A program made the position numbers and the translations under genes. This document shows, in pieces, positions 1-64,000 of a stretch of DNA of 64,000 nucleotides. Position 1 is the stretch's first letter, and each line of letters begins with the position of its first letter. Source of the stretch: Rivibacter subsaxonicus (GTDB taxonomy: Bacteria; Pseudomonadota; Gammaproteobacteria; Burkholderiales; Burkholderiaceae_C); the NCBI RefSeq assembly GCF_004217215.1, contig NZ_SHKP01000007.1, positions 1 to 64,000 of the forward strand. Direction: 5' to 3'. Under the pieces are notes generated by a model that saw nothing but the letters and a program-made list of their open reading frames with translations, was not told the origin of the DNA and did no database searches.

Positions 1-192
1 CGAGCTGCAAACTCATAGGCCTATCGGGTTTGGCGCACCGACCGCGAAACCTCCGCAGTTCACAACTCAACTGCGGTCTTCGGGAAGATACAAGGCCCCC
101 GGCACGCGCCGTCGCGTGCCGGTTATAGGGGGTGTCGTCGCGCGAGAGCATCCAGCACGATGCGTCGCATAACGTCGACCTCAGGGTGATCC
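1..192. other. Upstream region with two perfect hairpins
   Basis: No gene is supported here. Two perfect inverted repeats follow each other. The first pairs CCGCAGTT (53-60) with AACTGCGG (69-76). The second pairs CCGGCACGCG (99-108) with CGCGTGCCGG (113-122) around a CCGT loop. Neither is followed by a run of T, so a classical intrinsic terminator is doubtful. They may end the transcript of a gene lying before the window or fold in the leader of the following gene. An AGGG purine stretch about 10 nt before position 193 can serve as ribosome binding site. Confidence 0.45.
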
Positions 193-1791
193 ATGCCAGT
201 GTCCAGCCGCGTGGACCGATCGAGCCGCAGGGCGCGCGTGCGCGTCGTGCCTTGCGGCGGCGGCCGAGCGCGGACCCCCGGCTTGGCGCTGGCCGCGATG
301 CTGGGCCTCGGTGGCGTTGTACCGGTGGCCGCTGCCGACGAAGTGGCACGGACGCCGCTCGGACCGGTGTTGCTCGATGCCGGCGACACCGCGCTGCGCG
401 ACGACCTGGCCTGGCTGGTCGACCGCGGCCGCCTGCCTGACCTGACGCTCGGCACCTGGCCGATGCCGGCCTCGACGGTCGAGAAGGCCTTGGCCCGGCT
501 CGAGTTGGCCACCGACGCACCGCTGGCCGCGGCCGATGCCGACGCGCTGGCGCGGGTCCGCATCGCGCTGGCGCGCCAACGCTCGCCGGTCGTGGTCGGC
601 ATCGGCATCAACACGGCGCGCCGGCCCGCCATCGACGCCGAGTCCCCGGTGCGCTCGCGTGCCGAGCCCGAACTCACGCTGCAGTCCGGCGACGCCGGCT
701 GGGCGCTGCGCTTGAGCGCCCGCGGCGCGATCGATCCGATCGACCGCCGCGAGAGCAGCGAACTCACGATCGACGGCAGCTTCGCGGCGGTCGAAGTCGG
801 CCCGGTGGTCGCGGCGCTGGCGGCGGTCGACCGCTGGTGGGGGCCGTCGCCGGCCGCCAGCCCGGTGCTCGGCAACGTGGCCCAGCCGGTGCCTGGCCTG
901 CTGCTGCGCCGCGCCGGCGAGTCGGCGCCCACCTGGGCGCCGATGGCGTGGGTCGGACCCTGGACCTGGGAGCTGTCGGCCGGTCGCCCCTACGAGGCCG
1001 TGCCCGACGGCTCCAACACGCTCGGCCTGAGGCTGGCGGCGCGGCCGCTGAAGGGGCTCGAGCTCGGCATCTCGCGCTACGTCTACTGGGGCGGCGCGGG
1101 CCGGCCCAACAGTCCGGGCTCCTTGCTGCGCGCGCTCACCGGTCGCTCCAACATCGACGACCCGACCAGCCAGGGGCCCGATCCCAGCAACGAGATTGCT
1201 GGTTTCGACCTGCGCTACGCCTTCGCGCTGCCGAGCGCGACCCTGGTCGGTTGGGCTCACGGCGTTGGCGAGGACGAGGCGGGCGGGCTGCCGAGCAAGT
1301 ACTTCGGCACCGTCGGTCTGCAGGTGGGCCATGTGATGGGTGGTCAACGCCTGCAGTGGTCGCTCGAGGGTACCGACACCCGCCTGCGCGGCGGCTTCGG
1401 CCTCAACTACAGCAGCGACGGCCCGGCCTACCGCCACGGCGCCTTCGCTTCGGGCCACTACCAGCGCGGGCTGCCGCTGGGTTCGCCGATGGGCGGCGGC
1501 GGGCAGGGCGCCTCGGTCGCGCTCGACTGGATCCGGCTCGACGATCCCGACGCGCTGCGGGCCCAGTTGCGCATCTGGAACGCCCAGCTCGCGCGCGACG
1601 GCGCGGAGGCCATCAACGCGGCCCACCCGGTGCCGGGCCACTGGCGCGGCGCGCAGTTGCGGCTGCAGGGCGAGCGCCCTTCGTTGCGCTGGCGCGGCGA
1701 CCTGGTCTGGCAACGCGAGCAGGGGCGCGAGGACCTGCGGTCGTGGGGCGTCGTGCTGCGGCTCGAGTGGCGGCTGGGCGAGCCGCGCTGA
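193..1791 (+). CDS. Capsule assembly Wzi family outer-membrane protein
   Basis: 532 residues. After a basic N-terminal stretch (residues 1-29) comes a hydrophobic signal-like segment ending in an Ala-rich cleavage region near residue 47. The rest is rich in alternating, aromatic-containing short strands (for example YVYWGGAGRPN and LQVGHVMGGQRLQWSLEG) and ends in LRLEWRLGEPR, as in outer-membrane beta-barrels. The pattern resembles the Wzi/capsule assembly family, in which E. coli Wzi helps attach K30 capsule to the cell surface. No capsule synthesis genes lie nearby, so the substrate is unknown; many Burkholderiales keep stand-alone members. The ATG at 193 follows a purine-rich stretch. The unusually long basic n-region leaves the start slightly uncertain. 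Family call from recall of conserved pattern, not from a search. Confidence 0.72.
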   Translation: MPVSSRVDRSSRRARVRVVPCGGGRARTPGLALAAMLGLGGVVPVAAADEVARTPLGPVLLDAGDTALRDDLAWLVDRGRLPDLTLGTWPMPASTVEKALARLELATDAPLAAADADALARVRIALARQRSPVVVGIGINTARRPAIDAESPVRSRAEPELTLQSGDAGWALRLSARGAIDPIDRRESSELTIDGSFAAVEVGPVVAALAAVDRWWGPSPAASPVLGNVAQPVPGLLLRRAGESAPTWAPMAWVGPWTWELSAGRPYEAVPDGSNTLGLRLAARPLKGLELGISRYVYWGGAGRPNSPGSLLRALTGRSNIDDPTSQGPDPSNEIAGFDLRYAFALPSATLVGWAHGVGEDEAGGLPSKYFGTVGLQVGHVMGGQRLQWSLEGTDTRLRGGFGLNYSSDGPAYRHGAFASGHYQRGLPLGSPMGGGGQGASVALDWIRLDDPDALRAQLRIWNAQLARDGAEAINAAHPVPGHWRGAQLRLQGERPSLRWRGDLVWQREQGREDLRSWGVVLRLEWRLGEPR

Positions 1792-1858
1792 GCCTTGCCA
1801 CGAAAGCTGAGGCGGTGCTGCAACAGGGCGTTGGCGAGGGCGCCGCGACAATCGGCGC

Positions 1859-4183
1859 ATGTCCCGTCCGTTCTTTCGCCAGGCGCTCTGGCTCGGCGCG
1901 GCGATTGCCGGCCTGATGCTGGCCGCCAGCGCTCCTGCACAGACACGCGTGCCGACCGTGCCGCCCGAGGCCGCCGCGTCGGCCGCGATTCAGCCCCCGG
2001 CGCCCGCTCCGACCACCTCGCGCCCGCGCATCGGTCTCGTGCTGTCGGGCGGCGGCGCGCGTGGCATGGCGCACGTCGGCGTGCTCAAGGTGCTCGAGCG
2101 CGAGCGGGTGCCGGTCGACGTGATCGCGGGCACCTCGATGGGCGCGATCATTGGCGGTCTCTACGCGAGCGGCATGAGTGCCGAGCAGATCGAGACCGAG
2201 CTCGGCAAGGTGGACTGGGATGCGCTGTTCACGAACCGGGTCGAACGTTCGGCGCTGTCGCAGCGGCGCAAGTCCGAAGACTTCGTCGTCGCCCCGGCGA
2301 TCGAGGTCGGCATGCGCGACGGTGAAGTGCGACTGCCGACCAGCACCGTCTCGAGCCGTGGCCTGGAGTTGCTGCTGCGCCGCTACACGCTGCCGGTGCG
2401 ATCGATCACCGACTTCGACAAGCTGCCAACGCCGTTTCGCGCGGTCGCCACCGACATGGAGAACGGCCAGGCGCTGATCCTCAAGCAGGGCGACCTGGCG
2501 CTGGCGATGCGCTCGAGCATGAGCGTGCCGGGTGTCTTTGCGCCGACCGAGATCGAAGGCCGCATCCTCGGTGACGGCGGCCTCGTCAACAACGTGCCGA
2601 TCGACGTCGCACGCGCGATGGGCGCCGACATCGTGATCGTCGTCAACATCGGCACCCCACTCTCCGGGCGCGAGACGCTCGGCTCGATCGTCGGCGTGAC
2701 GGTGCAGATGATCAGCATCCTCACCGAGCAGAACGTGCAGCGCAGCCTGGCGACGCTGGGCCCGAAGGACCTGCTGATCGCGCCCGAGCTGGGCGAGCTC
2801 ACGGCGGGCGACTTCCCGCGCCTGCGCGACTTCGTCAAGCTCGGCGAATTGCAGGCCAATGCCCAGGTGGTCCAGCTGGCGGGGCTCGCGCTCGAGCCAG
2901 CCAGCTACGACCAGTGGTTGCTGGCGCGCAGCCGCACCGCGGATCCGACGCCCGAGCTGGGTTTCATTCGCTTTGCCGGCGCCGAGATCACGCATCCTCA
3001 ACGCCTGGCGCCGCAGCTCGAGTCGAAGCCCGGCCAGGTCTTCGACGAGCCGGCCGCCGCGCGCGATGCGGTACGACTCGCGGCCGGCGGCGACTATTCG
3101 CGGGTCGATTTCCAGCTCGCCCGCGACGAGCTGGGCAACGATGGCCTGGTCTTCGTGCTCGACGAGAAGGACTGGGGGCCGAACTACTTCCGCATCGGCC
3201 TCGACCTCAGCACCGACTTCAGCGGCGTCAGCGAGTTCAACATCAAGCTCTCGCACGATCGCCACTGGCTCGACGAGCGCGGCACCGAGTGGCGCAACAT
3301 CCTGCAGATCGGCACCTCGCCGTATTGGTTCACCGAGCTCTACCGGCCGCTGAACTGGAGCCCGCTGCCCGGCTGGGACTGGTTCGTCGCGCCGGCAATG
3401 CTCTTCGGGCGCGAACAGTACGTGCTCTACAGCGGCCCCGAAGGTCCCGAGTCCGGTCGTCTGCGGCGCACCGCGGGCCGCGTCGGCGTGGACCTGGGCA
3501 AGCCCTGGGGCAATCTGGGTGAACTGCGCGTCGGTCCCTACTGGCAACGCTGGACCGACAAGCCGGTCCTGCTGAGCGAAGACTATGTCGGTCCGCGCGA
3601 GTCGACCACGCGCAGCGAAATCGGCCTGCGCACGCGGGTGACCTTCGACCAGCTCGACTACGCCTACTTCCCGAGTCGGGGCTACCGGGTCGTTGCCGAT
3701 CTGGCGGGAGGTGGCGTTCACACGAGCGGTGCGGCCGCCAGCGATGACGACCGCTTCGCGCGCTTCGAGGCCGACGCGACGCTCGCGTTGACGCCGGCCA
3801 AGCGCCACACCATCGTGTTCTACGGTCGCACCGGCTTGGCCGGTGGCGCCGCCGACGCCGGCCAGGGCTTCTACAACCTTGGCGGCTTCCAGATGCTCTC
3901 GGGTTACCAGCCGGGCCAGGTCGAAGGCAACTACATGGTCTTCGGGCGCGCGGTGTACCGCTACCAGCTCACGCCGCCCAAGATGACACGCGGCCTGGTG
4001 GCGGGCTTCTCGCTGGAGGCCGGCAACGGCTGGAACGATCGCTCGGCGATGAGCCTGGGCAGCCTGCGTGCCGGCTACAGCGCCTACATCGCGGCCGATA
4101 CCGGCATCGGCCCGCTCTACCTGGGCCTGACCTACGCGCCGCGCGGCTCGGCCGGCATCTACCTGTTCCTGGGCCGGCCCTGA
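1859..4183 (+). CDS. Patatin-like phospholipase with C-terminal outer-membrane barrel
   Basis: 774 residues. Signal peptide at residues 1-28 ending APAQT. The patatin domain spans about 50-330: oxyanion loop GGGARG at 64-69, nucleophile Ser93 in GTSMG, and catalytic Asp239 in DGGLVNN, so the Ser-Asp dyad is complete. A POTRA-like segment follows (about 355-430, starting near FIRFAGAEI), then a barrel of about 350 residues that ends in GIYLFLGRP, close to the terminal aromatic expected of barrel proteins. This domain order matches PlpD of Pseudomonas aeruginosa, the prototype of type Vd autotransporters, where the barrel exports the lipase domain. Expected role: phospholipase A activity displayed at or released from the cell surface. 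Lies 67 bp after the Wzi-like gene on the same strand, so cotranscription is possible. Confidence 0.88.
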   Translation: MSRPFFRQALWLGAAIAGLMLAASAPAQTRVPTVPPEAAASAAIQPPAPAPTTSRPRIGLVLSGGGARGMAHVGVLKVLERERVPVDVIAGTSMGAIIGGLYASGMSAEQIETELGKVDWDALFTNRVERSALSQRRKSEDFVVAPAIEVGMRDGEVRLPTSTVSSRGLELLLRRYTLPVRSITDFDKLPTPFRAVATDMENGQALILKQGDLALAMRSSMSVPGVFAPTEIEGRILGDGGLVNNVPIDVARAMGADIVIVVNIGTPLSGRETLGSIVGVTVQMISILTEQNVQRSLATLGPKDLLIAPELGELTAGDFPRLRDFVKLGELQANAQVVQLAGLALEPASYDQWLLARSRTADPTPELGFIRFAGAEITHPQRLAPQLESKPGQVFDEPAAARDAVRLAAGGDYSRVDFQLARDELGNDGLVFVLDEKDWGPNYFRIGLDLSTDFSGVSEFNIKLSHDRHWLDERGTEWRNILQIGTSPYWFTELYRPLNWSPLPGWDWFVAPAMLFGREQYVLYSGPEGPESGRLRRTAGRVGVDLGKPWGNLGELRVGPYWQRWTDKPVLLSEDYVGPRESTTRSEIGLRTRVTFDQLDYAYFPSRGYRVVADLAGGGVHTSGAAASDDDRFARFEADATLALTPAKRHTIVFYGRTGLAGGAADAGQGFYNLGGFQMLSGYQPGQVEGNYMVFGRAVYRYQLTPPKMTRGLVAGFSLEAGNGWNDRSAMSLGSLRAGYSAYIAADTGIGPLYLGLTYAPRGSAGIYLFLGRP

Positions 4184-4294
4184 GCGAGGCGGCACGGGTC
4201 GGCCGGGCGCCGGCGGTGGCGTAGGGATGGTGCCGCGGGCCGCTGGTCGGCGACGCTGCGCCCTGCGGCCCGGGTGCGGGCCGGGGGGAATTGC

Positions 4295-5167
4295 ATGCCC
4301 GGTCCCGCGATCGTCGTTCCCAGGTTCGGCTTTGCGCGCACCACGCGCGCGGCCGCGCCGCGCAAGCTGCTGCGCGCTTCCGACGGTGACACGCCGGTCA
4401 TCGAGCAGCCGATCCGGATGCTCAGTTGCGACACGCCCGAGAAGAGCGGCTACGCCGGCGGACCGGTGGCCGCCCAGCTGCGGCTCGATCGCTGCCGCGA
4501 GCGGCTGGCGGGCGACTTCTATGCCAGCCTGCTGCCCAAGGAACTGCGGCGCTACCTGCTGGCGCGGCTCGGGCCGGAGGCGGCGGCGCAGCACATCGCG
4601 GCTGGCCAGATGGCGAGTGCCGCCTTCGATGCCCTGCTCGAGCGGCGCCTGACGCGTGACGACGGCAGCCGGCGCGCGCTGGCGATCGTTCCGGCCGGGC
4701 AGCTGATCGACAGCTATGGCCGGTTGCTGGCCTACTTTGCGCCGTACTTCGTGCCCGACGAGTTGCCGCCGCGCGGCGATCCGCGCCGGCGCACCTTCAA
4801 CCTCGACATGGTGGCGCAGGGCTACGCGGCCTGCTTTCCGATATACCCGAGCCTGCCGTCGAACACCGACTGGGCGCTGCTGATCGAGGAGGCCGAGCGT
4901 GCCTGGCTGCGCAAGCGTGGCGTCTGGGACGCCTACGGCCGGCGGCTGCTGCTGGGCTACGAGTACCGCGCCTGCATCAAGCTGGCCGAGGTCGAGAGCG
5001 GCGCCGACGGCGCGCGCGCGGCCTTCCAGCGCAGTTGCGTCGACCTGCGCACGATGGCCGATGTCGGTCCCTTCGGCTTCTGGGACGTGCCGCCGCCGTA
5101 CCGGCTCTGGTACTGGCTGACCGACACCCGCCAGGCGCGCGTCGATCTGGGCCTGGCGGCGCCCTAG
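4295..5167 (+). CDS. SNase-like (thermonuclease fold) protein
   Basis: 290 residues from ATG 4295, which has GGGGGGAA about 5 nt upstream; a GTG at 4274 is an alternative. The staphylococcal-nuclease active-site pattern is intact: DGDT at 30-33 (Ca-binding Asp32), Arg41 and Asp46-Thr-Pro-Glu49 in RMLSCDTPE, and Arg143 in SYGR. The OB-fold tail FNLDMVAQGYA and the helix EAERAWLRKRGVWDAYGRR also fit the fold. The segment between Glu49 and Arg143 is about 94 residues against about 44 in the S. aureus enzyme, so there is an insertion. No signal peptide is visible, suggesting a cytoplasmic nuclease, unlike secreted thermonuclease. Its stop overlaps by 4 bp the stop of the convergent hydrolase gene. 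The fold call is confident; the physiological substrate is unknown. Confidence 0.75.
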   Translation: MPGPAIVVPRFGFARTTRAAAPRKLLRASDGDTPVIEQPIRMLSCDTPEKSGYAGGPVAAQLRLDRCRERLAGDFYASLLPKELRRYLLARLGPEAAAQHIAAGQMASAAFDALLERRLTRDDGSRRALAIVPAGQLIDSYGRLLAYFAPYFVPDELPPRGDPRRRTFNLDMVAQGYAACFPIYPSLPSNTDWALLIEEAERAWLRKRGVWDAYGRRLLLGYEYRACIKLAEVESGADGARAAFQRSCVDLRTMADVGPFGFWDVPPPYRLWYWLTDTRQARVDLGLAAP

Positions 5168-6099
5168 GGCGCGCGCGCCAGCGCGCGCTCGATGCCGGCG
5201 ATCACCGGCGTTGCGTCTTCCTGCAGGATCCAGTGGCTGGCACCCGGAACGCGCTGCAGATCCAGATCGGGCACCCAGCGCTCGAGGCCGGCGAGCAGGC
5301 CGGTCGGCAGCGCGATGTCGGCCTCGCCCCAGACCACCGTGGTCGGCACCCGCACCGTGAGCTGCTCGTCACCGAGCTGGATCCTGGCGGCGCCGGCATC
5401 CTGCGCGGTCGGTGGTCGCAGCGGCGAGGCGGCGTAGTAGTTCACCGGGCCGAGCAGGCCGCGGCCGGGCTCGGTGGAACCGTCCCCGCGCCACAGCGCG
5501 CGGTAGGTCTGGCGCAGCGCCGGGCTCAGCCAGCGCTCGCCGCCCATGTTGAGGAAGAAGGGCCACATGCGCCTGAAGTCGTCCTCGGCCAGCAGCGCTG
5601 CGGCATCGGGTCGGGCCAGGAAGTTCATGTAGGCGCTCGCCGCCTGCTGAAACGGGTTGTGCTGCAACTCCCGCAGGAAGGTGCCCGGGTGCGGCGAGTT
5701 GATCATCACCAGGCGCTGCAGCAGCGCGGGCCGGGCCACCGCCAGGTTCCAGGCCAGCGCGCCGCCCCAGTCGTGAGCGACCAGGGCCGCCAGCGGGCCG
5801 GCGCCGCTGGCCTCGATCAGTGCCGCGATGTCGGCCACCAGGTGACGCGGCTTGTAGGCCTCGACCTCCGCCGGCGCCGAGGAATGCTCGTAGCCGCGCA
5901 GATTGGGCGCGATGCACAGGAAGCGCGGCGCGAAATGCAGCAGCAGTTCGTCCCAGATGAAGGCGGCCTGCGGAAAGCCGTGCAGGAACACCAGCCGCGG
6001 CGCGTCGGGCGCGCCAGCGACGCGGCATGACAGCCGGATGCCATGCGGCAGATCGAAGTTCTGGCCGCGGATGCCGGCGGGCAGGGCGGGGACGCTCAA
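5164..6099 (-). CDS. Alpha/beta hydrolase, epoxide hydrolase-like
   Basis: 311 residues from the TTG at 6099, which has GAGG 8 nt upstream. A TTG at 6123 would add 8 residues and overlap engB by 14 bp. Motifs of the epoxide hydrolase/haloalkane dehalogenase branch are present: oxyanion HGFP in VFLHGFPQAAF, nucleophile Asp in VAHDWGG (near residue 112), charge-relay acid in VWGEAD, and catalytic His in GASHWILQED near the end. A helical cap with tyrosines (NYYAASPLRPP) sits between. An Asp rather than Ser nucleophile implies an alkyl-enzyme intermediate, so epoxides or haloalkanes are more likely substrates than simple esters, but the exact substrate cannot be read from sequence. It lies directly downstream of engB on the same strand. 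Confidence 0.82.
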   Translation of the reverse strand: MSVPALPAGIRGQNFDLPHGIRLSCRVAGAPDAPRLVFLHGFPQAAFIWDELLLHFAPRFLCIAPNLRGYEHSSAPAEVEAYKPRHLVADIAALIEASGAGPLAALVAHDWGGALAWNLAVARPALLQRLVMINSPHPGTFLRELQHNPFQQAASAYMNFLARPDAAALLAEDDFRRMWPFFLNMGGERWLSPALRQTYRALWRGDGSTEPGRGLLGPVNYYAASPLRPPTAQDAGAARIQLGDEQLTVRVPTTVVWGEADIALPTGLLAGLERWVPDLDLQRVPGASHWILQEDATPVIAGIERALARAP

Positions 6100-6109
6100 C
6101 CTGCCGGCC

Positions 6110-6856
6110 TCAGTCCAGCGCAAGGTCCGCGGCAGGTGCCAGCACCGCCGGACGCGGCGGCGCCCAGCCGCGCAGCGTCAGCGCGAGGTCGCCCAGTCCC
6201 TGGCGCTGCGGCGCCGAGAACAGCAGCACGCCGATGTCGGAATGCTCGGTGGCGATCTCGGCAAAGGCCTGCTGCGCCTGCGCCACGGCGCGCGTGGCCT
6301 CGTTGCGATTGAGCTTGTCGGCCTTGGTCAGCAGCGCGAGCAGCTTGACCTCGCCGGTGGCCACGCGCGGGCCGACGAACTCGAGCAGGCGCTGGTCGAG
6401 CGGCGTCAGGCCGTGGCGCGAATCGACCAGCAGCACCACGCCAGCGAGCATGCGCCGGCTCTCCAGGTAGTCGGCCATCACCTTCTGCCAGCGATGCTTG
6501 GCGGCGCGTTCGACCGCCGCGTAGCCGTAGCCGGGCAGGTCGGCGAGCAGCGCGTCGGGCGCGTCCTTGGGGCCGAGTTCGAAGAGGTTGATGTGCTGGG
6601 TGCGGCCCGGCGTCTTGGACGCGAAGGCCAGCCGCCGGCGCTGGGTCAGCGCGTTGATCGCGGTCGACTTGCCGGCGTTGGAGCGGCCGACGAAGGCGAT
6701 CTCCGGCAGGTCGGTCGAGGGCAGGTGAACCAGTTGCGCCGCGGTGGTGAGAAAGCGCGCGCCATGGGCCCAGGCCAACGCTGCGGCCTCGGGCGTGCGG
6801 GGGGTGGCGCCAGCGGTCGGATTCGGGCTCTGCGGTGTCGATTCGGGGGCGCTCAT
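6110..6856 (-). CDS. engB: Ribosome biogenesis GTPase EngB (YihA/YsxC)
   Basis: 248 residues from ATG 6856 (MSAPES...); open frame continues upstream but the family starts near here. G-motifs are complete: G1 GRSNAGKST, G2 region TPGRTQ, G3 DLPGYGYA, G4 TKAD and G5 SA in FSAPQ. EngB is an essential small GTPase acting late in large-subunit (50S) assembly. The N-terminus carries a Pro/Ser/Thr-rich extension of about 30 residues before the GTPase core. It is divergent from the cytochrome c4 gene, with 84 bp between start codons. This engB/cytochrome c pairing next to ResB is a recurrent betaproteobacterial arrangement (known context, from memory). Confidence 0.96.
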   Translation of the reverse strand: MSAPESTPQSPNPTAGATPRTPEAAALAWAHGARFLTTAAQLVHLPSTDLPEIAFVGRSNAGKSTAINALTQRRRLAFASKTPGRTQHINLFELGPKDAPDALLADLPGYGYAAVERAAKHRWQKVMADYLESRRMLAGVVLLVDSRHGLTPLDQRLLEFVGPRVATGEVKLLALLTKADKLNRNEATRAVAQAQQAFAEIATEHSDIGVLLFSAPQRQGLGDLALTLRGWAPPRPAVLAPAADLALD

Positions 6857-6940
6857 GGGACATTGTAAAATCATGCGTTGTGCTCGGTGCCGCGGCCCTG
6901 CGCATCGCAGCAACTCCACGCGGAACAAACCATATCCATC

Positions 6941-7561
6941 ATGAAGTCAGCCCTGACGACGCTTCTGCTTGCCGCCGCTCTGGTGGCGCCGGCTCACGCC
7001 GAAACGGCCAAGGCCGCGACCAAGCCCGACCTGAAGAAGGGCGAGGCGACCGCGACCCAGGTCTGCGCCGCCTGCCACACCGCCGATGGCACCCGCGGCA
7101 GCCCGGCCAACCCGATCCTGCAGAACCAGCATCCGGAGTACCTGGTCAAGCAACTGGCCGACTTCAAGGCCGGCAAGCGCGCCAACGCCGTCATGCAGGG
7201 CATGGCCGCGACGCTGAGCGAGGAAGACATGCGCAACGTCGCCGCCTTCTACGCTTCCAAGCAGGCCAAGCCGGGCTTTGCCAAGGACAAGGAACTGGTC
7301 GCGCTCGGCGAGCGCATCTGGCGCGGCGGCCTGCCCGACCGCCAGATCCCGGCCTGTGCCGGCTGCCACAACCCGACCGGAGCCGGCATCCCGTCGCAGT
7401 TCCCGCGCCTGGCCGGCCAGCACGCCGACTACACGCAGGCCCAGATGCTGGCCTTCCGCGATGGCGTGCGCAAGAACAGCATCCAGATGAGCGGCGTCGC
7501 GGCCAGGCTCAATGACCGTGAGATCAAGGCCGTTGCCGACTACAGCGCCGGCCTGCAGTGA
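6941..7561 (+). CDS. Diheme cytochrome c4
   Basis: 206 residues from ATG 6941. Signal peptide MKSALTTLLLAAALVAPAHA directs it to the periplasm. Two class I heme domains each carry a CxxCH site: Cys42-Ala-Ala-Cys-His46 and Cys139-Ala-Gly-Cys-His143. Axial methionines are probably in VMQGMAATLSEED and IQMSGVAARLNDRE. Length and two-domain layout match cytochrome c4, an electron carrier to terminal oxidases. The genes for ResB and CcsA, which attach such hemes, lie immediately downstream. A strong hairpin terminator follows, so c4 can be expressed separately from the maturation genes. Confidence 0.93.
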   Translation: MKSALTTLLLAAALVAPAHAETAKAATKPDLKKGEATATQVCAACHTADGTRGSPANPILQNQHPEYLVKQLADFKAGKRANAVMQGMAATLSEEDMRNVAAFYASKQAKPGFAKDKELVALGERIWRGGLPDRQIPACAGCHNPTGAGIPSQFPRLAGQHADYTQAQMLAFRDGVRKNSIQMSGVAARLNDREIKAVADYSAGLQ

Positions 7562-7572
7562 CGCGGGCCAGC

Positions 7573-7653
7573 GCCGGATCGCAGTGATCCGGCCGCGCGG
7601 CGAACGCCGACAGAGAGCAATGAGGCCGGCATTTGCCGGCCTTGTTGCTTGTT
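7573..7653 (+). terminator. Two hairpins ending the cytochrome c4 transcript
   Basis: GCCGGATC (7573-7580) pairs with GATCCGGC (7586-7593). A second, stronger hairpin pairs AGGCCGGC (7623-7630) with GCCGGCCT (7635-7642) around an ATTT loop and runs into TGTTGCTTGTT. The second has the stem plus T-rich tail of a Rho-independent terminator. Confidence 0.75.
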
Positions 7654-7730
7654 CCAGAACTTTGGTGGGCAGAACGTGTCTGTAGATGTTCTCCCATCGC
7701 GGCGCCACCGGGCGCCGATCATTTGAATCC

Positions 7731-9950
7731 ATGGCTGTCTCAGGCACCACCGCCAGCACCGCACCCCGTCTCGACGAGGCGCAACAGCCCAGCACCGAGG
7801 GCATCCAGCTGCGTTCCGGCTCGCGCCTTGCGCGCGAGTCGATCGAATTGCTGTCGTCGATGCGCTTTGCGATCACGCTGCTGAGCGTGATCTGCATCGC
7901 CTCGGTGATCGGCACCGTCGTCAAGCAGCACGAGCCGGCGGTCAACTATGTCAACCAGTTCGGGCCGTTCTGGGCCCGCTTCTTCGTCGCGCTCGGCCTC
8001 GATGCGATCTACAGCGCCTGGTGGTTCCTGCTGATCCTCGCGTTCCTGGTGCTGTCGACCAGCCTGTGCATCGCGCGCAACCTGCCCAAGATCCTGGTCG
8101 ACCTGCGCACCTACAAGGAACACCTGCGCGCCAGCAGCCTGCGCTCCTTCCACCACCGCGCCGAGGGCCGCCTCGAGCTGCCGCGCGAAGCGGCGCTGGC
8201 GCATGTCTCGGCGCTGCTCGCCGCCAGCGGCTGGCGCGCCAGGGCGCAGCAGCGCAGCGGCGGTGTGCCGGGCGGCGAGTCCGCCGGGGTGATGATCGCG
8301 GCCCGCAAGGGTGCGGTGAACAAGTTGGGCTACCTCAGCGCCCATGGCGCGATCGTGCTGGTCTGCATCGGCGGCCTGTTCGACGGCGACCTGGTGGTGC
8401 GCGCGCAGATGGCGCTGCAGGGCAAGAGCGCCTTCGGCGGCGGCTCGATCCCGGCGACGGTGCCGGCCGAGCATGTGCTGAGCGAGGCCAACCCGACCTA
8501 TCGCGGCAACCTCTTCGTCGCCGAGCGCGACCGTTCCGGCACCGCGGTGATCAACCTGCGCGACGGCGTCGTCCTGCAGCCGCTGCCCTTCGAGGTCGAG
8601 CTGCGCAAGTTCATCGTCGAGTACTACGAGACTGGCATGCCCAAGCTGTTCGCCAGCGAGGTGCTGATCCACGATCGCGACACTGGCGCGGTGACGCCGG
8701 CGACGATCCGCGTCAACCAGCCGGCGATCCATCGCGGCGTGGCGATCTACCAGTCGAGCTTCGACGATGGCGGCTCGGCCTTGCAGATCAAGGCCTGGCC
8801 GCTGGCCGGCAGCGGCCGCCAGCCCTTCGAGCTCGAGGGCAAGGTCGGCTCGAGCCAGTCGCTCTCGGCGCCCGGCAGCGGCGAGCCACTCAAGCTGGAG
8901 CTGACCGGGCTGCGCGCGATCAACGTCGAGAACCTCGCGCCCTCCGAGTCCGCCGGCGCCACCGACGTGCGCGCGGTCGACCTGCGCCAGAGCCTGGACA
9001 AGCATCTCGGCTCCGGTGCTGCCAATGGCAAGGACAAGAAGCTCAGCAACATCGGCCCCTCGTTCAGCTACAAGCTGCGCGACGCCTCGGGCCAGGCGCG
9101 CGAGTACAGCAACTACATGCTGCCGGTCATGCTCGACGGCCAGAGCGTGTTCCTGGCCGGCGTGCGCGAGAACCCGAGCGACGCCTTCCGCTACCTGCGC
9201 ATCCCGGCCGACGAGAACGGCAGCCTCGAGGGCTTCATGCGCCTGCGCGGCGCGCTCGCAGACCCGGCGCTGCGGGCGCAGGCGGTGCACCGCTACGTGC
9301 AGCTCGCAGTGCCGGCCGACAAGCCCGAGCTCGCGCAGCAGCTCGAGGTCTCGGCCCGGCGCGCGCTCGGCCTGTTCAGCGGCGCCGAGCCGGCCGTCGA
9401 GGGCAAGCCGGCCAGCGCGGGGCTGCAGGCCCTGTCCGACTTCCTCGAGGCCAATGTGCCGGCCGCCGAGCGCGAACGCACCTCGGGCGTGCTGGTGCGC
9501 ATCCTGGGCGGCACGCTGTTCGAGCTGATGAACCTGGCGCGCGAGCGCGACGGGCTCAAGCCCCTGGCCGCCGGCGACACCACGCAGGCCTTCATGACGC
9601 AGGCGCTGATGTCGCTGTCCGACAGCGTCCACTACCCGGCGCCGGCGCTGCTGATGCTCGGCGGCTTCGAGCAGCGCCAGGCCAGCGTGTTCCAGGTGAC
9701 GCGCGCACCCGGCAAGACGCTGGTCTACCTCGGCTGCGCGCTGCTGATCATCGGCGTGTTCTCGATGCTCTACGTGCGCGAGCGCCGCCTCTGGGTCTGG
9801 CTCGAGGCCGACGACCAGGGCGGCACCCACGTCCGCACCGCGCTGTCGAGCACGCGCCAGACCATGGATACCGACCGCGAGTTCGAGCAGTGGCGCGATG
9901 CGCTGCTGCCGGGCCCCACGCCACAACCCGCAGGAGTTTCAAGCAGATGA
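7731..9950 (+). CDS. resB: Cytochrome c biogenesis protein ResB (Ccs1)
   Basis: 739 residues from ATG 7731; an in-frame ATG at 7686 would add 15. Neither start has a convincing ribosome site. Three N-terminal membrane segments are visible: FAITLLSVICIASVIGTVV, the stretch around YSAWWFLLILAFLVLSTSLC, and GAIVLVCIGGLFDG. A long periplasmic domain follows, with a last membrane helix near VYLGCALLIIGVFSMLYV and a cytoplasmic tail. ResB works with CcsA in system II cytochrome c maturation, moving heme to the periplasm and presenting it to apocytochromes such as the c4 encoded just upstream. Its stop overlaps the ccsA start as ATGA. The protein is at the long end for ResB, mostly from the periplasmic region. 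Confidence 0.95.
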   Translation: MAVSGTTASTAPRLDEAQQPSTEGIQLRSGSRLARESIELLSSMRFAITLLSVICIASVIGTVVKQHEPAVNYVNQFGPFWARFFVALGLDAIYSAWWFLLILAFLVLSTSLCIARNLPKILVDLRTYKEHLRASSLRSFHHRAEGRLELPREAALAHVSALLAASGWRARAQQRSGGVPGGESAGVMIAARKGAVNKLGYLSAHGAIVLVCIGGLFDGDLVVRAQMALQGKSAFGGGSIPATVPAEHVLSEANPTYRGNLFVAERDRSGTAVINLRDGVVLQPLPFEVELRKFIVEYYETGMPKLFASEVLIHDRDTGAVTPATIRVNQPAIHRGVAIYQSSFDDGGSALQIKAWPLAGSGRQPFELEGKVGSSQSLSAPGSGEPLKLELTGLRAINVENLAPSESAGATDVRAVDLRQSLDKHLGSGAANGKDKKLSNIGPSFSYKLRDASGQAREYSNYMLPVMLDGQSVFLAGVRENPSDAFRYLRIPADENGSLEGFMRLRGALADPALRAQAVHRYVQLAVPADKPELAQQLEVSARRALGLFSGAEPAVEGKPASAGLQALSDFLEANVPAAERERTSGVLVRILGGTLFELMNLARERDGLKPLAAGDTTQAFMTQALMSLSDSVHYPAPALLMLGGFEQRQASVFQVTRAPGKTLVYLGCALLIIGVFSMLYVRERRLWVWLEADDQGGTHVRTALSSTRQTMDTDREFEQWRDALLPGPTPQPAGVSSR

Positions 9951-11392
9951 GCGCGAGCACGACCACCGCCCCCGGCGCGGCCACGCCGCCCACCACCACC
10001 GAGCTTCACATCGGCCGCTCGGCCCTGATCGGCCGCCTGGGCGCCTATGACTGGCTGTTCGCGCTGCTGGTCGTCGCCGCGGCCGGCTTTGCCTTCGTGC
10101 GCTACAGCGGCGCGATGGATGTCTACGAGACGGCGATCCTGGTCGGCGCGGTACCGCTGATGATCGGCCTCGGCTGGTTCTGGGGCGCGCTGCGCACGCT
10201 GACGATCGCGGTTGGCGCCACCGCGCTGCTGGCGATCGGCCTCTATGCGCAGACGCCGGATGCCTTCGGCGCCGACCTCGCGGCCGGCCAGCAGCGCTTC
10301 CTGCTCAAGTACCTGTTCGCCAGCCAGACCGCGATCCTGTGGATGAGCCTGCTGGTGTTTCTCTCCACGCTGTTCTACTGGATCGGGCTGCTCGGCCGTG
10401 GCCGGGTCCAGGGCGCGGCCCAGATCGGTGAGGTGTTTGCCTGGGGCGCGGTCTACATGGCGCTGGTCGGCACGCTGGTGCGCTGGTACGAAAGCCACCA
10501 GATCGCGCCCGACGTCGGCCATATTCCGGTCAGCAACCTCTACGAGGTCTTTGTGCTGTTCGTCTGGCTGACGACGCTGTTCAACCTGTTCTTCAGCTCG
10601 CGCTACCGGCAGCTCGCGGCCGGCGGCAGCGCCGGTGCCCGCGCCGGCCTGGCCGGCGAGGCCTCGATGCATGCCGTGAGCGCCTTCGTGATGCTGGTGG
10701 TCAGCAGCGCGGTCGGCTTCCTGCTCTGGTACACGCTGGCCCGCGAGGCGCACGAGATCCAGCCGCTGGTGCCGGCGCTGCAGAGCTGGTGGATGAAGAT
10801 CCACGTGCCTGCCAACTTCGTCGGCTACGGCACCTTCGCACTGTCGGCGATGGTGGCTTGGGCCTACCTGCTCAAGAGCGCGCCGCTGCGCTCGCTGCTG
10901 GTGGCCTTCGTCGGCATCCCGCTGGCGCTGCTGGCGGTGCTGGGTGCCTTCATCGGCTTCGGCGGCGTGACGCCCGATACCGCCGGCGCGCTTGCCAAGA
11001 CCATGCGCATGGTCGGCGGAGTGCTGCTGTTCTGCAGCTTCACGCTGCTGCTGCGGCGGCCGATTGCCGCCCGCCTGCCCTCGCTCGAACTGCTCGACGA
11101 CCTGATGTACAAGGCGATCGCGGTCGGCTTCGCCTTCTTCACGATTGCCACCGTGCTCGGCGCGCTGTGGGCGGCCGAGGCCTGGGGTGGCTACTGGAGT
11201 TGGGATCCGAAGGAGACTTGGGCCTTGATCGTCTGGCTCAACTACGCGGCCTGGCTGCACATGCGGCTGATGAAGGGCTTGCGCGGTGCGCTCGCGGCGT
11301 GGTGGGCACTGATCGGCCTGCTGGTCACGACCTTTGCCTTCCTCGGTGTCAACATGTTCCTTTCCGGACTGCACTCCTACGGCACGCTCTAA
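9947..11392 (+). CDS. ccsA: Cytochrome c biogenesis protein CcsA (ResC/CcsB)
   Basis: 481 residues from ATG 9947, overlapping the resB stop by 4 bp, with AGGAG about 10 nt upstream. It is a polytopic membrane protein carrying the signature tryptophan-rich heme-handling loop WGGYWSWDPKETW near the C-terminus, typical of CcsA/CcmC/CcmF. It is the channel partner of ResB in system II and delivers heme for covalent attachment at CxxCH. Conserved histidines flank the WWD loop (for example in KIHVPANFVGYG). The N-terminal 20 residues are Thr/Ala/Pro-rich and probably cytoplasmic. Translational coupling to resB supports an obligate complex. Confidence 0.96.
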   Translation: MSASTTTAPGAATPPTTTELHIGRSALIGRLGAYDWLFALLVVAAAGFAFVRYSGAMDVYETAILVGAVPLMIGLGWFWGALRTLTIAVGATALLAIGLYAQTPDAFGADLAAGQQRFLLKYLFASQTAILWMSLLVFLSTLFYWIGLLGRGRVQGAAQIGEVFAWGAVYMALVGTLVRWYESHQIAPDVGHIPVSNLYEVFVLFVWLTTLFNLFFSSRYRQLAAGGSAGARAGLAGEASMHAVSAFVMLVVSSAVGFLLWYTLAREAHEIQPLVPALQSWWMKIHVPANFVGYGTFALSAMVAWAYLLKSAPLRSLLVAFVGIPLALLAVLGAFIGFGGVTPDTAGALAKTMRMVGGVLLFCSFTLLLRRPIAARLPSLELLDDLMYKAIAVGFAFFTIATVLGALWAAEAWGGYWSWDPKETWALIVWLNYAAWLHMRLMKGLRGALAAWWALIGLLVTTFAFLGVNMFLSGLHSYGTL

Positions 11393-11474
11393 GCCCCCTG
11401 GCCTGTAAGGATCGGCGTCGCGGGAACGACTGAACTGCAGAACGGGATTACCGTATCGACTGCGAGAGCCTTCC

Positions 11475-12482
11475 ATGCTGATCCTCAAGCGCCACGCCAA
11501 CGGTTTCGAACACGCCACGCCATCGGAGATCACGCCGCGCGCGGTCTACGAGCAGCGGCGCGCCTTCGTCAAGGCGCTCGCCGCCGGCACCGCCGGCAGT
11601 GCGATGGCGCTGTGGGCCCAGCGCGAGGCGCGCGCGCAGGACGGGACGGTTGCCAGGCCGGGCCAGCTCGCGCCGCTGGCCGCCCAGCGCAGCGCGGTGC
11701 CCGGCGCGCTGACGATGGAGAAGCTCAGCGCCTATAAGGACATTGCCAGCTACAACAACTTCTACGAGTTCGGCACAGACAAGAGCGACCCGGTGCGCAA
11801 CGCCCACACGCTGCAGACCCGGCCGTGGACGGTGGCGATCGAGGGCGCGGTCAAGAAGCCGCAGACGCTCGCCATCGAGGACATCCTCAAGCTCGCCCCG
11901 CTCGAGGAGCGCATCTACAGGCTGCGCTGCGTCGAGGGCTGGTCGATGGTGATCCCGTGGGTCGGCTTCTCGCTGTCGGAGCTGATCAAGCGCGTCGAGC
12001 CGACCGGCAACGCCAGGTACGTGGAGTTCCACACCCTGGCCGATCCCAAGCAGATGCCCTACGTGCGCAGCAGCGTGCTCGACTGGCCCTACGTCGAGGG
12101 CCTGCGCATCGACGAGGCGATGCATCCGCTGGCGCTGCTCGCGGTCGGCCTCTACGGCGAGGTGCTGCCCAACCAGAACGGCGCGCCGGTGCGGCTGGTG
12201 GTGCCGTGGAAGTACGGCTTCAAGAGCGCCAAGTCGATCGTCAAGATCCGCTTCGTCGAGAAGGAGCCGAAGACGGCCTGGGTCAAGGCGGCGGTGCAGG
12301 AATACGGTTTCTATTCGAACGTGAACCCGAAGGTCGACCACCCGCGCTGGAGCCAGGCCACCGAACGCCGCATCGGCGAGGACGGGCTGTTCCAGAAGAA
12401 GCGCCCGACCCAGATGTTCAACGGCTACGAGGCCCAGGTCGGCCAGCTCTACGCCGGCATGGACCTGGTCAAGTACTACTGA
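11475..12482 (+). CDS. msrP: Protein-methionine-sulfoxide reductase catalytic subunit MsrP
   Basis: 335 residues. A twin-arginine signal (QRRAFVKAL followed by an Ala-rich stretch, cut near ARAQDG) marks Tat export of a folded molybdenum-cofactor protein. The sulfite-oxidase fold cysteine that binds Mo is Cys152 in [16 protein letters not shown]. MsrP (YedY) repairs oxidised methionine in periplasmic proteins, taking electrons from the membrane hemoprotein MsrQ encoded next. Length is typical. The start ATG 11475 is 82 bp after ccsA. A separate promoter is plausible but none is obvious. Confidence 0.96.
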
Positions 12483-12496
12483 AGCGCAGGCGCGCC

Positions 12497-13183
12497 GTGG
12501 CCGAGGCCTCGTCTTCGCTCGCCGCCCGCGGCGGCAACGTGCGGCCCTTGCACCCAAGCCCGCGCCCGCGGCCGGCCGGCGTCAACGGCTGGCTGCTGCG
12601 TCCGCTGGCCAAGCCGCTGCTGTTTGCGCTGTGCCTGCTGCCCTTCGTCTGGCTGCTGTACGGCGCATTCACGGAGACGCTCGGCGCCAACCCGGCCGAG
12701 GCGCTGATCCGCGCCACCGGCGACTGGACCTTGCGCTTCCTGTGCCTCACGCTGGCGGTCACGCCGCTGCGCCACTGGACCGGCTGGCACGCGCTGGCCC
12801 GGCTGCGCCGCATGCTGGGCCTGTTCACCTACTTCTACGTGCTGCTGCACCTGCTGTGCTTTGCCTGGCTCGACATGGGCTTCGACGTCGCTGAGATCGC
12901 CAAGGACATCGGCAAGCGGCCCTTCATCCTGGTCGGCTTCAGCGCCTTCGTGCTGCTGACGCCGCTGGCGCTCACCTCCTTCAACCGAGCCGTCAAGGTG
13001 CTCGGCGCGGCGCGCTGGCAGGCGCTGCACCGGCTGGTCTACGCGGTGGCCGGGCTGGCGATCCTGCACTTCTTCTGGATGCGTTCGGCCAAGCACAACT
13101 ACGAAGAGGTCGCGGTGTACGCGAGCATCCTCGCGGTGCTGCTCGGCGCGCGCGTCTGGCGCTGGGCGCGCCAGCGCCGATAG
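12497..13183 (+). CDS. msrQ: Heme-binding membrane subunit MsrQ (YedZ)
   Basis: 228 residues from a GTG at 12497, 14 nt after the msrP stop, with GCAGG upstream. Six hydrophobic segments belong to the ferric-reductase-like transmembrane fold. Heme-ligand histidines are expected in FYVLLHLLCF and in LHRLVYAVAGLAILHFFWM. MsrQ passes electrons from the quinone pool or a flavin reductase to MsrP. The basic, Pro-rich first 30 residues are cytoplasmic. The pairing and order msrP-msrQ are standard. Confidence 0.95.
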   Translation: MAEASSSLAARGGNVRPLHPSPRPRPAGVNGWLLRPLAKPLLFALCLLPFVWLLYGAFTETLGANPAEALIRATGDWTLRFLCLTLAVTPLRHWTGWHALARLRRMLGLFTYFYVLLHLLCFAWLDMGFDVAEIAKDIGKRPFILVGFSAFVLLTPLALTSFNRAVKVLGAARWQALHRLVYAVAGLAILHFFWMRSAKHNYEEVAVYASILAVLLGARVWRWARQRR

Positions 13184-13199
13184 GTTGTGAGCCCCTACG

Positions 13200-13270
13200 C
13201 TTGCGGCTTCGCCGCTGCGCTGCCCCCCGCGGGGGCGCCGGCCGGCTTGGGGCGGCCCGGCGCCGGCCGA
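13200..13270. terminator. Palindromic GC-rich block between convergent genes
   Basis: Three inverted repeats stand in a row: GCGGC-TTC-GCCGC, GCCCCC-CGC-GGGGGC (13222-13236), and GGCGCCGG (13234-13241) with CCGGCGCC (13257-13264). No T-tract is present. The block separates the convergent msrQ and thioesterase genes and could stop transcription in both directions. Its composition resembles dispersed intergenic palindromes common in Burkholderiales, which is an inference. Confidence 0.45.
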
Positions 13271-13287
13271 GACCGCCCTCTGCTTTC

Positions 13288-13695
13288 CTAGACCGCGGCG
13301 CGCGGAATCTCGCGCGGGTTGCCCTCGCGATCGATCGCGACGAAGGTCAGGTTGGCCTCGGTCACCTTGACCACCACCAGATCGGCCGGGTTGCGTTCGG
13401 CATAGACGGCCACGTGCACCGTGATCGAGGTGCGGCCAACGCGCTCGACCCGGGCATAGAAGCTCAGCAGGTCGCCCACCGAGACCGGCTGCTTGAAAAT
13501 GAACTCGTTGACCGCCACCGTGGTGATGCGGCCCTTGGCCACGCGCGCCGGCAGCACCGAGCCGGCGAGGTCGACCTGGGCCATGATCCAGCCACCGAAG
13601 ATGTCGCCGTTGCCGTTGGCATCGGCCGGCATCGGCATCACCCGCATCACCAGGTCCATGTCGGTCGGCAGTTGGGTGGTGATATCGGGTGGCAT
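13288..13695 (-). CDS. Acyl-CoA thioesterase, YciA/hotdog family
   Basis: 135 residues. Single hotdog domain with the YciA-type signature: MPADANGNGDIFGGWIMAQVD, whose N-G-D-I-F-G-G-W motif carries the catalytic Asp on the central helix, followed by FIFKQPVSVGDLLSFYARVERVGRTS. Such enzymes hydrolyse acyl-CoAs in the cytoplasm and keep the free CoA pool. Length is right for a single-domain hexameric member. It is divergent from the Atm1-type exporter, with 48 bp between start codons. No strong Shine-Dalgarno precedes the ATG, but family alignment supports this start. Confidence 0.93.
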   Translation of the reverse strand: MPPDITTQLPTDMDLVMRVMPMPADANGNGDIFGGWIMAQVDLAGSVLPARVAKGRITTVAVNEFIFKQPVSVGDLLSFYARVERVGRTSITVHVAVYAERNPADLVVVKVTEANLTFVAIDREGNPREIPRAAV

Positions 13696-13743
13696 GGGAG
13701 ATCTTTGTCTTGAAGCAGGAACAACGAAACGGGATTGTCGGCG

Positions 13744-15603
13744 ATGCGCGGGCATGAGGCCGCGGGTGCAGCGCCGAGCGCGGTGACGACCGCCGCGCCG
13801 GCGCGCGCGCGCAGCGACTGGGCCACGCTGGGCCGGCTGCTGCCGTATTTCTGGGATTACCGCTGGCGGGTCGGCTTCGCGCTGAGCTTCCTGATCGCCG
13901 CCAAGGTCGCCAATGTCGGCGTGCCCTTGCTGCTCAAGCGCCTGGTCGACTCGCTCAACGTGCAGGCCGGCGATCCGGCGGCGATGCTGGTGGTGCCGAT
14001 CGGCCTGCTGCTGGCCTACGGCCTGCTGCGGCTGTCGACCTCGCTGTTCACCGAGTTGCGTGAGCTGGTCTTTGCCAAGGCCACCGAGGGTGCGGCGCGC
14101 CATATCGCACTCGAGGTCTTCGACCACCTGCATGCCCTGAGCCTGCGCTTCCATCTCGAGCGCCAGACGGGCGGCATGACGCGCGACATCGAGCGCGGCA
14201 CGCGCGGCGTGCAGTCGCTGATCTCGTACTCGCTCTACAGCATCCTGCCGACGCTGGTCGAGGTGACGCTGGTGCTGACCATCCTGGCCGTCAAGTTCGA
14301 CACCGGCTTTGCCTGGATCACCGGTGCGGCGCTGGTGATCTACATCGGCTTCACCGTCAGCGTGACCGAATGGCGCACCCAGTTCCGCAAGAAGATGAAC
14401 GAGCTCGACTCGAGCTCGCACAGCCGCGCCATCGACTCGCTGCTGAACTACGAGACCGTCAAGTACTTCAACAACGAGGGCTTCGAGGCCCGGCGCTACG
14501 ACGAGAGCCTCGAGCAACTGCGGCGCGCGCGGCTGAAATCGCAGACCACGCTGTCGATGCTCAACACCGGCCAGCAGCTGATCATCGCGACCGCGCTGAT
14601 CACGATGCTGTGGCGCGCGACCGAGGGCGTGGTCGCCGGGACGATGACGCTCGGCGACCTGGTGATGGTCAACGCCTTCATGATCCAGCTCTACATCCCG
14701 CTCAACTTCCTGGGCGTGATCTACCGCGAGATCAAGCAGTCGCTGACCGACCTCGACAAGATGTTCCAGCTGCTCGAGCGCGAGCGCGAGGTGCAGGACG
14801 CGCCGGACGCGCGCGAGCTGCAACTCGCCGGTCCGCCGACGCTGCGCTTCGAGAACGTCAGCTTCGCCTACGAGCGCGGCCAGGCCGGCGCCGAACCGGG
14901 CCGGCCGATCCTGCGCAACCTGAGCTTCGAGATCCCGGCCGGCCACACGGTGGCGGTGGTCGGGCCCTCGGGCGCCGGCAAGAGCACGCTGGCGCGGCTG
15001 CTGTACCGCTTCTACGACGTCGGCGACGGCGCGATCACGCTGGACGGAACCGACATTCGCAGCGTCACCCAGGCCAGCCTGCGCCGGGCGATCGGCATCG
15101 TGCCGCAGGACACGGTGCTGTTCAACGACACCGTGGCCTACAACATCGGCTACGGCCGTCCGGACGCGAGCCAGGCCGAGATCGAGGCCGCCGCTCAGGC
15201 CGCGCGCATCCACGAGTTCATCGCCTCGACGCCGCTCGGCTACGCGACGATGGTCGGCGAGCGCGGGCTCAAGCTCAGCGGCGGCGAGAAGCAGCGGGTG
15301 GCGATCGCGCGCACGCTGCTGAAGAACCCGCCGATCGTGATCTTCGACGAGGCGACCTCGGCGCTCGATTCGGCCAACGAGCGCGCGATCCAGGCCGAGC
15401 TGAGGCGCGCGGCCAGCGGCAAGACCGCGCTGGTCATCGCGCACCGGCTGTCGACCGTGGTCGACGCCGATCAGATCCTGGTGCTGGAGGCGGGCCGCAT
15501 CGTCGAGCGCGGCACGCACGGGCAACTGCTGGCGCAACAGGGGCGCTACGCGAGCATGTGGGCGCTGCAACAGAGCGGCGCCGAGGCGGCGACGACCGCC
15601 TGA
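13744..15603 (+). CDS. Atm1-type ABC exporter (permease fused to ATPase)
   Basis: 619 residues from ATG 13744 (a TTG lies 9 nt upstream). The N-terminal half holds six membrane helices; a cytoplasmic coupling region includes the Atm1-family stretch SLLNYETVKYFNNEGFE. The nucleotide-binding domain from about residue 360 has Walker A GPSGAGKST, signature LSGGEKQRVAIAR, Walker B IVIFDEATSALD and the H-loop AHRLST. The YETVKYF motif is typical of mitochondrial Atm1 and bacterial relatives that export glutathione-linked sulfur or metal conjugates. Works as a homodimer in the inner membrane. Substrate is inferred from family only; no metal-related gene is adjacent. Confidence 0.92.
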   Translation: MRGHEAAGAAPSAVTTAAPARARSDWATLGRLLPYFWDYRWRVGFALSFLIAAKVANVGVPLLLKRLVDSLNVQAGDPAAMLVVPIGLLLAYGLLRLSTSLFTELRELVFAKATEGAARHIALEVFDHLHALSLRFHLERQTGGMTRDIERGTRGVQSLISYSLYSILPTLVEVTLVLTILAVKFDTGFAWITGAALVIYIGFTVSVTEWRTQFRKKMNELDSSSHSRAIDSLLNYETVKYFNNEGFEARRYDESLEQLRRARLKSQTTLSMLNTGQQLIIATALITMLWRATEGVVAGTMTLGDLVMVNAFMIQLYIPLNFLGVIYREIKQSLTDLDKMFQLLEREREVQDAPDARELQLAGPPTLRFENVSFAYERGQAGAEPGRPILRNLSFEIPAGHTVAVVGPSGAGKSTLARLLYRFYDVGDGAITLDGTDIRSVTQASLRRAIGIVPQDTVLFNDTVAYNIGYGRPDASQAEIEAAAQAARIHEFIASTPLGYATMVGERGLKLSGGEKQRVAIARTLLKNPPIVIFDEATSALDSANERAIQAELRRAASGKTALVIAHRLSTVVDADQILVLEAGRIVERGTHGQLLAQQGRYASMWALQQSGAEAATTA

Positions 15604-15609
15604 GGCGGG

Positions 15610-15795
15610 TCAGCCGACGTTGGCCGGCGGGGTATCGCCGGGAGCCTCGGTCGCGGCCTGATCGTCGGCGTCGGCCGGCGCGTCGCCGTCGTCGCCCGGC
15701 TTGCCGCTGGCCTTGCGCTGAAGCTTTTCTTCCTTCTTGCGCTTCTTGGCCAGTTCGCGTTGGCGTTTCTCGTAGGAGTAGTTCGGGGTGGCCAG
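15610..15795 (-). CDS. Small basic protein with probable CTG start
   Basis: 61 residues when read from CTG 15795. The first nine residues after the start are ATPNYSYEK, followed by a Lys/Arg/Glu-rich helix (residues 10-30) and an acidic Asp/Ala/Pro tail. A strong GAGGAG stands 6 nt before the CTG. No ATG, GTG or TTG exists in frame between the upstream in-frame TAA and this point, only ATT and ACG. I recall conserved small Burkholderiales proteins beginning M-x-x-P-N-Y-S-Y-E-K-R-Q-R-E, which would align exactly with this start, so the CTG probably replaces an ancestral ATG. Function unknown. It sits 6 bp after the convergent Atm1-type gene stop and is divergent from yaeQ. Confidence 0.7.
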   Translation of the reverse strand: MATPNYSYEKRQRELAKKRKKEEKLQRKASGKPGDDGDAPADADDQAATEAPGDTPPANVG

Positions 15796-15914
15796 CTTGC
15801 GCTCCTCAGGATGCGTTGAGTGCCGAATTTAACCGACCCGGGCCCGGTAGGGGTCGCCATCGGCAGCTTGGCGTCAGCCTGTGACAGACTCGCCGACTAC
15901 CCGAAAAGAAGCCC

Positions 15915-16475
15915 ATGGCCCTGAAGTCCACCATCTACAAGGCCGATCTGCAGATCGCCGACATGGATCGCCCGCACTACGGCGACCACGCCCTGACCCT
16001 GGCCCAGCACCCCTCCGAGAACGAGGAGCGCCTGATGATGCGCCTTCTAGCCTACGCGCTGCATGCCAGCGAGGCCGAGCAGCGGCCGCTGCAGTTTGCG
16101 CGCGGCATGACCGAGATGGACGAGCCCGATCTCTGGCGGCGCAGCTACACCGACGAGATCGAGCTCTGGATCGACGTCGGCCAGCCGGAGGAGAAGTGGC
16201 TGCGCAAGGCCAGCCACCGCGCGCAGGAGCAGCTGCTCTACGTCTACGGCCGCACCGGCGGCCTGTGGTGGCAGCAGAACCGGGCCACGCTCGAGAAGCT
16301 GCCCGGCCTGCGCGTGCGCCGCATCGACGCCGATGCCAGCGCCGCGCTGGTGGGGCTGGCCGAACGCAGCATGCGACTGAACTGCACGGTGCAGGACGGC
16401 CACGTCTGGATTGGCAACGATCGCCAGACGGTCGACTTCGTGCCCGAGGACCTCAAGCTGGCGCAACCGCGCTGA
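15915..16475 (+). CDS. yaeQ: YaeQ family protein
   Basis: 186 residues, matching family length. Characteristic segments are MALKSTIYKADLQIADMDR, LAQHPSENEERLMMRLLAYAL, EPDLWRRSYTDEIELWIDVGQPEEKWLRKA and the C-terminal FVPEDLKL. YaeQ has a PD-(D/E)xK nuclease-like fold; E. coli YaeQ was noted as a suppressor of rfaH defects, but its biochemical activity is not established. The candidate catalytic acids lie in DEIELWIDVGQPEEKWLRKA (D-x(n)-ExK-like). The start ATG follows AAGAAG. No operon partner is evident; the LysR gene follows 36 bp downstream. Confidence 0.92.
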   Translation: MALKSTIYKADLQIADMDRPHYGDHALTLAQHPSENEERLMMRLLAYALHASEAEQRPLQFARGMTEMDEPDLWRRSYTDEIELWIDVGQPEEKWLRKASHRAQEQLLYVYGRTGGLWWQQNRATLEKLPGLRVRRIDADASAALVGLAERSMRLNCTVQDGHVWIGNDRQTVDFVPEDLKLAQPR

Positions 16476-16511
16476 GTCCGGTTCGTCACGCCGCTGGCTA
16501 CACTGCGGCGC

Positions 16512-17429
16512 GTGGAAACCAAGTGGCTGGAAGACTTCGTGAGCCTGGCCGAGACGCGCAGCTTCTCGCGCTCGGCCCAATTGCGCCACGTGACGCAGCC
16601 GGCCTTCTCGCGTCGCATCCAGGCGCTCGAGGCCTGGGCCGGCACCGACCTGGTCGACCGCTCTTCGTACCCGACCCGGCTCACGCCGGCCGGCGAGACG
16701 CTGCACGCGCAGGCGCTCGAGGTGCTCGGCGGGCTGCAGGTGGCGCGCAACCTGATGCGCGGCCACCGGGCGGTGGGGCAGGACATGATCGAGTTCGCGG
16801 TGCCGCACAACTTGGCGTTCGCCTTCTTTCCGCATTGGGTGACCAGCCTCAAGCGCAGCTTCGGCCCGGTCAAGAGCCGGCTGATCGCGCTCAACGTGCA
16901 TGACGCGGTGCTGCGGCTGGCCGAGGGCGGCTGCGACCTGCTGATCTCCTACCACCACCCGGCGCAGCCGCTGCAGCTGTCGAGCGACCGCTACGAATGG
17001 CTCAGCCTGGGCGAGGAGCGCATCGCCGCCTACGCCAAGGCAGGGCCGGACGGCGAGCCGCTGTTCCGGCTGCCGGGGCGCAGCTCCGAGCGTCTGCCCT
17101 TCCTCGGCTACGCCGCCGGTGCCTACCTCGGCCAGATGGTCGACCTGATCATCAAGCAGGCCGACACGCCGCTGCAGCTCGACCCGATCTACGAGACCGA
17201 CATGGCCGAGGGCCTGAAGGCGATGGCGCTCGAGGGCCATGGCCTGGCCTTCCTGCCGGCCAGTGCGGTGCGCAAGGAACTCAAGGCGCGCCAGCTGGTG
17301 CCGGCCGCGCCCTCGGGCGGGCTGGAGCTCACCATCGAGGTGCGGATCTACCGCGAGCGCACGGAATTTGCTCGTCATGCAAAGCCGGGCGCGCTGGCGC
17401 TCTGGGACCACCTGCGCGGGCCTGGCTGA
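16512..17429 (+). CDS. LysR-family transcriptional regulator, HypT/YjiE-like
   Basis: 305 residues from GTG 16512 (METKWLEDF...). The N-terminal winged helix-turn-helix is clear: ETRSFSRSAQLRHVTQPAFSRRIQALE. The effector domain follows from about residue 90. The opening ETKWL and the recognition region resemble the HypT (YjiE) subgroup, whose E. coli member is activated by hypochlorite through methionine oxidation. The C-terminal domain fits that subgroup less precisely. It precedes the glutamate-type ABC transporter on the same strand with a 113-bp gap, so it may regulate that transporter, but neighbourhood alone does not prove it. Confidence 0.85.
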   Translation: METKWLEDFVSLAETRSFSRSAQLRHVTQPAFSRRIQALEAWAGTDLVDRSSYPTRLTPAGETLHAQALEVLGGLQVARNLMRGHRAVGQDMIEFAVPHNLAFAFFPHWVTSLKRSFGPVKSRLIALNVHDAVLRLAEGGCDLLISYHHPAQPLQLSSDRYEWLSLGEERIAAYAKAGPDGEPLFRLPGRSSERLPFLGYAAGAYLGQMVDLIIKQADTPLQLDPIYETDMAEGLKAMALEGHGLAFLPASAVRKELKARQLVPAAPSGGLELTIEVRIYRERTEFARHAKPGALALWDHLRGPG

Positions 17430-17542
17430 AGCGGTGCCGGCGCCCGGTCCGCAGCCGCCGATCTGCGTGTTTCCCGGCATCGTCAGTGGCAGTCTGTCAG
17501 GTACATTGCGCCGATCGAACTCGAACCCTTGAAGGAGTTTCC

Positions 17543-18460
17543 ATGTCCTTGCCGATGATGAAGAAATCGATCCTCGTGCTGGCCGCCACGCTGGTGGCTG
17601 CCGGTGCCGCCCAGGCCCAGGCCTCCGACACGCTGGCCAAGATCAAGTCCAGCGGCAAGGTGACGATGGGCGTGCGCGAGTCGTCCTCGCCGCTGTCGTA
17701 CACGCTCGGCGGCGGCAAGTTCGCCGGCTACCACATCGACGTCTGCGAGCATGTGCTCGGCGACGTGCGCAAGGCGCTCGGCCTGTCGGGCCTGACCATC
17801 GAGTACACGCCGGTGACCTCGCAGAACCGCATCCCGCTGGTGCAGAACGGCACCGTCGACCTCGAGTGCGGCTCGACCACCAACAATACCGCGCGCCAGC
17901 AGCAGGTCGCCTTCGGCCTGACGACCTACGTGACCGAGGTGCGCACCGCGGTCAACGCCAAGTCGGGCATCAACTCGATCAACCAGCTCAACGGCAAGAC
18001 GCTGGTCACCACCACCGGCACGACCTCGGTGCAGACGCTGCGCAAGCACGAGCGCGCCACCGGCATCAACTTCAACGAGGTGTTCGGCAAGGACCACGCC
18101 GACAGCTTCCTGATCCTCGAGTCGGGCCGCGCCGATGCCTTCGTGATGGACGACAACATCCTGGCCGGCAACATCGCCAACGCCAAGACCCCGGCAGACT
18201 TCAAGATCGTCGGCGAGGTGCTGGCGGTGGAGCCGATCGCGGTGATGTTCCGCAAGGACGATCCGGCCTTCAAGAAGGCGGTCGACGACTCGATCCGCAA
18301 GCTGATCACCAGCGGCGAGATCCAGAAGATGTACGCCAAGTGGTTCCAGTCGCCGATCCCGCCGCGCAACATCAACGTCAACCTGCCGGCCGGCGAGAAC
18401 ACCAAGGCGGCCTGGGCCAACCCGAACGACAACCCGGCCGAGGCCTGGGTCAAGAAGTGA
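17543..18460 (+). CDS. gltI: Glutamate/aspartate-type ABC transporter binding protein
   Basis: 305 residues from ATG 17543, preceded by GAAGGAG. Signal peptide at residues 1-27 (MMKKSILVLAATLVAAGAAQAQ). The mature protein is a family 3 periplasmic solute-binding protein: TLAKIKSSGKVTMGVRESS, the Asp-containing FAGYHIDVCEHV, then VDLECGSTTNN for the carboxylate-binding loop, and DDNILAGNIANAK. The resemblance to GltI/YbeJ indicates an acidic amino-acid substrate. It is the first gene of gltIJKL and is followed by a hairpin terminator, so it should be made in excess over the membrane subunits. Confidence 0.94.
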   Translation: MSLPMMKKSILVLAATLVAAGAAQAQASDTLAKIKSSGKVTMGVRESSSPLSYTLGGGKFAGYHIDVCEHVLGDVRKALGLSGLTIEYTPVTSQNRIPLVQNGTVDLECGSTTNNTARQQQVAFGLTTYVTEVRTAVNAKSGINSINQLNGKTLVTTTGTTSVQTLRKHERATGINFNEVFGKDHADSFLILESGRADAFVMDDNILAGNIANAKTPADFKIVGEVLAVEPIAVMFRKDDPAFKKAVDDSIRKLITSGEIQKMYAKWFQSPIPPRNINVNLPAGENTKAAWANPNDNPAEAWVKK

Positions 18461-18483
18461 CGGCAATGGCCTGAAGCCTTGCA

Positions 18484-18514
18484 GCCCACCCGCGCGCGGG
18501 TGGGCTTTTCGTTT
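18484..18514 (+). terminator. Intra-operon terminator after gltI
   Basis: GCCCACCCG (18484-18492) pairs with CGGGTGGGC (18497-18505) around a CGCG loop and is followed by TTTTCGTTT. This is a textbook Rho-independent structure located inside the operon, between the binding-protein gene and gltJ. Partial read-through would give a high binding-protein to permease ratio. Confidence 0.85.
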
Positions 18515-18561
18515 GAGACGAGGCACGGCCCGGCCGGCCCCGACACCCACCAGAGACCGCC

Positions 18562-19308
18562 ATGGCATACCAATGGGACTGGCAGGTGTTCTGCAAGGAC
18601 ACCATCGACGGCGAGATCGTCCGCGGCTGCTTCGGCGGCGCTGACGCCCGCACCTATCTCGACTGGATGCTCTCGGCCTGGGGCTGGACGCTCTCGGTCG
18701 CGGCCTGCGCCTGGGTCGTTGCGCTGCTGCTGGGTTCGTTGATGGGCACCTTGCGTACTGTGCCGAGCAAGCCGCTGCAGTGGCTCGGCAATGCCTGGGT
18801 CGAGTTGTTCCGCAACATCCCGCTGCTGGTGCAGCTGTTCCTCTGGTACCACGTGATCCCGGCGCTGCTGCCGGTGATGAAGGGCGTCTCGCCTTTCGTG
18901 CTGGTGGTCTTCGGGCTCGGTTTCTTCACCTCGGCGCGGGTCGCCGAGCAGGTGCGGGCCGGCATCCAGAGCCTGCCGCGCGGCCAGATGATGGCGGGCT
19001 CGGCGATGGGCCTGACGCTGCCGCAGACCTATCGCTTCGTGGTGCTGCCGATGGCCTTTCGCATCGTGCTGCCGCCGCTGACCAGCGAGGCGATGAACAT
19101 CATCAAGAACTCCTCGGTGGCCTTCGCGGTGAGCATCGCCGAGCTCACGCAGTTCGCGATGCAGGCGCAGGAGGAAACCTCGCGCGGCATCGAGGTCTAC
19201 CTCGGCGTCACCGCGCTCTACATCGTCTCGGCTCTCGCGGTGAATCGCGTAATGGCCTTCATCGAGAAGCGCGTGCGCGTCCCCGGCTACGTGGGGGGCG
19301 GCAAATGA
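18562..19308 (+). CDS. gltJ: Amino-acid ABC transporter permease GltJ
   Basis: 248 residues. HisM/GltJ-type permease with several membrane helices and the EAA coupling motif region EQVRAGIQSLPRGQMMAGSAMGLTLPQ. The N-terminus has the GltJ-specific periplasmic stretch with two cysteines (FCKDTIDGEIVRGCFGG). Forms the channel with GltK in the inner membrane. Its stop overlaps the gltK start in ATGA. Start ATG 18562 has a modest AGAGA upstream. Confidence 0.94.
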   Translation: MAYQWDWQVFCKDTIDGEIVRGCFGGADARTYLDWMLSAWGWTLSVAACAWVVALLLGSLMGTLRTVPSKPLQWLGNAWVELFRNIPLLVQLFLWYHVIPALLPVMKGVSPFVLVVFGLGFFTSARVAEQVRAGIQSLPRGQMMAGSAMGLTLPQTYRFVVLPMAFRIVLPPLTSEAMNIIKNSSVAFAVSIAELTQFAMQAQEETSRGIEVYLGVTALYIVSALAVNRVMAFIEKRVRVPGYVGGGK

Positions 19309-19973
19309 TGAATCTCGACTGGAGCTTCTACAACTGGACGCTGATCCAGGACTTCGTGCTGAAGGGCTTGGTCTTCAGCATCCAGCTCACCCTGGTGGCG
19401 ATGATCGGCGGCATCCTGCTCGGCACCGTTCTGGCGCTGATGCGGCTGTCGGGCAACAAGTTTCTCGAGGTGCCGGCCACGATCTACGTCAACGGCCTGC
19501 GCTCGATCCCGCTGGTGATGGTGATCCTGTGGTTCTACCTGCTGATCCCGACCATCATCGGCCGGCCGATCGGCAAGGAGATCTCGGCGATGATCACCTT
19601 CACGATCTTCGAGGCGGCGTACTACTCGGAGATCATGCGCGCCGGCATCCAGAGCATCCCGCGCGGCCAGGTCTTCGCGGGCCAGGCGGTGGGCCTGAGC
19701 TACGGCCAGAACATGCGCTACGTGGTGCTGCCGCAGGCCTTTCGCAACATGCTGCCGGTGCTGCTGACGCAGACCATCATCCTGTTCCAGGACACCTCGC
19801 TGGTCTATGCAATCGGCGCCTACGATCTGCTCAAGGGCTTCGAGGTCGCCGGCAAGAACAACGGCCGTCCGGTCGAGGCCTACCTGGCCGCCGCGGTCGT
19901 CTACTTCGTGATCTGCTTTGCGCTGTCGACACTGGTCAAGCGGCTGCAGAAGAAGATCGCCATCATCCGTTGA
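19305..19973 (+). CDS. gltK: Amino-acid ABC transporter permease GltK
   Basis: 222 residues from ATG 19305, overlapping gltJ by 4 bp; the next codon (19308) is also ATG. Membrane permease with the EAA motif region [27 protein letters not shown] that docks onto the ATPase. Conserved [20 protein letters not shown] matches the family. Partner of GltJ; translational coupling supports equimolar expression. Confidence 0.94.
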
Positions 19974-19986
19974 GGAGCCTCGCAAC

Positions 19987-20730
19987 ATGTCAGCCATGAT
20001 CGAGATCAAGAACGTCAGCAAGTGGTACGGCAGCTTCCAGGTGCTGACCGATTGCACGACCAGCGTCAGCAAGGGCGACGTGGTGGTGGTCTGCGGGCCC
20101 TCGGGCTCCGGCAAGAGCACGCTGATCAAGACCGTCAACGCGCTCGAGCCCTTCCAGAAGGGCGACATCACCGTCAACGGCGTCAGCGTCGGCGACGCCA
20201 AGACCGACCTGCCCAAGCTGCGCTCCAAGGTCGGCATGGTGTTCCAGCACTTCGAGCTGTTCCCGCACCTGTCGGTGACCGAGAACCTGACGCTGGCCCA
20301 GATCAAGGTGCTCGGCCGCAGTACCGACGAGGCCAAGACGCGTGGCCTGAAGATGCTCGACCGGGTCGGCCTCAACGCCCACAAGGACAAGTTCCCCGGC
20401 CAGCTCTCCGGCGGCCAGCAGCAGCGGGTGGCGATCGCGCGCGCGCTCAGCATGGACCCGAACGTGATGCTGTTCGACGAGCCGACCTCGGCGCTCGACC
20501 CCGAGATGGTGGGCGAGGTGCTCGACGTCATGGTCCAGCTGGCCCACGAGGGCATGACGATGATGTGCGTGACCCACGAGATGGGTTTCGCCAAGAAGGT
20601 CAGCCATCGCGTGATCTTCATGGACCAGGGCAAGATCATCGAGGACTGCAAGAAGGAAGACTTCTTCGGCGACCCGGAGGCGCGCTCGCCGCGCGCCAAG
20701 GACTTCCTCTCGAAGATCCTCGCGCACTGA
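19987..20730 (+). CDS. gltL: Amino-acid ABC transporter ATP-binding protein GltL
   Basis: 247 residues from ATG 19987 with GAGGAG 9 nt upstream; an internal ATG at 19996 is possible. Walker [11 protein letters not shown]-loop [10 protein letters not shown], signature [13 protein letters not shown], Walker [15 protein letters not shown] and H-loop VTHEMGF are all intact. It is a cytoplasmic ATPase dimer powering GltJK. Length and motif spacing are typical of the polar amino-acid uptake group. Last gene of the transporter operon; the tandem 70-bp hairpin repeat lies just downstream. Confidence 0.96.
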
Positions 20731-20740
20731 GTCCCGCGGC

Positions 20741-20880
20741 TCCAAGTCGCCCTGCGGCGACTTGGACGGGACGAAGGACGCGAGCTCTGCGAGCGGCATG
20801 AGCCCGCAGCTCCAGGGCCGATGGTTCGACCTTGGACGGCCCGAAGACCCGGAGCTCTGCGACCGGCATGAGCCTGCAAC
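20741..20880 (+). repeat. Tandem pair of 70-bp hairpin units
   Basis: Two units of exactly 70 bp stand head to tail (20741-20810 and 20811-20880). They share blocks such as CTTGGACGG, GAGCTCTGCGA and CGGCATGAGCC and diverge elsewhere. Each starts with a hairpin: unit 1 has the perfect pair CCAAGTCGCC/GGCGACTTGG around CTGC (20742-20765); unit 2 (20812-20835) keeps the fold with a G-T pair and one mismatch despite sequence change. They occupy most of the 245-bp gap between gltL and the next gene. They may act as a 3' transcript boundary or be a dispersed repeat family. Confidence 0.7.
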
Positions 20881-20975
20881 AGCAGGCAGCAATCGCGCAG
20901 ACGCTGCATTCCGTCACGGCCGGCCGCTGCGCCCGCCGCTAGCATCCGCGCTCCCTCAGTCCGGAGCCGTATTTC

Positions 20976-21707
20976 TTGAACCCCGTTTTCCGTCGCGGCG
21001 CCCTTGCCTCCGCGCTGGCGCTTGCTGCGCCGCTGGCCGTCCAGGCCGCCAATCTCAACTCGCTGCAACTGCTCGACCAGGGCGAGTTCCACCGCCTCGC
21101 CGAAGACCTTGGCGCGGTCGCCTCCCACAAGCCGCTGTCGCCCTCCGATCCGCTGGGCTGGGTCGGCTTCGACCTCGGCGTTGCCGTCAGCGGCACCGAG
21201 CTGCAGAACCGCGATGTCTGGCGCAAGGCCAGCCTGGGCGCGAGCGTGCCGTCGACGCTGCCGGTGCCGAGCCTGCGCGCGATCAAGGGCCTGCCGTTCA
21301 GCATCGACGTTGGTGTTTCCTACAGCGGCCTGCCCGATGTCAGCGGCTCGCTGCTCGGTGCCGAGCTGCGCTGGGCCTTCATCGAGGGCGGCGTCGCGAC
21401 GCCCGCGGTGGCGCTGCGGCTGGCCGGCACGCGCAGCAACGGCATCGACCAGCTCGATTTCAGCAGCGCCTCGGTCGATGTCTCGATCTCCAAGGGCTTT
21501 GCCTTCGCCACGCCCTATGCCGGCATCGGCAGCGTGCGCAGCTCGGTCAAGCCCAGGGACCTGCCGACGCTGGCCAGCGAGACGATCACGCAGGCGAAAT
21601 TCTTTGCCGGCGTGAACTTCAACCTGCTGATCGGCGACATCCTGCTCGAGGCCGATCGCACCGGAGACGCGACCACCTTCTCGGCCAAGCTGGGCTATCG
21701 CTTCTAG
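20976..21707 (+). CDS. Small outer-membrane beta-barrel protein, hypothetical
   Basis: 243 residues from a TTG at 20976 with CGGAG 10 nt upstream. It is the only start that preserves the N-terminal signal peptide (FRRGALASALALAAPLAVQAAN). The mature part alternates hydrophobic and polar residues in short strands (SIDVGVSYSGLPDVSGSLLG, ELRWAFIEGG, VALRLAGTRS) and ends GYRF, the terminal aromatic recognised by the BAM machinery. Probably an 8- to 12-strand barrel. I do not recognise a named family. It lies 27 bp upstream of pyrC on the same strand, with no functional link apparent. Confidence 0.75.
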   Translation: MNPVFRRGALASALALAAPLAVQAANLNSLQLLDQGEFHRLAEDLGAVASHKPLSPSDPLGWVGFDLGVAVSGTELQNRDVWRKASLGASVPSTLPVPSLRAIKGLPFSIDVGVSYSGLPDVSGSLLGAELRWAFIEGGVATPAVALRLAGTRSNGIDQLDFSSASVDVSISKGFAFATPYAGIGSVRSSVKPRDLPTLASETITQAKFFAGVNFNLLIGDILLEADRTGDATTFSAKLGYRF

Positions 21708-21734
21708 GCGGGCCGCTGGCGGACAATCCGGGGC

Positions 21735-22784
21735 ATGAGCGCTCCGGATACCCTGACCATCACCCGCCCCGACGACTGGCACCTGCACCTGCGCGATGCC
21801 GACGCGCTGGCTGCGGTGCTGCCCGATACCGCGCGCCAGTTCGCGCGCGCGATCGTCATGCCGAACCTGCGCCCGCCGGTGACGACCACCGCGCAGGCGC
21901 TGGCCTATCGCGAGCGCATCCTGGCCGCACGGCCGCGCGATGGAGCGGGCAGCGACTTCGAGCCGCTGATGACGCTCTACCTGACCGACAACACGCCGCC
22001 CGACGAGATCCGCCGCGCACGCGAGGCTGGCATCGTCGCCCTCAAGCTCTACCCGGCCGGCGCCACCACCAACAGCGACGCCGGCGTCACCGATCTGCGC
22101 CAGTGCGCGAAGACGCTGGAAGCGATGCAGCGCGAGGGCATCCTGTTGCTCGCGCATGGCGAGGTGACCGACGGCGACATCGACATCTTCGACCGCGAGG
22201 CGGTGTTCATCGACCGCGTGCTGACGCCGCTGCAGCGCGACTTTCCCGCGCTCAAGGTCGTGCTCGAGCACATCACGACGAAGGAGGCGGCGCAGTACGT
22301 GGCGGGGGCCAGCGCGCAGACCGCGGCCACCATCACCGCCCACCACCTGCTCTACAACCGCAACGCCATCTTCACCGGCGGCCTGCGCCCGCACTTCTAC
22401 TGCCTGCCGGTGCTCAAGCGCGAGCAGCACCGCATCGCGCTGGTCGAGGCCGCGACCTCGGGCAGCCACAAGTTCTTCCTCGGCACCGACAGCGCGCCGC
22501 ACGCGACAAACATGAAGGAGCAGTCGGTCTGCGCGGCCGGCTGCTACACCGCGCTGTCGGCGCTCGAGCTCTACGCAGAGGCCTTTGAGGCGGCTGGCGC
22601 GCTCGACAAGTTCGAGGCCTTCGCCAGCTTCAACGGCGCCGACTTCTACGGCCTGCCGCGCAACAGCGGCACGGTGACACTCAAGCGCGAAAGCTGGGCG
22701 CTGCCCGAGGTGCTGCCCTTTGGCGCGACCGGCCTGAAGCCGCTGCGGGGTGGGCAGGAGCTCGGCTGGAAGTTGGCGGCCTGA
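21735..22784 (+). CDS. pyrC: Dihydroorotase, class II
   Basis: 349 residues. Zinc ligands His16 and His18 sit in the signature DDWHLHLRD. The carboxylated lysine bridging the metals is Lys104 in [13 protein letters not shown]. Further metal histidines lie in LLLAHGEV and KVVLEHITT; substrate and catalytic residues lie in the FLGTDSAPH loop. Catalyses reversible cyclisation of N-carbamoyl-aspartate to dihydroorotate in pyrimidine synthesis. Length and motifs match the E. coli PyrC type. Confidence 0.97.
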
Positions 22785-22810
22785 GCTTCTTCCATCGAGA
22801 GCCGCTCACC

Positions 22811-23614
22811 ATGATTCGCACCGCGCTGCTGATCGACGCCGACAACGTCAAGGTCGAACTGGTCGCCGAGGTTCTGGCGATCCTCGGCCGCGAGCCGCGC
22901 CTGCTGCAGCATCGCCGCGCCTACGGCAGCGTGCAGAAGGCGGTGGAGTTTGCCGAGCTGGCGCGCGACCACGCGATCCGTTTCCTGCCGAGCACCTTTG
23001 CCGGGCCCAACTCGACCGATCTTGCGCTGGCGATCGACGCCGTCGAACTGCTGCTGCGCCAGCCGATGGACGAGGTGGTGCTGGTGTCCTCCGACACCGA
23101 CTTCGCGCCGCTGGTGGTGCGGCTGCGCGAACTCGGCGCGCGCGTGATCGGCTTTGGCCAGCAAGGCAAGTCGGCCAGCGACGTCGGACGCGACTACCTG
23201 CGCGTCTACGACGAGTTCACGGTGCTCGGTGCCGTCGCCAAGCCGCGCGAGCCGGTCAAGGCGCGTCGCCGCGAGCCGGCTGCGGCGCCCGCCGAGCCGG
23301 TGGCTCCGATGCCGGTGGCCGCCCCGGCTCGCAAGCCGACCGCGAAGGCAGCCGCCAAGCGCAGCGCCAGGCTCAAGGCCCCACCGCCAAAGCCGCCGTT
23401 GCCCGAGGCCGTGCAACAGGTGCTCGATGCCTGCCCCGAACTGCGCGGCGGCGCTCCGGTGCGCCTGAACGGCGTCGCCAAGGCGCTGCACGATCTCGGC
23501 GTGCTCAAGAAGAACGCCAAGACCACGGCGCTGTTCAAGAAGCAGGGCGCGCACTTCGAGTTGCTGCCCGACAGCGACAAGCCCGAGAGCGTGCGCTTCC
23601 TCGGCAGTGCCTGA
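22811..23614 (+). CDS. NYN (PIN-like) domain protein with C-terminal OST-HTH-like module
   Basis: 267 residues. The NYN/LabA-type nuclease fold covers residues 1-145: Asp9 and Asp11 in LLIDADNVK, the central Asp in GPNSTDLALAID, and the VLVSSDTDFAPLV motif together form the acidic metal site. A Lys/Ala/Pro-rich linker (about 145-200) leads to a roughly 65-residue C-terminal domain (VQQVLDACPELRG ... KTTALFKKQGAHFELLPD), which resembles an OST-HTH/LOTUS module. Such combinations are predicted RNA-processing enzymes. Starts 27 bp after pyrC. RNA target unknown; the C-terminal call is less sure than the NYN call. Confidence 0.82.
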   Translation: MIRTALLIDADNVKVELVAEVLAILGREPRLLQHRRAYGSVQKAVEFAELARDHAIRFLPSTFAGPNSTDLALAIDAVELLLRQPMDEVVLVSSDTDFAPLVVRLRELGARVIGFGQQGKSASDVGRDYLRVYDEFTVLGAVAKPREPVKARRREPAAAPAEPVAPMPVAAPARKPTAKAAAKRSARLKAPPPKPPLPEAVQQVLDACPELRGGAPVRLNGVAKALHDLGVLKKNAKTTALFKKQGAHFELLPDSDKPESVRFLGSA

Positions 23615-23617
23615 ACC

Positions 23618-24535
23618 TCACTCCACCGGCAGAAAGCCCTCGATCGAGAGGTAGCGCTCGCCGGTGTCGTAGTTGAAGCCGAGCACGCGGGCACCGGCGG
23701 GGAGTTCAGGCAGCTTCTGCGCGATCGCCGCCAGCGTCGCGCCGCTGGAGATGCCGATCAGCAGGCCTTCCTCGCGCGCGCAGCGGCGCGCCATCTCGCG
23801 GGCGGCCTCGGCCTCCACCGTGATCACGCCGTCGAGCACGCTCACGTCGAGGTTGTTCGGAATGAAGCCGGCGCCGATGCCCTGGATCGGGTGCGGCGAG
23901 GGTGCGCCGCCGCTGATCACCGGGCTCGCACTCGGCTCGACCGCGAAGACCTTGAGATTCGGCCATGTGGCCTTGAGCACCCGCGCGCAGCCGGTGATGT
24001 GGCCGCCGGTGCCGACGCCGGTGATCAGCACGTCCAGCCCCTCGGGAAAGTCGGCGGCGATCTCGCGCGCGGTGGTCCGCACATGGACCTCGACATTGGC
24101 CGGGTTGTCGAACTGCTGCGGCATCCAGCTGCCGGGCGTTGCGGCGATCAGTTCCTCGGCCTTGGCGATCGACCCCTTCATGCCCTTCTCGCGCGGCGTC
24201 AGCACGAAGCTGGCGCCGTAGGCCAGCATCAGCCGGCGGCGCTCGACGCTCATGCTGTCGGGCATCACCAGCACCAGCTTGTAGCCCTTGACCGCGGCCA
24301 CCATCGCCAGGCCGACGCCGGTGTTGCCGGAAGTCGGCTCGATGATCGTGCCGCCCGGCCTGAGCCGGCCGTCGCGCTCGGCCGCCTCGACCATCGACAG
24401 CGCGATGCGGTCCTTGATCGATCCGCCCGGGTTGGCGCGCTCGGACTTGATCCAGACCTCGCTGGCGCCGAACAGGCGGTTGACGCGGATGTGCGGCGTG
24501 TTGCCGATGGTGTCGAGAACGCTGAGGGCCTTCAT
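23618..24535 (-). CDS. cysK: Cysteine synthase (O-acetylserine sulfhydrylase)
   Basis: 305 residues. PLP-binding Lys41 lies in NPGGSIKDR, the substrate loop is [12 protein letters not shown], and the phosphate-binding loop is [10 protein letters not shown]. Segments [18 protein letters not shown] and [12 protein letters not shown] follow the CysK rather than the CysM pattern. Forms L-cysteine from O-acetylserine and sulfide in the cytoplasm. The gene is divergent from rnpB: its start codon is 31 bp from the RNase P RNA 5' end, so the two promoters overlap. Converges on the NYN gene with a 3-bp gap. Confidence 0.94.
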
Positions 24536-24555
24536 GGCGGGAGCTCTCCTGCGGG

Positions 24556-24561
24556 GATAAT
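24556..24561 (+). promoter_or_regulatory. -10 element of the rnpB promoter
   Basis: GATAAT at 24556-24561 matches the sigma-70 -10 consensus at five of six positions and stands 6 nt before the predicted RNA 5' end. No good -35 hexamer is seen at 16-18 bp upstream, where the cysK start codon lies. Confidence 0.6.
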
Positions 24562-24566
24562 CGAGT

Positions 24567-25020
24567 TGTGAAGCGAGCCAGACCGCCGCTGGTGCAATCG
24601 CCGAAAGGCCGCACTGGAGGAAGGTCCGGACTGCAAAGAGCAGCGTAGCAGCTAACGGCTGTCCACCGCGAGGTGAGGATCAGAGCAACAGAGACGAGTC
24701 GGTCGTCCGGCACTGGAAGCGCGGCGCAAGCCGGGCTTTCAAGGTTCCTTCGAAAGAGGGCAGACCCTTCGGGGTTGGGGGCGGGCAGGGCGCAAGCCCT
24801 GCGGGACCCGGGGCGCAGCCTCGGGGGCCGGGTGAAACGGGCAATCTCTACGCGCAGCAACACCAAATAGGCCAGCATCGAGGCGGCTCGCGGAGCTGGC
24901 GGGTAGGTGGCATCGAGCCGTTCCCGCGAGGGGCGGCCCAGAGGAATGGCGGTCACGCTCGCGCCGGCGCAAGTCGGCGCGAACGCACAGAATCCGGCCT
25001 ATCGGTTCGCTTCACACTTT
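24567..25020 (+). ncRNA. rnpB: RNase P RNA (bacterial type A)
   Basis: About 450 nt. Terminal helix P1 pairs TGTGAAGCGA (24567-24576) with TCGCTTCACA (25007-25016), directly followed by a T-tract that acts as terminator. Conserved core elements are GAGGAAGGTCCGGAC for the P4 5' strand, CAACAGAGACGAG, GGGTGAAACGG, CCAAATAGGCC, the GCGGGTAGG region, CCCAGAGGAATGG and the 3' ACAGAATCCGGCCTATCGG. It is the catalytic RNA that removes 5' leaders of tRNA precursors. It is longer than the E. coli RNA (377 nt), with an expanded GC-rich arm around 24770-24835. P4 has a compensated change (see findings). Confidence 0.97.
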
Positions 25021-25068
25021 TTCTTTCCTGTCCCGCGTGTCACGCGCGGGCGACCTGACACCCTGTTG

Positions 25069-26316
25069 ATGAACCCCGACGCCCACACTCTCTGGCGCGC
25101 CCCGCGCTGGGCCCTGTCGATCCTGCTCGCCTGCCTGGGCATGCTCGGGCCCTTCGCGGTCGACACCTACCTGCCGGCCTTCACCGGTATTGCCACCACC
25201 ATCAACGCGACCCCGCTGCAGATGCAGCAGACGCTGTCGGTGTACCTGATCGGCTTCGCGGTGATGAGCCTGTTCCACGGCGCGCTGTCCGACAGCTTCG
25301 GCCGCCGCCCGGTGGTGCTGTGGGGGGTGGCGGTGTTCACGCTGGCCTCGGTCGGCTGCGCGCTGTCGCAGACCATCGGGCAGCTCGTCTTCTTCCGCCT
25401 GCTGCAGGGCCTGTCGACCGGCGCCGGCATCGTGGTCTCGCGCGCGGTGATCCGCGACATGTTCCCGCCGGCCGATGCGCAGCGCGTGATGTCGCAGGTG
25501 ACGCTGTTCTTCGGCATCGCGCCGGCGATCGCGCCGATCATCGGCGGCTTTCTCTACGTGCACGTGGGCTGGCACTCGATCTTCTGGTTCCTCGCCGTCG
25601 TCGGCGTCGCGCTCTGGATCGCGAACTACCAGCTGTTGCCCGAGACGCTGCACGATGACATGCGCCAGCCCTTCCACCCGAAGCACCTGCTGGCCGGCTA
25701 CTGGCAGCTCGGCTCGAGCGCCAAGTTCATCACCCTGGCGCTGGCCAGCGGCATCCCGTTCAACGGCATGTTCCTCTACGTGCTGTCGGCGCCGGTCTTC
25801 GTCGGCGAGCACCTGGGCTTCGGGCCCTCGCAGTTCTTCTGGTTCTTCTTCAGCACCATCGGCGGCATCATGGCCGGCGCCTGGTGGAGCGGTCGCCTGG
25901 CCGGCAAGCTGCCGCCGCAGCGCCAGATCCGGCGCGGCTTTCGCATCATGATCGCGGTGTCGATCGTCAACGTCGCGGCCAACGCGCTGTTCCCGGTGCA
26001 AGCTTGGTGGGCGCTGCCGCTGATCGCGCTGTTCGCCTTCGGCTGGGCGCTGATGGTGCCGGTCGTCACGCTGATGGTGCTCGACCTCTACCCCGAGCGG
26101 CGCGGCATGTCCTCGTCGATGCAGAGCTTCATCGCCGCCGCCGCCAACGCACTGGTGGCCGGCGCGATCGCACCGGCGGTGATGCACTCGACGCTGGCGC
26201 TGGCAATCGCCTCGGCAGCGATGATGTGCATCGGGCTGGTGGCGTGGGTGTGGGTCAAGCCGCGGATGGGGTTCGGGCCCCAGGTCGGCGCCGCGGAGGC
26301 GGCGATCGCCAAGTGA
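25069..26316 (+). CDS. MFS drug-resistance transporter, Bcr/CflA family
   Basis: 415 residues from ATG 25069; the reading frame stays open further upstream but through rnpB, which cannot be coding. Twelve hydrophobic segments. The family signature around helix 1 (GPFAVDTYLPAF) and the motif A loop GALSDSFGRRPVVLWG are present, along with the helix 4-5 LQGLSTGAGIVVSRAVIRD typical of Bcr/CflA proton antiporters. Likely exports hydrophobic drugs or metabolites across the inner membrane; the substrate cannot be read from sequence. Lies 48 bp after rnpB and converges on the AraC regulator gene with an 18-bp gap. Confidence 0.93.
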   Translation: MNPDAHTLWRAPRWALSILLACLGMLGPFAVDTYLPAFTGIATTINATPLQMQQTLSVYLIGFAVMSLFHGALSDSFGRRPVVLWGVAVFTLASVGCALSQTIGQLVFFRLLQGLSTGAGIVVSRAVIRDMFPPADAQRVMSQVTLFFGIAPAIAPIIGGFLYVHVGWHSIFWFLAVVGVALWIANYQLLPETLHDDMRQPFHPKHLLAGYWQLGSSAKFITLALASGIPFNGMFLYVLSAPVFVGEHLGFGPSQFFWFFFSTIGGIMAGAWWSGRLAGKLPPQRQIRRGFRIMIAVSIVNVAANALFPVQAWWALPLIALFAFGWALMVPVVTLMVLDLYPERRGMSSSMQSFIAAAANALVAGAIAPAVMHSTLALAIASAAMMCIGLVAWVWVKPRMGFGPQVGAAEAAIAK

Positions 26317-26334
26317 CGAGGCGGGCGCCTGCGC

Positions 26335-27405
26335 TCAGATCCTGCGCTCGCGGTAGTGGTTCGGGGATTGGCCGGTCCACTTCTTGAACGCCTTGCGGAA
26401 GCTCGACACGTCGGAATAGCCGCTGCGCTCGGCGATCTCGTCGACAGACAGCTCGGTGCGCTCCAGGAACTCGATGGACAGGCGCTTGCGGATGCCGTCG
26501 ATGATGTCCTGGTAGCTGGTGCCGGCCTCGACCAGGCGCCGGTGCAGCGTGCGCGGGGAGAGATGCAGGCGCTCGGCCATCTGCTCGGCGCGCGGCAGGC
26601 CCCCCACGCTGTTGAGGCAGGCCTCCTTGATGGTCTTCACCAGCGCGGGTTCACCGCCGATGGTCTCGAGCATGCGGCCGCAGAAGCTGGCACAGACGCC
26701 GGCCATGACCGGGTTCGCGTTGGGCAGCGGTAGCGGCAGCAGCGCGGCGTCGAACTCCCACTCCATGACCGGCGCGTCGAACTCCACCGGGCAGCGCAGA
26801 ACCTCCTCGTAGCGCGGCGCATGCGGCGGCGCCGCATACGGCAGCCGCAACCGCCGCGCCTCGAAGGGCCGCTCCAGCGTGCGGCTGATCAGCGCCTGGA
26901 TCGAGCTGAACCAGAACTCGGTCGCCAGCGGCAGCAGGGCGCCGAGTTCGTCGAAACCGTGGCCTTCGAAGATCGCCAGATCGCCCTCGACGCGGAAGCT
27001 CTTCTCGAGCACCGGTCCGGCGAGCCGCACATGCTTGATGCCGAAGCCGATCGCCTCGCCGAAGGTCGCGCTGGTCACGACCGCATAGCCGAAGACGCCG
27101 AAATCCGAGATGCGCTGGCGCTGGCCCGCGAGCAGGCCGATGGCGGGTTCGGGCGTCAGCCGCTGCACGTTGGCGAACAGCGCGATCTTCTGCCGGTGCG
27201 AGATCCGGGCGTCGTGGTCGGCGAGCGAGGCGGGTGCGATGCCGGTGCCGGCGAACAGGCTCTCGGCAGCCACGCCGACGGCGGCCAGCGCGTCGGTCAG
27301 GGCGGTCAGGCCTTGCATGCCGTGCAGCGGCGCGTCGAGGTCGCTGCCATAGCGACCGACGATGCGTGGCGTGGCGGCGATGGCCGGATTCACTTCCTTG
27401 AGCAC
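26335..27405 (-). CDS. AraC-family transcriptional regulator
   Basis: 356 residues from GTG 27405; GTG 27393 and TTG codons near 27420 are alternatives, and no clear ribosome site decides. The C-terminal 100 residues hold the two helix-turn-helix units (AEQMAERLHLSPRTLHRRLVEAG and VDEIAERSGYSDVSSFRKAF) ending in the WTGQSPNHYRE motif. The N-terminal domain (RISHRQKIALFANVQRLTPEPAIGLLAGQ, FGVFGYAVVTS) is of the arabinose-binding-like type found in OruR/ArgR-type regulators. It is transcribed divergently from the eight-gene lipid/PHA operon and is its most likely regulator. A run of nine C (coding strand) lies just upstream of the start. Confidence 0.9.
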   Translation of the reverse strand: MLKEVNPAIAATPRIVGRYGSDLDAPLHGMQGLTALTDALAAVGVAAESLFAGTGIAPASLADHDARISHRQKIALFANVQRLTPEPAIGLLAGQRQRISDFGVFGYAVVTSATFGEAIGFGIKHVRLAGPVLEKSFRVEGDLAIFEGHGFDELGALLPLATEFWFSSIQALISRTLERPFEARRLRLPYAAPPHAPRYEEVLRCPVEFDAPVMEWEFDAALLPLPLPNANPVMAGVCASFCGRMLETIGGEPALVKTIKEACLNSVGGLPRAEQMAERLHLSPRTLHRRLVEAGTSYQDIIDGIRKRLSIEFLERTELSVDEIAERSGYSDVSSFRKAFKKWTGQSPNHYRERRI

Positions 27406-27563
27406 GGAGATCGACAACAGACGGGGGGGGGTGAAAACAGGTTGGCAGGATTTCACCCGAATGTGTCGAAGTTGAACCTTGGCGCGAACCCCATGCCGCC
27501 CTAGATTCGCGGTTGCACCAACGCGGCGCCAAGTCCGCGCAGGCCCTGCACCAGGAGACAAGC
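27406..27563. promoter_or_regulatory. Divergent control region of AraC gene and lipid/PHA operon
   Basis: 158 bp between the two divergent start codons. It contains a G9 homopolymer at 27423-27431 and the purine-rich AGGAG (27553-27557) serving the aldehyde dehydrogenase start. No convincing sigma-70 or sigma-54 promoter could be picked by eye. By position it should hold the operator of the AraC regulator. Confidence 0.5.
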
Positions 27564-29078
27564 ATGAACGACACCACGGACGCGTTGCCTTCGGCAACGG
27601 CCAGCGCCGCGATCGACCGCGTCGCGCGCCTCTTCGCCGCCCAGCAGGCGGCCTTCAACGCGGCGCCGGCACCCAGTGCCGACGAACGCCGCGGCCGGCT
27701 CAAGGCGCTCAAGCGCCAGGTCCAGCGCTACCAGGACCTGCTCGCCGACGCGATGAGCCGCGACTTCGGCTATCGCTCGCCGGCCGAGTCGAAGATGCTC
27801 GACCTGCTCGGCTCGATGCTGGAGATGAACCACGCGATCTCGCATCTGCGGCGCTGGATGAAGCCGAGCCGGCGCTCGACCGAGCTGCTGTTCCTCAGCA
27901 ACAGCGTCAAGGTGCTCTACCAGCCCAAGGGCGTGGTCGGCGTGATCGTGCCGTGGAACTTTCCGATCTACCTGGCGCTGGGCCCGCTGGTCGCGGCGCT
28001 GGCGGCGGGCAACCGCGTGATGATCAAGATGCCCGAGGTCACGCCTGCCACCAACGCGCTGCTCAGGACGATGCTCGGCGAGGTGTTCGCCGAGGACATG
28101 GTGGCGGTGGTCGGCGAGGAGCTGGCCGATCCCAACGTCTTCACCTCGCTGCCCTTCAACCACATCGTCTTCACCGGCTCGCCGGCGGTCGGCAAGATCG
28201 TGATGCGCACCGCCGCGCAGAACCTGACGCCGGTGACGCTCGAGCTCGGCGGCAAGTCGCCGGCGCTGGTGACCCGCAACTATTCCGTCGCCGATGCTGC
28301 CAAGCGCATCACGCACGGCAAGTCGACCAACTGCGGCCAGATCTGCGTCTCGCCCGACTACGCCCTGGTGCCGCGCGAGCACGTCAGCCAGTTCGTCGCC
28401 GGCGTGCGCCAGACCTTCGCGCGCTTCTACGACAACAAGACGGCCGGCAACGCCGACTACACCGCGGTCGTCAACGAGCGCCAGTTCGAGCGCGTGCAGG
28501 CGCTGCTCGACGATGCGCGTGCCAAGGGCGCCAGCGTCGAGGCCTGCGCCCCCGCGCCCACCGGCGACGGCCGCCAGCTGCCGCTGCACATCGTCACCGG
28601 TCTCAAGCCCGACATGCGCGTCGTCAACGAAGAGCTGTTCGGCCCGATCCTGCCGGTCGTGCCCTACGACACGATGGACGAGGCCATCGCCTACATCAAC
28701 GCGCGTCCGCGCCCGCTGGCCCTGTACTGCTTCAGCCACGACGGCGCCGAGCGCGACGACCTGCTGCGCCGCACGCACTCGGGCGGCGTCGCCATCAACG
28801 ACTGGGGCTGGCAGGTCGTGAACCACGACGCGCCCTTCGGCGGCATCGGCAACTCGGGCATGGGCACCTACCACGGCGAGGAAGGCTTTCGCGAGCTCTC
28901 GCATGCCAAGACGGTGTTCAAGCGCCAGCGCTTCTTCCCGATCGACCTGTTCTACCCGCCCTACGGCAACTTCGTGCAGCACCTGGCGCTGAAGTTCTTT
29001 CTCGGCAAGGCCGATCCCAGCCTGGCCGCGCCGGGTGCCAGCCATGCAGCGCGTGCCGCAGTTCCCGCAAAACCATGA
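27564..29078 (+). CDS. Aldehyde dehydrogenase, coniferyl-aldehyde-dehydrogenase type
   Basis: 504 residues from ATG 27564 with AGGAG 6 nt upstream. NAD(P)-dependent ALDH fold: PWNFPIYLALGPL for cofactor binding, FTGSPAVGK, general base Glu227 in LELGGKSP, nucleophile Cys261 in NCGQIC, and the C-terminal NHDAPFGGIGNSGMG. The short class 3-like architecture with a C-terminal membrane-prone tail matches CalB-type enzymes, which oxidise aromatic or long-chain aldehydes. Next to an AlkJ-like alcohol dehydrogenase and an alkylsulfatase, a fatty aldehyde is the likelier substrate (inference). First gene of the operon; the following gene starts 14 nt after its stop or, from an alternative ATG, overlaps it by 4 bp. 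Confidence 0.9.
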   Translation: MNDTTDALPSATASAAIDRVARLFAAQQAAFNAAPAPSADERRGRLKALKRQVQRYQDLLADAMSRDFGYRSPAESKMLDLLGSMLEMNHAISHLRRWMKPSRRSTELLFLSNSVKVLYQPKGVVGVIVPWNFPIYLALGPLVAALAAGNRVMIKMPEVTPATNALLRTMLGEVFAEDMVAVVGEELADPNVFTSLPFNHIVFTGSPAVGKIVMRTAAQNLTPVTLELGGKSPALVTRNYSVADAAKRITHGKSTNCGQICVSPDYALVPREHVSQFVAGVRQTFARFYDNKTAGNADYTAVVNERQFERVQALLDDARAKGASVEACAPAPTGDGRQLPLHIVTGLKPDMRVVNEELFGPILPVVPYDTMDEAIAYINARPRPLALYCFSHDGAERDDLLRRTHSGGVAINDWGWQVVNHDAPFGGIGNSGMGTYHGEEGFRELSHAKTVFKRQRFFPIDLFYPPYGNFVQHLALKFFLGKADPSLAAPGASHAARAAVPAKP

Positions 29079-29092
29079 ACCACGAGACATCC

Positions 29093-30763
29093 ATGAGCTT
29101 TGAAGAATTCGACTATGTCGTGATCGGCGGCGGCTCCGGTGGCTGCGTCGTCGCATCGCGGCTGAGCGAGGATCGCAACGTCTCGGTCTGCCTGCTCGAA
29201 GCCGGCGGCGACGACCGCAGCGTCTTCGTCCAGGCGCCGGCCGGCGTGGTGGCGATGCTGCCGATCCCGTTCAAGAACTGGGCCTTCAAGACCGTGCCGC
29301 AGAAGGGGCTGAACGGGCGCCAGGGCTACCAGCCGCGCGGCAAGGTGCTGGGCGGGTCGAGCTCGACCAACGCCATGCTCTACGTGCGCGGCAACCGTTG
29401 GGACTACGACCACTGGGCTGCGCTCGGCAACCCGGGCTGGTCCTATGAGGACGTGCTGCCCTACTTCAAGCGCGCGGAGAACAACGAGACCCATCGCGCC
29501 GATCCGTTCCACGGCACCGGCGGCCCGCTCAACGTCGCCGAGCTGCGCAGCCCGAGCGCGCTGAACAAGGCCTTCCTGGCCGCCGCCGCGATGAACGGCG
29601 TGCCCAACGTCGCCGACTACAACGGCGCCGAGCAGTTCGGCTCCTTCATGTACCAGGTGACGCAGAAGAACGGCGAGCGTTGCAGCGCGGCCAAGGGCTA
29701 CATCACGCCCCATCTGGCGCGTCCGAACCTCGCGCTGCGGACCAACGCGCTGAGCTCGCGCATCGTGTTCGAGGGCAAGCGTGCGGTCGGCGTCGTCTAC
29801 ACGGTGGGTGGCGTCGAGAAGCAGGTGCGGGCGCGGCGCGAGGTGATCCTCGCGTCCGGCGCCTTCGGTTCGCCGCAGCTGCTGATGCTCTCGGGCATCG
29901 GTCCGGGCGAGCAACTGCAACGCCTGGGTGTCCCGGTGCTGCACGACCTGCCCGGCGTCGGCGAGAACCTGCACGACCACATCGACCATGTGCAGACCTG
30001 GCGTGCCGGCAGCGACTCGCCGACCTTCGGCGTGTCGCTGCGCGGCGGCCTGAAGATGGCGCGCGCGATTCCGGAGTGGAAGCAGCACCGCACCGGCCTG
30101 ATCACCAGCAACTTCGCCGAGTCCGGCGCCTTCCTGCGCTCCTCGCCCGATGTCGCGGTGCCCGATCTGCAGATGGTTTTCGTGGTCGGCGTGGTCGATG
30201 ACCACAGCCGCAAGTTCCACCTCGGCCACGGCTACTCGTGCCACATCGAGGTGCTCCGCCCGCACAGCCGCGGCACGGTCAAGCTGGCCGGACGCGACCC
30301 GCGCGCCGCGCCGCTGATCGACCCCAAGTTCCTCGACGACGAGCGCGACCTCGCGCTGCTGGTCAAGGGCGTGCAGATGCAGATGGACATCCTGAACGCC
30401 AGCCCCTTCGCACCCTGGCGCGGCAAGATGCTCTACCCGGTGGACCGCAACGACACGGCCGCGATCGCGCAGGACATCCGCAACCGCGCCGACACCCAGT
30501 ACCACCCTGTGGGCACCTGCAAGATGGGCGCCGACAGCGACCCGCTGGCGGTGGTCGATGCCCGCCTGCGTGTACGCGGCGTGCAGGGCCTGCGCGTGGT
30601 CGACGCGTCGATCATGCCGCAGCTTTGCAGTGGCAACACCAACGCGCCGACCATCATGATCGGCGAGAAGGCGGTGGACATGATCCGGACCGACCAGCGC
30701 GGCTCGATGCCCGCTTCGCAACTGACATCCTCGAACAATCTTCCGACGGAGACCTTCGCATGA
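29093..30763 (+). CDS. GMC-family alcohol dehydrogenase, AlkJ-like
   Basis: 556 residues from ATG 29093 (GAGACA upstream mirrors the other operon ribosome sites); an ATG at 29075 overlapping the previous stop is possible. FAD-binding VVIGGGSGGCVVASRLS at the N-terminus, the GMC signature PRGKVLGGSSSTNAMLYVRG, and the C-terminal HPVGTCKMG with NTNAPTIMIGEKA. It reads closely like AlkJ of the Pseudomonas alkane pathway (for example NAFKTVPQ-type start region, QVTQKNGER, HDLPGVGENLHDH), an FAD-linked membrane-associated dehydrogenase oxidising medium-chain 1-alkanols with electrons to quinone. Choline dehydrogenase-like activity is an alternative. Its stop overlaps the alkylsulfatase start (ATGA). 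Confidence 0.9.
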   Translation: MSFEEFDYVVIGGGSGGCVVASRLSEDRNVSVCLLEAGGDDRSVFVQAPAGVVAMLPIPFKNWAFKTVPQKGLNGRQGYQPRGKVLGGSSSTNAMLYVRGNRWDYDHWAALGNPGWSYEDVLPYFKRAENNETHRADPFHGTGGPLNVAELRSPSALNKAFLAAAAMNGVPNVADYNGAEQFGSFMYQVTQKNGERCSAAKGYITPHLARPNLALRTNALSSRIVFEGKRAVGVVYTVGGVEKQVRARREVILASGAFGSPQLLMLSGIGPGEQLQRLGVPVLHDLPGVGENLHDHIDHVQTWRAGSDSPTFGVSLRGGLKMARAIPEWKQHRTGLITSNFAESGAFLRSSPDVAVPDLQMVFVVGVVDDHSRKFHLGHGYSCHIEVLRPHSRGTVKLAGRDPRAAPLIDPKFLDDERDLALLVKGVQMQMDILNASPFAPWRGKMLYPVDRNDTAAIAQDIRNRADTQYHPVGTCKMGADSDPLAVVDARLRVRGVQGLRVVDASIMPQLCSGNTNAPTIMIGEKAVDMIRTDQRGSMPASQLTSSNNLPTETFA

Positions 30764-32739
30764 AGTACCCCATCCCCGCCCTCGTTGCCGCGCTCGTCGC
30801 GTCCGCGCTGACCGCCAGCGCCTTCGCGCAGCAGGCGGCCGCTCCGGCCACCGCGCCGAAGCCCGCCACGCCGAGCACGGTGCGCGCCAACCAGGCGGTG
30901 GCACAGAAGCTCGCGCTCGACGACAAGCGCGACTTCGACGACGCCACCCGCGGCCTGATCGCGACGATGCCCGACCCGGTGGTCAAGACGGCCGAGGGCA
31001 AGCTGGTGTGGGATGCCGACCGCTACGACTTCATCAAGGGCGACGCGCCGGCCACGGTCAACCCCAGCCTGTGGCGCCAGGAGAAGCTCAACAACGCGCG
31101 CGGCCTGTTCAAGGTCACCGACGGCATCTACCAGATCCGCGGCTACGACCTCGCCAACATGACGCTGGTCGAGGGCAAGACCGGCTGGATCGTCATCGAC
31201 ACGATGCTGACCGCCGAGATTGCCAAGGCCACCATGGCATTCGCGATGGAGAAGCTCGGCAGCAAAAAGCCGGTGGTCGCGGTGATCTACACCCACAGCC
31301 ACGCCGATCACTACGGCGGCGCGCGCGGCGTGATCAACGAGGCCGACGTGCAGGCCGGCAAGGTCAAGGTCATCGCGCCCGAGGCCTTCATGGAACACGC
31401 GATCGCCGAGAACGTGATGGCGGGCACCGCGATGACGCGCCGGGCCACCTACCAGTTCGGCGCCGGCCTCGACACCAACGAGCGCCAGGGCGTGGGCAGC
31501 GGCCTGGGCAAGGCGCTCAGCAGCGGCACCATGGGCCTGATCCCGCCCACCGACACCGTCAGCAAGACCGGGCAGGAAATGACGGTCGACGGCGTTCGCA
31601 TCGTCTTCCAGATGGCGCAGGGCTCCGAGGCGCCGTCGGAGATGATGTTCTATTTCCCCGAGAAGAAGGCGCTGTGCCTGTCGGAGGTGCTGACCAAGCA
31701 CATGCACAACGTCTACACCATCCGCGGCGCCAAGATGCGCGACGCGCTGGCCTGGAGCAAGTACGCCAACGAGACGATCGACCTGTTCCCCGAGGTCGAG
31801 GTCGCCTTCGCCAGCCATCACTGGCCGACCTGGGGCGGCAACAACATCCGCCAGTACATGGCGAACCAGCGCGACACCTATCGCTTCCTGCACGACCAGG
31901 CGGTCAACCTGGCCAACAAGGGCCAGGTGATGGACGAGATCGGCAACGTCGACTTCTTCCCCAAGGGCCTGGCGACCGATGCCAGCTCGCGCGGCTACTA
32001 CGGCACGCTGAGCCACAACCTGCGCGGCGTCTACAACTTCTACCTCGGCTACTACGACGCCAACCCGGCCAGCCTGCACAAGCTGCCGCCGACCGAGACC
32101 GCCAAGCGCTACGTGGCGGCGATGGGCGGCGAGGCGGCGGTGCTGGCCACCGCGCGCAAGGGCTTCGAGGCGGGCGACTACCGCTGGGTGGCCGAGCTGG
32201 TGAACCACGTGGTCTTCGCCAACCCGGACAACGCCGCGGCGCGCGCGCTGCAGGCCGACACGCTCGAGCAGCTCGGCTACCAGGCCGAGGCCGGCACCTG
32301 GCGCAATGCCTATCTCGTGGGCGCCAAGGAGCTGCGCGACGGCGTGCTGAAGCCGCCGACCCAGACCCAGGGGCCGGACGTGGTGCGCGGCATGAACCAG
32401 GAACTGCTGTTCGACTTCATCGCGATGCGGCTGAACCACGAGAAGGTCGACGGCATGACGGCCAACATCAGCATGGTGTTCACCGACCTCAAGGAAACCT
32501 GGGCGCTCGAACTCTCGAACTCGGTGCTCAACAACACCAAGGGCCGGGTGCTGAAGAACCCCGACGTCACGCTGACGTTGACGCGCCCGGCCTTCTTGGC
32601 GATGCTGTTGCAGGGCAAAAAGCTGCCCGAGCTGGTGCAGGCCGGCATGGTCAAGCTCGAGGGCGACCCGAAAGCCTTCGGCGCGGTGTTCGCCAACGTC
32701 GAGAGCTTCGACCCCTTCTTCAACATCATCACGCCCTGA
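30760..32739 (+). CDS. Periplasmic alkylsulfatase, metallo-beta-lactamase fold (SdsA1-like)
   Basis: 659 residues. Signal peptide MKYPIPALVAALVASALTASAFA, so the enzyme is exported. Metallo-beta-lactamase motif Thr178-His-Ser-His-Ala-Asp-His184 followed by YGG; other metal ligands lie in LSEVLTKHMHN and SHHWPTW. A helical dimerisation domain follows (TAKRYVAAMGGEAAVLATARKG ... LGYQAEAGTWRN), then a C-terminal SCP2-like lipid-binding domain (FTDLKETWALELSNSVLN ... FDPFFNIITP). This three-part layout is that of SdsA1 of P. aeruginosa and yeast BDS1, which hydrolyse primary alkyl sulfates such as dodecyl sulfate to alcohol and sulfate. Start overlaps the GMC stop. Confidence 0.92.
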   Translation: MKYPIPALVAALVASALTASAFAQQAAAPATAPKPATPSTVRANQAVAQKLALDDKRDFDDATRGLIATMPDPVVKTAEGKLVWDADRYDFIKGDAPATVNPSLWRQEKLNNARGLFKVTDGIYQIRGYDLANMTLVEGKTGWIVIDTMLTAEIAKATMAFAMEKLGSKKPVVAVIYTHSHADHYGGARGVINEADVQAGKVKVIAPEAFMEHAIAENVMAGTAMTRRATYQFGAGLDTNERQGVGSGLGKALSSGTMGLIPPTDTVSKTGQEMTVDGVRIVFQMAQGSEAPSEMMFYFPEKKALCLSEVLTKHMHNVYTIRGAKMRDALAWSKYANETIDLFPEVEVAFASHHWPTWGGNNIRQYMANQRDTYRFLHDQAVNLANKGQVMDEIGNVDFFPKGLATDASSRGYYGTLSHNLRGVYNFYLGYYDANPASLHKLPPTETAKRYVAAMGGEAAVLATARKGFEAGDYRWVAELVNHVVFANPDNAAARALQADTLEQLGYQAEAGTWRNAYLVGAKELRDGVLKPPTQTQGPDVVRGMNQELLFDFIAMRLNHEKVDGMTANISMVFTDLKETWALELSNSVLNNTKGRVLKNPDVTLTLTRPAFLAMLLQGKKLPELVQAGMVKLEGDPKAFGAVFANVESFDPFFNIITP

Positions 32740-32784
32740 TCTGAACAGCGCGCGCAGACCTGACGCGCCACGAGGAGACACCCG

Positions 32785-34425
32785 ATGAACCCGCAACCCT
32801 GGCTCGCCACCTACCGCGCCAACGGCATCCCGGCGCAGATCAACCCCGACGCTCACGCCTCGGTCGTGCACATGCTCGAGGCGGCGATGGCGCGCTTTGC
32901 CGACCGCCCGGCGTTCCGCTCCTTCGGCCAGACGCTGAGCTACGCCGACGTCGATCGGCAATCCGCCGCCTTCGCCGCCTGGCTGCAGCACAAGCTCGGC
33001 GTCAAGAAGGGCGATCGCATCGCGGTGATGTCGCCCAACTTCCTGGCCTTTCCGATCGCCTTCCTCGGCATCGCGCGGGCCGGAGCGGTGCAGGTCAACG
33101 TCAATCCGCTCTACACGCCGCGTGAGCTCGAGCACCAGCTCAACGACTCGGGTAGCGAGATCATCGTCATCTTCAGCGGCTCGACGCCGACGCTGGCCGA
33201 GGCCATCGGCAAGACGCGCGTCAAGACCGTGATCACCGTCACCCCCGGCGACGGCAGCGGCGTCGTGCTGCCGTCGCCGCCGGTCGATGCGCGGCTGGTC
33301 GGCGCCGTCGCCTTCGCCGACGCGCTGGTCGAGGGTGCGAAGCTCAAGCGCACGCCGGTCGAGCTGAGCGGCGACGACCCGCTGTTCCTGCAGTACACCG
33401 GCGGCACCACCGGGCTGTCCAAGGGCGCGTGCCTCTCGCACCGCAACCTGGTCGCCAACACCGAGCAGTTCAAGGCCGTGATGCCCGCTTCGCTGCGGCC
33501 CGGCGAGGAGGTGATCGTCACCGCGATCCCCCTGTATCACATCTTCGCGCTGATGGTGAATTTCATCACCTACTTCTCGGTCGGCGCCGACAACTGGCTG
33601 GTCGCCAATCCGCGCGACATGGACGGCTTCGTCGACATCATGAAGAAGGCCAGGCCCAGCGTCTTCATGGGCGTCAACACGCTCTACGCCGGGCTGACGA
33701 TGCACCCGAAGCTGGCCGAGGTCGACTGGTCTCGACTGCGCCTGTCGGGTGGCGGTGGCGCGGCCGTGGTCGGCGCCACCTCGGCCAAGTGGAAGTCCAT
33801 CACCGGCAACTTCATCCGCGAGGGCTACGGCCTGTCGGAGACCAGCCCGGTGCTGTCCTTCAACCCGGCCAGCATCCAGGAATTCAGCGGCACCACCGGC
33901 CTGCCGATGCCCGGCACCGACATCAAGCTCATCGGAGACGACGGCAAAGAGGTCGCGCTCGGCGAGTCCGGCGAGGTCTGCGCCAAGGGCCCGCAGGTGA
34001 TGAGCGGCTACTGGAACCAGCCCGCGGCAAATGCCGCGGCCTTCACCGCCGACGGCTACTTCCGCACCGGCGACGTCGGCCTGTTCACCCCCGAGGGCTT
34101 CCTGAAGATCGTCGATCGCAAGAAGGACATGGTGATCGTCTCGGGCTTCAACGTCTTCCCCAACGAGATCGAGGCGGTCGCCAGCGCCTGCCCGGGGGTG
34201 GCCGAATGCGCCTGCGTCGGCGTGGCCGACGAGAAGACCGGCGAGGCGGTGAAGCTCTTCGTCGTCCGGGCGCCGGGCGCGACGCTGAGCGAGGACGAAC
34301 TGATCGCGTTCTGCCGCAAGGAGATGACGGCCTACAAGGTGCCCAAGCTCGTGCGCTTCGTCGATGCCTTGCCCAAGTCGACGGTCGGCAAGATCCTGCG
34401 CCGCGAGCTGCGCGACGTGGCCTGA
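32785..34425 (+). CDS. Long-chain fatty acid-CoA ligase
   Basis: 546 residues from ATG 32785 with GAGGAGA 6 nt upstream. Adenylate-forming enzyme: P-loop YTGGTTGLSKGA near 204-215, GYGLSETSPV, the hinge region TGDVGLFTPEGFLKIVDRKKDMVIVSGFNVFPNEIE (written here in its parts TGDVG, IVDRKKDM, GFNVFPNEIE), and the catalytic lysine near the end in LPKSTVGKILRREL. Resembles FadD. Activates free fatty acids to acyl-CoA with ATP. In this operon it accepts the product of the aldehyde dehydrogenase and feeds the acyl-CoA dehydrogenase/MaoC/PhaC steps. Confidence 0.93.
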   Translation: MNPQPWLATYRANGIPAQINPDAHASVVHMLEAAMARFADRPAFRSFGQTLSYADVDRQSAAFAAWLQHKLGVKKGDRIAVMSPNFLAFPIAFLGIARAGAVQVNVNPLYTPRELEHQLNDSGSEIIVIFSGSTPTLAEAIGKTRVKTVITVTPGDGSGVVLPSPPVDARLVGAVAFADALVEGAKLKRTPVELSGDDPLFLQYTGGTTGLSKGACLSHRNLVANTEQFKAVMPASLRPGEEVIVTAIPLYHIFALMVNFITYFSVGADNWLVANPRDMDGFVDIMKKARPSVFMGVNTLYAGLTMHPKLAEVDWSRLRLSGGGGAAVVGATSAKWKSITGNFIREGYGLSETSPVLSFNPASIQEFSGTTGLPMPGTDIKLIGDDGKEVALGESGEVCAKGPQVMSGYWNQPAANAAAFTADGYFRTGDVGLFTPEGFLKIVDRKKDMVIVSGFNVFPNEIEAVASACPGVAECACVGVADEKTGEAVKLFVVRAPGATLSEDELIAFCRKEMTAYKVPKLVRFVDALPKSTVGKILRRELRDVA

Positions 34426-34441
34426 ACCGAAGAGGCCTCCG

Positions 34442-34921
34442 ATGAACGCAGCAGCAGCAACAGCACTCACGGTCGCCACGCTGTCCGACTGGATCGGCAA
34501 GGAGATCGGGACCTCGCACTGGGTCGACGTCGACCAGCAGCGCATCAACGAGTTCGCGCACTGCACCGGCGACCACCAGTGGATCCACGTCGACGTGGAG
34601 CGGGCCAGGAAGGAAAGCCCCTTCGGAGGCCCGGTGGCGCATGGCTACCTGACGCTGGCGCTGCTGGCCGAGATGGCCATGGACATCGGCGTGGTGCCCA
34701 AAGACGCCGTGGCGGCCTTCAACTACGGCCTCGACAAGGTGCGCTTCCTGGCGCCGGTCAAGGCCGGCGCGCGGGTGCGCGCACGGGTCACGCTGGCCGA
34801 GGTGACGGATCAGGGTCAGGGGCGCAAGCTGGTCAAGCTGATCAACACCGTCGAGATCGAGGGCGAGGCCAAGCCCGCCCTCGTGGCCGAGACGCTGGCC
34901 ATGCTGGTCGGCCCGGCCTGA
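34442..34921 (+). CDS. MaoC-family (R)-specific enoyl-CoA hydratase
   Basis: 159 residues from ATG 34442 with GAAGAGG upstream. Hotdog hydratase motif with Asp44 and His49 in TGDHQWIHVD, then SPFGGPVAHGYLTLAL, the conserved segment after the catalytic pair. MaoC/PhaJ enzymes hydrate trans-2-enoyl-CoA to (R)-3-hydroxyacyl-CoA, the monomer used by PHA synthase encoded immediately downstream. The exact motif is closer to the NodN-like MaoC branch than to Aeromonas PhaJ, so stereospecificity is inferred from family and context. Its last 10 bases, including the stop, belong to the 383-bp tandem duplication that begins at 34912. Confidence 0.88.
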   Translation: MNAAAATALTVATLSDWIGKEIGTSHWVDVDQQRINEFAHCTGDHQWIHVDVERARKESPFGGPVAHGYLTLALLAEMAMDIGVVPKDAVAAFNYGLDKVRFLAPVKAGARVRARVTLAEVTDQGQGRKLVKLINTVEIEGEAKPALVAETLAMLVGPA

Positions 34922-35686
34922 GCCTCAAGCATGGAGTGAACGCCATGGTCAGGAAAACGGAGACGCCGGCCAGGCAGGCCAAGCCGGCCGCACGCAAGCG
35001 CGCCGCCGCTGCGGCCCCCACCCCCGCGCGGCGCAAGAAGGCCGCGCCGCGCGCTGCGGCGGCAGCGAACGATCGGATCGGTGAAGCCGCGGCGCGCAAC
35101 ACGCTCGCGGTGAACCCGCTGATCGGCATCCGTGCCAGCGACTTCGGCGAGGCGGCGCAGGCCCTGATCGGCGCGGCGGTGACGCAACCGGTGCAGGCCG
35201 CGCGCCACCTGGGCGCCTACGCCAGGAAGCTCGGCGCGGCGGCGCTCGGCAACACCGCGCACGAGCTCGACCCGCGCGACCGGCGCTTCGCCGACCCGGC
35301 CTGAGCCTCAAGCATGGAGTGAACGCCATGGTCAGGAAAACGGAGACGCCGGCCAGGCAGGCCAAGCCGGCCGCACGCAAGCGCGCCGCCGCTGCGGCCC
35401 CCACCCCCGCGCGGCGCAAGAAGGCCGCGCCGCGCGCTGCGGCGGCAGCGAACGATCGGATCGGTGAAGCCGCGGCGCGCAACACGCTCGCGGTGAACCC
35501 GCTGATCGGCATCCGTGCCAGCGACTTCGGCGAGGCGGCGCAGGCCCTGATCGGCGCGGCGGTGACGCAACCGGTGCAGGCCGCGCGCCACCTGGGCGCC
35601 TACGCCAGGAAGCTCGGCGCGGCGGCGCTCGGCAACACCGCGCACGAGCTCGACCCGCGCGACCGGCGCTTCGCCGACCCGGCCTG
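34912..35686 (+). repeat. Perfect 383-bp tandem duplication
   Basis: Bases 34912-35303 recur without a visible difference at 35295-35686: 392 bp matched at a period of 383 bp, the two copies sharing the 9-bp junction CCCGGCCTG (35295-35303). In the parent sequence one CCCGGCCTG ended the MaoC gene (Pro-Ala-stop) and the other lay in phaC (Pro-Ala-Trp). Joining the second to the first explains the structure exactly. The unit carries the MaoC stop, the phaC ribosome site and the first 119 phaC codons. Confidence 0.95.
34945..35304 (+). pseudogene. phaC': Duplicated 5' fragment of phaC
   Basis: 119 residues identical to residues 1-119 of the intact PhaC, from ATG 34945 with the same GGAGTG upstream. 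It ends at the TGA carried in from the duplicated MaoC end. It lacks the whole catalytic domain. It should still be transcribed and translated, giving a basic Lys/Arg/Ala/Pro-rich peptide plus the start of the N-terminal domain. It is a by-product of the tandem duplication rather than an independent gene. Confidence 0.9.
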
Positions 35687-37121
35687 GCAGAGCAGCCCGC
35701 TGCTCAAGCGCCTGCTGCAGGCCCACGCGACGACTGCGCAGGAACTGACCCGCTACATCGACGCCACCTCGCTGAACGCGCGCGACAAGGCGCGCGCGCA
35801 TCTGGTGGCGTCGATCTTCGTCGACACCATCTCGCCCAGCAACACGCTGCTCAACCCGAGCGCGCTCAAGCGCGCGGTCGATACCGGCGGCGCCAGCCTG
35901 CTCGAGGGCGTCAAGAACCTGACGCACGACCTGCGCCACAACAAGGGGCTGCCCTCGTCGGTCGACAAGTCGGCCTTCGAGGTCGGCCGCAACGTGGCCA
36001 CGACGCCCGGCAGCGTGGTGTTCCGCAACGAGGTGCTGGAGCTGATCCAGTACCAGCCGGCCACCGCGCAGGTCTACGCGCGGCCGCTGGTGATCTGCCC
36101 GCCGCAGGTCAACAAGTTCTACGCGATGGACCTGACGCCGGACAAGAGCCTGATCCGCTTTGCGCTGAGCCAGGGCCTGCAGGTCTTCGCGATCAGCTGG
36201 TTCAACCCGACCAAGGACCAGCGCGGCTGGAACATGTCGACCTACGTGCAGGCGCTCGACGAGGCGGTCGACGCGGCGCGCCAGATCACGCGCAGCCCGG
36301 ACGTCAACCTCTGGGGCGCCTGCTCCGGCGGCATGACGGCGGCGGCCTACCTGGGTTGGCTGGCCGCGACCGGGCAGCCCAAGGTCGCCAGCGTGATCTC
36401 GCCGGTGTGCGTGCTCGACCCGTCCCGGACCATGGACACGACCATGGGGCTGCTGGCCAGCGAGAAGGGCCTGAAGACCCTGAAGGCCGCGATCAAGCGC
36501 AAGGGTGTGGTCGACGGCTCCGAGCTGGCGCGCGTCTTCGCCTGGCTGCGGCCGAACGACCTGATCTGGAACTACTGGGTCAACAACTACCTGCTGGGCA
36601 ACAAGCCGCCGGCCTTCGACATCCTGTTCTGGAATGCCGACACGACCCGCTTGCCGGCCGCCTTCCATGCCGACCTGATCGGCGTCTTCGAGAACAACCC
36701 CTTCGTCAACGCCGGCCGGATGGAGGTGCTGGGCCTGCCGCTCGACCTGAGCCAGGTCGAGGTCGAGGCCTACATCGTCGCCGGCACCACCGACCACATC
36801 ACGCCCTGGCGTGCCTGCTACGAGACCGCGCGCCTCTACGGCAAGAAGAGCGAGTTCGTGCTGGCCAACGCCGGCCACTTGCAGAGCCTGCTGAACCCGC
36901 CCGGGACCGCGAAGTCCTTCTTCCTTTCCGGCGTGGCCGGCAGCCACGACCCCGATGCCTGGGCCGCCAAGGCCGAGCGCAGCGAGGGCAGCTGGTGGCC
37001 GCACTGGATGGCCTGGATGCAGCAGCGCTCGGGCACACTGGGGTCCGCGCCGAAGAAGCCGGGCAGCCGCAAGCATCCGGCTGCGCTGCCGGCACCGGGC
37101 GAGTACGTGATGGCAGGCTGA
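35328..37121 (+). CDS. phaC: Class II (medium-chain-length) PHA synthase
   Basis: 597 residues from ATG 35328 (GGAGTG upstream). Catalytic triad: Cys332 in the lipase-like box GACSGG, Asp489 in AGTTDHITPW, His517 in NAGHLQSLLNPPG. Segments such as NKFYAMDLTPDKSLIRF, RPNDLIWNYWVNNYLLGNKPP and FDILFWNADTTRLP read like Pseudomonas class II PhaC1/PhaC2, which polymerise C6-C14 (R)-3-hydroxyacyl-CoAs, rather than class I PhaC of Cupriavidus. The first 45 residues form an Ala/Lys/Arg/Pro-rich tail (RKRAAAAAPTPARRKKAAPR) like histone H1-type tails, absent from typical synthases of this class as I recall them. Sits 5' of a matching depolymerase, as in Pseudomonas pha loci. Confidence 0.93.
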   Translation: MVRKTETPARQAKPAARKRAAAAAPTPARRKKAAPRAAAAANDRIGEAAARNTLAVNPLIGIRASDFGEAAQALIGAAVTQPVQAARHLGAYARKLGAAALGNTAHELDPRDRRFADPAWQSSPLLKRLLQAHATTAQELTRYIDATSLNARDKARAHLVASIFVDTISPSNTLLNPSALKRAVDTGGASLLEGVKNLTHDLRHNKGLPSSVDKSAFEVGRNVATTPGSVVFRNEVLELIQYQPATAQVYARPLVICPPQVNKFYAMDLTPDKSLIRFALSQGLQVFAISWFNPTKDQRGWNMSTYVQALDEAVDAARQITRSPDVNLWGACSGGMTAAAYLGWLAATGQPKVASVISPVCVLDPSRTMDTTMGLLASEKGLKTLKAAIKRKGVVDGSELARVFAWLRPNDLIWNYWVNNYLLGNKPPAFDILFWNADTTRLPAAFHADLIGVFENNPFVNAGRMEVLGLPLDLSQVEVEAYIVAGTTDHITPWRACYETARLYGKKSEFVLANAGHLQSLLNPPGTAKSFFLSGVAGSHDPDAWAAKAERSEGSWWPHWMAWMQQRSGTLGSAPKKPGSRKHPAALPAPGEYVMAG

Positions 37122-37130
37122 AGGAGGCCG

Positions 37131-38054
37131 ATGAGCAGCGCCAAGGCAGCAGTACAGGGCAAGAAGGCGCCGGTCGACCGGTTGCAGGAGTTGCGGGTCG
37201 ATCCAGCCTCGGGGCTGCGGATCGGCACGATCCGGATCGGCCGCCAGCAACTGCGGGTCGGCATCCGGCCGCTGCCGGACGGCATGGAGGCCGCAGGCCC
37301 GCCGCTGCTGATGTTCAACGGCATCGGCGCCAATCTCGAACTGGCCGGTCCGCTGCTGTCCAGGCTTGGCGCGGTCGAGGCCCTGATCTTCGACCTGCCG
37401 GGTGCCGGCCAGTCGCCGCCGCCGCGCCTGCCGTACCGCCTGTTCTCGATGGCGCGGCTGGCCTGCCGGCTGCTCGACGCGCTCGGCTACGAAGGCCGGG
37501 TCGACGTTATGGGCGTGTCCTGGGGTGGGGCGCTGGCGCAGCAGTTCGCGATCCAGTACCCGCAGCGGCTGCGCCGCCTGGTGCTGGCCGCCACCGCGAT
37601 CGGCCCGCCGGCGATGATCCCGGGGCGGCCGCGGGTGCTGCTGAAGATGGTCAACCCGCAGCGCTACCGCGACAAGGGCTACATGAAGCGCATCGCGCCC
37701 GAGCTCTACGGCGGCGATCTGCGCAGCCGGCCCGAGGCGATCAAGCTCTTCACCGACCACGCGCGTGCCGGCCACCCGACCGGCTACAGGTACCAGATGC
37801 TGGCGATGCTGGGCTGGACCAGCCTGCCGTGGCTGTGGCGCATTCGCCATCCGACGCTGGTGCTGGCCGGCAACGACGATCCGCTGGTGCCGCTGATCAA
37901 CGCCCGCCTGCACGCCTGGCTGCTGCACGATGCGCGCCTGCACGTGCTTGACGACGGCCACCTGTTCCTGCTGACCCGGGCCCAGCAGACCGCAGACCTC
38001 ATCAGCGGCTTCCTGGCCGAGCCGCAGCGCCCCCGGGCGAGGACCGCAGCATGA
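37131..38054 (+). CDS. phaZ: Intracellular medium-chain PHA depolymerase
   Basis: 307 residues. Alpha/beta hydrolase with nucleophile Ser130 in GVSWGG, acid at Asp249/250 in AGNDDPLVPL and His in DDGHLFLLTR. The stretches LLMFNGIGANLELAGPLL and GVSWGGALAQQFAIQYPQRL are very close to PhaZ of Pseudomonas putida, the granule-bound enzyme that releases 3-hydroxyalkanoic acids from stored mcl-PHA. A short basic N-terminal extension precedes the core. Starts 9 nt after phaC (AAGGAGG upstream) and its stop overlaps the acyl-CoA dehydrogenase start. Confidence 0.92.
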   Translation: MSSAKAAVQGKKAPVDRLQELRVDPASGLRIGTIRIGRQQLRVGIRPLPDGMEAAGPPLLMFNGIGANLELAGPLLSRLGAVEALIFDLPGAGQSPPPRLPYRLFSMARLACRLLDALGYEGRVDVMGVSWGGALAQQFAIQYPQRLRRLVLAATAIGPPAMIPGRPRVLLKMVNPQRYRDKGYMKRIAPELYGGDLRSRPEAIKLFTDHARAGHPTGYRYQMLAMLGWTSLPWLWRIRHPTLVLAGNDDPLVPLINARLHAWLLHDARLHVLDDGHLFLLTRAQQTADLISGFLAEPQRPRARTAA

Positions 38055-39193
38055 TGAAGATCGAAAGAACGCTCTTTTCCGAGGAGCACCGGCAGTTCCG
38101 CGACACCGTGCGCCGCTTCATGGAGCAGGACGTGGTGCCGCACCACGAGGCCTGGGAGGAGCAGGGCTACGTGGATCGCGCGGTCTGGCTGAAGGCCGGC
38201 GAGAACGGCTTCCTGTGCCCGACGATGCCGGAAGAGGTCGGCGGTGCCGGCGTCGACCGGCTGTTCAGCGTGGTGCTCTTCGAGGAGCAGTTCCGCGTCA
38301 ACGCCACCGGCCTCGGCTTCGGCCTGCACTCCGAGATCGTCGCACCCTACCTGCTGCACTACGGCAGCGAGGATCTCAAGCAGCGCTACCTGCCGCGCAT
38401 GGCCAGCGGCGAGATGATCGGCGCGATCGCGATGTCGGAGCCGGCGGCCGGCTCCGACCTGCAGGGGGTGCGCGCCACCGCGGTGCGGCACGGCGACCAC
38501 TACCTGCTCAACGGCTCGAAGACCTTCATCACCAACGGCTGGTTGTGCGACCTGGTGATCGTCGTCGCCAAGACCGACCCGGCGCTCGGCGCCAAGGGCA
38601 TCAGCCTGTTCGTCGTCGACACCACGATGCCCGGCTTCAGCAAGGGCAAGCGATTGAAGAAGGTCGGCATGAAGGCGCAGGACACCTCGGAGCTGTTCTT
38701 CGACAACGTCAGGGTGCCGGTCGAGAACCTGCTTGGCGCCGAGGGCTCGGGCTTCGCCAGCCTGATGCAGGAGCTGCCGTGGGAGCGTATGCAGATCGCG
38801 ATCACCTCGATGGCCTCGGCCGAGGCAGCGCTCGAATGGACGCTGGCCTACACGCGCGAGCGCAAGGCCTTCGGCCAGGAGGTCTTCAAGTTCCAGAACA
38901 CCCGCTTCACGCTGGCCGAGTTGGCGACCGAGGTCCAGATCGGCCGGGTGTTCGTCGATCGCTGCATCGAGCTGGTGCTGAAGAACCAGCTCGACACCGC
39001 CACCGCCTCGATGGCCAAGAGCTGGTGCACCGACCTGCAGTTCAAGGTGCTCGACGCCTGCGTGCAACTGCACGGCGGCTACGGCTACATGTGGGAGTAC
39101 CCGATCGCCCGCGCCTGGGCCGACGCGCGCGTGCAGCGCATCTACGGCGGCACCAACGAGATCATGAAGGAAGTGATCTCGCGCTCGCTCTGA
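38051..39193 (+). CDS. Acyl-CoA dehydrogenase, long-chain/isovaleryl type
   Basis: 380 residues from ATG 38051, overlapping phaZ as ATGATGA. FAD and substrate motifs IAMSEPAAGSDLQG and FITNG, then RKAFGQ and the C-terminal LHGGYGYMWEYPIAR and IYGGTNEIMKE. In short/medium-chain enzymes the catalytic Glu precedes Gly-Thr-Asn/Ser near the end; here that position is Gly (YGGTNE). Instead Glu245 in LPWERM occupies the place used by long-chain and isovaleryl enzymes (LPQERL-like). It should oxidise acyl-CoA to trans-2-enoyl-CoA for the MaoC hydratase. Last gene of the operon; electron transfer flavoprotein genes are not in the window. Confidence 0.92.
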   Translation: MMKIERTLFSEEHRQFRDTVRRFMEQDVVPHHEAWEEQGYVDRAVWLKAGENGFLCPTMPEEVGGAGVDRLFSVVLFEEQFRVNATGLGFGLHSEIVAPYLLHYGSEDLKQRYLPRMASGEMIGAIAMSEPAAGSDLQGVRATAVRHGDHYLLNGSKTFITNGWLCDLVIVVAKTDPALGAKGISLFVVDTTMPGFSKGKRLKKVGMKAQDTSELFFDNVRVPVENLLGAEGSGFASLMQELPWERMQIAITSMASAEAALEWTLAYTRERKAFGQEVFKFQNTRFTLAELATEVQIGRVFVDRCIELVLKNQLDTATASMAKSWCTDLQFKVLDACVQLHGGYGYMWEYPIARAWADARVQRIYGGTNEIMKEVISRSL

Positions 39194-39206
39194 GGCTCGC
39201 CCGGCG

Positions 39207-39228
39207 GACTCACCCCGACGGGGGAGTC
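39207..39228 (+). terminator. Possible terminator hairpin after the lipid/PHA operon
   Basis: GACTC plus CCCC pairs with GGGG plus GAGTC around a GAC loop, with one bulged A. It has no T-tract, so it could be a weak or Rho-assisted end. Position fits the operon end. Confidence 0.4.
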
Positions 39229-39286
39229 GTCGTCGCCGGCCCACAGTGCGCGCGTCGCGCGCGGCGTGAGCACCTAGCATCGGGCG

Positions 39287-40651
39287 ATGGATCGATCGTC
39301 CGCTTCGCGTCGCGGCCCCTGGGTTGGCGCCGGCGCGCTGGTGCTGTCGCTGCTGGCCGTGGCCTGGCTGGCGGCCGATGGCTTGGGCGAAGTCGGTGCC
39401 ACGCCGGTCGTGGCGGCGACGCCCGCACCGGCCCCACCGATCACGGCAATGCCGGCCGAGCGGACCGTGCGGCCGCCGCGGGCAAGCGCCGTCGATGCCG
39501 CGCCCTCGGCCGCCGGCGCTCGATCTCACAGGCTGCAGGTCTGCGACGCCACTGCCGTTGTCATCGAAGCCGACGGCGCGCCGCCGGCCGTGATGTAGCA
39601 GGCCACCGAGGACGCGATCGGCAAGGTGGCGGCGCATCTGGCTGCTCGCGGCGACGACCGCTCGCGGGCCTACGCGGCCTTGCTGGCCTCGGTCTACGAC
39701 CCGGATGCGGAGCGGCGCTTCGCCGAACTCCTGGAGCGGTGCAAGAGCAAGCCCGGACAGCCTTGCAATCTGCACGACATGGCACCGGGCGACGAGAGCC
39801 GGCGGGTGGTCGCCCGCGAGACGCTGGCCCGGCTGGCCGTGACCACGAGCGATCCCGAGGTTTATGCCCGCGCCTGGCAGGCCTGCCTGCCGATCACCGA
39901 ACGAAGGCCGCGCGCCGAGGCGTCGGGTGGCGCCGGCAGCCAGTGCACGCAGCTGTCGCTGCAGCGCTGGGCGGCGCTGGACGCCGGCAATGCGGTGCCG
40001 TGGCTGCATGTGCTGGCGCAGCCGGGGCTGACGCCGGCGCAGATGGCAGAGGTGCTGCATCAGATCGCGCAGTCGCAGCGCGTCGAACACAGCTGGGGTC
40101 GGTTGCCCGCGGCGGTGGTCGAGGCCGAGGGCAGCGGCGTGCCGCGTGGCTGGCTGATGAACGCGGCCTTGGCGGCGCTCGGCATCGATGCCCAGATGAC
40201 GCCGCCATACTCCTCACTGAAGAAGCAGTGCGATACCGCAGCAGTCACCGACGCGAACCGCCGCCAGACCTGCGAGGCGATTGCCGATCTGTTGGGCTTT
40301 CGCTCGAACGCCTTGCTTGACCAATCGATCGGTCAAGCCATCGGTCGCAAGATCGGCTGGCCGGCCGACAAGCAGCGCCAGCTCGACGATGAGCGGGATG
40401 CAATGCTGGCCGTGTCCATCTCGCCTCAGATCGACGGGCAGCCGCTGAGCTGTGCGTCCTACGACAGGATGCGCCGCTACTGGAGCACGGCCGCGAAGGA
40501 CGGCGAGCTCGGCCTCGTGCGCGCCGCGCTGGCGGCCAGCGGCGAACCACTGGGCGTGCTGGCCGAACGTGGCCGCCGCGAGCAGCGCGAGTTCTCGGAG
40601 CGGATTCGCGCCGCCGCCGCGCCGGCCTCGGCCGCCAGCGCCGCGCGCTGA
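39287..40651 (+). pseudogene. Hypothetical exported protein gene interrupted by in-frame TAG
   Basis: One continuous frame of 455 codons (ATG 39287 to TGA 40651) is broken only by TAG at 39596-39598. Before it lies a signal anchor (LVLSLLAVAWLAADGLG) and a Pro/Ala-rich linker, ending VIEADGAPPAVM. After it come QATEDAIGKVAAHLAARGDD and a helical domain of about 340 residues with several cysteines. A CAG to TAG change would restore Gln-Gln. A GTG at 39626 could restart translation but has no ribosome site and would lose the signal. I do not recognise the family. It converges with the Lrp-type gene (7-bp gap). Confidence 0.75.
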
Positions 40652-40658
40652 TTCGCGC

Positions 40659-41228
40659 TCAGCCCGCCACGCGGTCGATGCGCCGCGCCAGCACCACCGA
40701 GGTGTGCGTGCGCACGACGCCGTCGAAGGTGCCGATCTCGTCGAGCAGCGCATCGAGCCGCACTGCCGAGTCGGCGTGCAACAGCGCGAGGTAGTCGAAC
40801 TCGCCGCTGACCGTGCTGAGCTGGCGCAGCTCGGGCATGCGCGCCAGGTGGCGCTCGACCTCGCGCCCGCTCTTGGGTTGCACCGTGATGCCGACCCAGG
40901 CCTGCAGGCCGCGGTCGTCGGCGTCGCGTCCCAGGCGCACCGTGTAGCCGACGATCACGCCCTCGCGCTCGAGCCGCGCCACGCGCGCCAGCACGGTGGT
41001 GCGCGCCACGCCCAGGCGGCGCGCGAGGTTGGCGGCGCTGTCGCGGGCGTTGGCCTGCAGCAGCGTCAGCAGCGCGCGGTCGAGCTCGTCGCGGGTGCCG
41101 CCGGCGGCCGCGGGGGCCGCTGGCGCGGAGGCGCGTGCGGGCGCGCGCGGCGTGCTGCGCACCGGGGAGCGTGGCGCGGCCGTCCTTGCTTTGGACGAGG
41201 TGGAAGCGGCGGGGCGGCGAGTGGCCAT
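40659..41228 (-). CDS. Lrp/AsnC-family regulator
   Basis: 189 residues. The first 45 residues are an Ala/Pro/Arg/Ser-rich extension not usual in the family. The helix-turn-helix follows (DELDRALLTLLQANARDSAANLARRLGVARTTVLARVARLE in two helices plus turn), then the RAM ligand-binding domain (AWVGITVQPKSGREVERHLARM, VSGEFDYLALLHADS). Such proteins sense amino acids. It is divergent from the lysine-catabolism operon with a 147-bp shared promoter region, so local control by lysine or an intermediate is likely. A shorter start at the end of the extension cannot be excluded. Confidence 0.9.
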   Translation of the reverse strand: MATRRPAASTSSKARTAAPRSPVRSTPRAPARASAPAAPAAAGGTRDELDRALLTLLQANARDSAANLARRLGVARTTVLARVARLEREGVIVGYTVRLGRDADDRGLQAWVGITVQPKSGREVERHLARMPELRQLSTVSGEFDYLALLHADSAVRLDALLDEIGTFDGVVRTHTSVVLARRIDRVAG

Positions 41229-41375
41229 GCGATCGAACCGGTGGTTTGCGACAAATCGTCAGAGATCGTAGTCGATCTGTCGTCCAAAGCTGTATTTCTG
41301 TCGCAGATGACACGCTGTTTCGACAGCAGCCGCTTCTAGACTCGTCTCGATCGATTCACCTCTCGGAGACAGCTC
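41229..41375. promoter_or_regulatory. Divergent lrp-like/lysine operon control region
   Basis: 147 bp between divergent starts, visibly more AT-rich than its surroundings. It holds a perfect inverted repeat GCTGT-TTCG-ACAGC (41314-41327) and related CTGTCG/CGACAG elements at 41298-41303 and 41321-41326, candidate operator half-sites for the Lrp-type regulator. GGAGACAG precedes the dehydrogenase start. Confidence 0.5.
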
Positions 41376-42470
41376 ATGAAAGTCGTTCTGCTCGGCGCCG
41401 GCCATATCGGACAAACCATCGCCAGCCTGCTGCAGGGCAGCGGCGACTACCAGGTGACTGTGGTCGACAAGAGTGCCGCCGCGCTGGCCAAGCTGGCCGG
41501 CCTCGGCGTGCAGACCAAGGTGGTCGACACCGAACAGGCCGGCCCGCTGCTGGCGGCACTGCGTGGCAACGAGGCGGTGATCAACGCGCTGCCCTACCAC
41601 CTGGCCACGCTGGCCGCGACGCAGGCGCGCGAGGCCGGCTGCCACTACTTCGACCTCACCGAGGATGTGGCCGCCACCCGCGCGATCATGGAGCTGGCCG
41701 AGGGCGCCAACACCGCCTTCATGCCGCAATGCGGCCTGGCGCCGGGCTTCATCGGCATCGTCGCGCACCACTTCGCGCAGCAATTCGACACCCTCTACGA
41801 CGTGAAGATGCGCGTCGGCGCGCTGCCGGCCTTCCCGACCAACTCGCTGAAGTACAACCTCACGTGGAGCGTCGACGGGCTCATCAACGAGTACTGCCAC
41901 CCCTGCGAGGCGATCCGCGACGGCCACAAGATCGAGGTGCTGCCGCTCGAAGGGCTCGAGCACTTCTCGCTCGACGGCACCGAGTACGAGGCCTTCAACA
42001 CCTCGGGCGGCCTCGGCACCCTGTGCGAGACGCTGGCCGGCAAGGCCCGCATGCTCGACTACAAGACCGTGCGCTACCCCGGCCACAACGCGCTGATGAA
42101 GGTGCTGCTCGAAGAGCTGCAGCTCAAGCACGACCAGGAGCTACTGAAGAACATCATGCGCAAGTCGGTGCCGATGACGATGCAGGACGTGGTGCTGGTC
42201 TTCGTCACCGTCAGCGGCCTCAAGGGCGGCCAGTACGTCGAGGAAGTCTTCGCGCGCAAGATCTTTGCCGATCGCACCGAGGGCGCGCCGCTGTCGGCGA
42301 TCCAGATCACCACCGCCGCCGGCATCTGCGCGGCGGTCGACCTGTTCCGCGAGGGCAAGCTGCCGCAGAAGGGCTTCATCCGCCAGGAGCAGGTCGAGCT
42401 GCCGGCCTTCCTCGCCAACCGCTTTGGCAGTGCGTACCAGCAGTCGCGCCAGGTCGAGTCGATCGGTTGA
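41376..42470 (+). CDS. Saccharopine dehydrogenase-family protein, probable lysine 6-dehydrogenase
   Basis: 364 residues. N-terminal Rossmann motif GAGHIGQTIASLL followed by DKSAAALAKL. The C-terminal domain is of the saccharopine dehydrogenase type (PQCGLAPGFIGIVAHHF, VGALPAFPTNSLKYNLTWS, GLINEY). The compact size matches bacterial lysine 6-dehydrogenase, which deaminates L-lysine at the epsilon carbon to allysine with NAD. Pairing with an ALDH7-type enzyme and a 2-oxoadipate dioxygenase supports this over saccharopine reductase, since no lysine-ketoglutarate reductase is present. Not proven by sequence alone. Confidence 0.82.
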   Translation: MKVVLLGAGHIGQTIASLLQGSGDYQVTVVDKSAAALAKLAGLGVQTKVVDTEQAGPLLAALRGNEAVINALPYHLATLAATQAREAGCHYFDLTEDVAATRAIMELAEGANTAFMPQCGLAPGFIGIVAHHFAQQFDTLYDVKMRVGALPAFPTNSLKYNLTWSVDGLINEYCHPCEAIRDGHKIEVLPLEGLEHFSLDGTEYEAFNTSGGLGTLCETLAGKARMLDYKTVRYPGHNALMKVLLEELQLKHDQELLKNIMRKSVPMTMQDVVLVFVTVSGLKGGQYVEEVFARKIFADRTEGAPLSAIQITTAAGICAAVDLFREGKLPQKGFIRQEQVELPAFLANRFGSAYQQSRQVESIG

Positions 42471-42504
42471 ACGGACAATCGCTGACCGGACGCAAGGAAC
42501 GACG

Positions 42505-44013
42505 ATGAACGCTCAAGAACTTCTCGCCACGCTCGGCGTGGCCGATGCCAAGCCCTTCGACGGCCGCCTGCTGTCGCGCTCGCCGATCGATGGCGGCGTG
42601 CTCGGCGGCGTGGCGCCGACCAGCCTCGACGAAGGCCGCGCCGCGCTGGCCCGCGCGCAGGCCGCCTTCCTGCGCTGGCGGAACGTGCCGGCACCCAGGC
42701 GCGGCGAACTGGTGCGCCTGCTCGGCGAGGAACTGCGCGTCAACAAGGTGGCGCTGGGTGAACTGGTCTCGCTCGAGGCCGGCAAGATCCGCAGCGAAGG
42801 CGCCGGCGAGGTGCAGGAGATGATCGACATCTGCGAGTTCGCGGTCGGTCTCTCGCGCCAGTTGCACGGCCTGACCATCGCCTCCGAGCGACCCGGCCAT
42901 CGCATGATGGAACAGTGGCATCCGCTCGGCGTGGTCGGCGTGATCAGCGCCTTCAACTTTCCGGTCGCGGTGTGGTCGTGGAACGCGGCGCTGGCGCTGG
43001 TCTGCGGCGACAGCGTGCTGTGGAAGCCGTCCGAGAAGACGCCGCTGACCGCGCTCGCCACCCAGGCGCTGTTCGAGCGCGCGGTGCAGCGCTTCGGTGA
43101 TGCCGAGCTGGCGCGCGATCTGTCGCAGCTGCTGATCGGCGGCGCCGAGCTCGGCGAACTGCTCAGCGACGACCCGCGCGTCGCGCTGCTCTCGGCCACC
43201 GGCAGCACCCGCATGGGTCGCGCGGTCGCGCCAAAGGTTGCCGCGCGCTTTGGGCGCAGCCTGCTCGAGCTCGGCGGCAACAACGCGATCATCGTCACGC
43301 CCAGCGCCGACCTCGACATGGCGGTGCGCGCGATCGTCTTCGGCGCGGTCGGCACCGCCGGCCAGCGCTGCACCAGCACGCGCCGGCTGATCGTCCACAA
43401 GGACGTGCACGACGAACTGCTCGCGCGGCTGGAGAAGGCCTATGGCTCGGTGCGCATCGGCGACCCGCTGGCCGAGGGCACGCTGATGGGCCCGCTGATC
43501 GACCGCGGCGCCTTCGAGCAGATGCAGGCGGCCCTCGCCCAGGCGCGCGAGCAGGGCGGCCGCGTGCTGAGCGGCGGCGAGCGCGTGCTGGCCGATCAGC
43601 TCCCGAACGCCTACTACGTGCGCCCGGCGCTGGTCGCGATGCCGGCGCAGAGCGAGGTGGTGCGGCACGAGACCTTCGCGCCGATCCTCTACGTGCTCAG
43701 CTACGAAGCCTTCGATGACGCGATCGCGCTGCAGAACGAGGTACCACAGGGCCTGTCCTCGGCGATCTTCAGCAACGACGTGCGCGAGGCCGAGGCCTTC
43801 ATGGCCGCGGCCGGCTCCGACTGCGGCATCGCCAACGTCAACATCGGCACCTCGGGCGCCGAGATCGGCGGCGCCTTCGGCGGCGAGAAGGAAACCGGCG
43901 GCGGCCGCGAGAGCGGCTCCGATGCCTGGAAGGCCTACATGCGCCGCGCCACCAACACGGTGAACTACTCGCGCGCGCTGCCGCTGGCGCAGGGCATCAA
44001 GTTCGATCTCTGA
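42505..44013 (+). CDS. amaB: Alpha-aminoadipic semialdehyde dehydrogenase, ALDH7 type
   Basis: 502 residues from ATG 42505 with AAGGAAC upstream. ALDH7/antiquitin signature: GVVGVISAFNFPVAVWSWNA, LWKPSEKTPL, base Glu in LELGGNNAIIV and nucleophile Cys289 in AGQRCTSTRR, with the long C-terminal GGAFGGEKETGGGRESGSDAWK. Oxidises allysine / piperideine-6-carboxylate to 2-aminoadipate with NAD. The assignment is strengthened by the lysine dehydrogenase gene 34 bp upstream. Stop and next start overlap as TGATG. Confidence 0.9.
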   Translation: MNAQELLATLGVADAKPFDGRLLSRSPIDGGVLGGVAPTSLDEGRAALARAQAAFLRWRNVPAPRRGELVRLLGEELRVNKVALGELVSLEAGKIRSEGAGEVQEMIDICEFAVGLSRQLHGLTIASERPGHRMMEQWHPLGVVGVISAFNFPVAVWSWNAALALVCGDSVLWKPSEKTPLTALATQALFERAVQRFGDAELARDLSQLLIGGAELGELLSDDPRVALLSATGSTRMGRAVAPKVAARFGRSLLELGGNNAIIVTPSADLDMAVRAIVFGAVGTAGQRCTSTRRLIVHKDVHDELLARLEKAYGSVRIGDPLAEGTLMGPLIDRGAFEQMQAALAQAREQGGRVLSGGERVLADQLPNAYYVRPALVAMPAQSEVVRHETFAPILYVLSYEAFDDAIALQNEVPQGLSSAIFSNDVREAEAFMAAAGSDCGIANVNIGTSGAEIGGAFGGEKETGGGRESGSDAWKAYMRRATNTVNYSRALPLAQGIKFDL

Positions 44014-45035
44014 TGCCGCCGATGCAACAGCCCACCACGCTGCACGCGCTGCTTGGCGCCGTACTCGACGCGCAAGAGTCCGCGCGCCTGTTCGACCAGT
44101 TGCAGATCGCCCCGGCGCTGCTGCGCCCGCTGGCGGCCGAGGCTAGCCGCGCCGAGCTCGCGCAGGCGCTCAACATGCTGCTGTTCCGCGGCCTGCTCGA
44201 ACGCGTGCCGCTGGCCGTGGCCTGCGTCGCCGAGCGGCGCGCGAGCGGCCAGAAGGTCTGCTTCGACCACGGCGCGCTGCGCACCGTGGCCTGGCCGAGC
44301 GGCGCGCTGCCGGCGGGCCAGGCGGCGATCACGCGCGTGCTCGTGCCGCTCGGCTTCGAGCAGGCCGAGACCTATCCGCTGCCGCGGCTGAAGATGACCG
44401 GCCGCGCCTGGCGCCACCGCGACCTGCCGCAGGACATCGCGCAGTTCTTCGTCTCCGAGCTGCATCCCGAAGCCTTCTCGCCGGCCTTCCAGGCCACGGT
44501 GAGCCGCGTGATCGGCGACTCGCGCGATCCCCTGTCGGCGCAGGATCTGGCCGAGCTGGCGCAGCTGGAGCGCGACCGTGCACTGCCACTGGCCAGCGCG
44601 CAGCGTCTGCTGCCGCGCCTGGCGGGATGCTTCGAACGCCAGCATGGGCTGTTCGCCTGGGACGACTACGAGTCGCTGCGCGCCGAGTCGGCCGAGATGG
44701 CGTGGATCGCTACCGAGGGCAACGCCTTCAACCACGCCACCGATCGCGTCGACGACATCGACGCGGTGGTCGAACTGCAGCGGCGCGCCGGCCGGCCGGT
44801 GAAGAGCAGCGTCGAGGTCTCGGCCTCGGGCCGCGTGCGCCAGACCGCGCTTGCCGCTGCGCCGGTGCTGCGCGAGTTTCGCCAGGGCCAGGGCGTCATC
44901 GCACGCGAGGTCCCCGGCTCGTTCTACGAGTTCATCGCGCGCGCGCCGCTGCCGGACGAGGCCATCCTCGACCTCGGCTTCGATGCCGCCAATGCAACCG
45001 GCATCTTTGGCATGACCGCGGCCGGCGCCAGGTAG
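44013..45035 (+). CDS. hglS: DUF1338 2-oxoadipate dioxygenase/decarboxylase (HglS-like)
   Basis: 340 residues. DUF1338 fold with a probable metal triad His86 (FDHGALRTV), His241 (GNAFNHATDRVDD) and Glu306 (PGSFYEFIAR); spacing 155 and 65 agrees with the His-His-Glu set I recall for Pseudomonas putida HglS. FVSELHPE is another family hallmark. HglS turns 2-oxoadipate into D-2-hydroxyglutarate in lysine degradation. Translationally coupled to the ALDH7 gene. It is shorter than P. putida HglS (about 460 residues). The transaminase making 2-oxoadipate is not in the window. Confidence 0.85.
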   Translation: MPPMQQPTTLHALLGAVLDAQESARLFDQLQIAPALLRPLAAEASRAELAQALNMLLFRGLLERVPLAVACVAERRASGQKVCFDHGALRTVAWPSGALPAGQAAITRVLVPLGFEQAETYPLPRLKMTGRAWRHRDLPQDIAQFFVSELHPEAFSPAFQATVSRVIGDSRDPLSAQDLAELAQLERDRALPLASAQRLLPRLAGCFERQHGLFAWDDYESLRAESAEMAWIATEGNAFNHATDRVDDIDAVVELQRRAGRPVKSSVEVSASGRVRQTALAAAPVLREFRQGQGVIAREVPGSFYEFIARAPLPDEAILDLGFDAANATGIFGMTAAGAR

Positions 45036-45064
45036 CGCCGCCGCCGCGTCGAGCCCGGATCGGC

Positions 45065-45826
45065 CTACAGGCGCACGCTCGCTGCGCCGATGCCCTCGAA
45101 GGCGACCTCGACCTCGTCGCCGGGCTGCGCCTGCAACAGGCCGCACCAGGTGCCGGTCGTCACCACGCTGCCGGCCGCCAGCACGGCGCCGTTGCGGGTG
45201 GCGTGGCGCAACCAGGCAGGCAGCACGAAGGCCGGATCCGCCATCGCGTGCGTTCCCCGGAAAGCCAGCGCCGGCTGCGAGCCGATGCGAACCTGGCCGG
45301 CCTGCGTCGACCAGTCGCGCCCGGCATCGAAGTCCACCCACGGGCCGAGAACAAGCGCGCCATGGCACAGCAGGTCGGCGAGCTTGGCCAGCGGCGGTGC
45401 CTGCAGGCTCTCGGTCCAGCGCGAGTCGACGATCTCGATCGACACGCACATCGCGTCGACCAGTGCACGCGCGCCGGCCAGATCGAGCGCGGCCGCGCGT
45501 GCGCCGTCGACCGGCTCGCGCAGGCGCAGCGCCACTTCGGCCTCGATGCCGCGCAGCGTGAAGAATGGCCAGTCGGCGGCGCGTGCCGGGCTTGGCCACA
45601 CGCCGGCCGGCGGCAAGGGGGCATGCGAGATCTCCGCCTCGCGCGAGGGCCCGCCCGACTTCCAGTGGCGCGGTGTGGTGCCGCCAAAGCAGCCGAGCGC
45701 GCGCGCCACCCGATCCTGAACTTCGTAGCCCGCCGCCACGTCGGCCAGCGCCGGTGCGGGTTGTGGCTGACGGTCGTGGCGGGCCTGCAGCAGGCGCGCG
45801 GCGGCAAGGTCGGCGGCGTTCGTCAT
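45065..45826 (-). CDS. 2-oxopent-4-enoate hydratase-like protein (FAH superfamily)
   Basis: 253 residues from ATG 45826. Resembles MhpD/DmpE-type hydratases: GYEVQDRVARAL, HWKSGGPSREA, the metal-site region GIEAEVALRLREP with the ExE-like acids, IEIVDSRW, and the C-terminal GSVVTTGTWCGLLQAQPGDEVEVAFEGIG. These add water to 2-hydroxy-pentadienoates in meta-cleavage pathways; a 4-oxalocrotonate decarboxylase-like role is the alternative. No other meta-cleavage gene is nearby. It converges on hglS with a 29-bp gap. Confidence 0.78.
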   Translation of the reverse strand: MTNAADLAAARLLQARHDRQPQPAPALADVAAGYEVQDRVARALGCFGGTTPRHWKSGGPSREAEISHAPLPPAGVWPSPARAADWPFFTLRGIEAEVALRLREPVDGARAAALDLAGARALVDAMCVSIEIVDSRWTESLQAPPLAKLADLLCHGALVLGPWVDFDAGRDWSTQAGQVRIGSQPALAFRGTHAMADPAFVLPAWLRHATRNGAVLAAGSVVTTGTWCGLLQAQPGDEVEVAFEGIGAASVRL

Positions 45827-45860
45827 GCGTGAAGTTTCCTGCCGCAATGACCCGGCCCGG

Positions 45861-46658
45861 CTACCACACCGCGAAGCGCTCGCGGTGCAGGTCGATCAGC
45901 GTGTCGGCCGCCACCGGCCTGGAGTACAGGAAGCCCTGGCCGAGCCGGATGCCGGCCTCGCGCAGGGTGCGCGCCTGCAGCGGCGTCTCGATGCCCTCGG
46001 CAATGACCTGCAGGCCGCCGGCGCGCATCAGGCTTTCGAGCGCGGGCAGCCAGTCGGGTCGCGGCGTCTGCTCGCTGATCTCGGCGATCAGGCCGCGACT
46101 GAGCTTGATGTAGTCGAGCCGGCAGCGCGTCAGGATCGCGAGGTTCGCGCCATTCAGCACCACGTCGTCGAGCGCGACCGCGCAGCCGGTGTAGGCGGCT
46201 GAGTTCAGCGCGTCCATGCCGAGCTGGTCGGGGATGCCGCGCTCGGTGACCTCGAGGATGAATCGATCGGCCAGAGCGATCAGGTCGTTGCGGAAGAAGG
46301 CGTAGGCGATGCCGGCGCGGCCGAAGACGAACGGCGGCACGTTGATGCCGATCCTCAGCTCGGGCGTGGCAATCAGCCAGTCGCGCAGATCCTCGTTGAC
46401 GCGGTCGATCGTGCGGTAGGTGAGCAGCGCGGCCATCGGCGTGCGGTAGAGCACCTCGATGAATCGCTCGGGCTGCCAGACCTCCGTGCCGCGGCGCCAG
46501 CGCGACAGCGCCTCGGCTCCGACCATCCGGCCGTCGGCCAGCGAGATGGTCGGCAGGTACTCGACGAAGAAGGCCCCGGACAGCAGGTCGGCATGCACCT
46601 GCTGCAGGTCGAAGCCATCGAGGGCGTCATCGGACTGGGGTTGCGACAGGTCGGTCAT
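45861..46658 (-). CDS. EAL-domain protein, putative c-di-GMP phosphodiesterase
   Basis: 265 residues from ATG 46658. Stand-alone EAL domain after about 25 residues. Metal and catalytic positions mostly kept: EAL in GAEALSRW, Asn in GINVPPF, Glu in LEVTERG, the two Asp in ALDDVV, Lys in DYIKLSRG, Glu in VIAEGIET and Gln in LGQGFLYSRP. The loop after the Asp pair, usually DDFGTGYSS, is here DDVVLNGAN, a marked departure in loop 6 that may change dimerisation or activity. No sensor domain or membrane segment. Same strand as the siderophore-interacting gene, 142 bp downstream of its stop. Confidence 0.87.
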   Translation of the reverse strand: MTDLSQPQSDDALDGFDLQQVHADLLSGAFFVEYLPTISLADGRMVGAEALSRWRRGTEVWQPERFIEVLYRTPMAALLTYRTIDRVNEDLRDWLIATPELRIGINVPPFVFGRAGIAYAFFRNDLIALADRFILEVTERGIPDQLGMDALNSAAYTGCAVALDDVVLNGANLAILTRCRLDYIKLSRGLIAEISEQTPRPDWLPALESLMRAGGLQVIAEGIETPLQARTLREAGIRLGQGFLYSRPVAADTLIDLHRERFAVW

Positions 46659-46800
46659 GGGCGATGGCCTCGGTCGTCGGGCGCGCCTGCACACCAACGC
46701 GCCCGGGGCCAATCCTATGCCCGCGGGCGATCTGCCCGCATCGCGGGCACGCTGTCGCTACTAGGGCTTGCCGGCGGGCCGGGTCATCGTGAAGGCGGTC

Positions 46801-47544
46801 TCAGGCGTCCAGGCGCTCGTGGAAGTCCGAGGCGCCGCGCTTCCAGTAGGCAGCGATGCGCGCAGCTTCGCGCGGATGCCGCTTGTCGACCAGCAGCACC
46901 TCGCGCAGCCGCGCCATCGTGGCGGCTTCGCCGGCGCACCAGGCAAAGCCTTCGCCTTGCGGCAACACCAGCTCGCGCACGGCCTCGACCAGTTCGTCGG
47001 CAGTCGACACCCAGCGCAGCTCCAGCCGGGCCGCGCTGGCCAGCGCGCGGCGGTCGGCAAGGTCCGCGACCTGCGCGATCACGATCGCGCGCGTGGCGGC
47101 CGGCAGCTCCTCGAGGCGGCGGTGGATCGCGGGCAGCGCCGTCGCATCGCCCGCGAGCAGGTGCCAGTGGTAGTCCGCGGGCACGATCATCGAGCCGCGC
47201 GGGCCGCCGATCGTCGCGCGCTGGCCGATCGCGGCCTGGCGGGCCCAGTCCGAGGCCAGCCCGTGGCCGTGCAGCGCGAACTCGATCGTCAGCGTGCGGC
47301 CGGCACGGTCGAAGCGCCGCGGCGTGTAGTCGCGCATCACGGTCTCGCCGGCCGGGCTCTCGAAGATGAACTTGAGGTGGTCGTCGAAGGCCTCGGACAC
47401 GAAGTCGACCAGCGAAGGGTGGGCGAAGGTGATCGCGGCGAAGTTGGCGCCGACGGGCTCGACCTCGACGACCTCGACCTCGCGCCGGCGGACCTCGTGG
47501 CGGACCCGCTGCACGCGGCGCTCCGAAGAAGGGAGTGATCTCAT
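46801..47544 (-). CDS. Siderophore-interacting protein (FAD/NADPH ferric reductase)
   Basis: 247 residues. FAD-binding RDYTPRRFD motif, the pyrophosphate region GPRGSMIVP, and the NAD(P)-side segments (HLLAGDATALPAIHRRLEE, FAWCAGEAATMARLR) match the SIP/ViuB family. These reduce iron in ferric siderophores in the cytoplasm. The C-terminal HPREAARIAAYWKRGASDFHE is typical. Divergent from a MarR regulator with only 21 bp between likely starts, suggesting direct control by it. Confidence 0.92.
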   Translation of the reverse strand: MRSLPSSERRVQRVRHEVRRREVEVVEVEPVGANFAAITFAHPSLVDFVSEAFDDHLKFIFESPAGETVMRDYTPRRFDRAGRTLTIEFALHGHGLASDWARQAAIGQRATIGGPRGSMIVPADYHWHLLAGDATALPAIHRRLEELPAATRAIVIAQVADLADRRALASAARLELRWVSTADELVEAVRELVLPQGEGFAWCAGEAATMARLREVLLVDKRHPREAARIAAYWKRGASDFHERLDA

Positions 47545-47577
47545 GGATGGTCTTATTGGTTGATAATGTCATCCATC
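47543..47577. promoter_or_regulatory. Candidate operator between SIP and MarR genes
   Basis: Inverted repeat ATGGATG (47543-47549) and CATCCAT (47570-47576) flanks an AT-rich core with TTAT...ATAA symmetry and an imperfect palindrome GATAATGTCATC (47562-47573, 8 of 12 positions symmetric). The GATAAT also resembles a -10 element for the MarR gene. Operator and promoters must overlap the start codons here, so leaderless or short-leader transcripts are likely. Confidence 0.5.
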
Positions 47578-48048
47578 ATGCGCAAATCACTTGACCATGT
47601 CAACCAAATGGCCGATGAGCCTGCCGAACAGGTCTTCGACGCGATCCATTCGCTCATGCACCTCTACCGCGCGCAGCGCCACAACGATCTGCGCGACGGG
47701 CCGCGGGACCTGAGTCACATGGAGCACAAGGTGCTCGGCTTCTTTGCCCGGCACCCGGGCTCGACGCAGAGCGACCTGGCCGTCCACTCGGGGCGCGACA
47801 AGGGACAACTGGCGCGGCTGGTCGCGAGCCTCAAGGCGCGCGGGCTGCTCGAGGCGCGGGTCGACGAGCTCGATCGACGCAATGTCCGGCTCCATCTCAC
47901 GACCGAGGCCCAGGCCGTGCACCAAGCGCTGCAGCGCCACGAGCGGCGGATGGTCAACGCGGCGGTCGCGGGCCTGAGCGAGGAGGAGCGTGGTCAGTTG
48001 CTGGAGTTGCTGGGCCGGATCCGGCTGAACCTCGAGTCCCAGCCCTGA
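47566..48048 (+). CDS. MarR-family transcriptional regulator
   Basis: 160 residues from ATG 47566; ATG 47578 is equally possible, as neither has a ribosome site. Winged helix-turn-helix: HMEHKVLGFFARHPGSTQSDLAVHSGRDKGQLARLVASLKARGL (helices and recognition helix within), then the wing EARVDELDRRNVRLHLT. Dimerisation helices flank it. Divergent from the siderophore-interacting protein, which is the obvious target; the ligand is not evident. Confidence 0.9.
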   Translation: MSSIMRKSLDHVNQMADEPAEQVFDAIHSLMHLYRAQRHNDLRDGPRDLSHMEHKVLGFFARHPGSTQSDLAVHSGRDKGQLARLVASLKARGLLEARVDELDRRNVRLHLTTEAQAVHQALQRHERRMVNAAVAGLSEEERGQLLELLGRIRLNLESQP

Positions 48049-48257
48049 GCGAGCGCCAAGCGAGCCGCCGAGCCCGGCGCCCGGCGGCTTCGAGCCCCGT
48101 CACCCCCGCGAGCGGGGGCCGCCACGGCCCGTTGCACTTCATGCGTCACATCCAGAGCCCGCTGCAAGTGCTTATTTTTACAAGACTTTCATGCCGGACT
48201 CACCTGCAAAGTCGGCTCTAAGTCATTGATTTCATTGAAAAAACGGCGCCACCACGC
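48049..48257. other. Gene-free gap before the dcw promoter
   Basis: Begins with GC-rich palindromic sequence (GCCCGGCGCCCGGCGGC, CCCCCGCGAGCGGGGG) that may end the MarR transcript. From about 48130 it turns AT-richer (TTATTTTTACAAGACTTTC), the usual look of an upstream promoter region. No gene was found. Confidence 0.5.
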
Positions 48258-48286
48258 TTGACCCTGCCGAAGCGGCCCGCTACAGT
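48258..48286 (+). promoter_or_regulatory. Promoter of the dcw cluster (PmraZ)
   Basis: -35 TTGACC (48258-48263) and -10 TACAGT (48281-48286) separated by exactly 17 bp. The predicted start is near 48293, inside the MraZ operator. Confidence 0.75.
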
Positions 48287-48320
48287 GGGAGAAAGTGCAC
48301 TTTAGTGGGTTTGAGTGGCC
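48286..48320 (+). promoter_or_regulatory. MraZ operator: four 10-bp-spaced repeats
   Basis: TGGGA (48286), TGCAC (48296), TGGGT (48306) and TGGCC (48316) stand exactly 10 bp apart, the spacing known for MraZ boxes (TGGGN with 5-nt spacers). Boxes 1 and 3 match fully, 2 and 4 are degenerate. They cover the transcription start and the mraZ ribosome site, fitting autorepression of the cluster. Confidence 0.8.
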
Positions 48321-48326
48321 AATTTC

Positions 48327-48755
48327 ATGTTCCAAGGGGCTTCGCGCCTCGCGCTGGATGCCAAGGGGCGGCTGACCGTCCCGGCGCGCCATCGCGAGTT
48401 GCTGGCGGCCACCGCGAACAGCCAGCTGACGCTGACCAAGCATCCCTCGGGCTGCCTGCTGGTCTTTCCGCGTCCGGTCTGGGAGGGCTTTCGCGAGCGC
48501 GTCGCCGCGCTGCCGATGTCGGCCGAGGGCTGGAAGCGCGTGTTCCTCGGCAACGCGATGGACGTCGAGATCGACGGCGCCTCGCGCGTGCTGGTCTCGC
48601 CCGAGCTGCGCGCTGCCGCCGGCATGAGCAAGGACGTGACGCTACTCGGCATGGGCAGCCACCTCGAACTCTGGGACAGCGAGCGCTACGCCGCCCACGA
48701 GGCCGCGGTGCTGGCCCAGGGTCTGCCCGAAGCGCTGCAGGACTTCAGCTTCTGA
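48327..48755 (+). CDS. mraZ: Transcriptional regulator MraZ
   Basis: 142 residues from ATG 48327 ([21 protein letters not shown]), the usual family start; a GTG at 48315 would lie inside operator box 4. Two AbrB-like repeats: [15 protein letters not shown] (residues 9-23) and [15 protein letters not shown] (second half). MraZ forms a ring-shaped multimer that binds the repeats upstream of its own gene and represses the dcw cluster. Next gene follows after 7 bp. Confidence 0.97.
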
Positions 48756-48762
48756 AGCCACG

Positions 48763-49722
48763 ATGTCATCGCCGGCCAACCAGGTTTTGCAGCACCGCAC
48801 CGTCCTGCTGCACGAGGCGGTGGATGCGCTCGTGCAGGCGCCCGACGGCATCTATGTGGACGCCACCTACGGCCGCGGCGGCCATTCGCGGCTGATCCTC
48901 GAACGGCTGTCGCCACAGGGGAGATTGATCGCGATCGATCGCGACCCAGACGCGGTAGCCCACGCAACCCAAGGCGAAGCGCGGGTCACGGACCCGCGTT
49001 TTTCCATCGAGCACGCCGCCTTTGCCGAAATGGCGACGGTCTTCGCGCGGCTGGGCGTGGCGCAGGTCGACGGCGTGCTGATGGACATCGGCGTCAGCTC
49101 GCCGCAGATCGACAACCCGGCGCGCGGCTTCAGCTTCCGCTTCGACGGTCCGCTGGACATGCGCATGGACCCCACGCGCGGCGAGAGCGCGGCCGAGTTC
49201 CTGGCCCGCGCCGAGGAGCGCGAAATCGCCGAGGTGATCCGCGAGTTCGGCGAGGAGCGCTTCGCCAATGCCATTGCCAAGGCGGTCGTCGCGCGCCGCG
49301 AGGCTGGCGAGCCGCTGCGAACCACCAGTGAGCTGGCGCAACTGGTGGCGCGCTGCGTGCGCACCCGCGAAGCCGGCCAGGATCCGGCGACGCGCACCTT
49401 CCAGGCGCTGCGGATCCGGGTCAATGCCGAACTCGAGGAACTCGAGCAGGGCCTGGACGCCGCACTGGCGCATCTCAAGCCGGGCGGCCGGCTGGCGGTG
49501 ATCAGCTTTCATTCGCTCGAGGACCGCATCGCCAAGACCTTCATCGCCGGCCACAGCAAGGCGGTGTTCGATCGGCGCGCGCCCTTTGCCGCGCCGCCGC
49601 AGCTCAAGCTCAGGGCCATCGCGCGCATCAAGGCCAGCGCCGACGAGGTGGCGGCCAATCCGCGCTCGCGCTCGGCGATCCTGCGCGTGGCCGAGCGCAC
49701 CGGCGAGGGCGTTGCGGTATGA
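48763..49722 (+). CDS. rsmH: 16S rRNA (cytosine1402-N4)-methyltransferase
   Basis: 319 residues. SAM-binding motif [16 protein letters not shown] with the following acidic IAIDRDPDA, the family stretch [30 protein letters not shown] and the C-terminal [14 protein letters not shown]. Methylates N4 of C1402 in 16S rRNA (former name MraW). Its stop overlaps the ftsL start as ATGA. Confidence 0.98.
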
Positions 49723-50066
49723 CGCGCCTGAACGCCGTCCTGCTCGTCGCGCTGATCGTCAGCAGCCTGCTGCTGGTGCGCGAGTCCTACGAGGCGCGGC
49801 GCCTGTTCGCCGCGCTCGACCGGGCGCAGGCTCAGGCACTGCAGATCGAGTCCGATCACGAGCGTCTCTCGCTCGAGAAGCGCACCCAGGCCACGCCGCT
49901 GCGCGTCGAGCGCCTGGCGCGCGAAAAGCTGGCGATGCGCACCGCGACGCCGGCGGTCACCCAGTACGTGGCGCTGGGCGCCTCGGCGCCGGTCGCGGCC
50001 TGGCCGCCGGTGGCGGTCGACACGCCGGGCGCCGCCGAGCGCGCGGCGGCGGGGGCGCGCGAATGA
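49719..50066 (+). CDS. ftsL: Cell division protein FtsL
   Basis: 115 residues. Short cytoplasmic start, one membrane helix ([17 protein letters not shown]) and a periplasmic coiled coil ([30 protein letters not shown] region), then the [12 protein letters not shown] motif. Bitopic divisome protein acting with FtsB and FtsQ. A 30-residue Ala/Pro-rich tail follows the coiled coil. Overlaps both neighbours by 4 bp. Confidence 0.95.
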
Positions 50067-51846
50067 GCTGGTTCAGGAGCGATCCGGCCGGTCGTGGCGC
50101 GATCCCGGTGCGCAGCGTGCGCTACTCGACCAGCCCGCTGCTGGCCTCGAAGACGCCGCCGTGGCGCAGCAAGTTCCTGGTGGCGGCGATCGGCCTCGGC
50201 TTCGTGGTGCTGATCGGCCGCGCGGTCTACGTGCAGGTGATCGGCACCGACTTCTACCAGCAGCAGGGCGCCAACCGCTACGCGCGCACGCTCGAGCTGC
50301 CGGCCAACCGCGGCCGCATCATCGACCGCGGCGGGCTGCTGCTCGCCTCCAGCGTGCCGGCGCCGACGATCTGGGCGATCCCGAAGGACGTCGAGGCCAG
50401 CGGCGCGCAGAAGCGCGAACTCGCCAAGCTGCTCGGCTATACGCCGGCCGAGCTGGAGAAGAAGCTGGCCGACAGCCCCAACTTCGTCTACCTGCGGCGT
50501 CAGGTCGACGAGGCGGTGGCGCTCAAGGTCAAGGCGCTCGGCCTCAAGGGCGTGCACCAGCTGCAGGAATACAAGCGCAAGTACCCCGAGGGCGAGGCCG
50601 CCGCGCATGTGGTGGGCTTCACCAACATCGAGGACCGTGGCCAGGAGGGCATCGAACTGGCCTTCCAGAGCCAGCTGGCCGGCCGCGACGGCACCCGCCG
50701 TGTCATCAAGGACCGCCTCGGTCGCGTGGTCGAGGATCTCGGCGAGAGCGTGCCGCCGCTCGACGGCCGCGACATCGAGCTCTCGCTCGACACCAAGGTG
50801 CAGTTCTTCGCCTACCAGCGCATCCGCGACGCGGTGGCCGAGCACAAGGCCAAGGCCGGCAGCGTGGTGGTGCTCGACGTCAAGACCGGCGAGGTGCTGG
50901 CGCTGGCCAACTACCCGAGCTACACGCCGGGCGAGCGCAAGAACCTCAACCCGGCGCAGATGCGCAACCGCGCGCTGACCGACACCTTCGAGCCCGGCTC
51001 GACGATGAAGCCCTTCACCGTCGGCCTTGCGCTCGAGACAGGGCGCGTCAAGCCGGGCACGGTGATCGACACCGCGCCCGGCCGCGTCACGATCACCGGC
51101 AGCACGATCACGGATGCTCACCCGCACGGCCTGCTGACGGTGGAGCAGGTGATCCAGAAGTCGAGCAACGTCGGCACCACCAAGATCGCGATGCAGATGC
51201 CGGCGCGCGAGATGTGGGAGATGTTCACCGCGATCGGCCTCGGCCAGAAGCCGCAGCTCGCCTTCCCCGGCGCGGTCAGCGGCCGGTTGCGGCCCTACAA
51301 GAGCTGGCGCCCGATCGAGCAGGCCACGATGAGCTATGGCTACGGCCTGTCGGCCAGCCTGTTCCAGCTGGCCCAGGCCTACACCGTGTTCGCGCGCGAC
51401 GGAGAGCTGATCCCGGTGACGATCACGCGCGCCGAGCAGCCCGTGGGCGGCGGCGTGCGCGTGTTCTCGCCCGAGACCGCGCGCGAGATGCGCCACATGC
51501 TGCAGATGGCCGCCGGCGAGGGCGGCACCGGTCCGCTGGCGCAGACCATCGGCTACTCGGTGGGCGGCAAGTCGGGCACCGCGCACAAGCAGGAAGGCAA
51601 GGGCTACGCCGAGAAGAAGTACCGCTCGTGGTTTGTAGGCCTCGCGCCGATCAACGATCCTCGGATCGTGGTGGCGGTGATGGTCGACGAACCGAGCAAC
51701 GGCAAGTATTACGGCGGCGCGGTCGCGGCGCCGGTGTTCAGCCAGGTCGTGCAGCAGAGCCTGCGCACGCTGGGCGTGGCACCCGACATCGAAGTGAAGC
51801 CGCAGATCGTCGCGCGCCAGGTCACCGCGGTGGAAGAGAGCTTCTG

Positions 51847-51847
<1 letters not shown>
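50063..51847 (+). CDS. ftsI: Peptidoglycan transpeptidase FtsI (PBP3)
   Basis: 594 residues. Cytoplasmic N-terminus, one membrane helix (FLVAAIGLGFVVLIGRAVYVQ), the dimerisation domain with RGRIIDRGG-type start and the transpeptidase domain. Active-site motifs: Ser313-Thr-Met-Lys316 in EPGSTMKPF, Ser367-Ser-Asn369 in KSSNVGT and Lys503-Ser-Gly-Thr in GGKSGTAHK. Septal crosslinking enzyme working with FtsW. Stop overlaps the murE start by 1 bp. Confidence 0.98.
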
Positions 51848-53342
<1,495 letters not shown>

Positions 53343-53346
<4 letters not shown>

Positions 53347-54839
53347 GCACGACGATGATGACGCTGGCCGACGCGCACGCGATGCTGCCCGGCAGCACCC
53401 TTGTCGGTGACGACGCAACTGCGGGCGCAACCGCCATTGCCCGCGTCCACAGCGACACCCGTTCGCTGCAGCCCGGCGATCTGTTCGTCGCGCTCAGGGG
53501 CGAACGCTTCGATGCGCATGACTTCCTGGCCCAGGCCCGGGCCGCCGGCGCGGTGGCGGCACTGGTGCAGCGCGCCGATGCGCTGCCGGCGGCGATGCCG
53601 GGGCTGGTGGTGGCCGACAGCAAGCGCGCGCTGGGCCAGCTCGCCGCCGCGTGGCGCCAGAAGATGGAACTGCCGCTGATCGCCGTGACCGGCAGCAACG
53701 GCAAGACCACGGTGACGCAGATGATCGCCTCGATCCTGCGCGCCTGGCATGGCAGCGATGCCTTCGCCACCGAGGGCAACCTCAACAACGACATCGGCGT
53801 GCCGCTGACGCTGTTGCGTCTGCGGCCGCACCATCGCGCCGGCGTGGTCGAGCTCGGCATGAACCATCCGGGCGAGATCGCCGAGCTGGCGGTGATCACG
53901 CGGCCGACCGTGGCGCTGGTCAACAACGCCCAGCGCGAGCACCAGGAGTTCATGGCCACGGTGGAAGCGGTGGCGCGCGAGAACGGCAGCGTGTTCGCCG
54001 CGCTGCCGCCGCATGGAGTGGCGGTGTTCCCGGCCGACGACGCCGCGCACACGCCGATCTGGCAGGCGCTGGCGGCCGGTCGGCCGACGCTGAGCTTCGC
54101 GCTCCAAGCTGAGGGTGGTGCCGCGCCGATCAGCGTGGCGCACGCCGACATCCGCGGCGAGGCGACCTGGCACGTGGGCCGGCCCGATGGCGGCATCACC
54201 GCACCCGGCCCCGGCGACCGTCGCGGCCACTGGGCCCTGCTGCTGCGCACGCCGGCCGGCGAGGCGCCGATCGCGCTGCGCGTGCCGGGCCGCCACAACG
54301 TGCTCAACGCGATGGCCGCGGCCTCGTGCGCATTGGCGGCCGGCGCGCCCTGGGCCGCGGTGATGCGCGGGCTCGAAAGCTTCCAGGCCGTCAAGGGCCG
54401 TTCGCAGCTCAAGGTGGCGACGCTGCACGGCCAGTCGATCACGCTGATCGACGACAGCTACAACGCCAATCCCGACTCGGTGCGCGCCGCGATCGACGTG
54501 CTGGCCGGGCTGCCTGGCCCGCGCTGGTTATTGCTCGGCGACATGGGCGAGGTCGGCAACCAGGGCCCGGCCTTCCATGCCGAGGTCGGCGTGCATGCAC
54601 GCGAGCGCGGCATCGAGAACTTCTGGTGCGCCGGTGCTGCCTGCGCGCATGCCGCCGATGCCTTCGGCCGCGGTGCGCGCCGCTTTGCGGATGCCGCGGC
54701 GCTGGTGGCCGCGCTCGGCCAGCTCAATGCCGACGCCCCGCGCGCGGCCTCGGTGCTGGTCAAGGGCTCGCGCTTCATGAAGATGGAACAGGTGGTCGCG
54801 GCGCTGGCGTTGGCGCCGGCGACGCCGACCATCCACTGA
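53343..54839 (+). CDS. murF: UDP-MurNAc-pentapeptide synthetase MurF
   Basis: 498 residues. P-loop VTGSNGKTTVTQ, the TEGNLNNDIGVPLTLLRL motif and VELGMNHPGEI typical of MurF, then LIDDSYNANPDSVRAA in the C-terminal domain and LLGDMGEVG. Adds D-Ala-D-Ala to the UDP-tripeptide. The central domain carries a Gly/Pro-rich segment around EGGAAPISVAHAD to PGDRRGHWALL slightly longer than usual. Confidence 0.98.
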
Positions 54840-54851
54840 AGGGACAAACAG

Positions 54852-56033
54852 GTGCTCGTTACCCTCGCCGCCTGGCTGCAGGCCCTCGATCCCGAGCTGT
54901 GGGGTTTCCTGCGCGTCATCCAGTACCTCACCTTCCGCGCGGTGGCGGCGGCGATGACCGCGCTGCTGATCGGCCTGGTGCTCGGCCCGATCGTCATCAA
55001 GCGCCTGACCGAACTCAAGATCGGCCAGCCGATCCGCGAGTACGGCGTGCAGGAACACCTGGCCAAGCGCGGCACGCCGACCATGGGCGGCGCGCTGATC
55101 CTGCTCGCGATCGCGGTCTCGACGCTGCTCTGGTTCGACTGGAGCAACCGTTTCGTCTGGATCGTGATGATCGTGACCTTCGGCTTCGGCGCGATCGGCT
55201 GGGTCGACGACTGGCGCAAGGTGGTCGACAAGAACCCCGAGGGCATGCGCTCGCGCGAGAAGTACTTCTGGCAGTCGCTGATCGGCCTGGTGGCCGCGCT
55301 CTACCTGGCGTTCAGCGTGTCGGAGACCAGCAACCTGCGCGTGCTCGAACTCTTCATGCGCTGGGTGCAGAGCGGCTTCTCCAACGACCTGCCGCCCAAG
55401 GCCGACCTGATCGTGCCCTTCTTCAAGACGGTGAGCTACCCGCTCGGCGTGTTCGGCTTCATCGCGCTGACCTACATCGTGATCGTGGGCAGCAGCAACG
55501 CGGTCAACCTCACCGACGGCCTCGACGGCCTGGCGATCATGCCGGTGGTGATGGTCGGCTCGGCGCTCGGTCTCTTTGCCTACGTCACCGGCAACGCGGT
55601 CTACAGCAACTACCTGCTGCTGCCGCACATCCCGGGCGCCGGCGAACTGCTGATCTTCTGCGCGGCGATGGCCGGGGCGGGCCTGGCCTTTCTCTGGTTC
55701 AACGCCTACCCGGCCGAGGTCTTCATGGGCGACGTCGGCGCGCTCGCGCTCGGCGGCGCGCTCGGCACCATCGCCGTCATCGTGCGCCAGGAGATCGTGC
55801 TGGCGATCATGGGCGGCATCTTCGTGCTCGAGGCGGTGTCGGTGATGGTGCAGGTGAGCTGGTTCAAGTGGACCAAGCGCCGCACCGGCATCGGCCAGCG
55901 CGTGCTGCTGATGGCGCCGCTGCACCACCACTTCGAAAAGACCGGCTGGAAGGAAACGCAGGTCGTGGTGCGTTTCTGGATCATCACGATGCTGCTGTGC
56001 CTGATCGGCCTGTCCAGCCTCAAGCTGCGCTGA
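54852..56033 (+). CDS. mraY: Phospho-MurNAc-pentapeptide transferase MraY
   Basis: 393 residues from a GTG at 54852, 12 nt after murF, with AGGGACA upstream. About ten membrane helices. Catalytic aspartates lie in [13 protein letters not shown] and in [11 protein letters not shown]; the metal-binding segment [12 protein letters not shown] and the C-terminal histidine motif [14 protein letters not shown] are intact. Makes lipid I at the inner membrane. Length is about 30 above the E. coli enzyme, partly from a loop near [17 protein letters not shown] that is common in betaproteobacteria. Confidence 0.98.
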
Positions 56034-56043
56034 AGCGGGGACG

Positions 56044-57900
56044 ATGAAGCAACTCCTCGATCAACGCGTGCTGGTGCTGGGCCTCGGTGAATCCGGCCTG
56101 GCGATGGCGCGCTGGGCCGCGCGCTGCGGCGCGGCGAGCATCGTCGTGGCCGACAGCCGGGCGCAGCCACCCAAGCTGGAGGCGCTGCGCGCCGAACTGC
56201 CGCAGGCAGCCTTCGTGCACGGCTTCGACGCGCAGGCGCTGCTCGGGCCGGAGGATGCGCGCGCGATCGACCGCGTGCTCAAGAGCCCCGGCCTGTCGCC
56301 GCTGGACGCCGCGATCGCGCCACTGCTGGCGGCGGCCGAGGAGCGCGTGATCCCGATCTACGGCGAGCTCGATCTCTTCGCGCAGGCCTTGGCCGAGCTG
56401 AAGGCCGGGCGCGGCTACGCGCCCAAGGTCCTCGCGATCACCGGCACCAACGGCAAGACGACGACGACGATGCTGTGCGGAACGCTCGTCGAACGCAGCG
56501 GCGCGCGCGTCGCGATCGCCGGCAATGTCGGCCCGACGATGCTCGACACGCTGGGTGCGGCGCTCGACCTCGAGCCGGCGCCGGGCGAGGTCGCTGCACC
56601 CGCCGGGCGTGACGAGTCCGAATCCGCCTTGACGGAGGCTGCGCCAGCGAGCGCGGTGGTCGAGCCGGCGGCTGCGGGCGAGGTCGCGCTCGTCGAGGGC
56701 GAGGATCCCACCGCCCCCGTCGAGGCCGATGACGCCGCCGACGCCGACGAGCGTCTCGAAGACGCGCCCGCCGACGACCTCTCCACCATCGGCGGTGGCC
56801 CGCCCGCGCACCTGATCCCGCCGCCGCCGGCGGGCCCGGTCTTCGAGCACCTGCCCGAGGTCTGGGTGCTGGAACTCTCGAGCTTCCAGCTCGACGGCGT
56901 GCGCCTGGGCGGCGAGGGCGGCTTCGCGCCGAGCGCGGGCACGGTGCTCAATCTCACGCAGGACCATCTCGACTGGCACGGCAGCATGGCGGCCTACGGC
57001 GCCGCGAAGAAGCGCGTCTTCGGCGCCGACGAGGCCTGGGACAGCGTGATGGTCGTCAACCGCGACGAAGCCGCGGTCGAGGCCATGGTGCCGCCGCCGC
57101 TGGTGCAGAAGGCGACGCAACGCGGCGCGCGCAGCAAGACGCTCAACCGCAAGGTGCTGCGCTTCGGGCTCGATGCGCCGCGTCGGCCGGGCGACTTCGG
57201 CCTCATCGTCGAGAACGGCATGGCCTGGCTGGTGCGCGCGCTCGAGGCCGACGAGACGGTCAAGCGTAAGCGCGACGAAGAAGAAGAGATTCACCTGCAA
57301 CGCCTGATGCCGGCCGACGCGCTGCGCATCCGCGGCCGCCACAACGCCTCCAACGCGCTGGCCGCGCTGGCGCTGGCGAGCGCGGCGGGCATCGCGATGG
57401 CGCCGATGCTGCACGGCCTGCGCGAGTACCGCGGCGAGCCGCATCGGGTGCAGGTGCTCGGCGCTGTCGGCGGCGTCGAGGCCGTGGACGACAGCAAGGG
57501 CACGAATGTCGGTGCCACCGTCGCCGCGATCGAGGGCCTGGGTGCCGACAAGGCGCCGGGCAAGCTGCTCGTGATCCTCGGTGGCGACGGCAAGGGCCAG
57601 GACTTCGCGCCGCTGGCGGCGCCGGTGGCGCGCCATGCGCGCGCGCTTGCGCTGATCGGGCGCGATGCCGAGACGATCGGCGCGGCGCTCGCCGCGAGCG
57701 GCGTGCCGGCCCAACGCCACGACAGCCTCGAGGCCGCGACCCGCTGGTGCTTCGAGCAGGCGCGCGAAGGCGACGCGGTGCTGCTGAGCCCGGCCTGCGC
57801 GAGCCTCGACATGTTCCGCAACTACGCGCATCGCGCCGAGGTGTTCACTGCGACGGTGCGCGAACTGGCGCTCGATCGCGGCGAGGAGTTGGCCGGATGA
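56044..57900 (+). CDS. murD: UDP-MurNAc-L-alanine:D-glutamate ligase MurD, enlarged
   Basis: 618 residues, against about 440-500 for most MurD. N-terminal [16 protein letters not shown]-loop [12 protein letters not shown] (132-143), then [11 protein letters not shown] low-complexity acidic Ala/Pro/Glu/Asp-rich insertion of roughly 90 residues (about 175-270, for example [20 protein letters not shown]) interrupts the central domain before [13 protein letters not shown] second, smaller addition near residues 350-425 includes [17 protein letters not shown]. Core motifs afterwards are normal: [30 protein letters not shown]. Stop overlaps ftsW. Confidence 0.96.
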
Positions 57901-59174
57901 GCTCTGCCATCACCGCGTCCACGTCGATGTTCGCCACGCTGCGCGCACGCGTCGCTGCGCTCCTCGGCAACGGCGCAAAGAGCGGCGACGCGGTGCCTGT
58001 GCGCGACTGGATCAGCGTGTCCTCCGGCCAGCCGGCGCGCCTGCTCGGATTCGACCAGCCGCTGGTCTGGTGCATCGTGCTGTTGTTGGCGCTGGGTGCG
58101 GTGATGGTCTATTCGGCCTCGGTCGCGCTGCCCGACAGCCCGCGCTTTGCACGCTACTCGCCGACCCACTTCCTGATCCGCCACCTGCTGTCGATCGCGC
58201 TGGCCTTCGTGGCCGCGCTGGTCGCGGTGCAGATCCCGATGTCGTTCTGGGAAAAGCATGCGCCCTGGGTCTTCGTTGGCGCGATCCTGTTGCTGGTGGT
58301 GGTGCTCATTCCGGGACTCGGCAAGGGCGTCAACGGCGCGCGGCGCTGGATCCCGCTCGGCCTGATGAACTTCCAGCCCAGCGAACTGGCCAAGCTCGCG
58401 ATCGCGCTCTATGCGGCCGGCTACATGGTTCGCAAGATGGAGATCAAGGAGAAGTTCGTGCGCGCGGTGGCGCCGATGGCGGTCGCGCTGGCGATCATCG
58501 GCGTGCTGCTACTGGCCGAGCCCGACATGGGCGCCTTCATGGTGATCGCCGCGATCGCGATGGGCATCCTGTTCCTCGGCGGCGTCAACGGCCGCATGTT
58601 CCTGCTGATCACCGCGGTGCTGGTCGGTGCCTTCGTGCTGATGATCAGCTTCAGCGAATGGCGCCGCGAGCGCATCTTTGCCTACCTCAATCCCTGGGAC
58701 GAGAAGTACACGCTCGGCAAGGCCTACCAGCTCTCGCATTCGCTGATCGCCTTCGGTCGCGGCGAGATCTTCGGCCAGGGACTGGGTTCGAGCGTCGAGA
58801 AGCTCTACTACCTGCCCGAGGCGCATACCGACTTCCTGCTCGCGGTGATCGGCGAGGAACTCGGCTTCATCGGCGTGGCGGCGGTGATCTTTGCCTTCTT
58901 CTGGCTGACGCGGCGCATCTTCCACATCGGCCGCCAGGCGATCGCGCTGGACCGTGTGTTCGCCGGCTTGTATGCACAAGGCATCGGCATCTGGATGGGC
59001 GGCCAGGCCTTCATCAACATGGGCGTGAACCTGGGCGTCCTGCCGACCAAGGGGCTGACGCTGCCGCTGATGAGCTATGGCGGCTCGGCGATCCTGCTGA
59101 ACGCGATCGCGCTGGCGATCGTGTTGCGGGTGGATATCGAGAACCGGCAGCTGATGCGAGGCGGACGAACATGA
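57897..59174 (+). CDS. ftsW: Septal peptidoglycan polymerase FtsW
   Basis: 425 residues. SEDS-family membrane protein with ten predicted helices after a cytoplasmic N-terminal stretch of about 55 residues. Family motifs: [22 protein letters not shown], the catalytic Asp region [32 protein letters not shown], and [13 protein letters not shown]. Glycosyltransferase partner of FtsI. Start and stop overlap murD and murG by 4 bp each. Confidence 0.98.
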
Positions 59175-60259
59175 CCCGCCACCTCGTCATCATGGCGGCT
59201 GGCACCGGTGGTCACGTGATCCCCGGCCTCGCCGTCGCACGCGAGATGCAGAGCCGTGGCTGGACCATCAGCTGGCTCGGCACGTCGGCCGGGATGGAGA
59301 ACCGGCTGGTGGCGCCGAGCGGCATCCCGATGGACAACATCGGCTTCAGCGGCCTGCGCGGCAAGGGCATCGTCCACACGCTGACCGGCGGCCTGCGCCT
59401 GCTCAAGGCCTTCTGGGAATGCCTCGCGATCCTGCGCCGGCGCAGCGCCGACGCCGTGCTCGGCATGGGCGGCTATGTCTGCTTCCCGGGCGGCCTGATG
59501 GCGGCGTTGCTCGGCAAGCCGCTGATGCTGGTCAATGCCGACGCCGCGCTGCTGCTGTCCAACAAGGCGCTGCTGCCGGTGGCCGACCGTGTGGCCTTCG
59601 GCTTCGACGGCGCCGCGGCGGCATCGACCAAGCGCGCGATCGTGACCGGCAACCCGGTGCGCACCGAGATCGAATCGATGGCGGCGCCGGCCGAGCGCAT
59701 GAGCGGCCGCAGCGGCCCGCTGCGCGTGCTGGTGGTCGGCGGCAGCCTCGGCGCCAAGGTGCTCAACGAGACGCTGCCGCAGGCGATGGCGCTGCTTGCC
59801 GCCGAGCAGCGGCCGCTGCTGACCCACCAGACCGGGCAACTCAACCGCGACAGCGTCAAGGCCGCCTATGCCGCGGCCGGGCTCGATACCGAGGACGGCC
59901 GCATCGAGGTGCTGGCCTTCATCGACGACATGCCTCAGCGCCTGGCCGAGGCCGACCTGGTCATCTGCCGCGCCGGCGCGGCGACGGTGAGCGAACTGTG
60001 CGCGGCCGGCGTGGCCAGCATCCTGGTGCCGCTGATCGTCAGCACCACCTCGCACCAGCGCGACAACGCGGCCTTCATGGCGCAGCACGGCGCGGCGACC
60101 CACCTGCCGCAGGTGGAGCTGACGGCCGAGAAGCTCGCGGAGTTTCTGCGCACGCTGGATCGGACCGCGCTGGTCGAGATGGCAGCGAAGGCGCGCTCTC
60201 TTGCGCGTCCGCGCGCTGCTGCCCGCGTCGCCGAAGAGATCGAAAGGCTCGTGCGATGA
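59171..60259 (+). CDS. murG: Lipid II synthase MurG
   Basis: 362 residues. GT-B glycosyltransferase with the N-terminal glycine loop [55 protein letters not shown] and the UDP-GlcNAc site [24 protein letters not shown]. The usual membrane-contact patch is present. Adds GlcNAc to lipid I on the cytoplasmic face. Coupled to both neighbours by ATGA overlaps. Confidence 0.98.
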
Positions 60260-61668
60260 AACACGCCATCAAGCACGTCCACTTCATCGGCATCGGCGGC
60301 TCCGGCATGAGCGGCATCGCCGAGATCCTGCACAACCTGGGCTATCACGTCTCGGGCAGCGACCAGAACGACAGCGCCGTTACGCGCCGGCTCGCCTCGC
60401 TCGGCATCCGCGTCGCGATCGGCCATGACGCCGCCAACGTGGCGGGTTCCGGCGCGGTCGTCACCTCGACCGCGGTCAAGGCCGACAACCCCGAGGTCGT
60501 CGCCGCCCGCGAACTGCGCATCCCGGTGGTGCCGCGCGCCGTGATGCTGGCCGAGCTGATGCGCGTCAAGCAGGGCATCGCGATCGCCGGCACCCACGGC
60601 AAGACCACCACCACCTCGCTCGTCACCAGCGTGCTGGCCGAGGCCGGCATCGACCCGACCTTCGTCATCGGCGGCAAGCTCGAGAGCGCCGGCACCAACT
60701 CGCGCCTCGGCGCCGGCGAGTTCATCGTGGTCGAGGCCGACGAGAGCGATGCCTCGTTCCTGAACCTGATGCCGGTGCTGTCGGTCGTCACCAACATCGA
60801 CGCCGACCACATGGAGACCTACGGCCACGACATCGAGCGGCTCAAGGGGGCCTTCGTCGACTTCCTGCACCGCATGCCCTTCTACGGCGCGGCGGTGGTC
60901 TGCGGCGACGACGCCGGCATCCGCTCGATCCTGCCGCTGATCTCGCGCCCGCTGGTGGTCTACGGCTTCGGCGAGGAAGCGCAGGTGCGCGCCGTCGACG
61001 TGCAGGCGCTGCCCGGCGGCCAGATGCGCTTCACCTGCCAGCGTCGCAACGGCACGGCGCTGCCCGACCTGGCCGTCACGCTCAACCTGGCCGGCGAGCA
61101 CAACGTGCGCAACGCGCTGGCCGCGATCGCGGTGGCGACCGAGCTCGAGCTGCCCGATGCGCCGATCGTCAAGGCGCTGGCCGAGTTCGGCGGCGTCGGC
61201 CGCCGCTTCCAGCGCCACGGCGAGTTGGCCTGCAAGAGCGGCGGCAGCTTCACGCTGATCGACGACTACGGCCACCACCCGGTCGAGATGGCAGCGGTGA
61301 TCGCCGCCGCGCGCGGTGCCTTCCCCGGCCAGCGCCTGGTGCTGGCCTTCGAGCCGCATCGCTACTCGCGCACCCGCGACTGCTTCGAGGACTTCGTCAA
61401 GGTGATGGGCGGCGCCGACGCGGTGCTGCTGACCGAGGTCTACCCGGCCGGCGAGACGCCGATCGTCGCCGCCGACGGGCGCTCGCTGGCGCGGGCGCTG
61501 CGCGTGGCCGGCAAGGTCGACCCGGTCTTCGTCGACGCGGTGGCCGAGATGCCGCAGGCGGTGGCGGATTTCGTGCGCGATGGGGATGTGGTGATCACGA
61601 TGGGAGCGGGGTCGATCGGCTCTGTGCCTGCTCGTATCGTCGAGCTGTCTCTGGGGGGCGCGGCATGA
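60256..61668 (+). CDS. murC: UDP-MurNAc:L-alanine ligase MurC
   Basis: 470 residues. N-terminal [17 protein letters not shown]-loop [34 protein letters not shown]-terminal [15 protein letters not shown] and [10 protein letters not shown]. First cytoplasmic Mur ligase, adding L-Ala to UDP-MurNAc. Unlike the other cluster genes it is not coupled to its downstream neighbour: a 409-bp non-coding stretch separates it from ddlB. Confidence 0.98.
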
Positions 61669-62077
61669 GCGCCTTGCGTGCGCATCACCTCGTGCGTAAG
61701 ACCGCGGCACGTACCCGCAGCGCGCTGCGGCTCCGCTGGTGTTGCGTGAGCCACTTCGTCGACGGGTTCCCTTCTTCGCTGCCGAGCAGCGCAGCGGCGG
61801 GCAGGTTGCCGAGCGCGCAGCGCTCGGTCGGCGAGGACTGTCTGAGGCCGGCCCAGGCCGGCCGAGTTCCGCAGCCGCCTTCACGGCGCGAGCAGCGCAG
61901 GGGAGTCGGTGCGCAGCGCCGACCAGCGAAGCAGGGTGCCCTTCTCTTTGGTGACTTTCTCTTGGGCACGCAAGAGAAAGTTACTCGCCCGCCGGGGCGA
62001 AATCCCGGCGCAGCCTCACTGAGTAGGCAAGCGCCAGAGCAAGCACATCCAGGAAGAGCAGTACAGGAGAGCCGTCG
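61669..62077 (+). repeat. 409-bp non-coding, repeat-like insertion between murC and ddlB
   Basis: Contains stacked inverted repeats: CCGAGCGC-GCA-GCGCTCGG near 61811-61829, GGCCGGCCCAGGCCGGCC near 61853, and a perfect 10-bp hairpin CTTTCTCTTG (61955-61964) with CAAGAGAAAG (61971-61980). If translated, the stretch GDFLLGTQEKV resembles spurious peptides I recall from a dispersed repeat family frequent in Burkholderiales. The hexamer ATGAGC occurs at both edges (61665 and 62078). An open frame of 138 codons runs through it but has no protein-like features. Interrupts an otherwise gapless operon. Confidence 0.65.
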
Positions 62078-63049
62078 ATGAGCATCGACACCCGCCAACT
62101 CGGCAAGGTCGCCGTCCTGATGGGCGGCACCTCCGCCGAACGTCCGATCTCGCTGATGTCCGGCAGCGGCGTGCTGGCCGCGCTGCAATCGCAGGGCGTC
62201 GACGCGCATGGCTTCGACCCCGCCGAGCGCGAGCTGGTCGAGTTGAAGCAGCAAGGCTTCAACCGGGTCTTCATCGCGCTCCACGGCCGTCACGGCGAGG
62301 ACGGCAGCGTGCAGGGCGCGCTCGAGCTGCTCGGCATTCCCTACACCGGCTCCGGCGTGATGGCCTCGGCGATCGCAATGGACAAGGTGATGACCAAGCG
62401 CCTGTGGCTCGCCGAGGGCCTGCCGACGCCGCGCTACGTGCTGCTCGGTGCGGACGACCAGCAGCGCGAACGCGTGATCCAGGTGCCCGACCAGCTCGGC
62501 CTGCCGGTGTTCGTGAAGCCGCCGCACGAGGGCTCGTCGATCGGCGTCTCCAAGGTCGAGGGCTACTCGCAGATGCAGGCCGCGGTGGCGCTCGCTGCGC
62601 GCTACGACGCCGAGGTGCTGTGCGAGGAGTTCATCGACGGCGAGGAGCTCACCTGCCCGGTCATCGGCGAAGGCGCTTCGGCGCGCGCGCTGCCGGTGGT
62701 GCGCATCAAGCCGCCGGCGGCCGGCTACGACTACCAGAACAAGTACTTCACCGACGAGGTCAAGTACCTGGTTCCGAGCGGCCTGCCGGCGGTCGAGGAG
62801 GCCGAGATCCAGCGCCTGACGCTGGCCGCCTACCGCTCGCTCGGCTGCCGCGGCTGGGGCCGCGCCGACCTGATGGTTCGCGCCAGCGACCGCAAGCCCT
62901 TCCTGCTCGAGATGAACACCAGCCCCGGCATGACCGGCCACTCGCTGGTGCCGATGTCGGCGCGCGCGGCCGGCATCAGCTACGAGCAGCTGTGCGTGCA
63001 GTTGCTGGCGACGGCCGCGCTCGACGCGCCGCCCGCTGCAAAGGCCTGA
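62078..63049 (+). CDS. ddlB: D-alanine-D-alanine ligase
   Basis: 323 residues from ATG 62078 (AGGAGAG upstream). ATP-grasp enzyme: [17 protein letters not shown] with the N-terminal Ser/Glu, [44 protein letters not shown] and the metal-binding [18 protein letters not shown]. Makes the dipeptide added by MurF. Confidence 0.98.
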
Positions 63050-63059
63050 AGCACCGACC

Positions 63060-63893
63060 ATGGCCACCCGCAACAAGCCCGCCAACGCCGTCCGCGCCGA
63101 TCCCTCGGCCGGAACGCCGTTCGACGTGCGGACGATGAACATCACCGCCTCGGTGCTGTTCATCGTGGCCGGCTTCGCGATCGTCGGCTATGGCCTGGCC
63201 TGGCTGATGCGGCTGCCGCTGTTCACGCTGGCCGCGGTGCAGGTCGACGGCGAGCTCTCGCGCAACAACGGCGCGACGATCCGCGCCAACGCGCTGCCGC
63301 GGCTGCAGGGCAACTTCTTCACGCTCGACCTGGCCAAGGCGCAGGCCGCCTTCGAGTCGGTGCCGTGGGTGCGCCGCGCCACCGTGCGCCGCATCTGGCC
63401 CGACAAGATCGCGGTCACGCTCGAGGAGCACCGCGTCGCGGCCTGGTGGCACCAGGACGAGGGCGAGAACAAGCTCGTCAACCGCCAGGGCGAGGTCTTC
63501 CAGGCCAACCCGGGCGATGTCGAGGACGAGGGGCTGGCCACGCTCGACGGCCCCGACGAGCCGAGTGCGGCCGTGATGCTGGCGATGCTGCAGCGGCTGC
63601 AGCCGGCGCTGGTCGAACTCGACGCGCGCATCGACAGCCTGCGCCTGTCGCCGCGCGGCTCGTGGCAGATCGAGCTCGATTCGGGCGCCGAGATCGAGCT
63701 CGGCCGCGGCGACGAGGCCGCGGTGCTGGCGCGCCTGCAGGCCTTCGTCGCGACCCTGGCGCAGGTGCAGTCGCGCTTCGGCAACCGGGCGCTGGCCGCG
63801 GCCGACCTGCGCCATGCCGACGGCTACGCGCTCAAGCTGCGCGGCCTCGGCACGGTGGCGCCCGCCGCGCCGGCTTCGAAGAACACGAATTGA
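63060..63893 (+). CDS. ftsQ: Cell division protein FtsQ
   Basis: 277 residues. Cytoplasmic N-terminus of about 25 residues, one membrane helix (ASVLFIVAGFAIVGYGLAWLM), the POTRA domain starting at LPLFTLAAVQVDGELSRNN, and the FtsQ beta domain (VPWVRRATVRRIWPDKIAVTLEEH, LVNRQGEVF, PSAAVMLAMLQRL). Periplasmic scaffold that binds FtsBL. ftsA follows after 17 bp. Confidence 0.97.
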   Translation: MATRNKPANAVRADPSAGTPFDVRTMNITASVLFIVAGFAIVGYGLAWLMRLPLFTLAAVQVDGELSRNNGATIRANALPRLQGNFFTLDLAKAQAAFESVPWVRRATVRRIWPDKIAVTLEEHRVAAWWHQDEGENKLVNRQGEVFQANPGDVEDEGLATLDGPDEPSAAVMLAMLQRLQPALVELDARIDSLRLSPRGSWQIELDSGAEIELGRGDEAAVLARLQAFVATLAQVQSRFGNRALAAADLRHADGYALKLRGLGTVAPAAPASKNTN

Positions 63894-63910
63894 GATGAGG
63901 GACGCCATCC

Positions 63911-64000
63911 ATGGCCACTAAGGAATTCAAGGACCTGGTTGTCGGCCTCGACATCGGCACCGCCAAGGTCATGGCGGTGGTGGCCGAGGTGCTGCCGGGC
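63911..64000 (+). CDS. ftsA: Cell division protein FtsA, 5' end only
   Basis: 30 residues visible before the window ends. The ATG 63911 follows GATGAGGGA. The peptide LVVGLDIGTAKVMAVVAEV is the phosphate-1 region of the actin-like ATPase FtsA, which anchors FtsZ to the membrane. Position after ftsQ is canonical. Confidence 0.95.
   Translation, partial: MATKEFKDLVVGLDIGTAKVMAVVAEVLPG

Follow-up and report, generated by a model that had tools for sequence, protein, structure and literature searches.

An apparent slf-like alkylsulfatase operon joined to a polyhydroxyalkanoate gene block in Rivibacter subsaxonicus

We identified a run of eight same-strand genes, all open and intact, at positions 27564-39193 of Rivibacter subsaxonicus contig NZ_SHKP01000007.1, within the 64,000-nucleotide stretch analyzed here (the window). 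The genes face a divergent AraC regulator and encode, in order, an aldehyde dehydrogenase (ALDH), a GMC dehydrogenase, an alkylsulfatase, an acyl-CoA ligase, a MaoC hydratase, a polyhydroxyalkanoate (PHA) synthase (PhaC), a PHA depolymerase (PhaZ), and an acyl-CoA dehydrogenase. Their sequences suggest that the locus is probably an slf-type alkyl-sulfate operon with a class II PHA block joined on, which together would convert a sulfate ester to storage polymer. The bacterium appears to have joined a detergent-degrading cluster of a known kind to a PHA cluster, and surfactant-like carbon could be banked as polymer.

The initial annotation reported eight intact same-strand genes of these families opposite an AraC regulator, and both points are borne out by reading frames and profile matches. 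Every gene of the locus passes at least one Pfam cut-off, and the regulator gene lies on the minus strand (26335..27405, start uncertain, GTG at 27405 taken) and encodes Arabinose_bd and HTH_18 domains, which place it in the AraC/XylS family. A chance run of reading frames was rejected on the Pfam cut-offs passed and the catalytic motifs found, the ligase AMP loop excepted. The small gaps or ATGA overlaps described initially are present as 4-bp overlaps at ALDH/GMC, GMC/alkylsulfatase, and PhaZ/acyl-CoA dehydrogenase and as gaps of 45 bp (alkylsulfatase-ligase), 16 bp (ligase-MaoC), and 9 bp (PhaC-PhaZ), but that description does not hold for the 397-bp MaoC-PhaC gap, where a duplication was missed. 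No phasin or transporter is encoded among the eight genes, a point against the probable operon-plus-PHA reading. A simple scan of positions 26200-40200 returned no promoter-like sites anywhere, intergenic gaps included, and its silence between genes thus carries no weight. A promoter inside the run, ahead of the ligase gene, is possible and likewise counts against that reading.

The AraC-ALDH gap contains a conserved operator/promoter-like block (TTGGCAGGATTTCACCCGAATGTGTCGAAGTTGAACCTTGGCG, 27442..27484, plus strand), recognized by alignment with Variovorax loci L018-L021. The first 29 bases of the block match a single site in the R. subsaxonicus genome at up to three mismatches, while the reversed-pattern control matched none. 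The first two plus-strand genes encode an ALDH in the slfC position (27564..29078, Pfam Aldedh) and a GMC alcohol dehydrogenase in the slfH position (29075..30763, GMC_oxred N and C). The latter is of the choline-dehydrogenase-like subfamily; choline dehydrogenase models score best, though below cut-off.

The third gene (30760..32739, plus strand) encodes an SdsA1-type (type III) alkylsulfatase with 46% identity to SlfS. Its Lactamase_B (PF00753), Alkyl_sulf_dimr (PF14863), and SCP2-like C-terminal Alkyl_sulf_C (PF14864) domains all score above cut-offs, and its N-terminus is signal-peptide-like as judged by eye. The type III zinc motif given in an excerpt of PMC3346939 (THxHxDHxGG...E x18 E x44 H) is complete at every residue (THSHADHYGG, E, x18, E, x44, H). 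Six solved-structure matches include SdsA1 (2cfu), YjcS, and sec-alkylsulfatases alike, so the substrate is not fixed by sequence. This spread is consistent with a possible, if somewhat doubtful, alternative in which the true substrate is fatty alcohol from alkanes or wax esters, or else secondary alkyl, alkyl ether, or glycolipid sulfates, and the sulfatase is a side entry. The physiological substrate of SlfS and SdsA1 is likewise held open in the excerpted text of PMC3346939. The complete zinc motif argues against such a side role, as does the recurrence of adjacent sulfatase, GMC, and ALDH genes in Variovorax, C. metallidurans, and others.

The two halves of the proposed slf-PHA fusion meet at a long/medium-chain acyl-CoA ligase (AMP-binding, 32785..34425, plus strand), assigned from profile matches; a narrow motif pattern for the AMP loop gave no match. 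Judged from sequence relationships, it is the PHA block's own ligase that fills the last place of the slf gene order. In the ligase tree, it pairs with the PHA-block ligase of G012 at 100/99 (the Bradyrhizobium row, a meaningless long branch, was ignored). Identification of the window ligase as slfL was dropped, given this sister relationship.

The MaoC-type hydratase (34442..34921, plus strand) has Rv0130 as its closest solved relative (E 1e-38) and carries an Asp/His pair (GDHQWIH). We take this Asp-x4-His arrangement to be the dyad of hydratase 2, the (R)-specific enoyl-CoA hydratase (PhaJ/MaoC). The class II-like PhaC (35319..37121, plus strand, start GTG 35319 or ATG 35328) contains PhaC_N and a GACSG box. 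Its best model is class II (TIGR01839, 725 bits, below the cut-off of 855), a far better fit than class I (464 bits, cut-off 623). In the PhaC tree, 16 class II-side rows, among them P. mandelii with its class II annotation, separate at 100/100 from 6 others, three of which are labelled class I, and the R. subsaxonicus and G012 synthases pair at 100/100. The intracellular depolymerase PhaZ (37131..38054, plus strand) scores above the cut-off of PHA_depoly_arom (TIGR02240) and is the sole such match in its genome. The last gene (38051..39193, plus strand) encodes an acyl-CoA dehydrogenase (Pfam Acyl-CoA_dh). We class the back half of the locus as a class II PHA block of the Burkholderiales type.

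Medium-chain PHA had been claimed for this synthase. Consistent with that claim, the fifth residue beyond the catalytic-type His, corresponding to position 484 in P. putida GPo1 numbering, is Leu (Leu in 5, Ile in 9, and Val in 2 of the 16 class II-side rows; Leu in P. mandelii). A medium-chain polymer is thus plausible, yet unsafe because a tested synthase of the same cluster type yields short-chain PHA only. That enzyme, the class II-type PhaC2 of the JMP134 maoC-fadE-phaZ cluster, takes 3-hydroxybutyryl-CoA and not 3-hydroxyoctanoyl-CoA according to an excerpt of PMC4636328. Together with the PhaC score under the class II cut-off, it favors a reading that we consider unlikely, namely that the R. 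subsaxonicus synthase makes short-chain PHA, so that the route would not be a medium-chain one and beta-oxidation encoded elsewhere than in the operon would have to shorten the chains. Against this, the same excerpt places Ile at the specificity-tied position of JMP134 PhaC2, where the R. subsaxonicus enzyme shares its Leu with P. mandelii and a minority of the class II-side rows.

An exact 392-bp tandem repeat, absent from the initial annotation, lies upstream of and within the start of phaC. Its first unit (34912..35303) is repeated at 35295..35686 with a period of 383 and CCCGGCCTG at the joints, and the second unit runs into the intact phaC. The repeat accounts for the 397-bp MaoC-PhaC 'gap', and the duplication created a truncated phaC' reading frame of 119 codons (34945..35304, plus strand) before phaC, also absent from that annotation; this remnant is a further point against the operon-plus-PHA reading. 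The arrangement is not of the Pseudomonas phaC1-phaZ-phaC2 type: a single intact phaC precedes phaZ, the truncated duplicate lies upstream, and the acyl-CoA dehydrogenase gene follows phaZ.

Relatives of each half occur separately. Divergent AraC and ALDH-GMC-alkylsulfatase genes are found in Variovorax L018-L021 (n=4) at 72-87% identity. These loci have the three genes, the regulator, and the regulatory block in common with the R. subsaxonicus locus, and their flanks lack matches to its ligase or PHA genes. AraC genes at the equivalent place are 72-75% identical in L018-L021 and 56% in L194. The hcfC GMC on plasmid QKH54 is 70% identical to the GMC dehydrogenase, and the stretch read there has no match to the alkylsulfatase. 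For the back half, G012 encodes ligase, PhaC, and PhaZ at 81, 71, and 71% identity, with sulfatase absent from the 19 kb read. A plasmid block of Bradyrhizobium sp. CB82 (L208) has the same five-gene order (ligase-MaoC-PhaC-PhaZ-acyl-CoA dehydrogenase) behind a divergent AraC gene, at 48% identity for PhaC and 28% for the ligase; its stretch contains no sulfatase, and ALDH and benzoylformate decarboxylase genes lie upstream. As a rule the gene order is not conserved, since each half turns up without its partner, the front one lacking PHA genes and the back one lacking a sulfatase. The locus is thus a union of two known modules that meet at the ligase gene.

The join itself is rare. PHA genes occur near alkylsulfatase at 0 of 80 named loci and 1 of 56 further family loci, under thresholds that left out PhaZ-like hydrolases (25-29%) in L053, L059, L061, L076, and L089 and a MaoC-like match (41%) in L065 just over 8 kb away. 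With such counts, conservation lends little support for selection. The one positive family locus is a second alkylsulfatase-PHA run, in another genus (G249; L183/L193), where the genes are ordered differently and a ligase remnant separates the halves. In G070 a distant alkylsulfatase-family gene (28%) lies ~5 kb beyond PhaC on the same strand. The G249 ligase fragment is slightly nearer to sulfatase-linked ligases (68-69%) than to PHA-linked ones (63-66%); a mosaic test of the ligase found no clear switch point, with the fragment poorly aligned at the front. Family searches found PhaZ in at least 9 of 299 genomes and alkylsulfatase in at least 49 of 299, both possible undercounts because few candidates were scored per genome (at most 7 and 4, respectively, among the matches listed). 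An order-wide PhaZ search found 1 of 399 genomes, R. subsaxonicus itself, and is too insensitive to count (at most five candidates scored per listed genome). That the two halves occur alone, that their join is rare, and that the G249 remnant resembles what recombination at a shared gene leaves all fit two separate transcription units that recombination made neighbors, one for alkyl sulfates and the other a general fatty-acid-to-PHA module, neither dedicated to the other. This is quite unlikely given the alkylsulfatase-ligase gap of just 45 bp, a front half that would end at fatty acid without the block's ligase, and the second join in another genus.

In principle, the encoded enzymes cover every step that leads from a 1-alkyl sulfate to polymer made from (R)-3-hydroxyacyl-CoA, in agreement with the earlier description of a route with no step missing. 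In the proposed slf-PHA fusion, the exported sulfatase would free 1-alkanol outside the cytoplasm. The alkanol would then enter and be oxidized to fatty acid by the GMC dehydrogenase and ALDH. The ligase would produce acyl-CoA, which the acyl-CoA dehydrogenase and MaoC would convert to (R)-3-hydroxyacyl-CoA for storage by PhaC and later release by PhaZ. The AraC protein may gate the front promoter through fatty aldehyde, by analogy with SlfR. It is quite possible, though short of probable, that the locus is a dedicated, regulator-gated, one-transcript operon from surfactant-like alkyl sulfate to PHA, and that such fusions arose at least twice (in this genus and in G249) by joining of blocks at a common ligase gene. 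We infer the single transcript, the inducer, and the substrate alike. Should the two halves function as a unit, a common class of anionic surfactants would pass directly to storage polymer under one regulator. Such a unit would constitute a genetic link between detergent breakdown and PHA production, offer a small set of genes with which surfactant or fatty-alcohol waste could be turned into PHA, and show catabolic operons gaining a storage branch through a shared ligase gene.

Our searches of the open-licence literature listed no joint alkylsulfatase-PHA locus. The initial remark that no described locus of this kind was known to its author stands to that extent, but each half is known (slfRCHSL; maoC/fadE/phaC/phaZ), and only the fusion is thus new. 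A polyethylene-glycol operon was considered and set aside. Excerpts of PMC3346939 and PMC10779009 describe slfRCHSL, on plasmid pP62BP1 of Psychrobacter sp. DAB_AL62B, as an operon from alkyl sulfate to acyl-CoA under an AraC regulator; in the latter, the module is reported to be induced by lauryl aldehyde and to let E. coli decompose SDS. The front of the R. subsaxonicus locus is identical to slfR|slfC-slfH-slfS-slfL in order and orientation and similar in predicted chemistry, with an exported SdsA1-type sulfatase likewise encoded in slf. Identity to the slf proteins is 46% for the alkylsulfatase (SlfS), 37% for ALDH (SlfC), and 23% for the ligase (SlfL); the regulator aligns with SlfR across just 70 HTH residues, at 26%, and BLASTP of the GMC dehydrogenase against SlfH gave no match at E<=1e-5. 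The GMC dehydrogenase, ligase, and regulator belong to subfamilies other than those of slf. With three of five components not close relatives, direct descent from the Psychrobacter operon was rejected; the locus is slf-like rather than an slf member by descent, and slf function applies by analogy only. Slf also differs in having no PHA genes after slfL in the stretch read.

The SDS-to-fatty-acid chemistry resembles that of SdsA1 and LaoABC of Pseudomonas aeruginosa, with Lao likened by description from excerpts of PMC10779009 and PMC6107682. These excerpts place the P. aeruginosa sulfatase genes dispersed across the genome, unlike the R. subsaxonicus locus. In an SDS-degrading Pseudomonas, a PHA-related gene was up on SDS, in data that the authors call ambiguous, and no sulfatase gene changed significantly in the same dataset (excerpt of PMC6107682). 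Class II-type maoC/fadE/phaC/phaZ clusters have already been described (excerpts of PMC4636328 and PMC8231600). By description, the phaC2 cluster of Cupriavidus pinatubonensis JMP134 (fadE, phaJ/maoC, phaC2, phaP, phaZ; PMC4636328) shares a lone class II-type phaC, MaoC, PhaZ, and acyl-CoA dehydrogenase with the back half, and group C phaC clusters of Burkholderia s.l. (PMC8231600) share a lone class II-type phaC, MaoC hydratase, and PhaZ. Unlike these clusters, the R. subsaxonicus block lacks a phasin, has an acyl-CoA ligase in front, and is attached to a sulfatase operon.

We identified a run of eight genes on the + strand (27564-39193) that encodes, in order, ALDH, a GMC alcohol dehydrogenase (GMC), an SdsA1-type alkylsulfatase (AS), an acyl-CoA ligase (FACL), a MaoC hydratase, PhaC, PhaZ and an acyl-CoA dehydrogenase (ACAD). 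An AraC gene on the - strand faces this run. The gene names agree with Pfam and NCBIfam models, and reading frames and these models confirm the run that the initial annotation had proposed, in its correct place. Beyond the AraC gene, 23618-26316 encodes, from reading of the translations only, a cysteine synthase-like protein (- strand) and an MFS-type transporter (+); a sulfur-assimilation gene adjoining a sulfatase locus may be a matter of chance. Just downstream of the run, 40659-45035 encodes an Lrp/AsnC regulator (-), a saccharopine dehydrogenase-like protein, an ALDH (42517-44013) and a 2-oxoadipate dioxygenase/decarboxylase (HGLS), and looks like a lysine catabolism run.

Three junctions in the eight-gene run are 4-bp overlaps and the rest are 9-45 bp apart, except for a 397-bp MaoC-PhaC gap that results from an exact tandem duplication. 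The 392 bp of 34912-35303 are repeated at 35295-35686 with a period of 383. The ends and joints of the duplication carry 9-bp repeats (CCCGGCCTG), one copy of which lies inside the 3' end of maoC. The duplication leaves a truncated phaC' reading frame of 119 codons, and the second unit keeps phaC whole. Because the two 392-bp copies are identical, the duplication is either a recent event or an assembly error.

AS retains every zinc residue of the published motif, and its start resembles a signal peptide as judged by eye. Six solved structures match AS: a PSdsA-named protein, a protein whose name gives just the lactamase-type domain, YjcS, two sec-alkylsulfatase sequences and SdsA1. The MaoC hydratase keeps the Asp-x4-His dyad and is nearest to Rv0130. 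PhaC contains GACSG, and PhaZ, which scores above its family cut-off, contains GVSWG.

The chain length of the predicted polymer is uncertain. PhaC clusters with class II sequences and the class II model scores best, yet its 725 bits fall below the cut-off of 855. We took position 484 (P. putida GPo1 numbering), which PMC4636328 ties to synthase specificity, to be the residue five past the His that this paper numbers 479. This residue is Leu in the window, G012, G122a, Bradyrhizobium and P. mandelii sequences, Ile in 9 of 16 class II-side rows (including both G249 copies and C. campinensis) and Val in 2 of 16. A related cluster of C. pinatubonensis JMP134 is reported to be co-transcribed, with strong transcription on octanoate, and its class II-type synthase, with Ile at position 484, to make short-chain PHA only (PMC4636328). 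The proposed medium-chain product is consistent with Leu at 484, but the JMP134 precedent speaks against it.

A relative of the PHA block is in family genome G012, which encodes FACL-PhaC-PhaZ at 81/71/71% identity, with sulfatase absent from the 19 kb read. In trees, the window PhaC and FACL are sisters to their G012 counterparts (support 100/100 and 100/99, respectively). A Bradyrhizobium plasmid has the same ligase-MaoC-PhaC-PhaZ-ACAD order behind a divergent AraC, without a sulfatase and with a ligase only 28% identical. "Group C" phaC clusters of Burkholderia sensu lato are reported to contain phaZ, phaP and maoC (PMC8231600).

Association of AS with PHA genes is rare. At the thresholds used, PhaC, PhaZ or MaoC occurs within 8 kb of AS in none of the 80 named loci, 55 of which extend 6 kb or more to each side. 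The family sample has 56 AS places apart from the one in the window, 41 of them with 6 kb or more on each side. One (G249) has PhaC, PhaZ and MaoC, all on the same strand, and one further place has a MaoC-like gene on the opposite strand. The G249 order (L183/L193) is AraC / FACL-PhaZ-MaoC-PhaC-(C-terminal ligase remnant)-ALDH-GMC-AS; AS, ALDH and PhaC are 46%, 61% and 56% identical to those of the window, and its GMC does not match the window GMC. The AraC / FACL-PhaZ-MaoC-PhaC cluster occurs twice in G249, in similar form and some 21 kb apart (L182, L183).

Approached from the PHA side, 2 of 11 PhaZ-bearing stretches from other family genomes (L128 and L179-L188; L180 spans just 3.9 kb) have an AS match, namely G249 and G070. 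In G070 (L256, 8690-17403), an alkylsulfatase-family gene lies about 5 kb past PhaC of a FACL-PhaZ-MaoC-PhaC-ACAD cluster, on the same strand, with a predicted opposite-strand gene between them. It is 28% identical over residues 114-644, with dimerisation and C-terminal domains above the Pfam cut-off and the lactamase domain just below it, and is too distant to fall in the family AS count at E<=1e-150. This case is weak support at most. Across 299 family genomes, AS (E<=1e-150) occurs in 49 and PhaZ (E<=1e-50) in 9, and five have both (G000, G012, G070, G220 and G249). The counted copies lie on separate contigs in G012 and G070; the closest pair in G220 is about 400 kb apart. For G249, rough hand arithmetic (2 AS x 2 clusters x 16 kb in 4.1 Mb) puts the chance of adjacency at about 0.016.

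Among the papers listed in searches of open-licence literature, none describes alkylsulfatase and PHA genes in one locus in its title or opening abstract lines. In a report on an SDS-degrading Pseudomonas, a PHA-related gene rises after SDS addition, sulfatase genes do not change significantly and the authors judge the expression data ambiguous (PMC6107682). This response is a weak physiological hint of a sulfatase-PHA link.

The ligase gene is common to both module types and lies at both seams, in the window and in G249. Recombination at this gene would therefore be a natural origin of the join.

The front half (AraC / ALDH-GMC-AS) has its nearest kin in four Variovorax loci (L018-L021), where the same genes are 72-87% identical. 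ALDH-GMC-AS also occurs in L025 and L026, L194 has AraC / ALDH-GMC-AS at 56-68% identity and C. metallidurans CH34 has ALDH-GMC-AS at 49-54%. The AraC-ALDH gap contains a block starting TTGGCAGRTTTTCACCCGAATGTGTCGAA that is common to the window and Variovorax; it has one site in the window's own genome at up to 3 mismatches, and a reversed control gave 0 matches. Single genes recur elsewhere. A MAG contig labelled Actinomycetota (L022, 3784-5769) encodes an alkylsulfatase that shares 73% identity with the window AS, which reflects either transfer or a mislabelled bin. In Acinetobacter sp. KCTC 92772, which came from spoiled shower gel, a plasmid (L247, 11920-13342) encodes an ALDH 66% identical to that of the window, matched by tblastn in two pieces; IS elements lie close by, and the stretch gives no match to the window AS. 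On the IncP-1gamma plasmid QKH54 (L202, 6059-10608), hcfRABC comes with a gene of taurine-dioxygenase type, a hydratase gene and a GMC that shares 70% identity with the window GMC. Some taurine-dioxygenase-family dioxygenases cleave alkyl sulfates, and hcf may be a dioxygenase-based counterpart.

The window order AraC / ALDH-GMC-AS-ligase equals slfR / slfC-slfH-slfS-slfL of the slf operon on plasmid pP62BP1 of Psychrobacter sp. DAB_AL62B (L246). The slf genes are reported to form an operon repressed by SlfR and induced by lauryl aldehyde, with SDS and dodecanol described as non-inducing, and E. coli with the slf module to decompose SDS (PMC3346939, PMC10779009). By sequence, the clear relatives are AS (46%) and ALDH (37%) only; the ligases are 23% identical, the AraC match is limited to 70 residues and the window GMC does not match SlfH at E 1e-5. 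Because only AS and ALDH are clearly related, we regard the front half as resembling slf in gene order and in its predicted function rather than by descent. The proposed complete route from alkyl sulfate to polymer is plausible, with medium-chain specificity its uncertain part and both halves already known; the novelty is the fusion of these two known halves.
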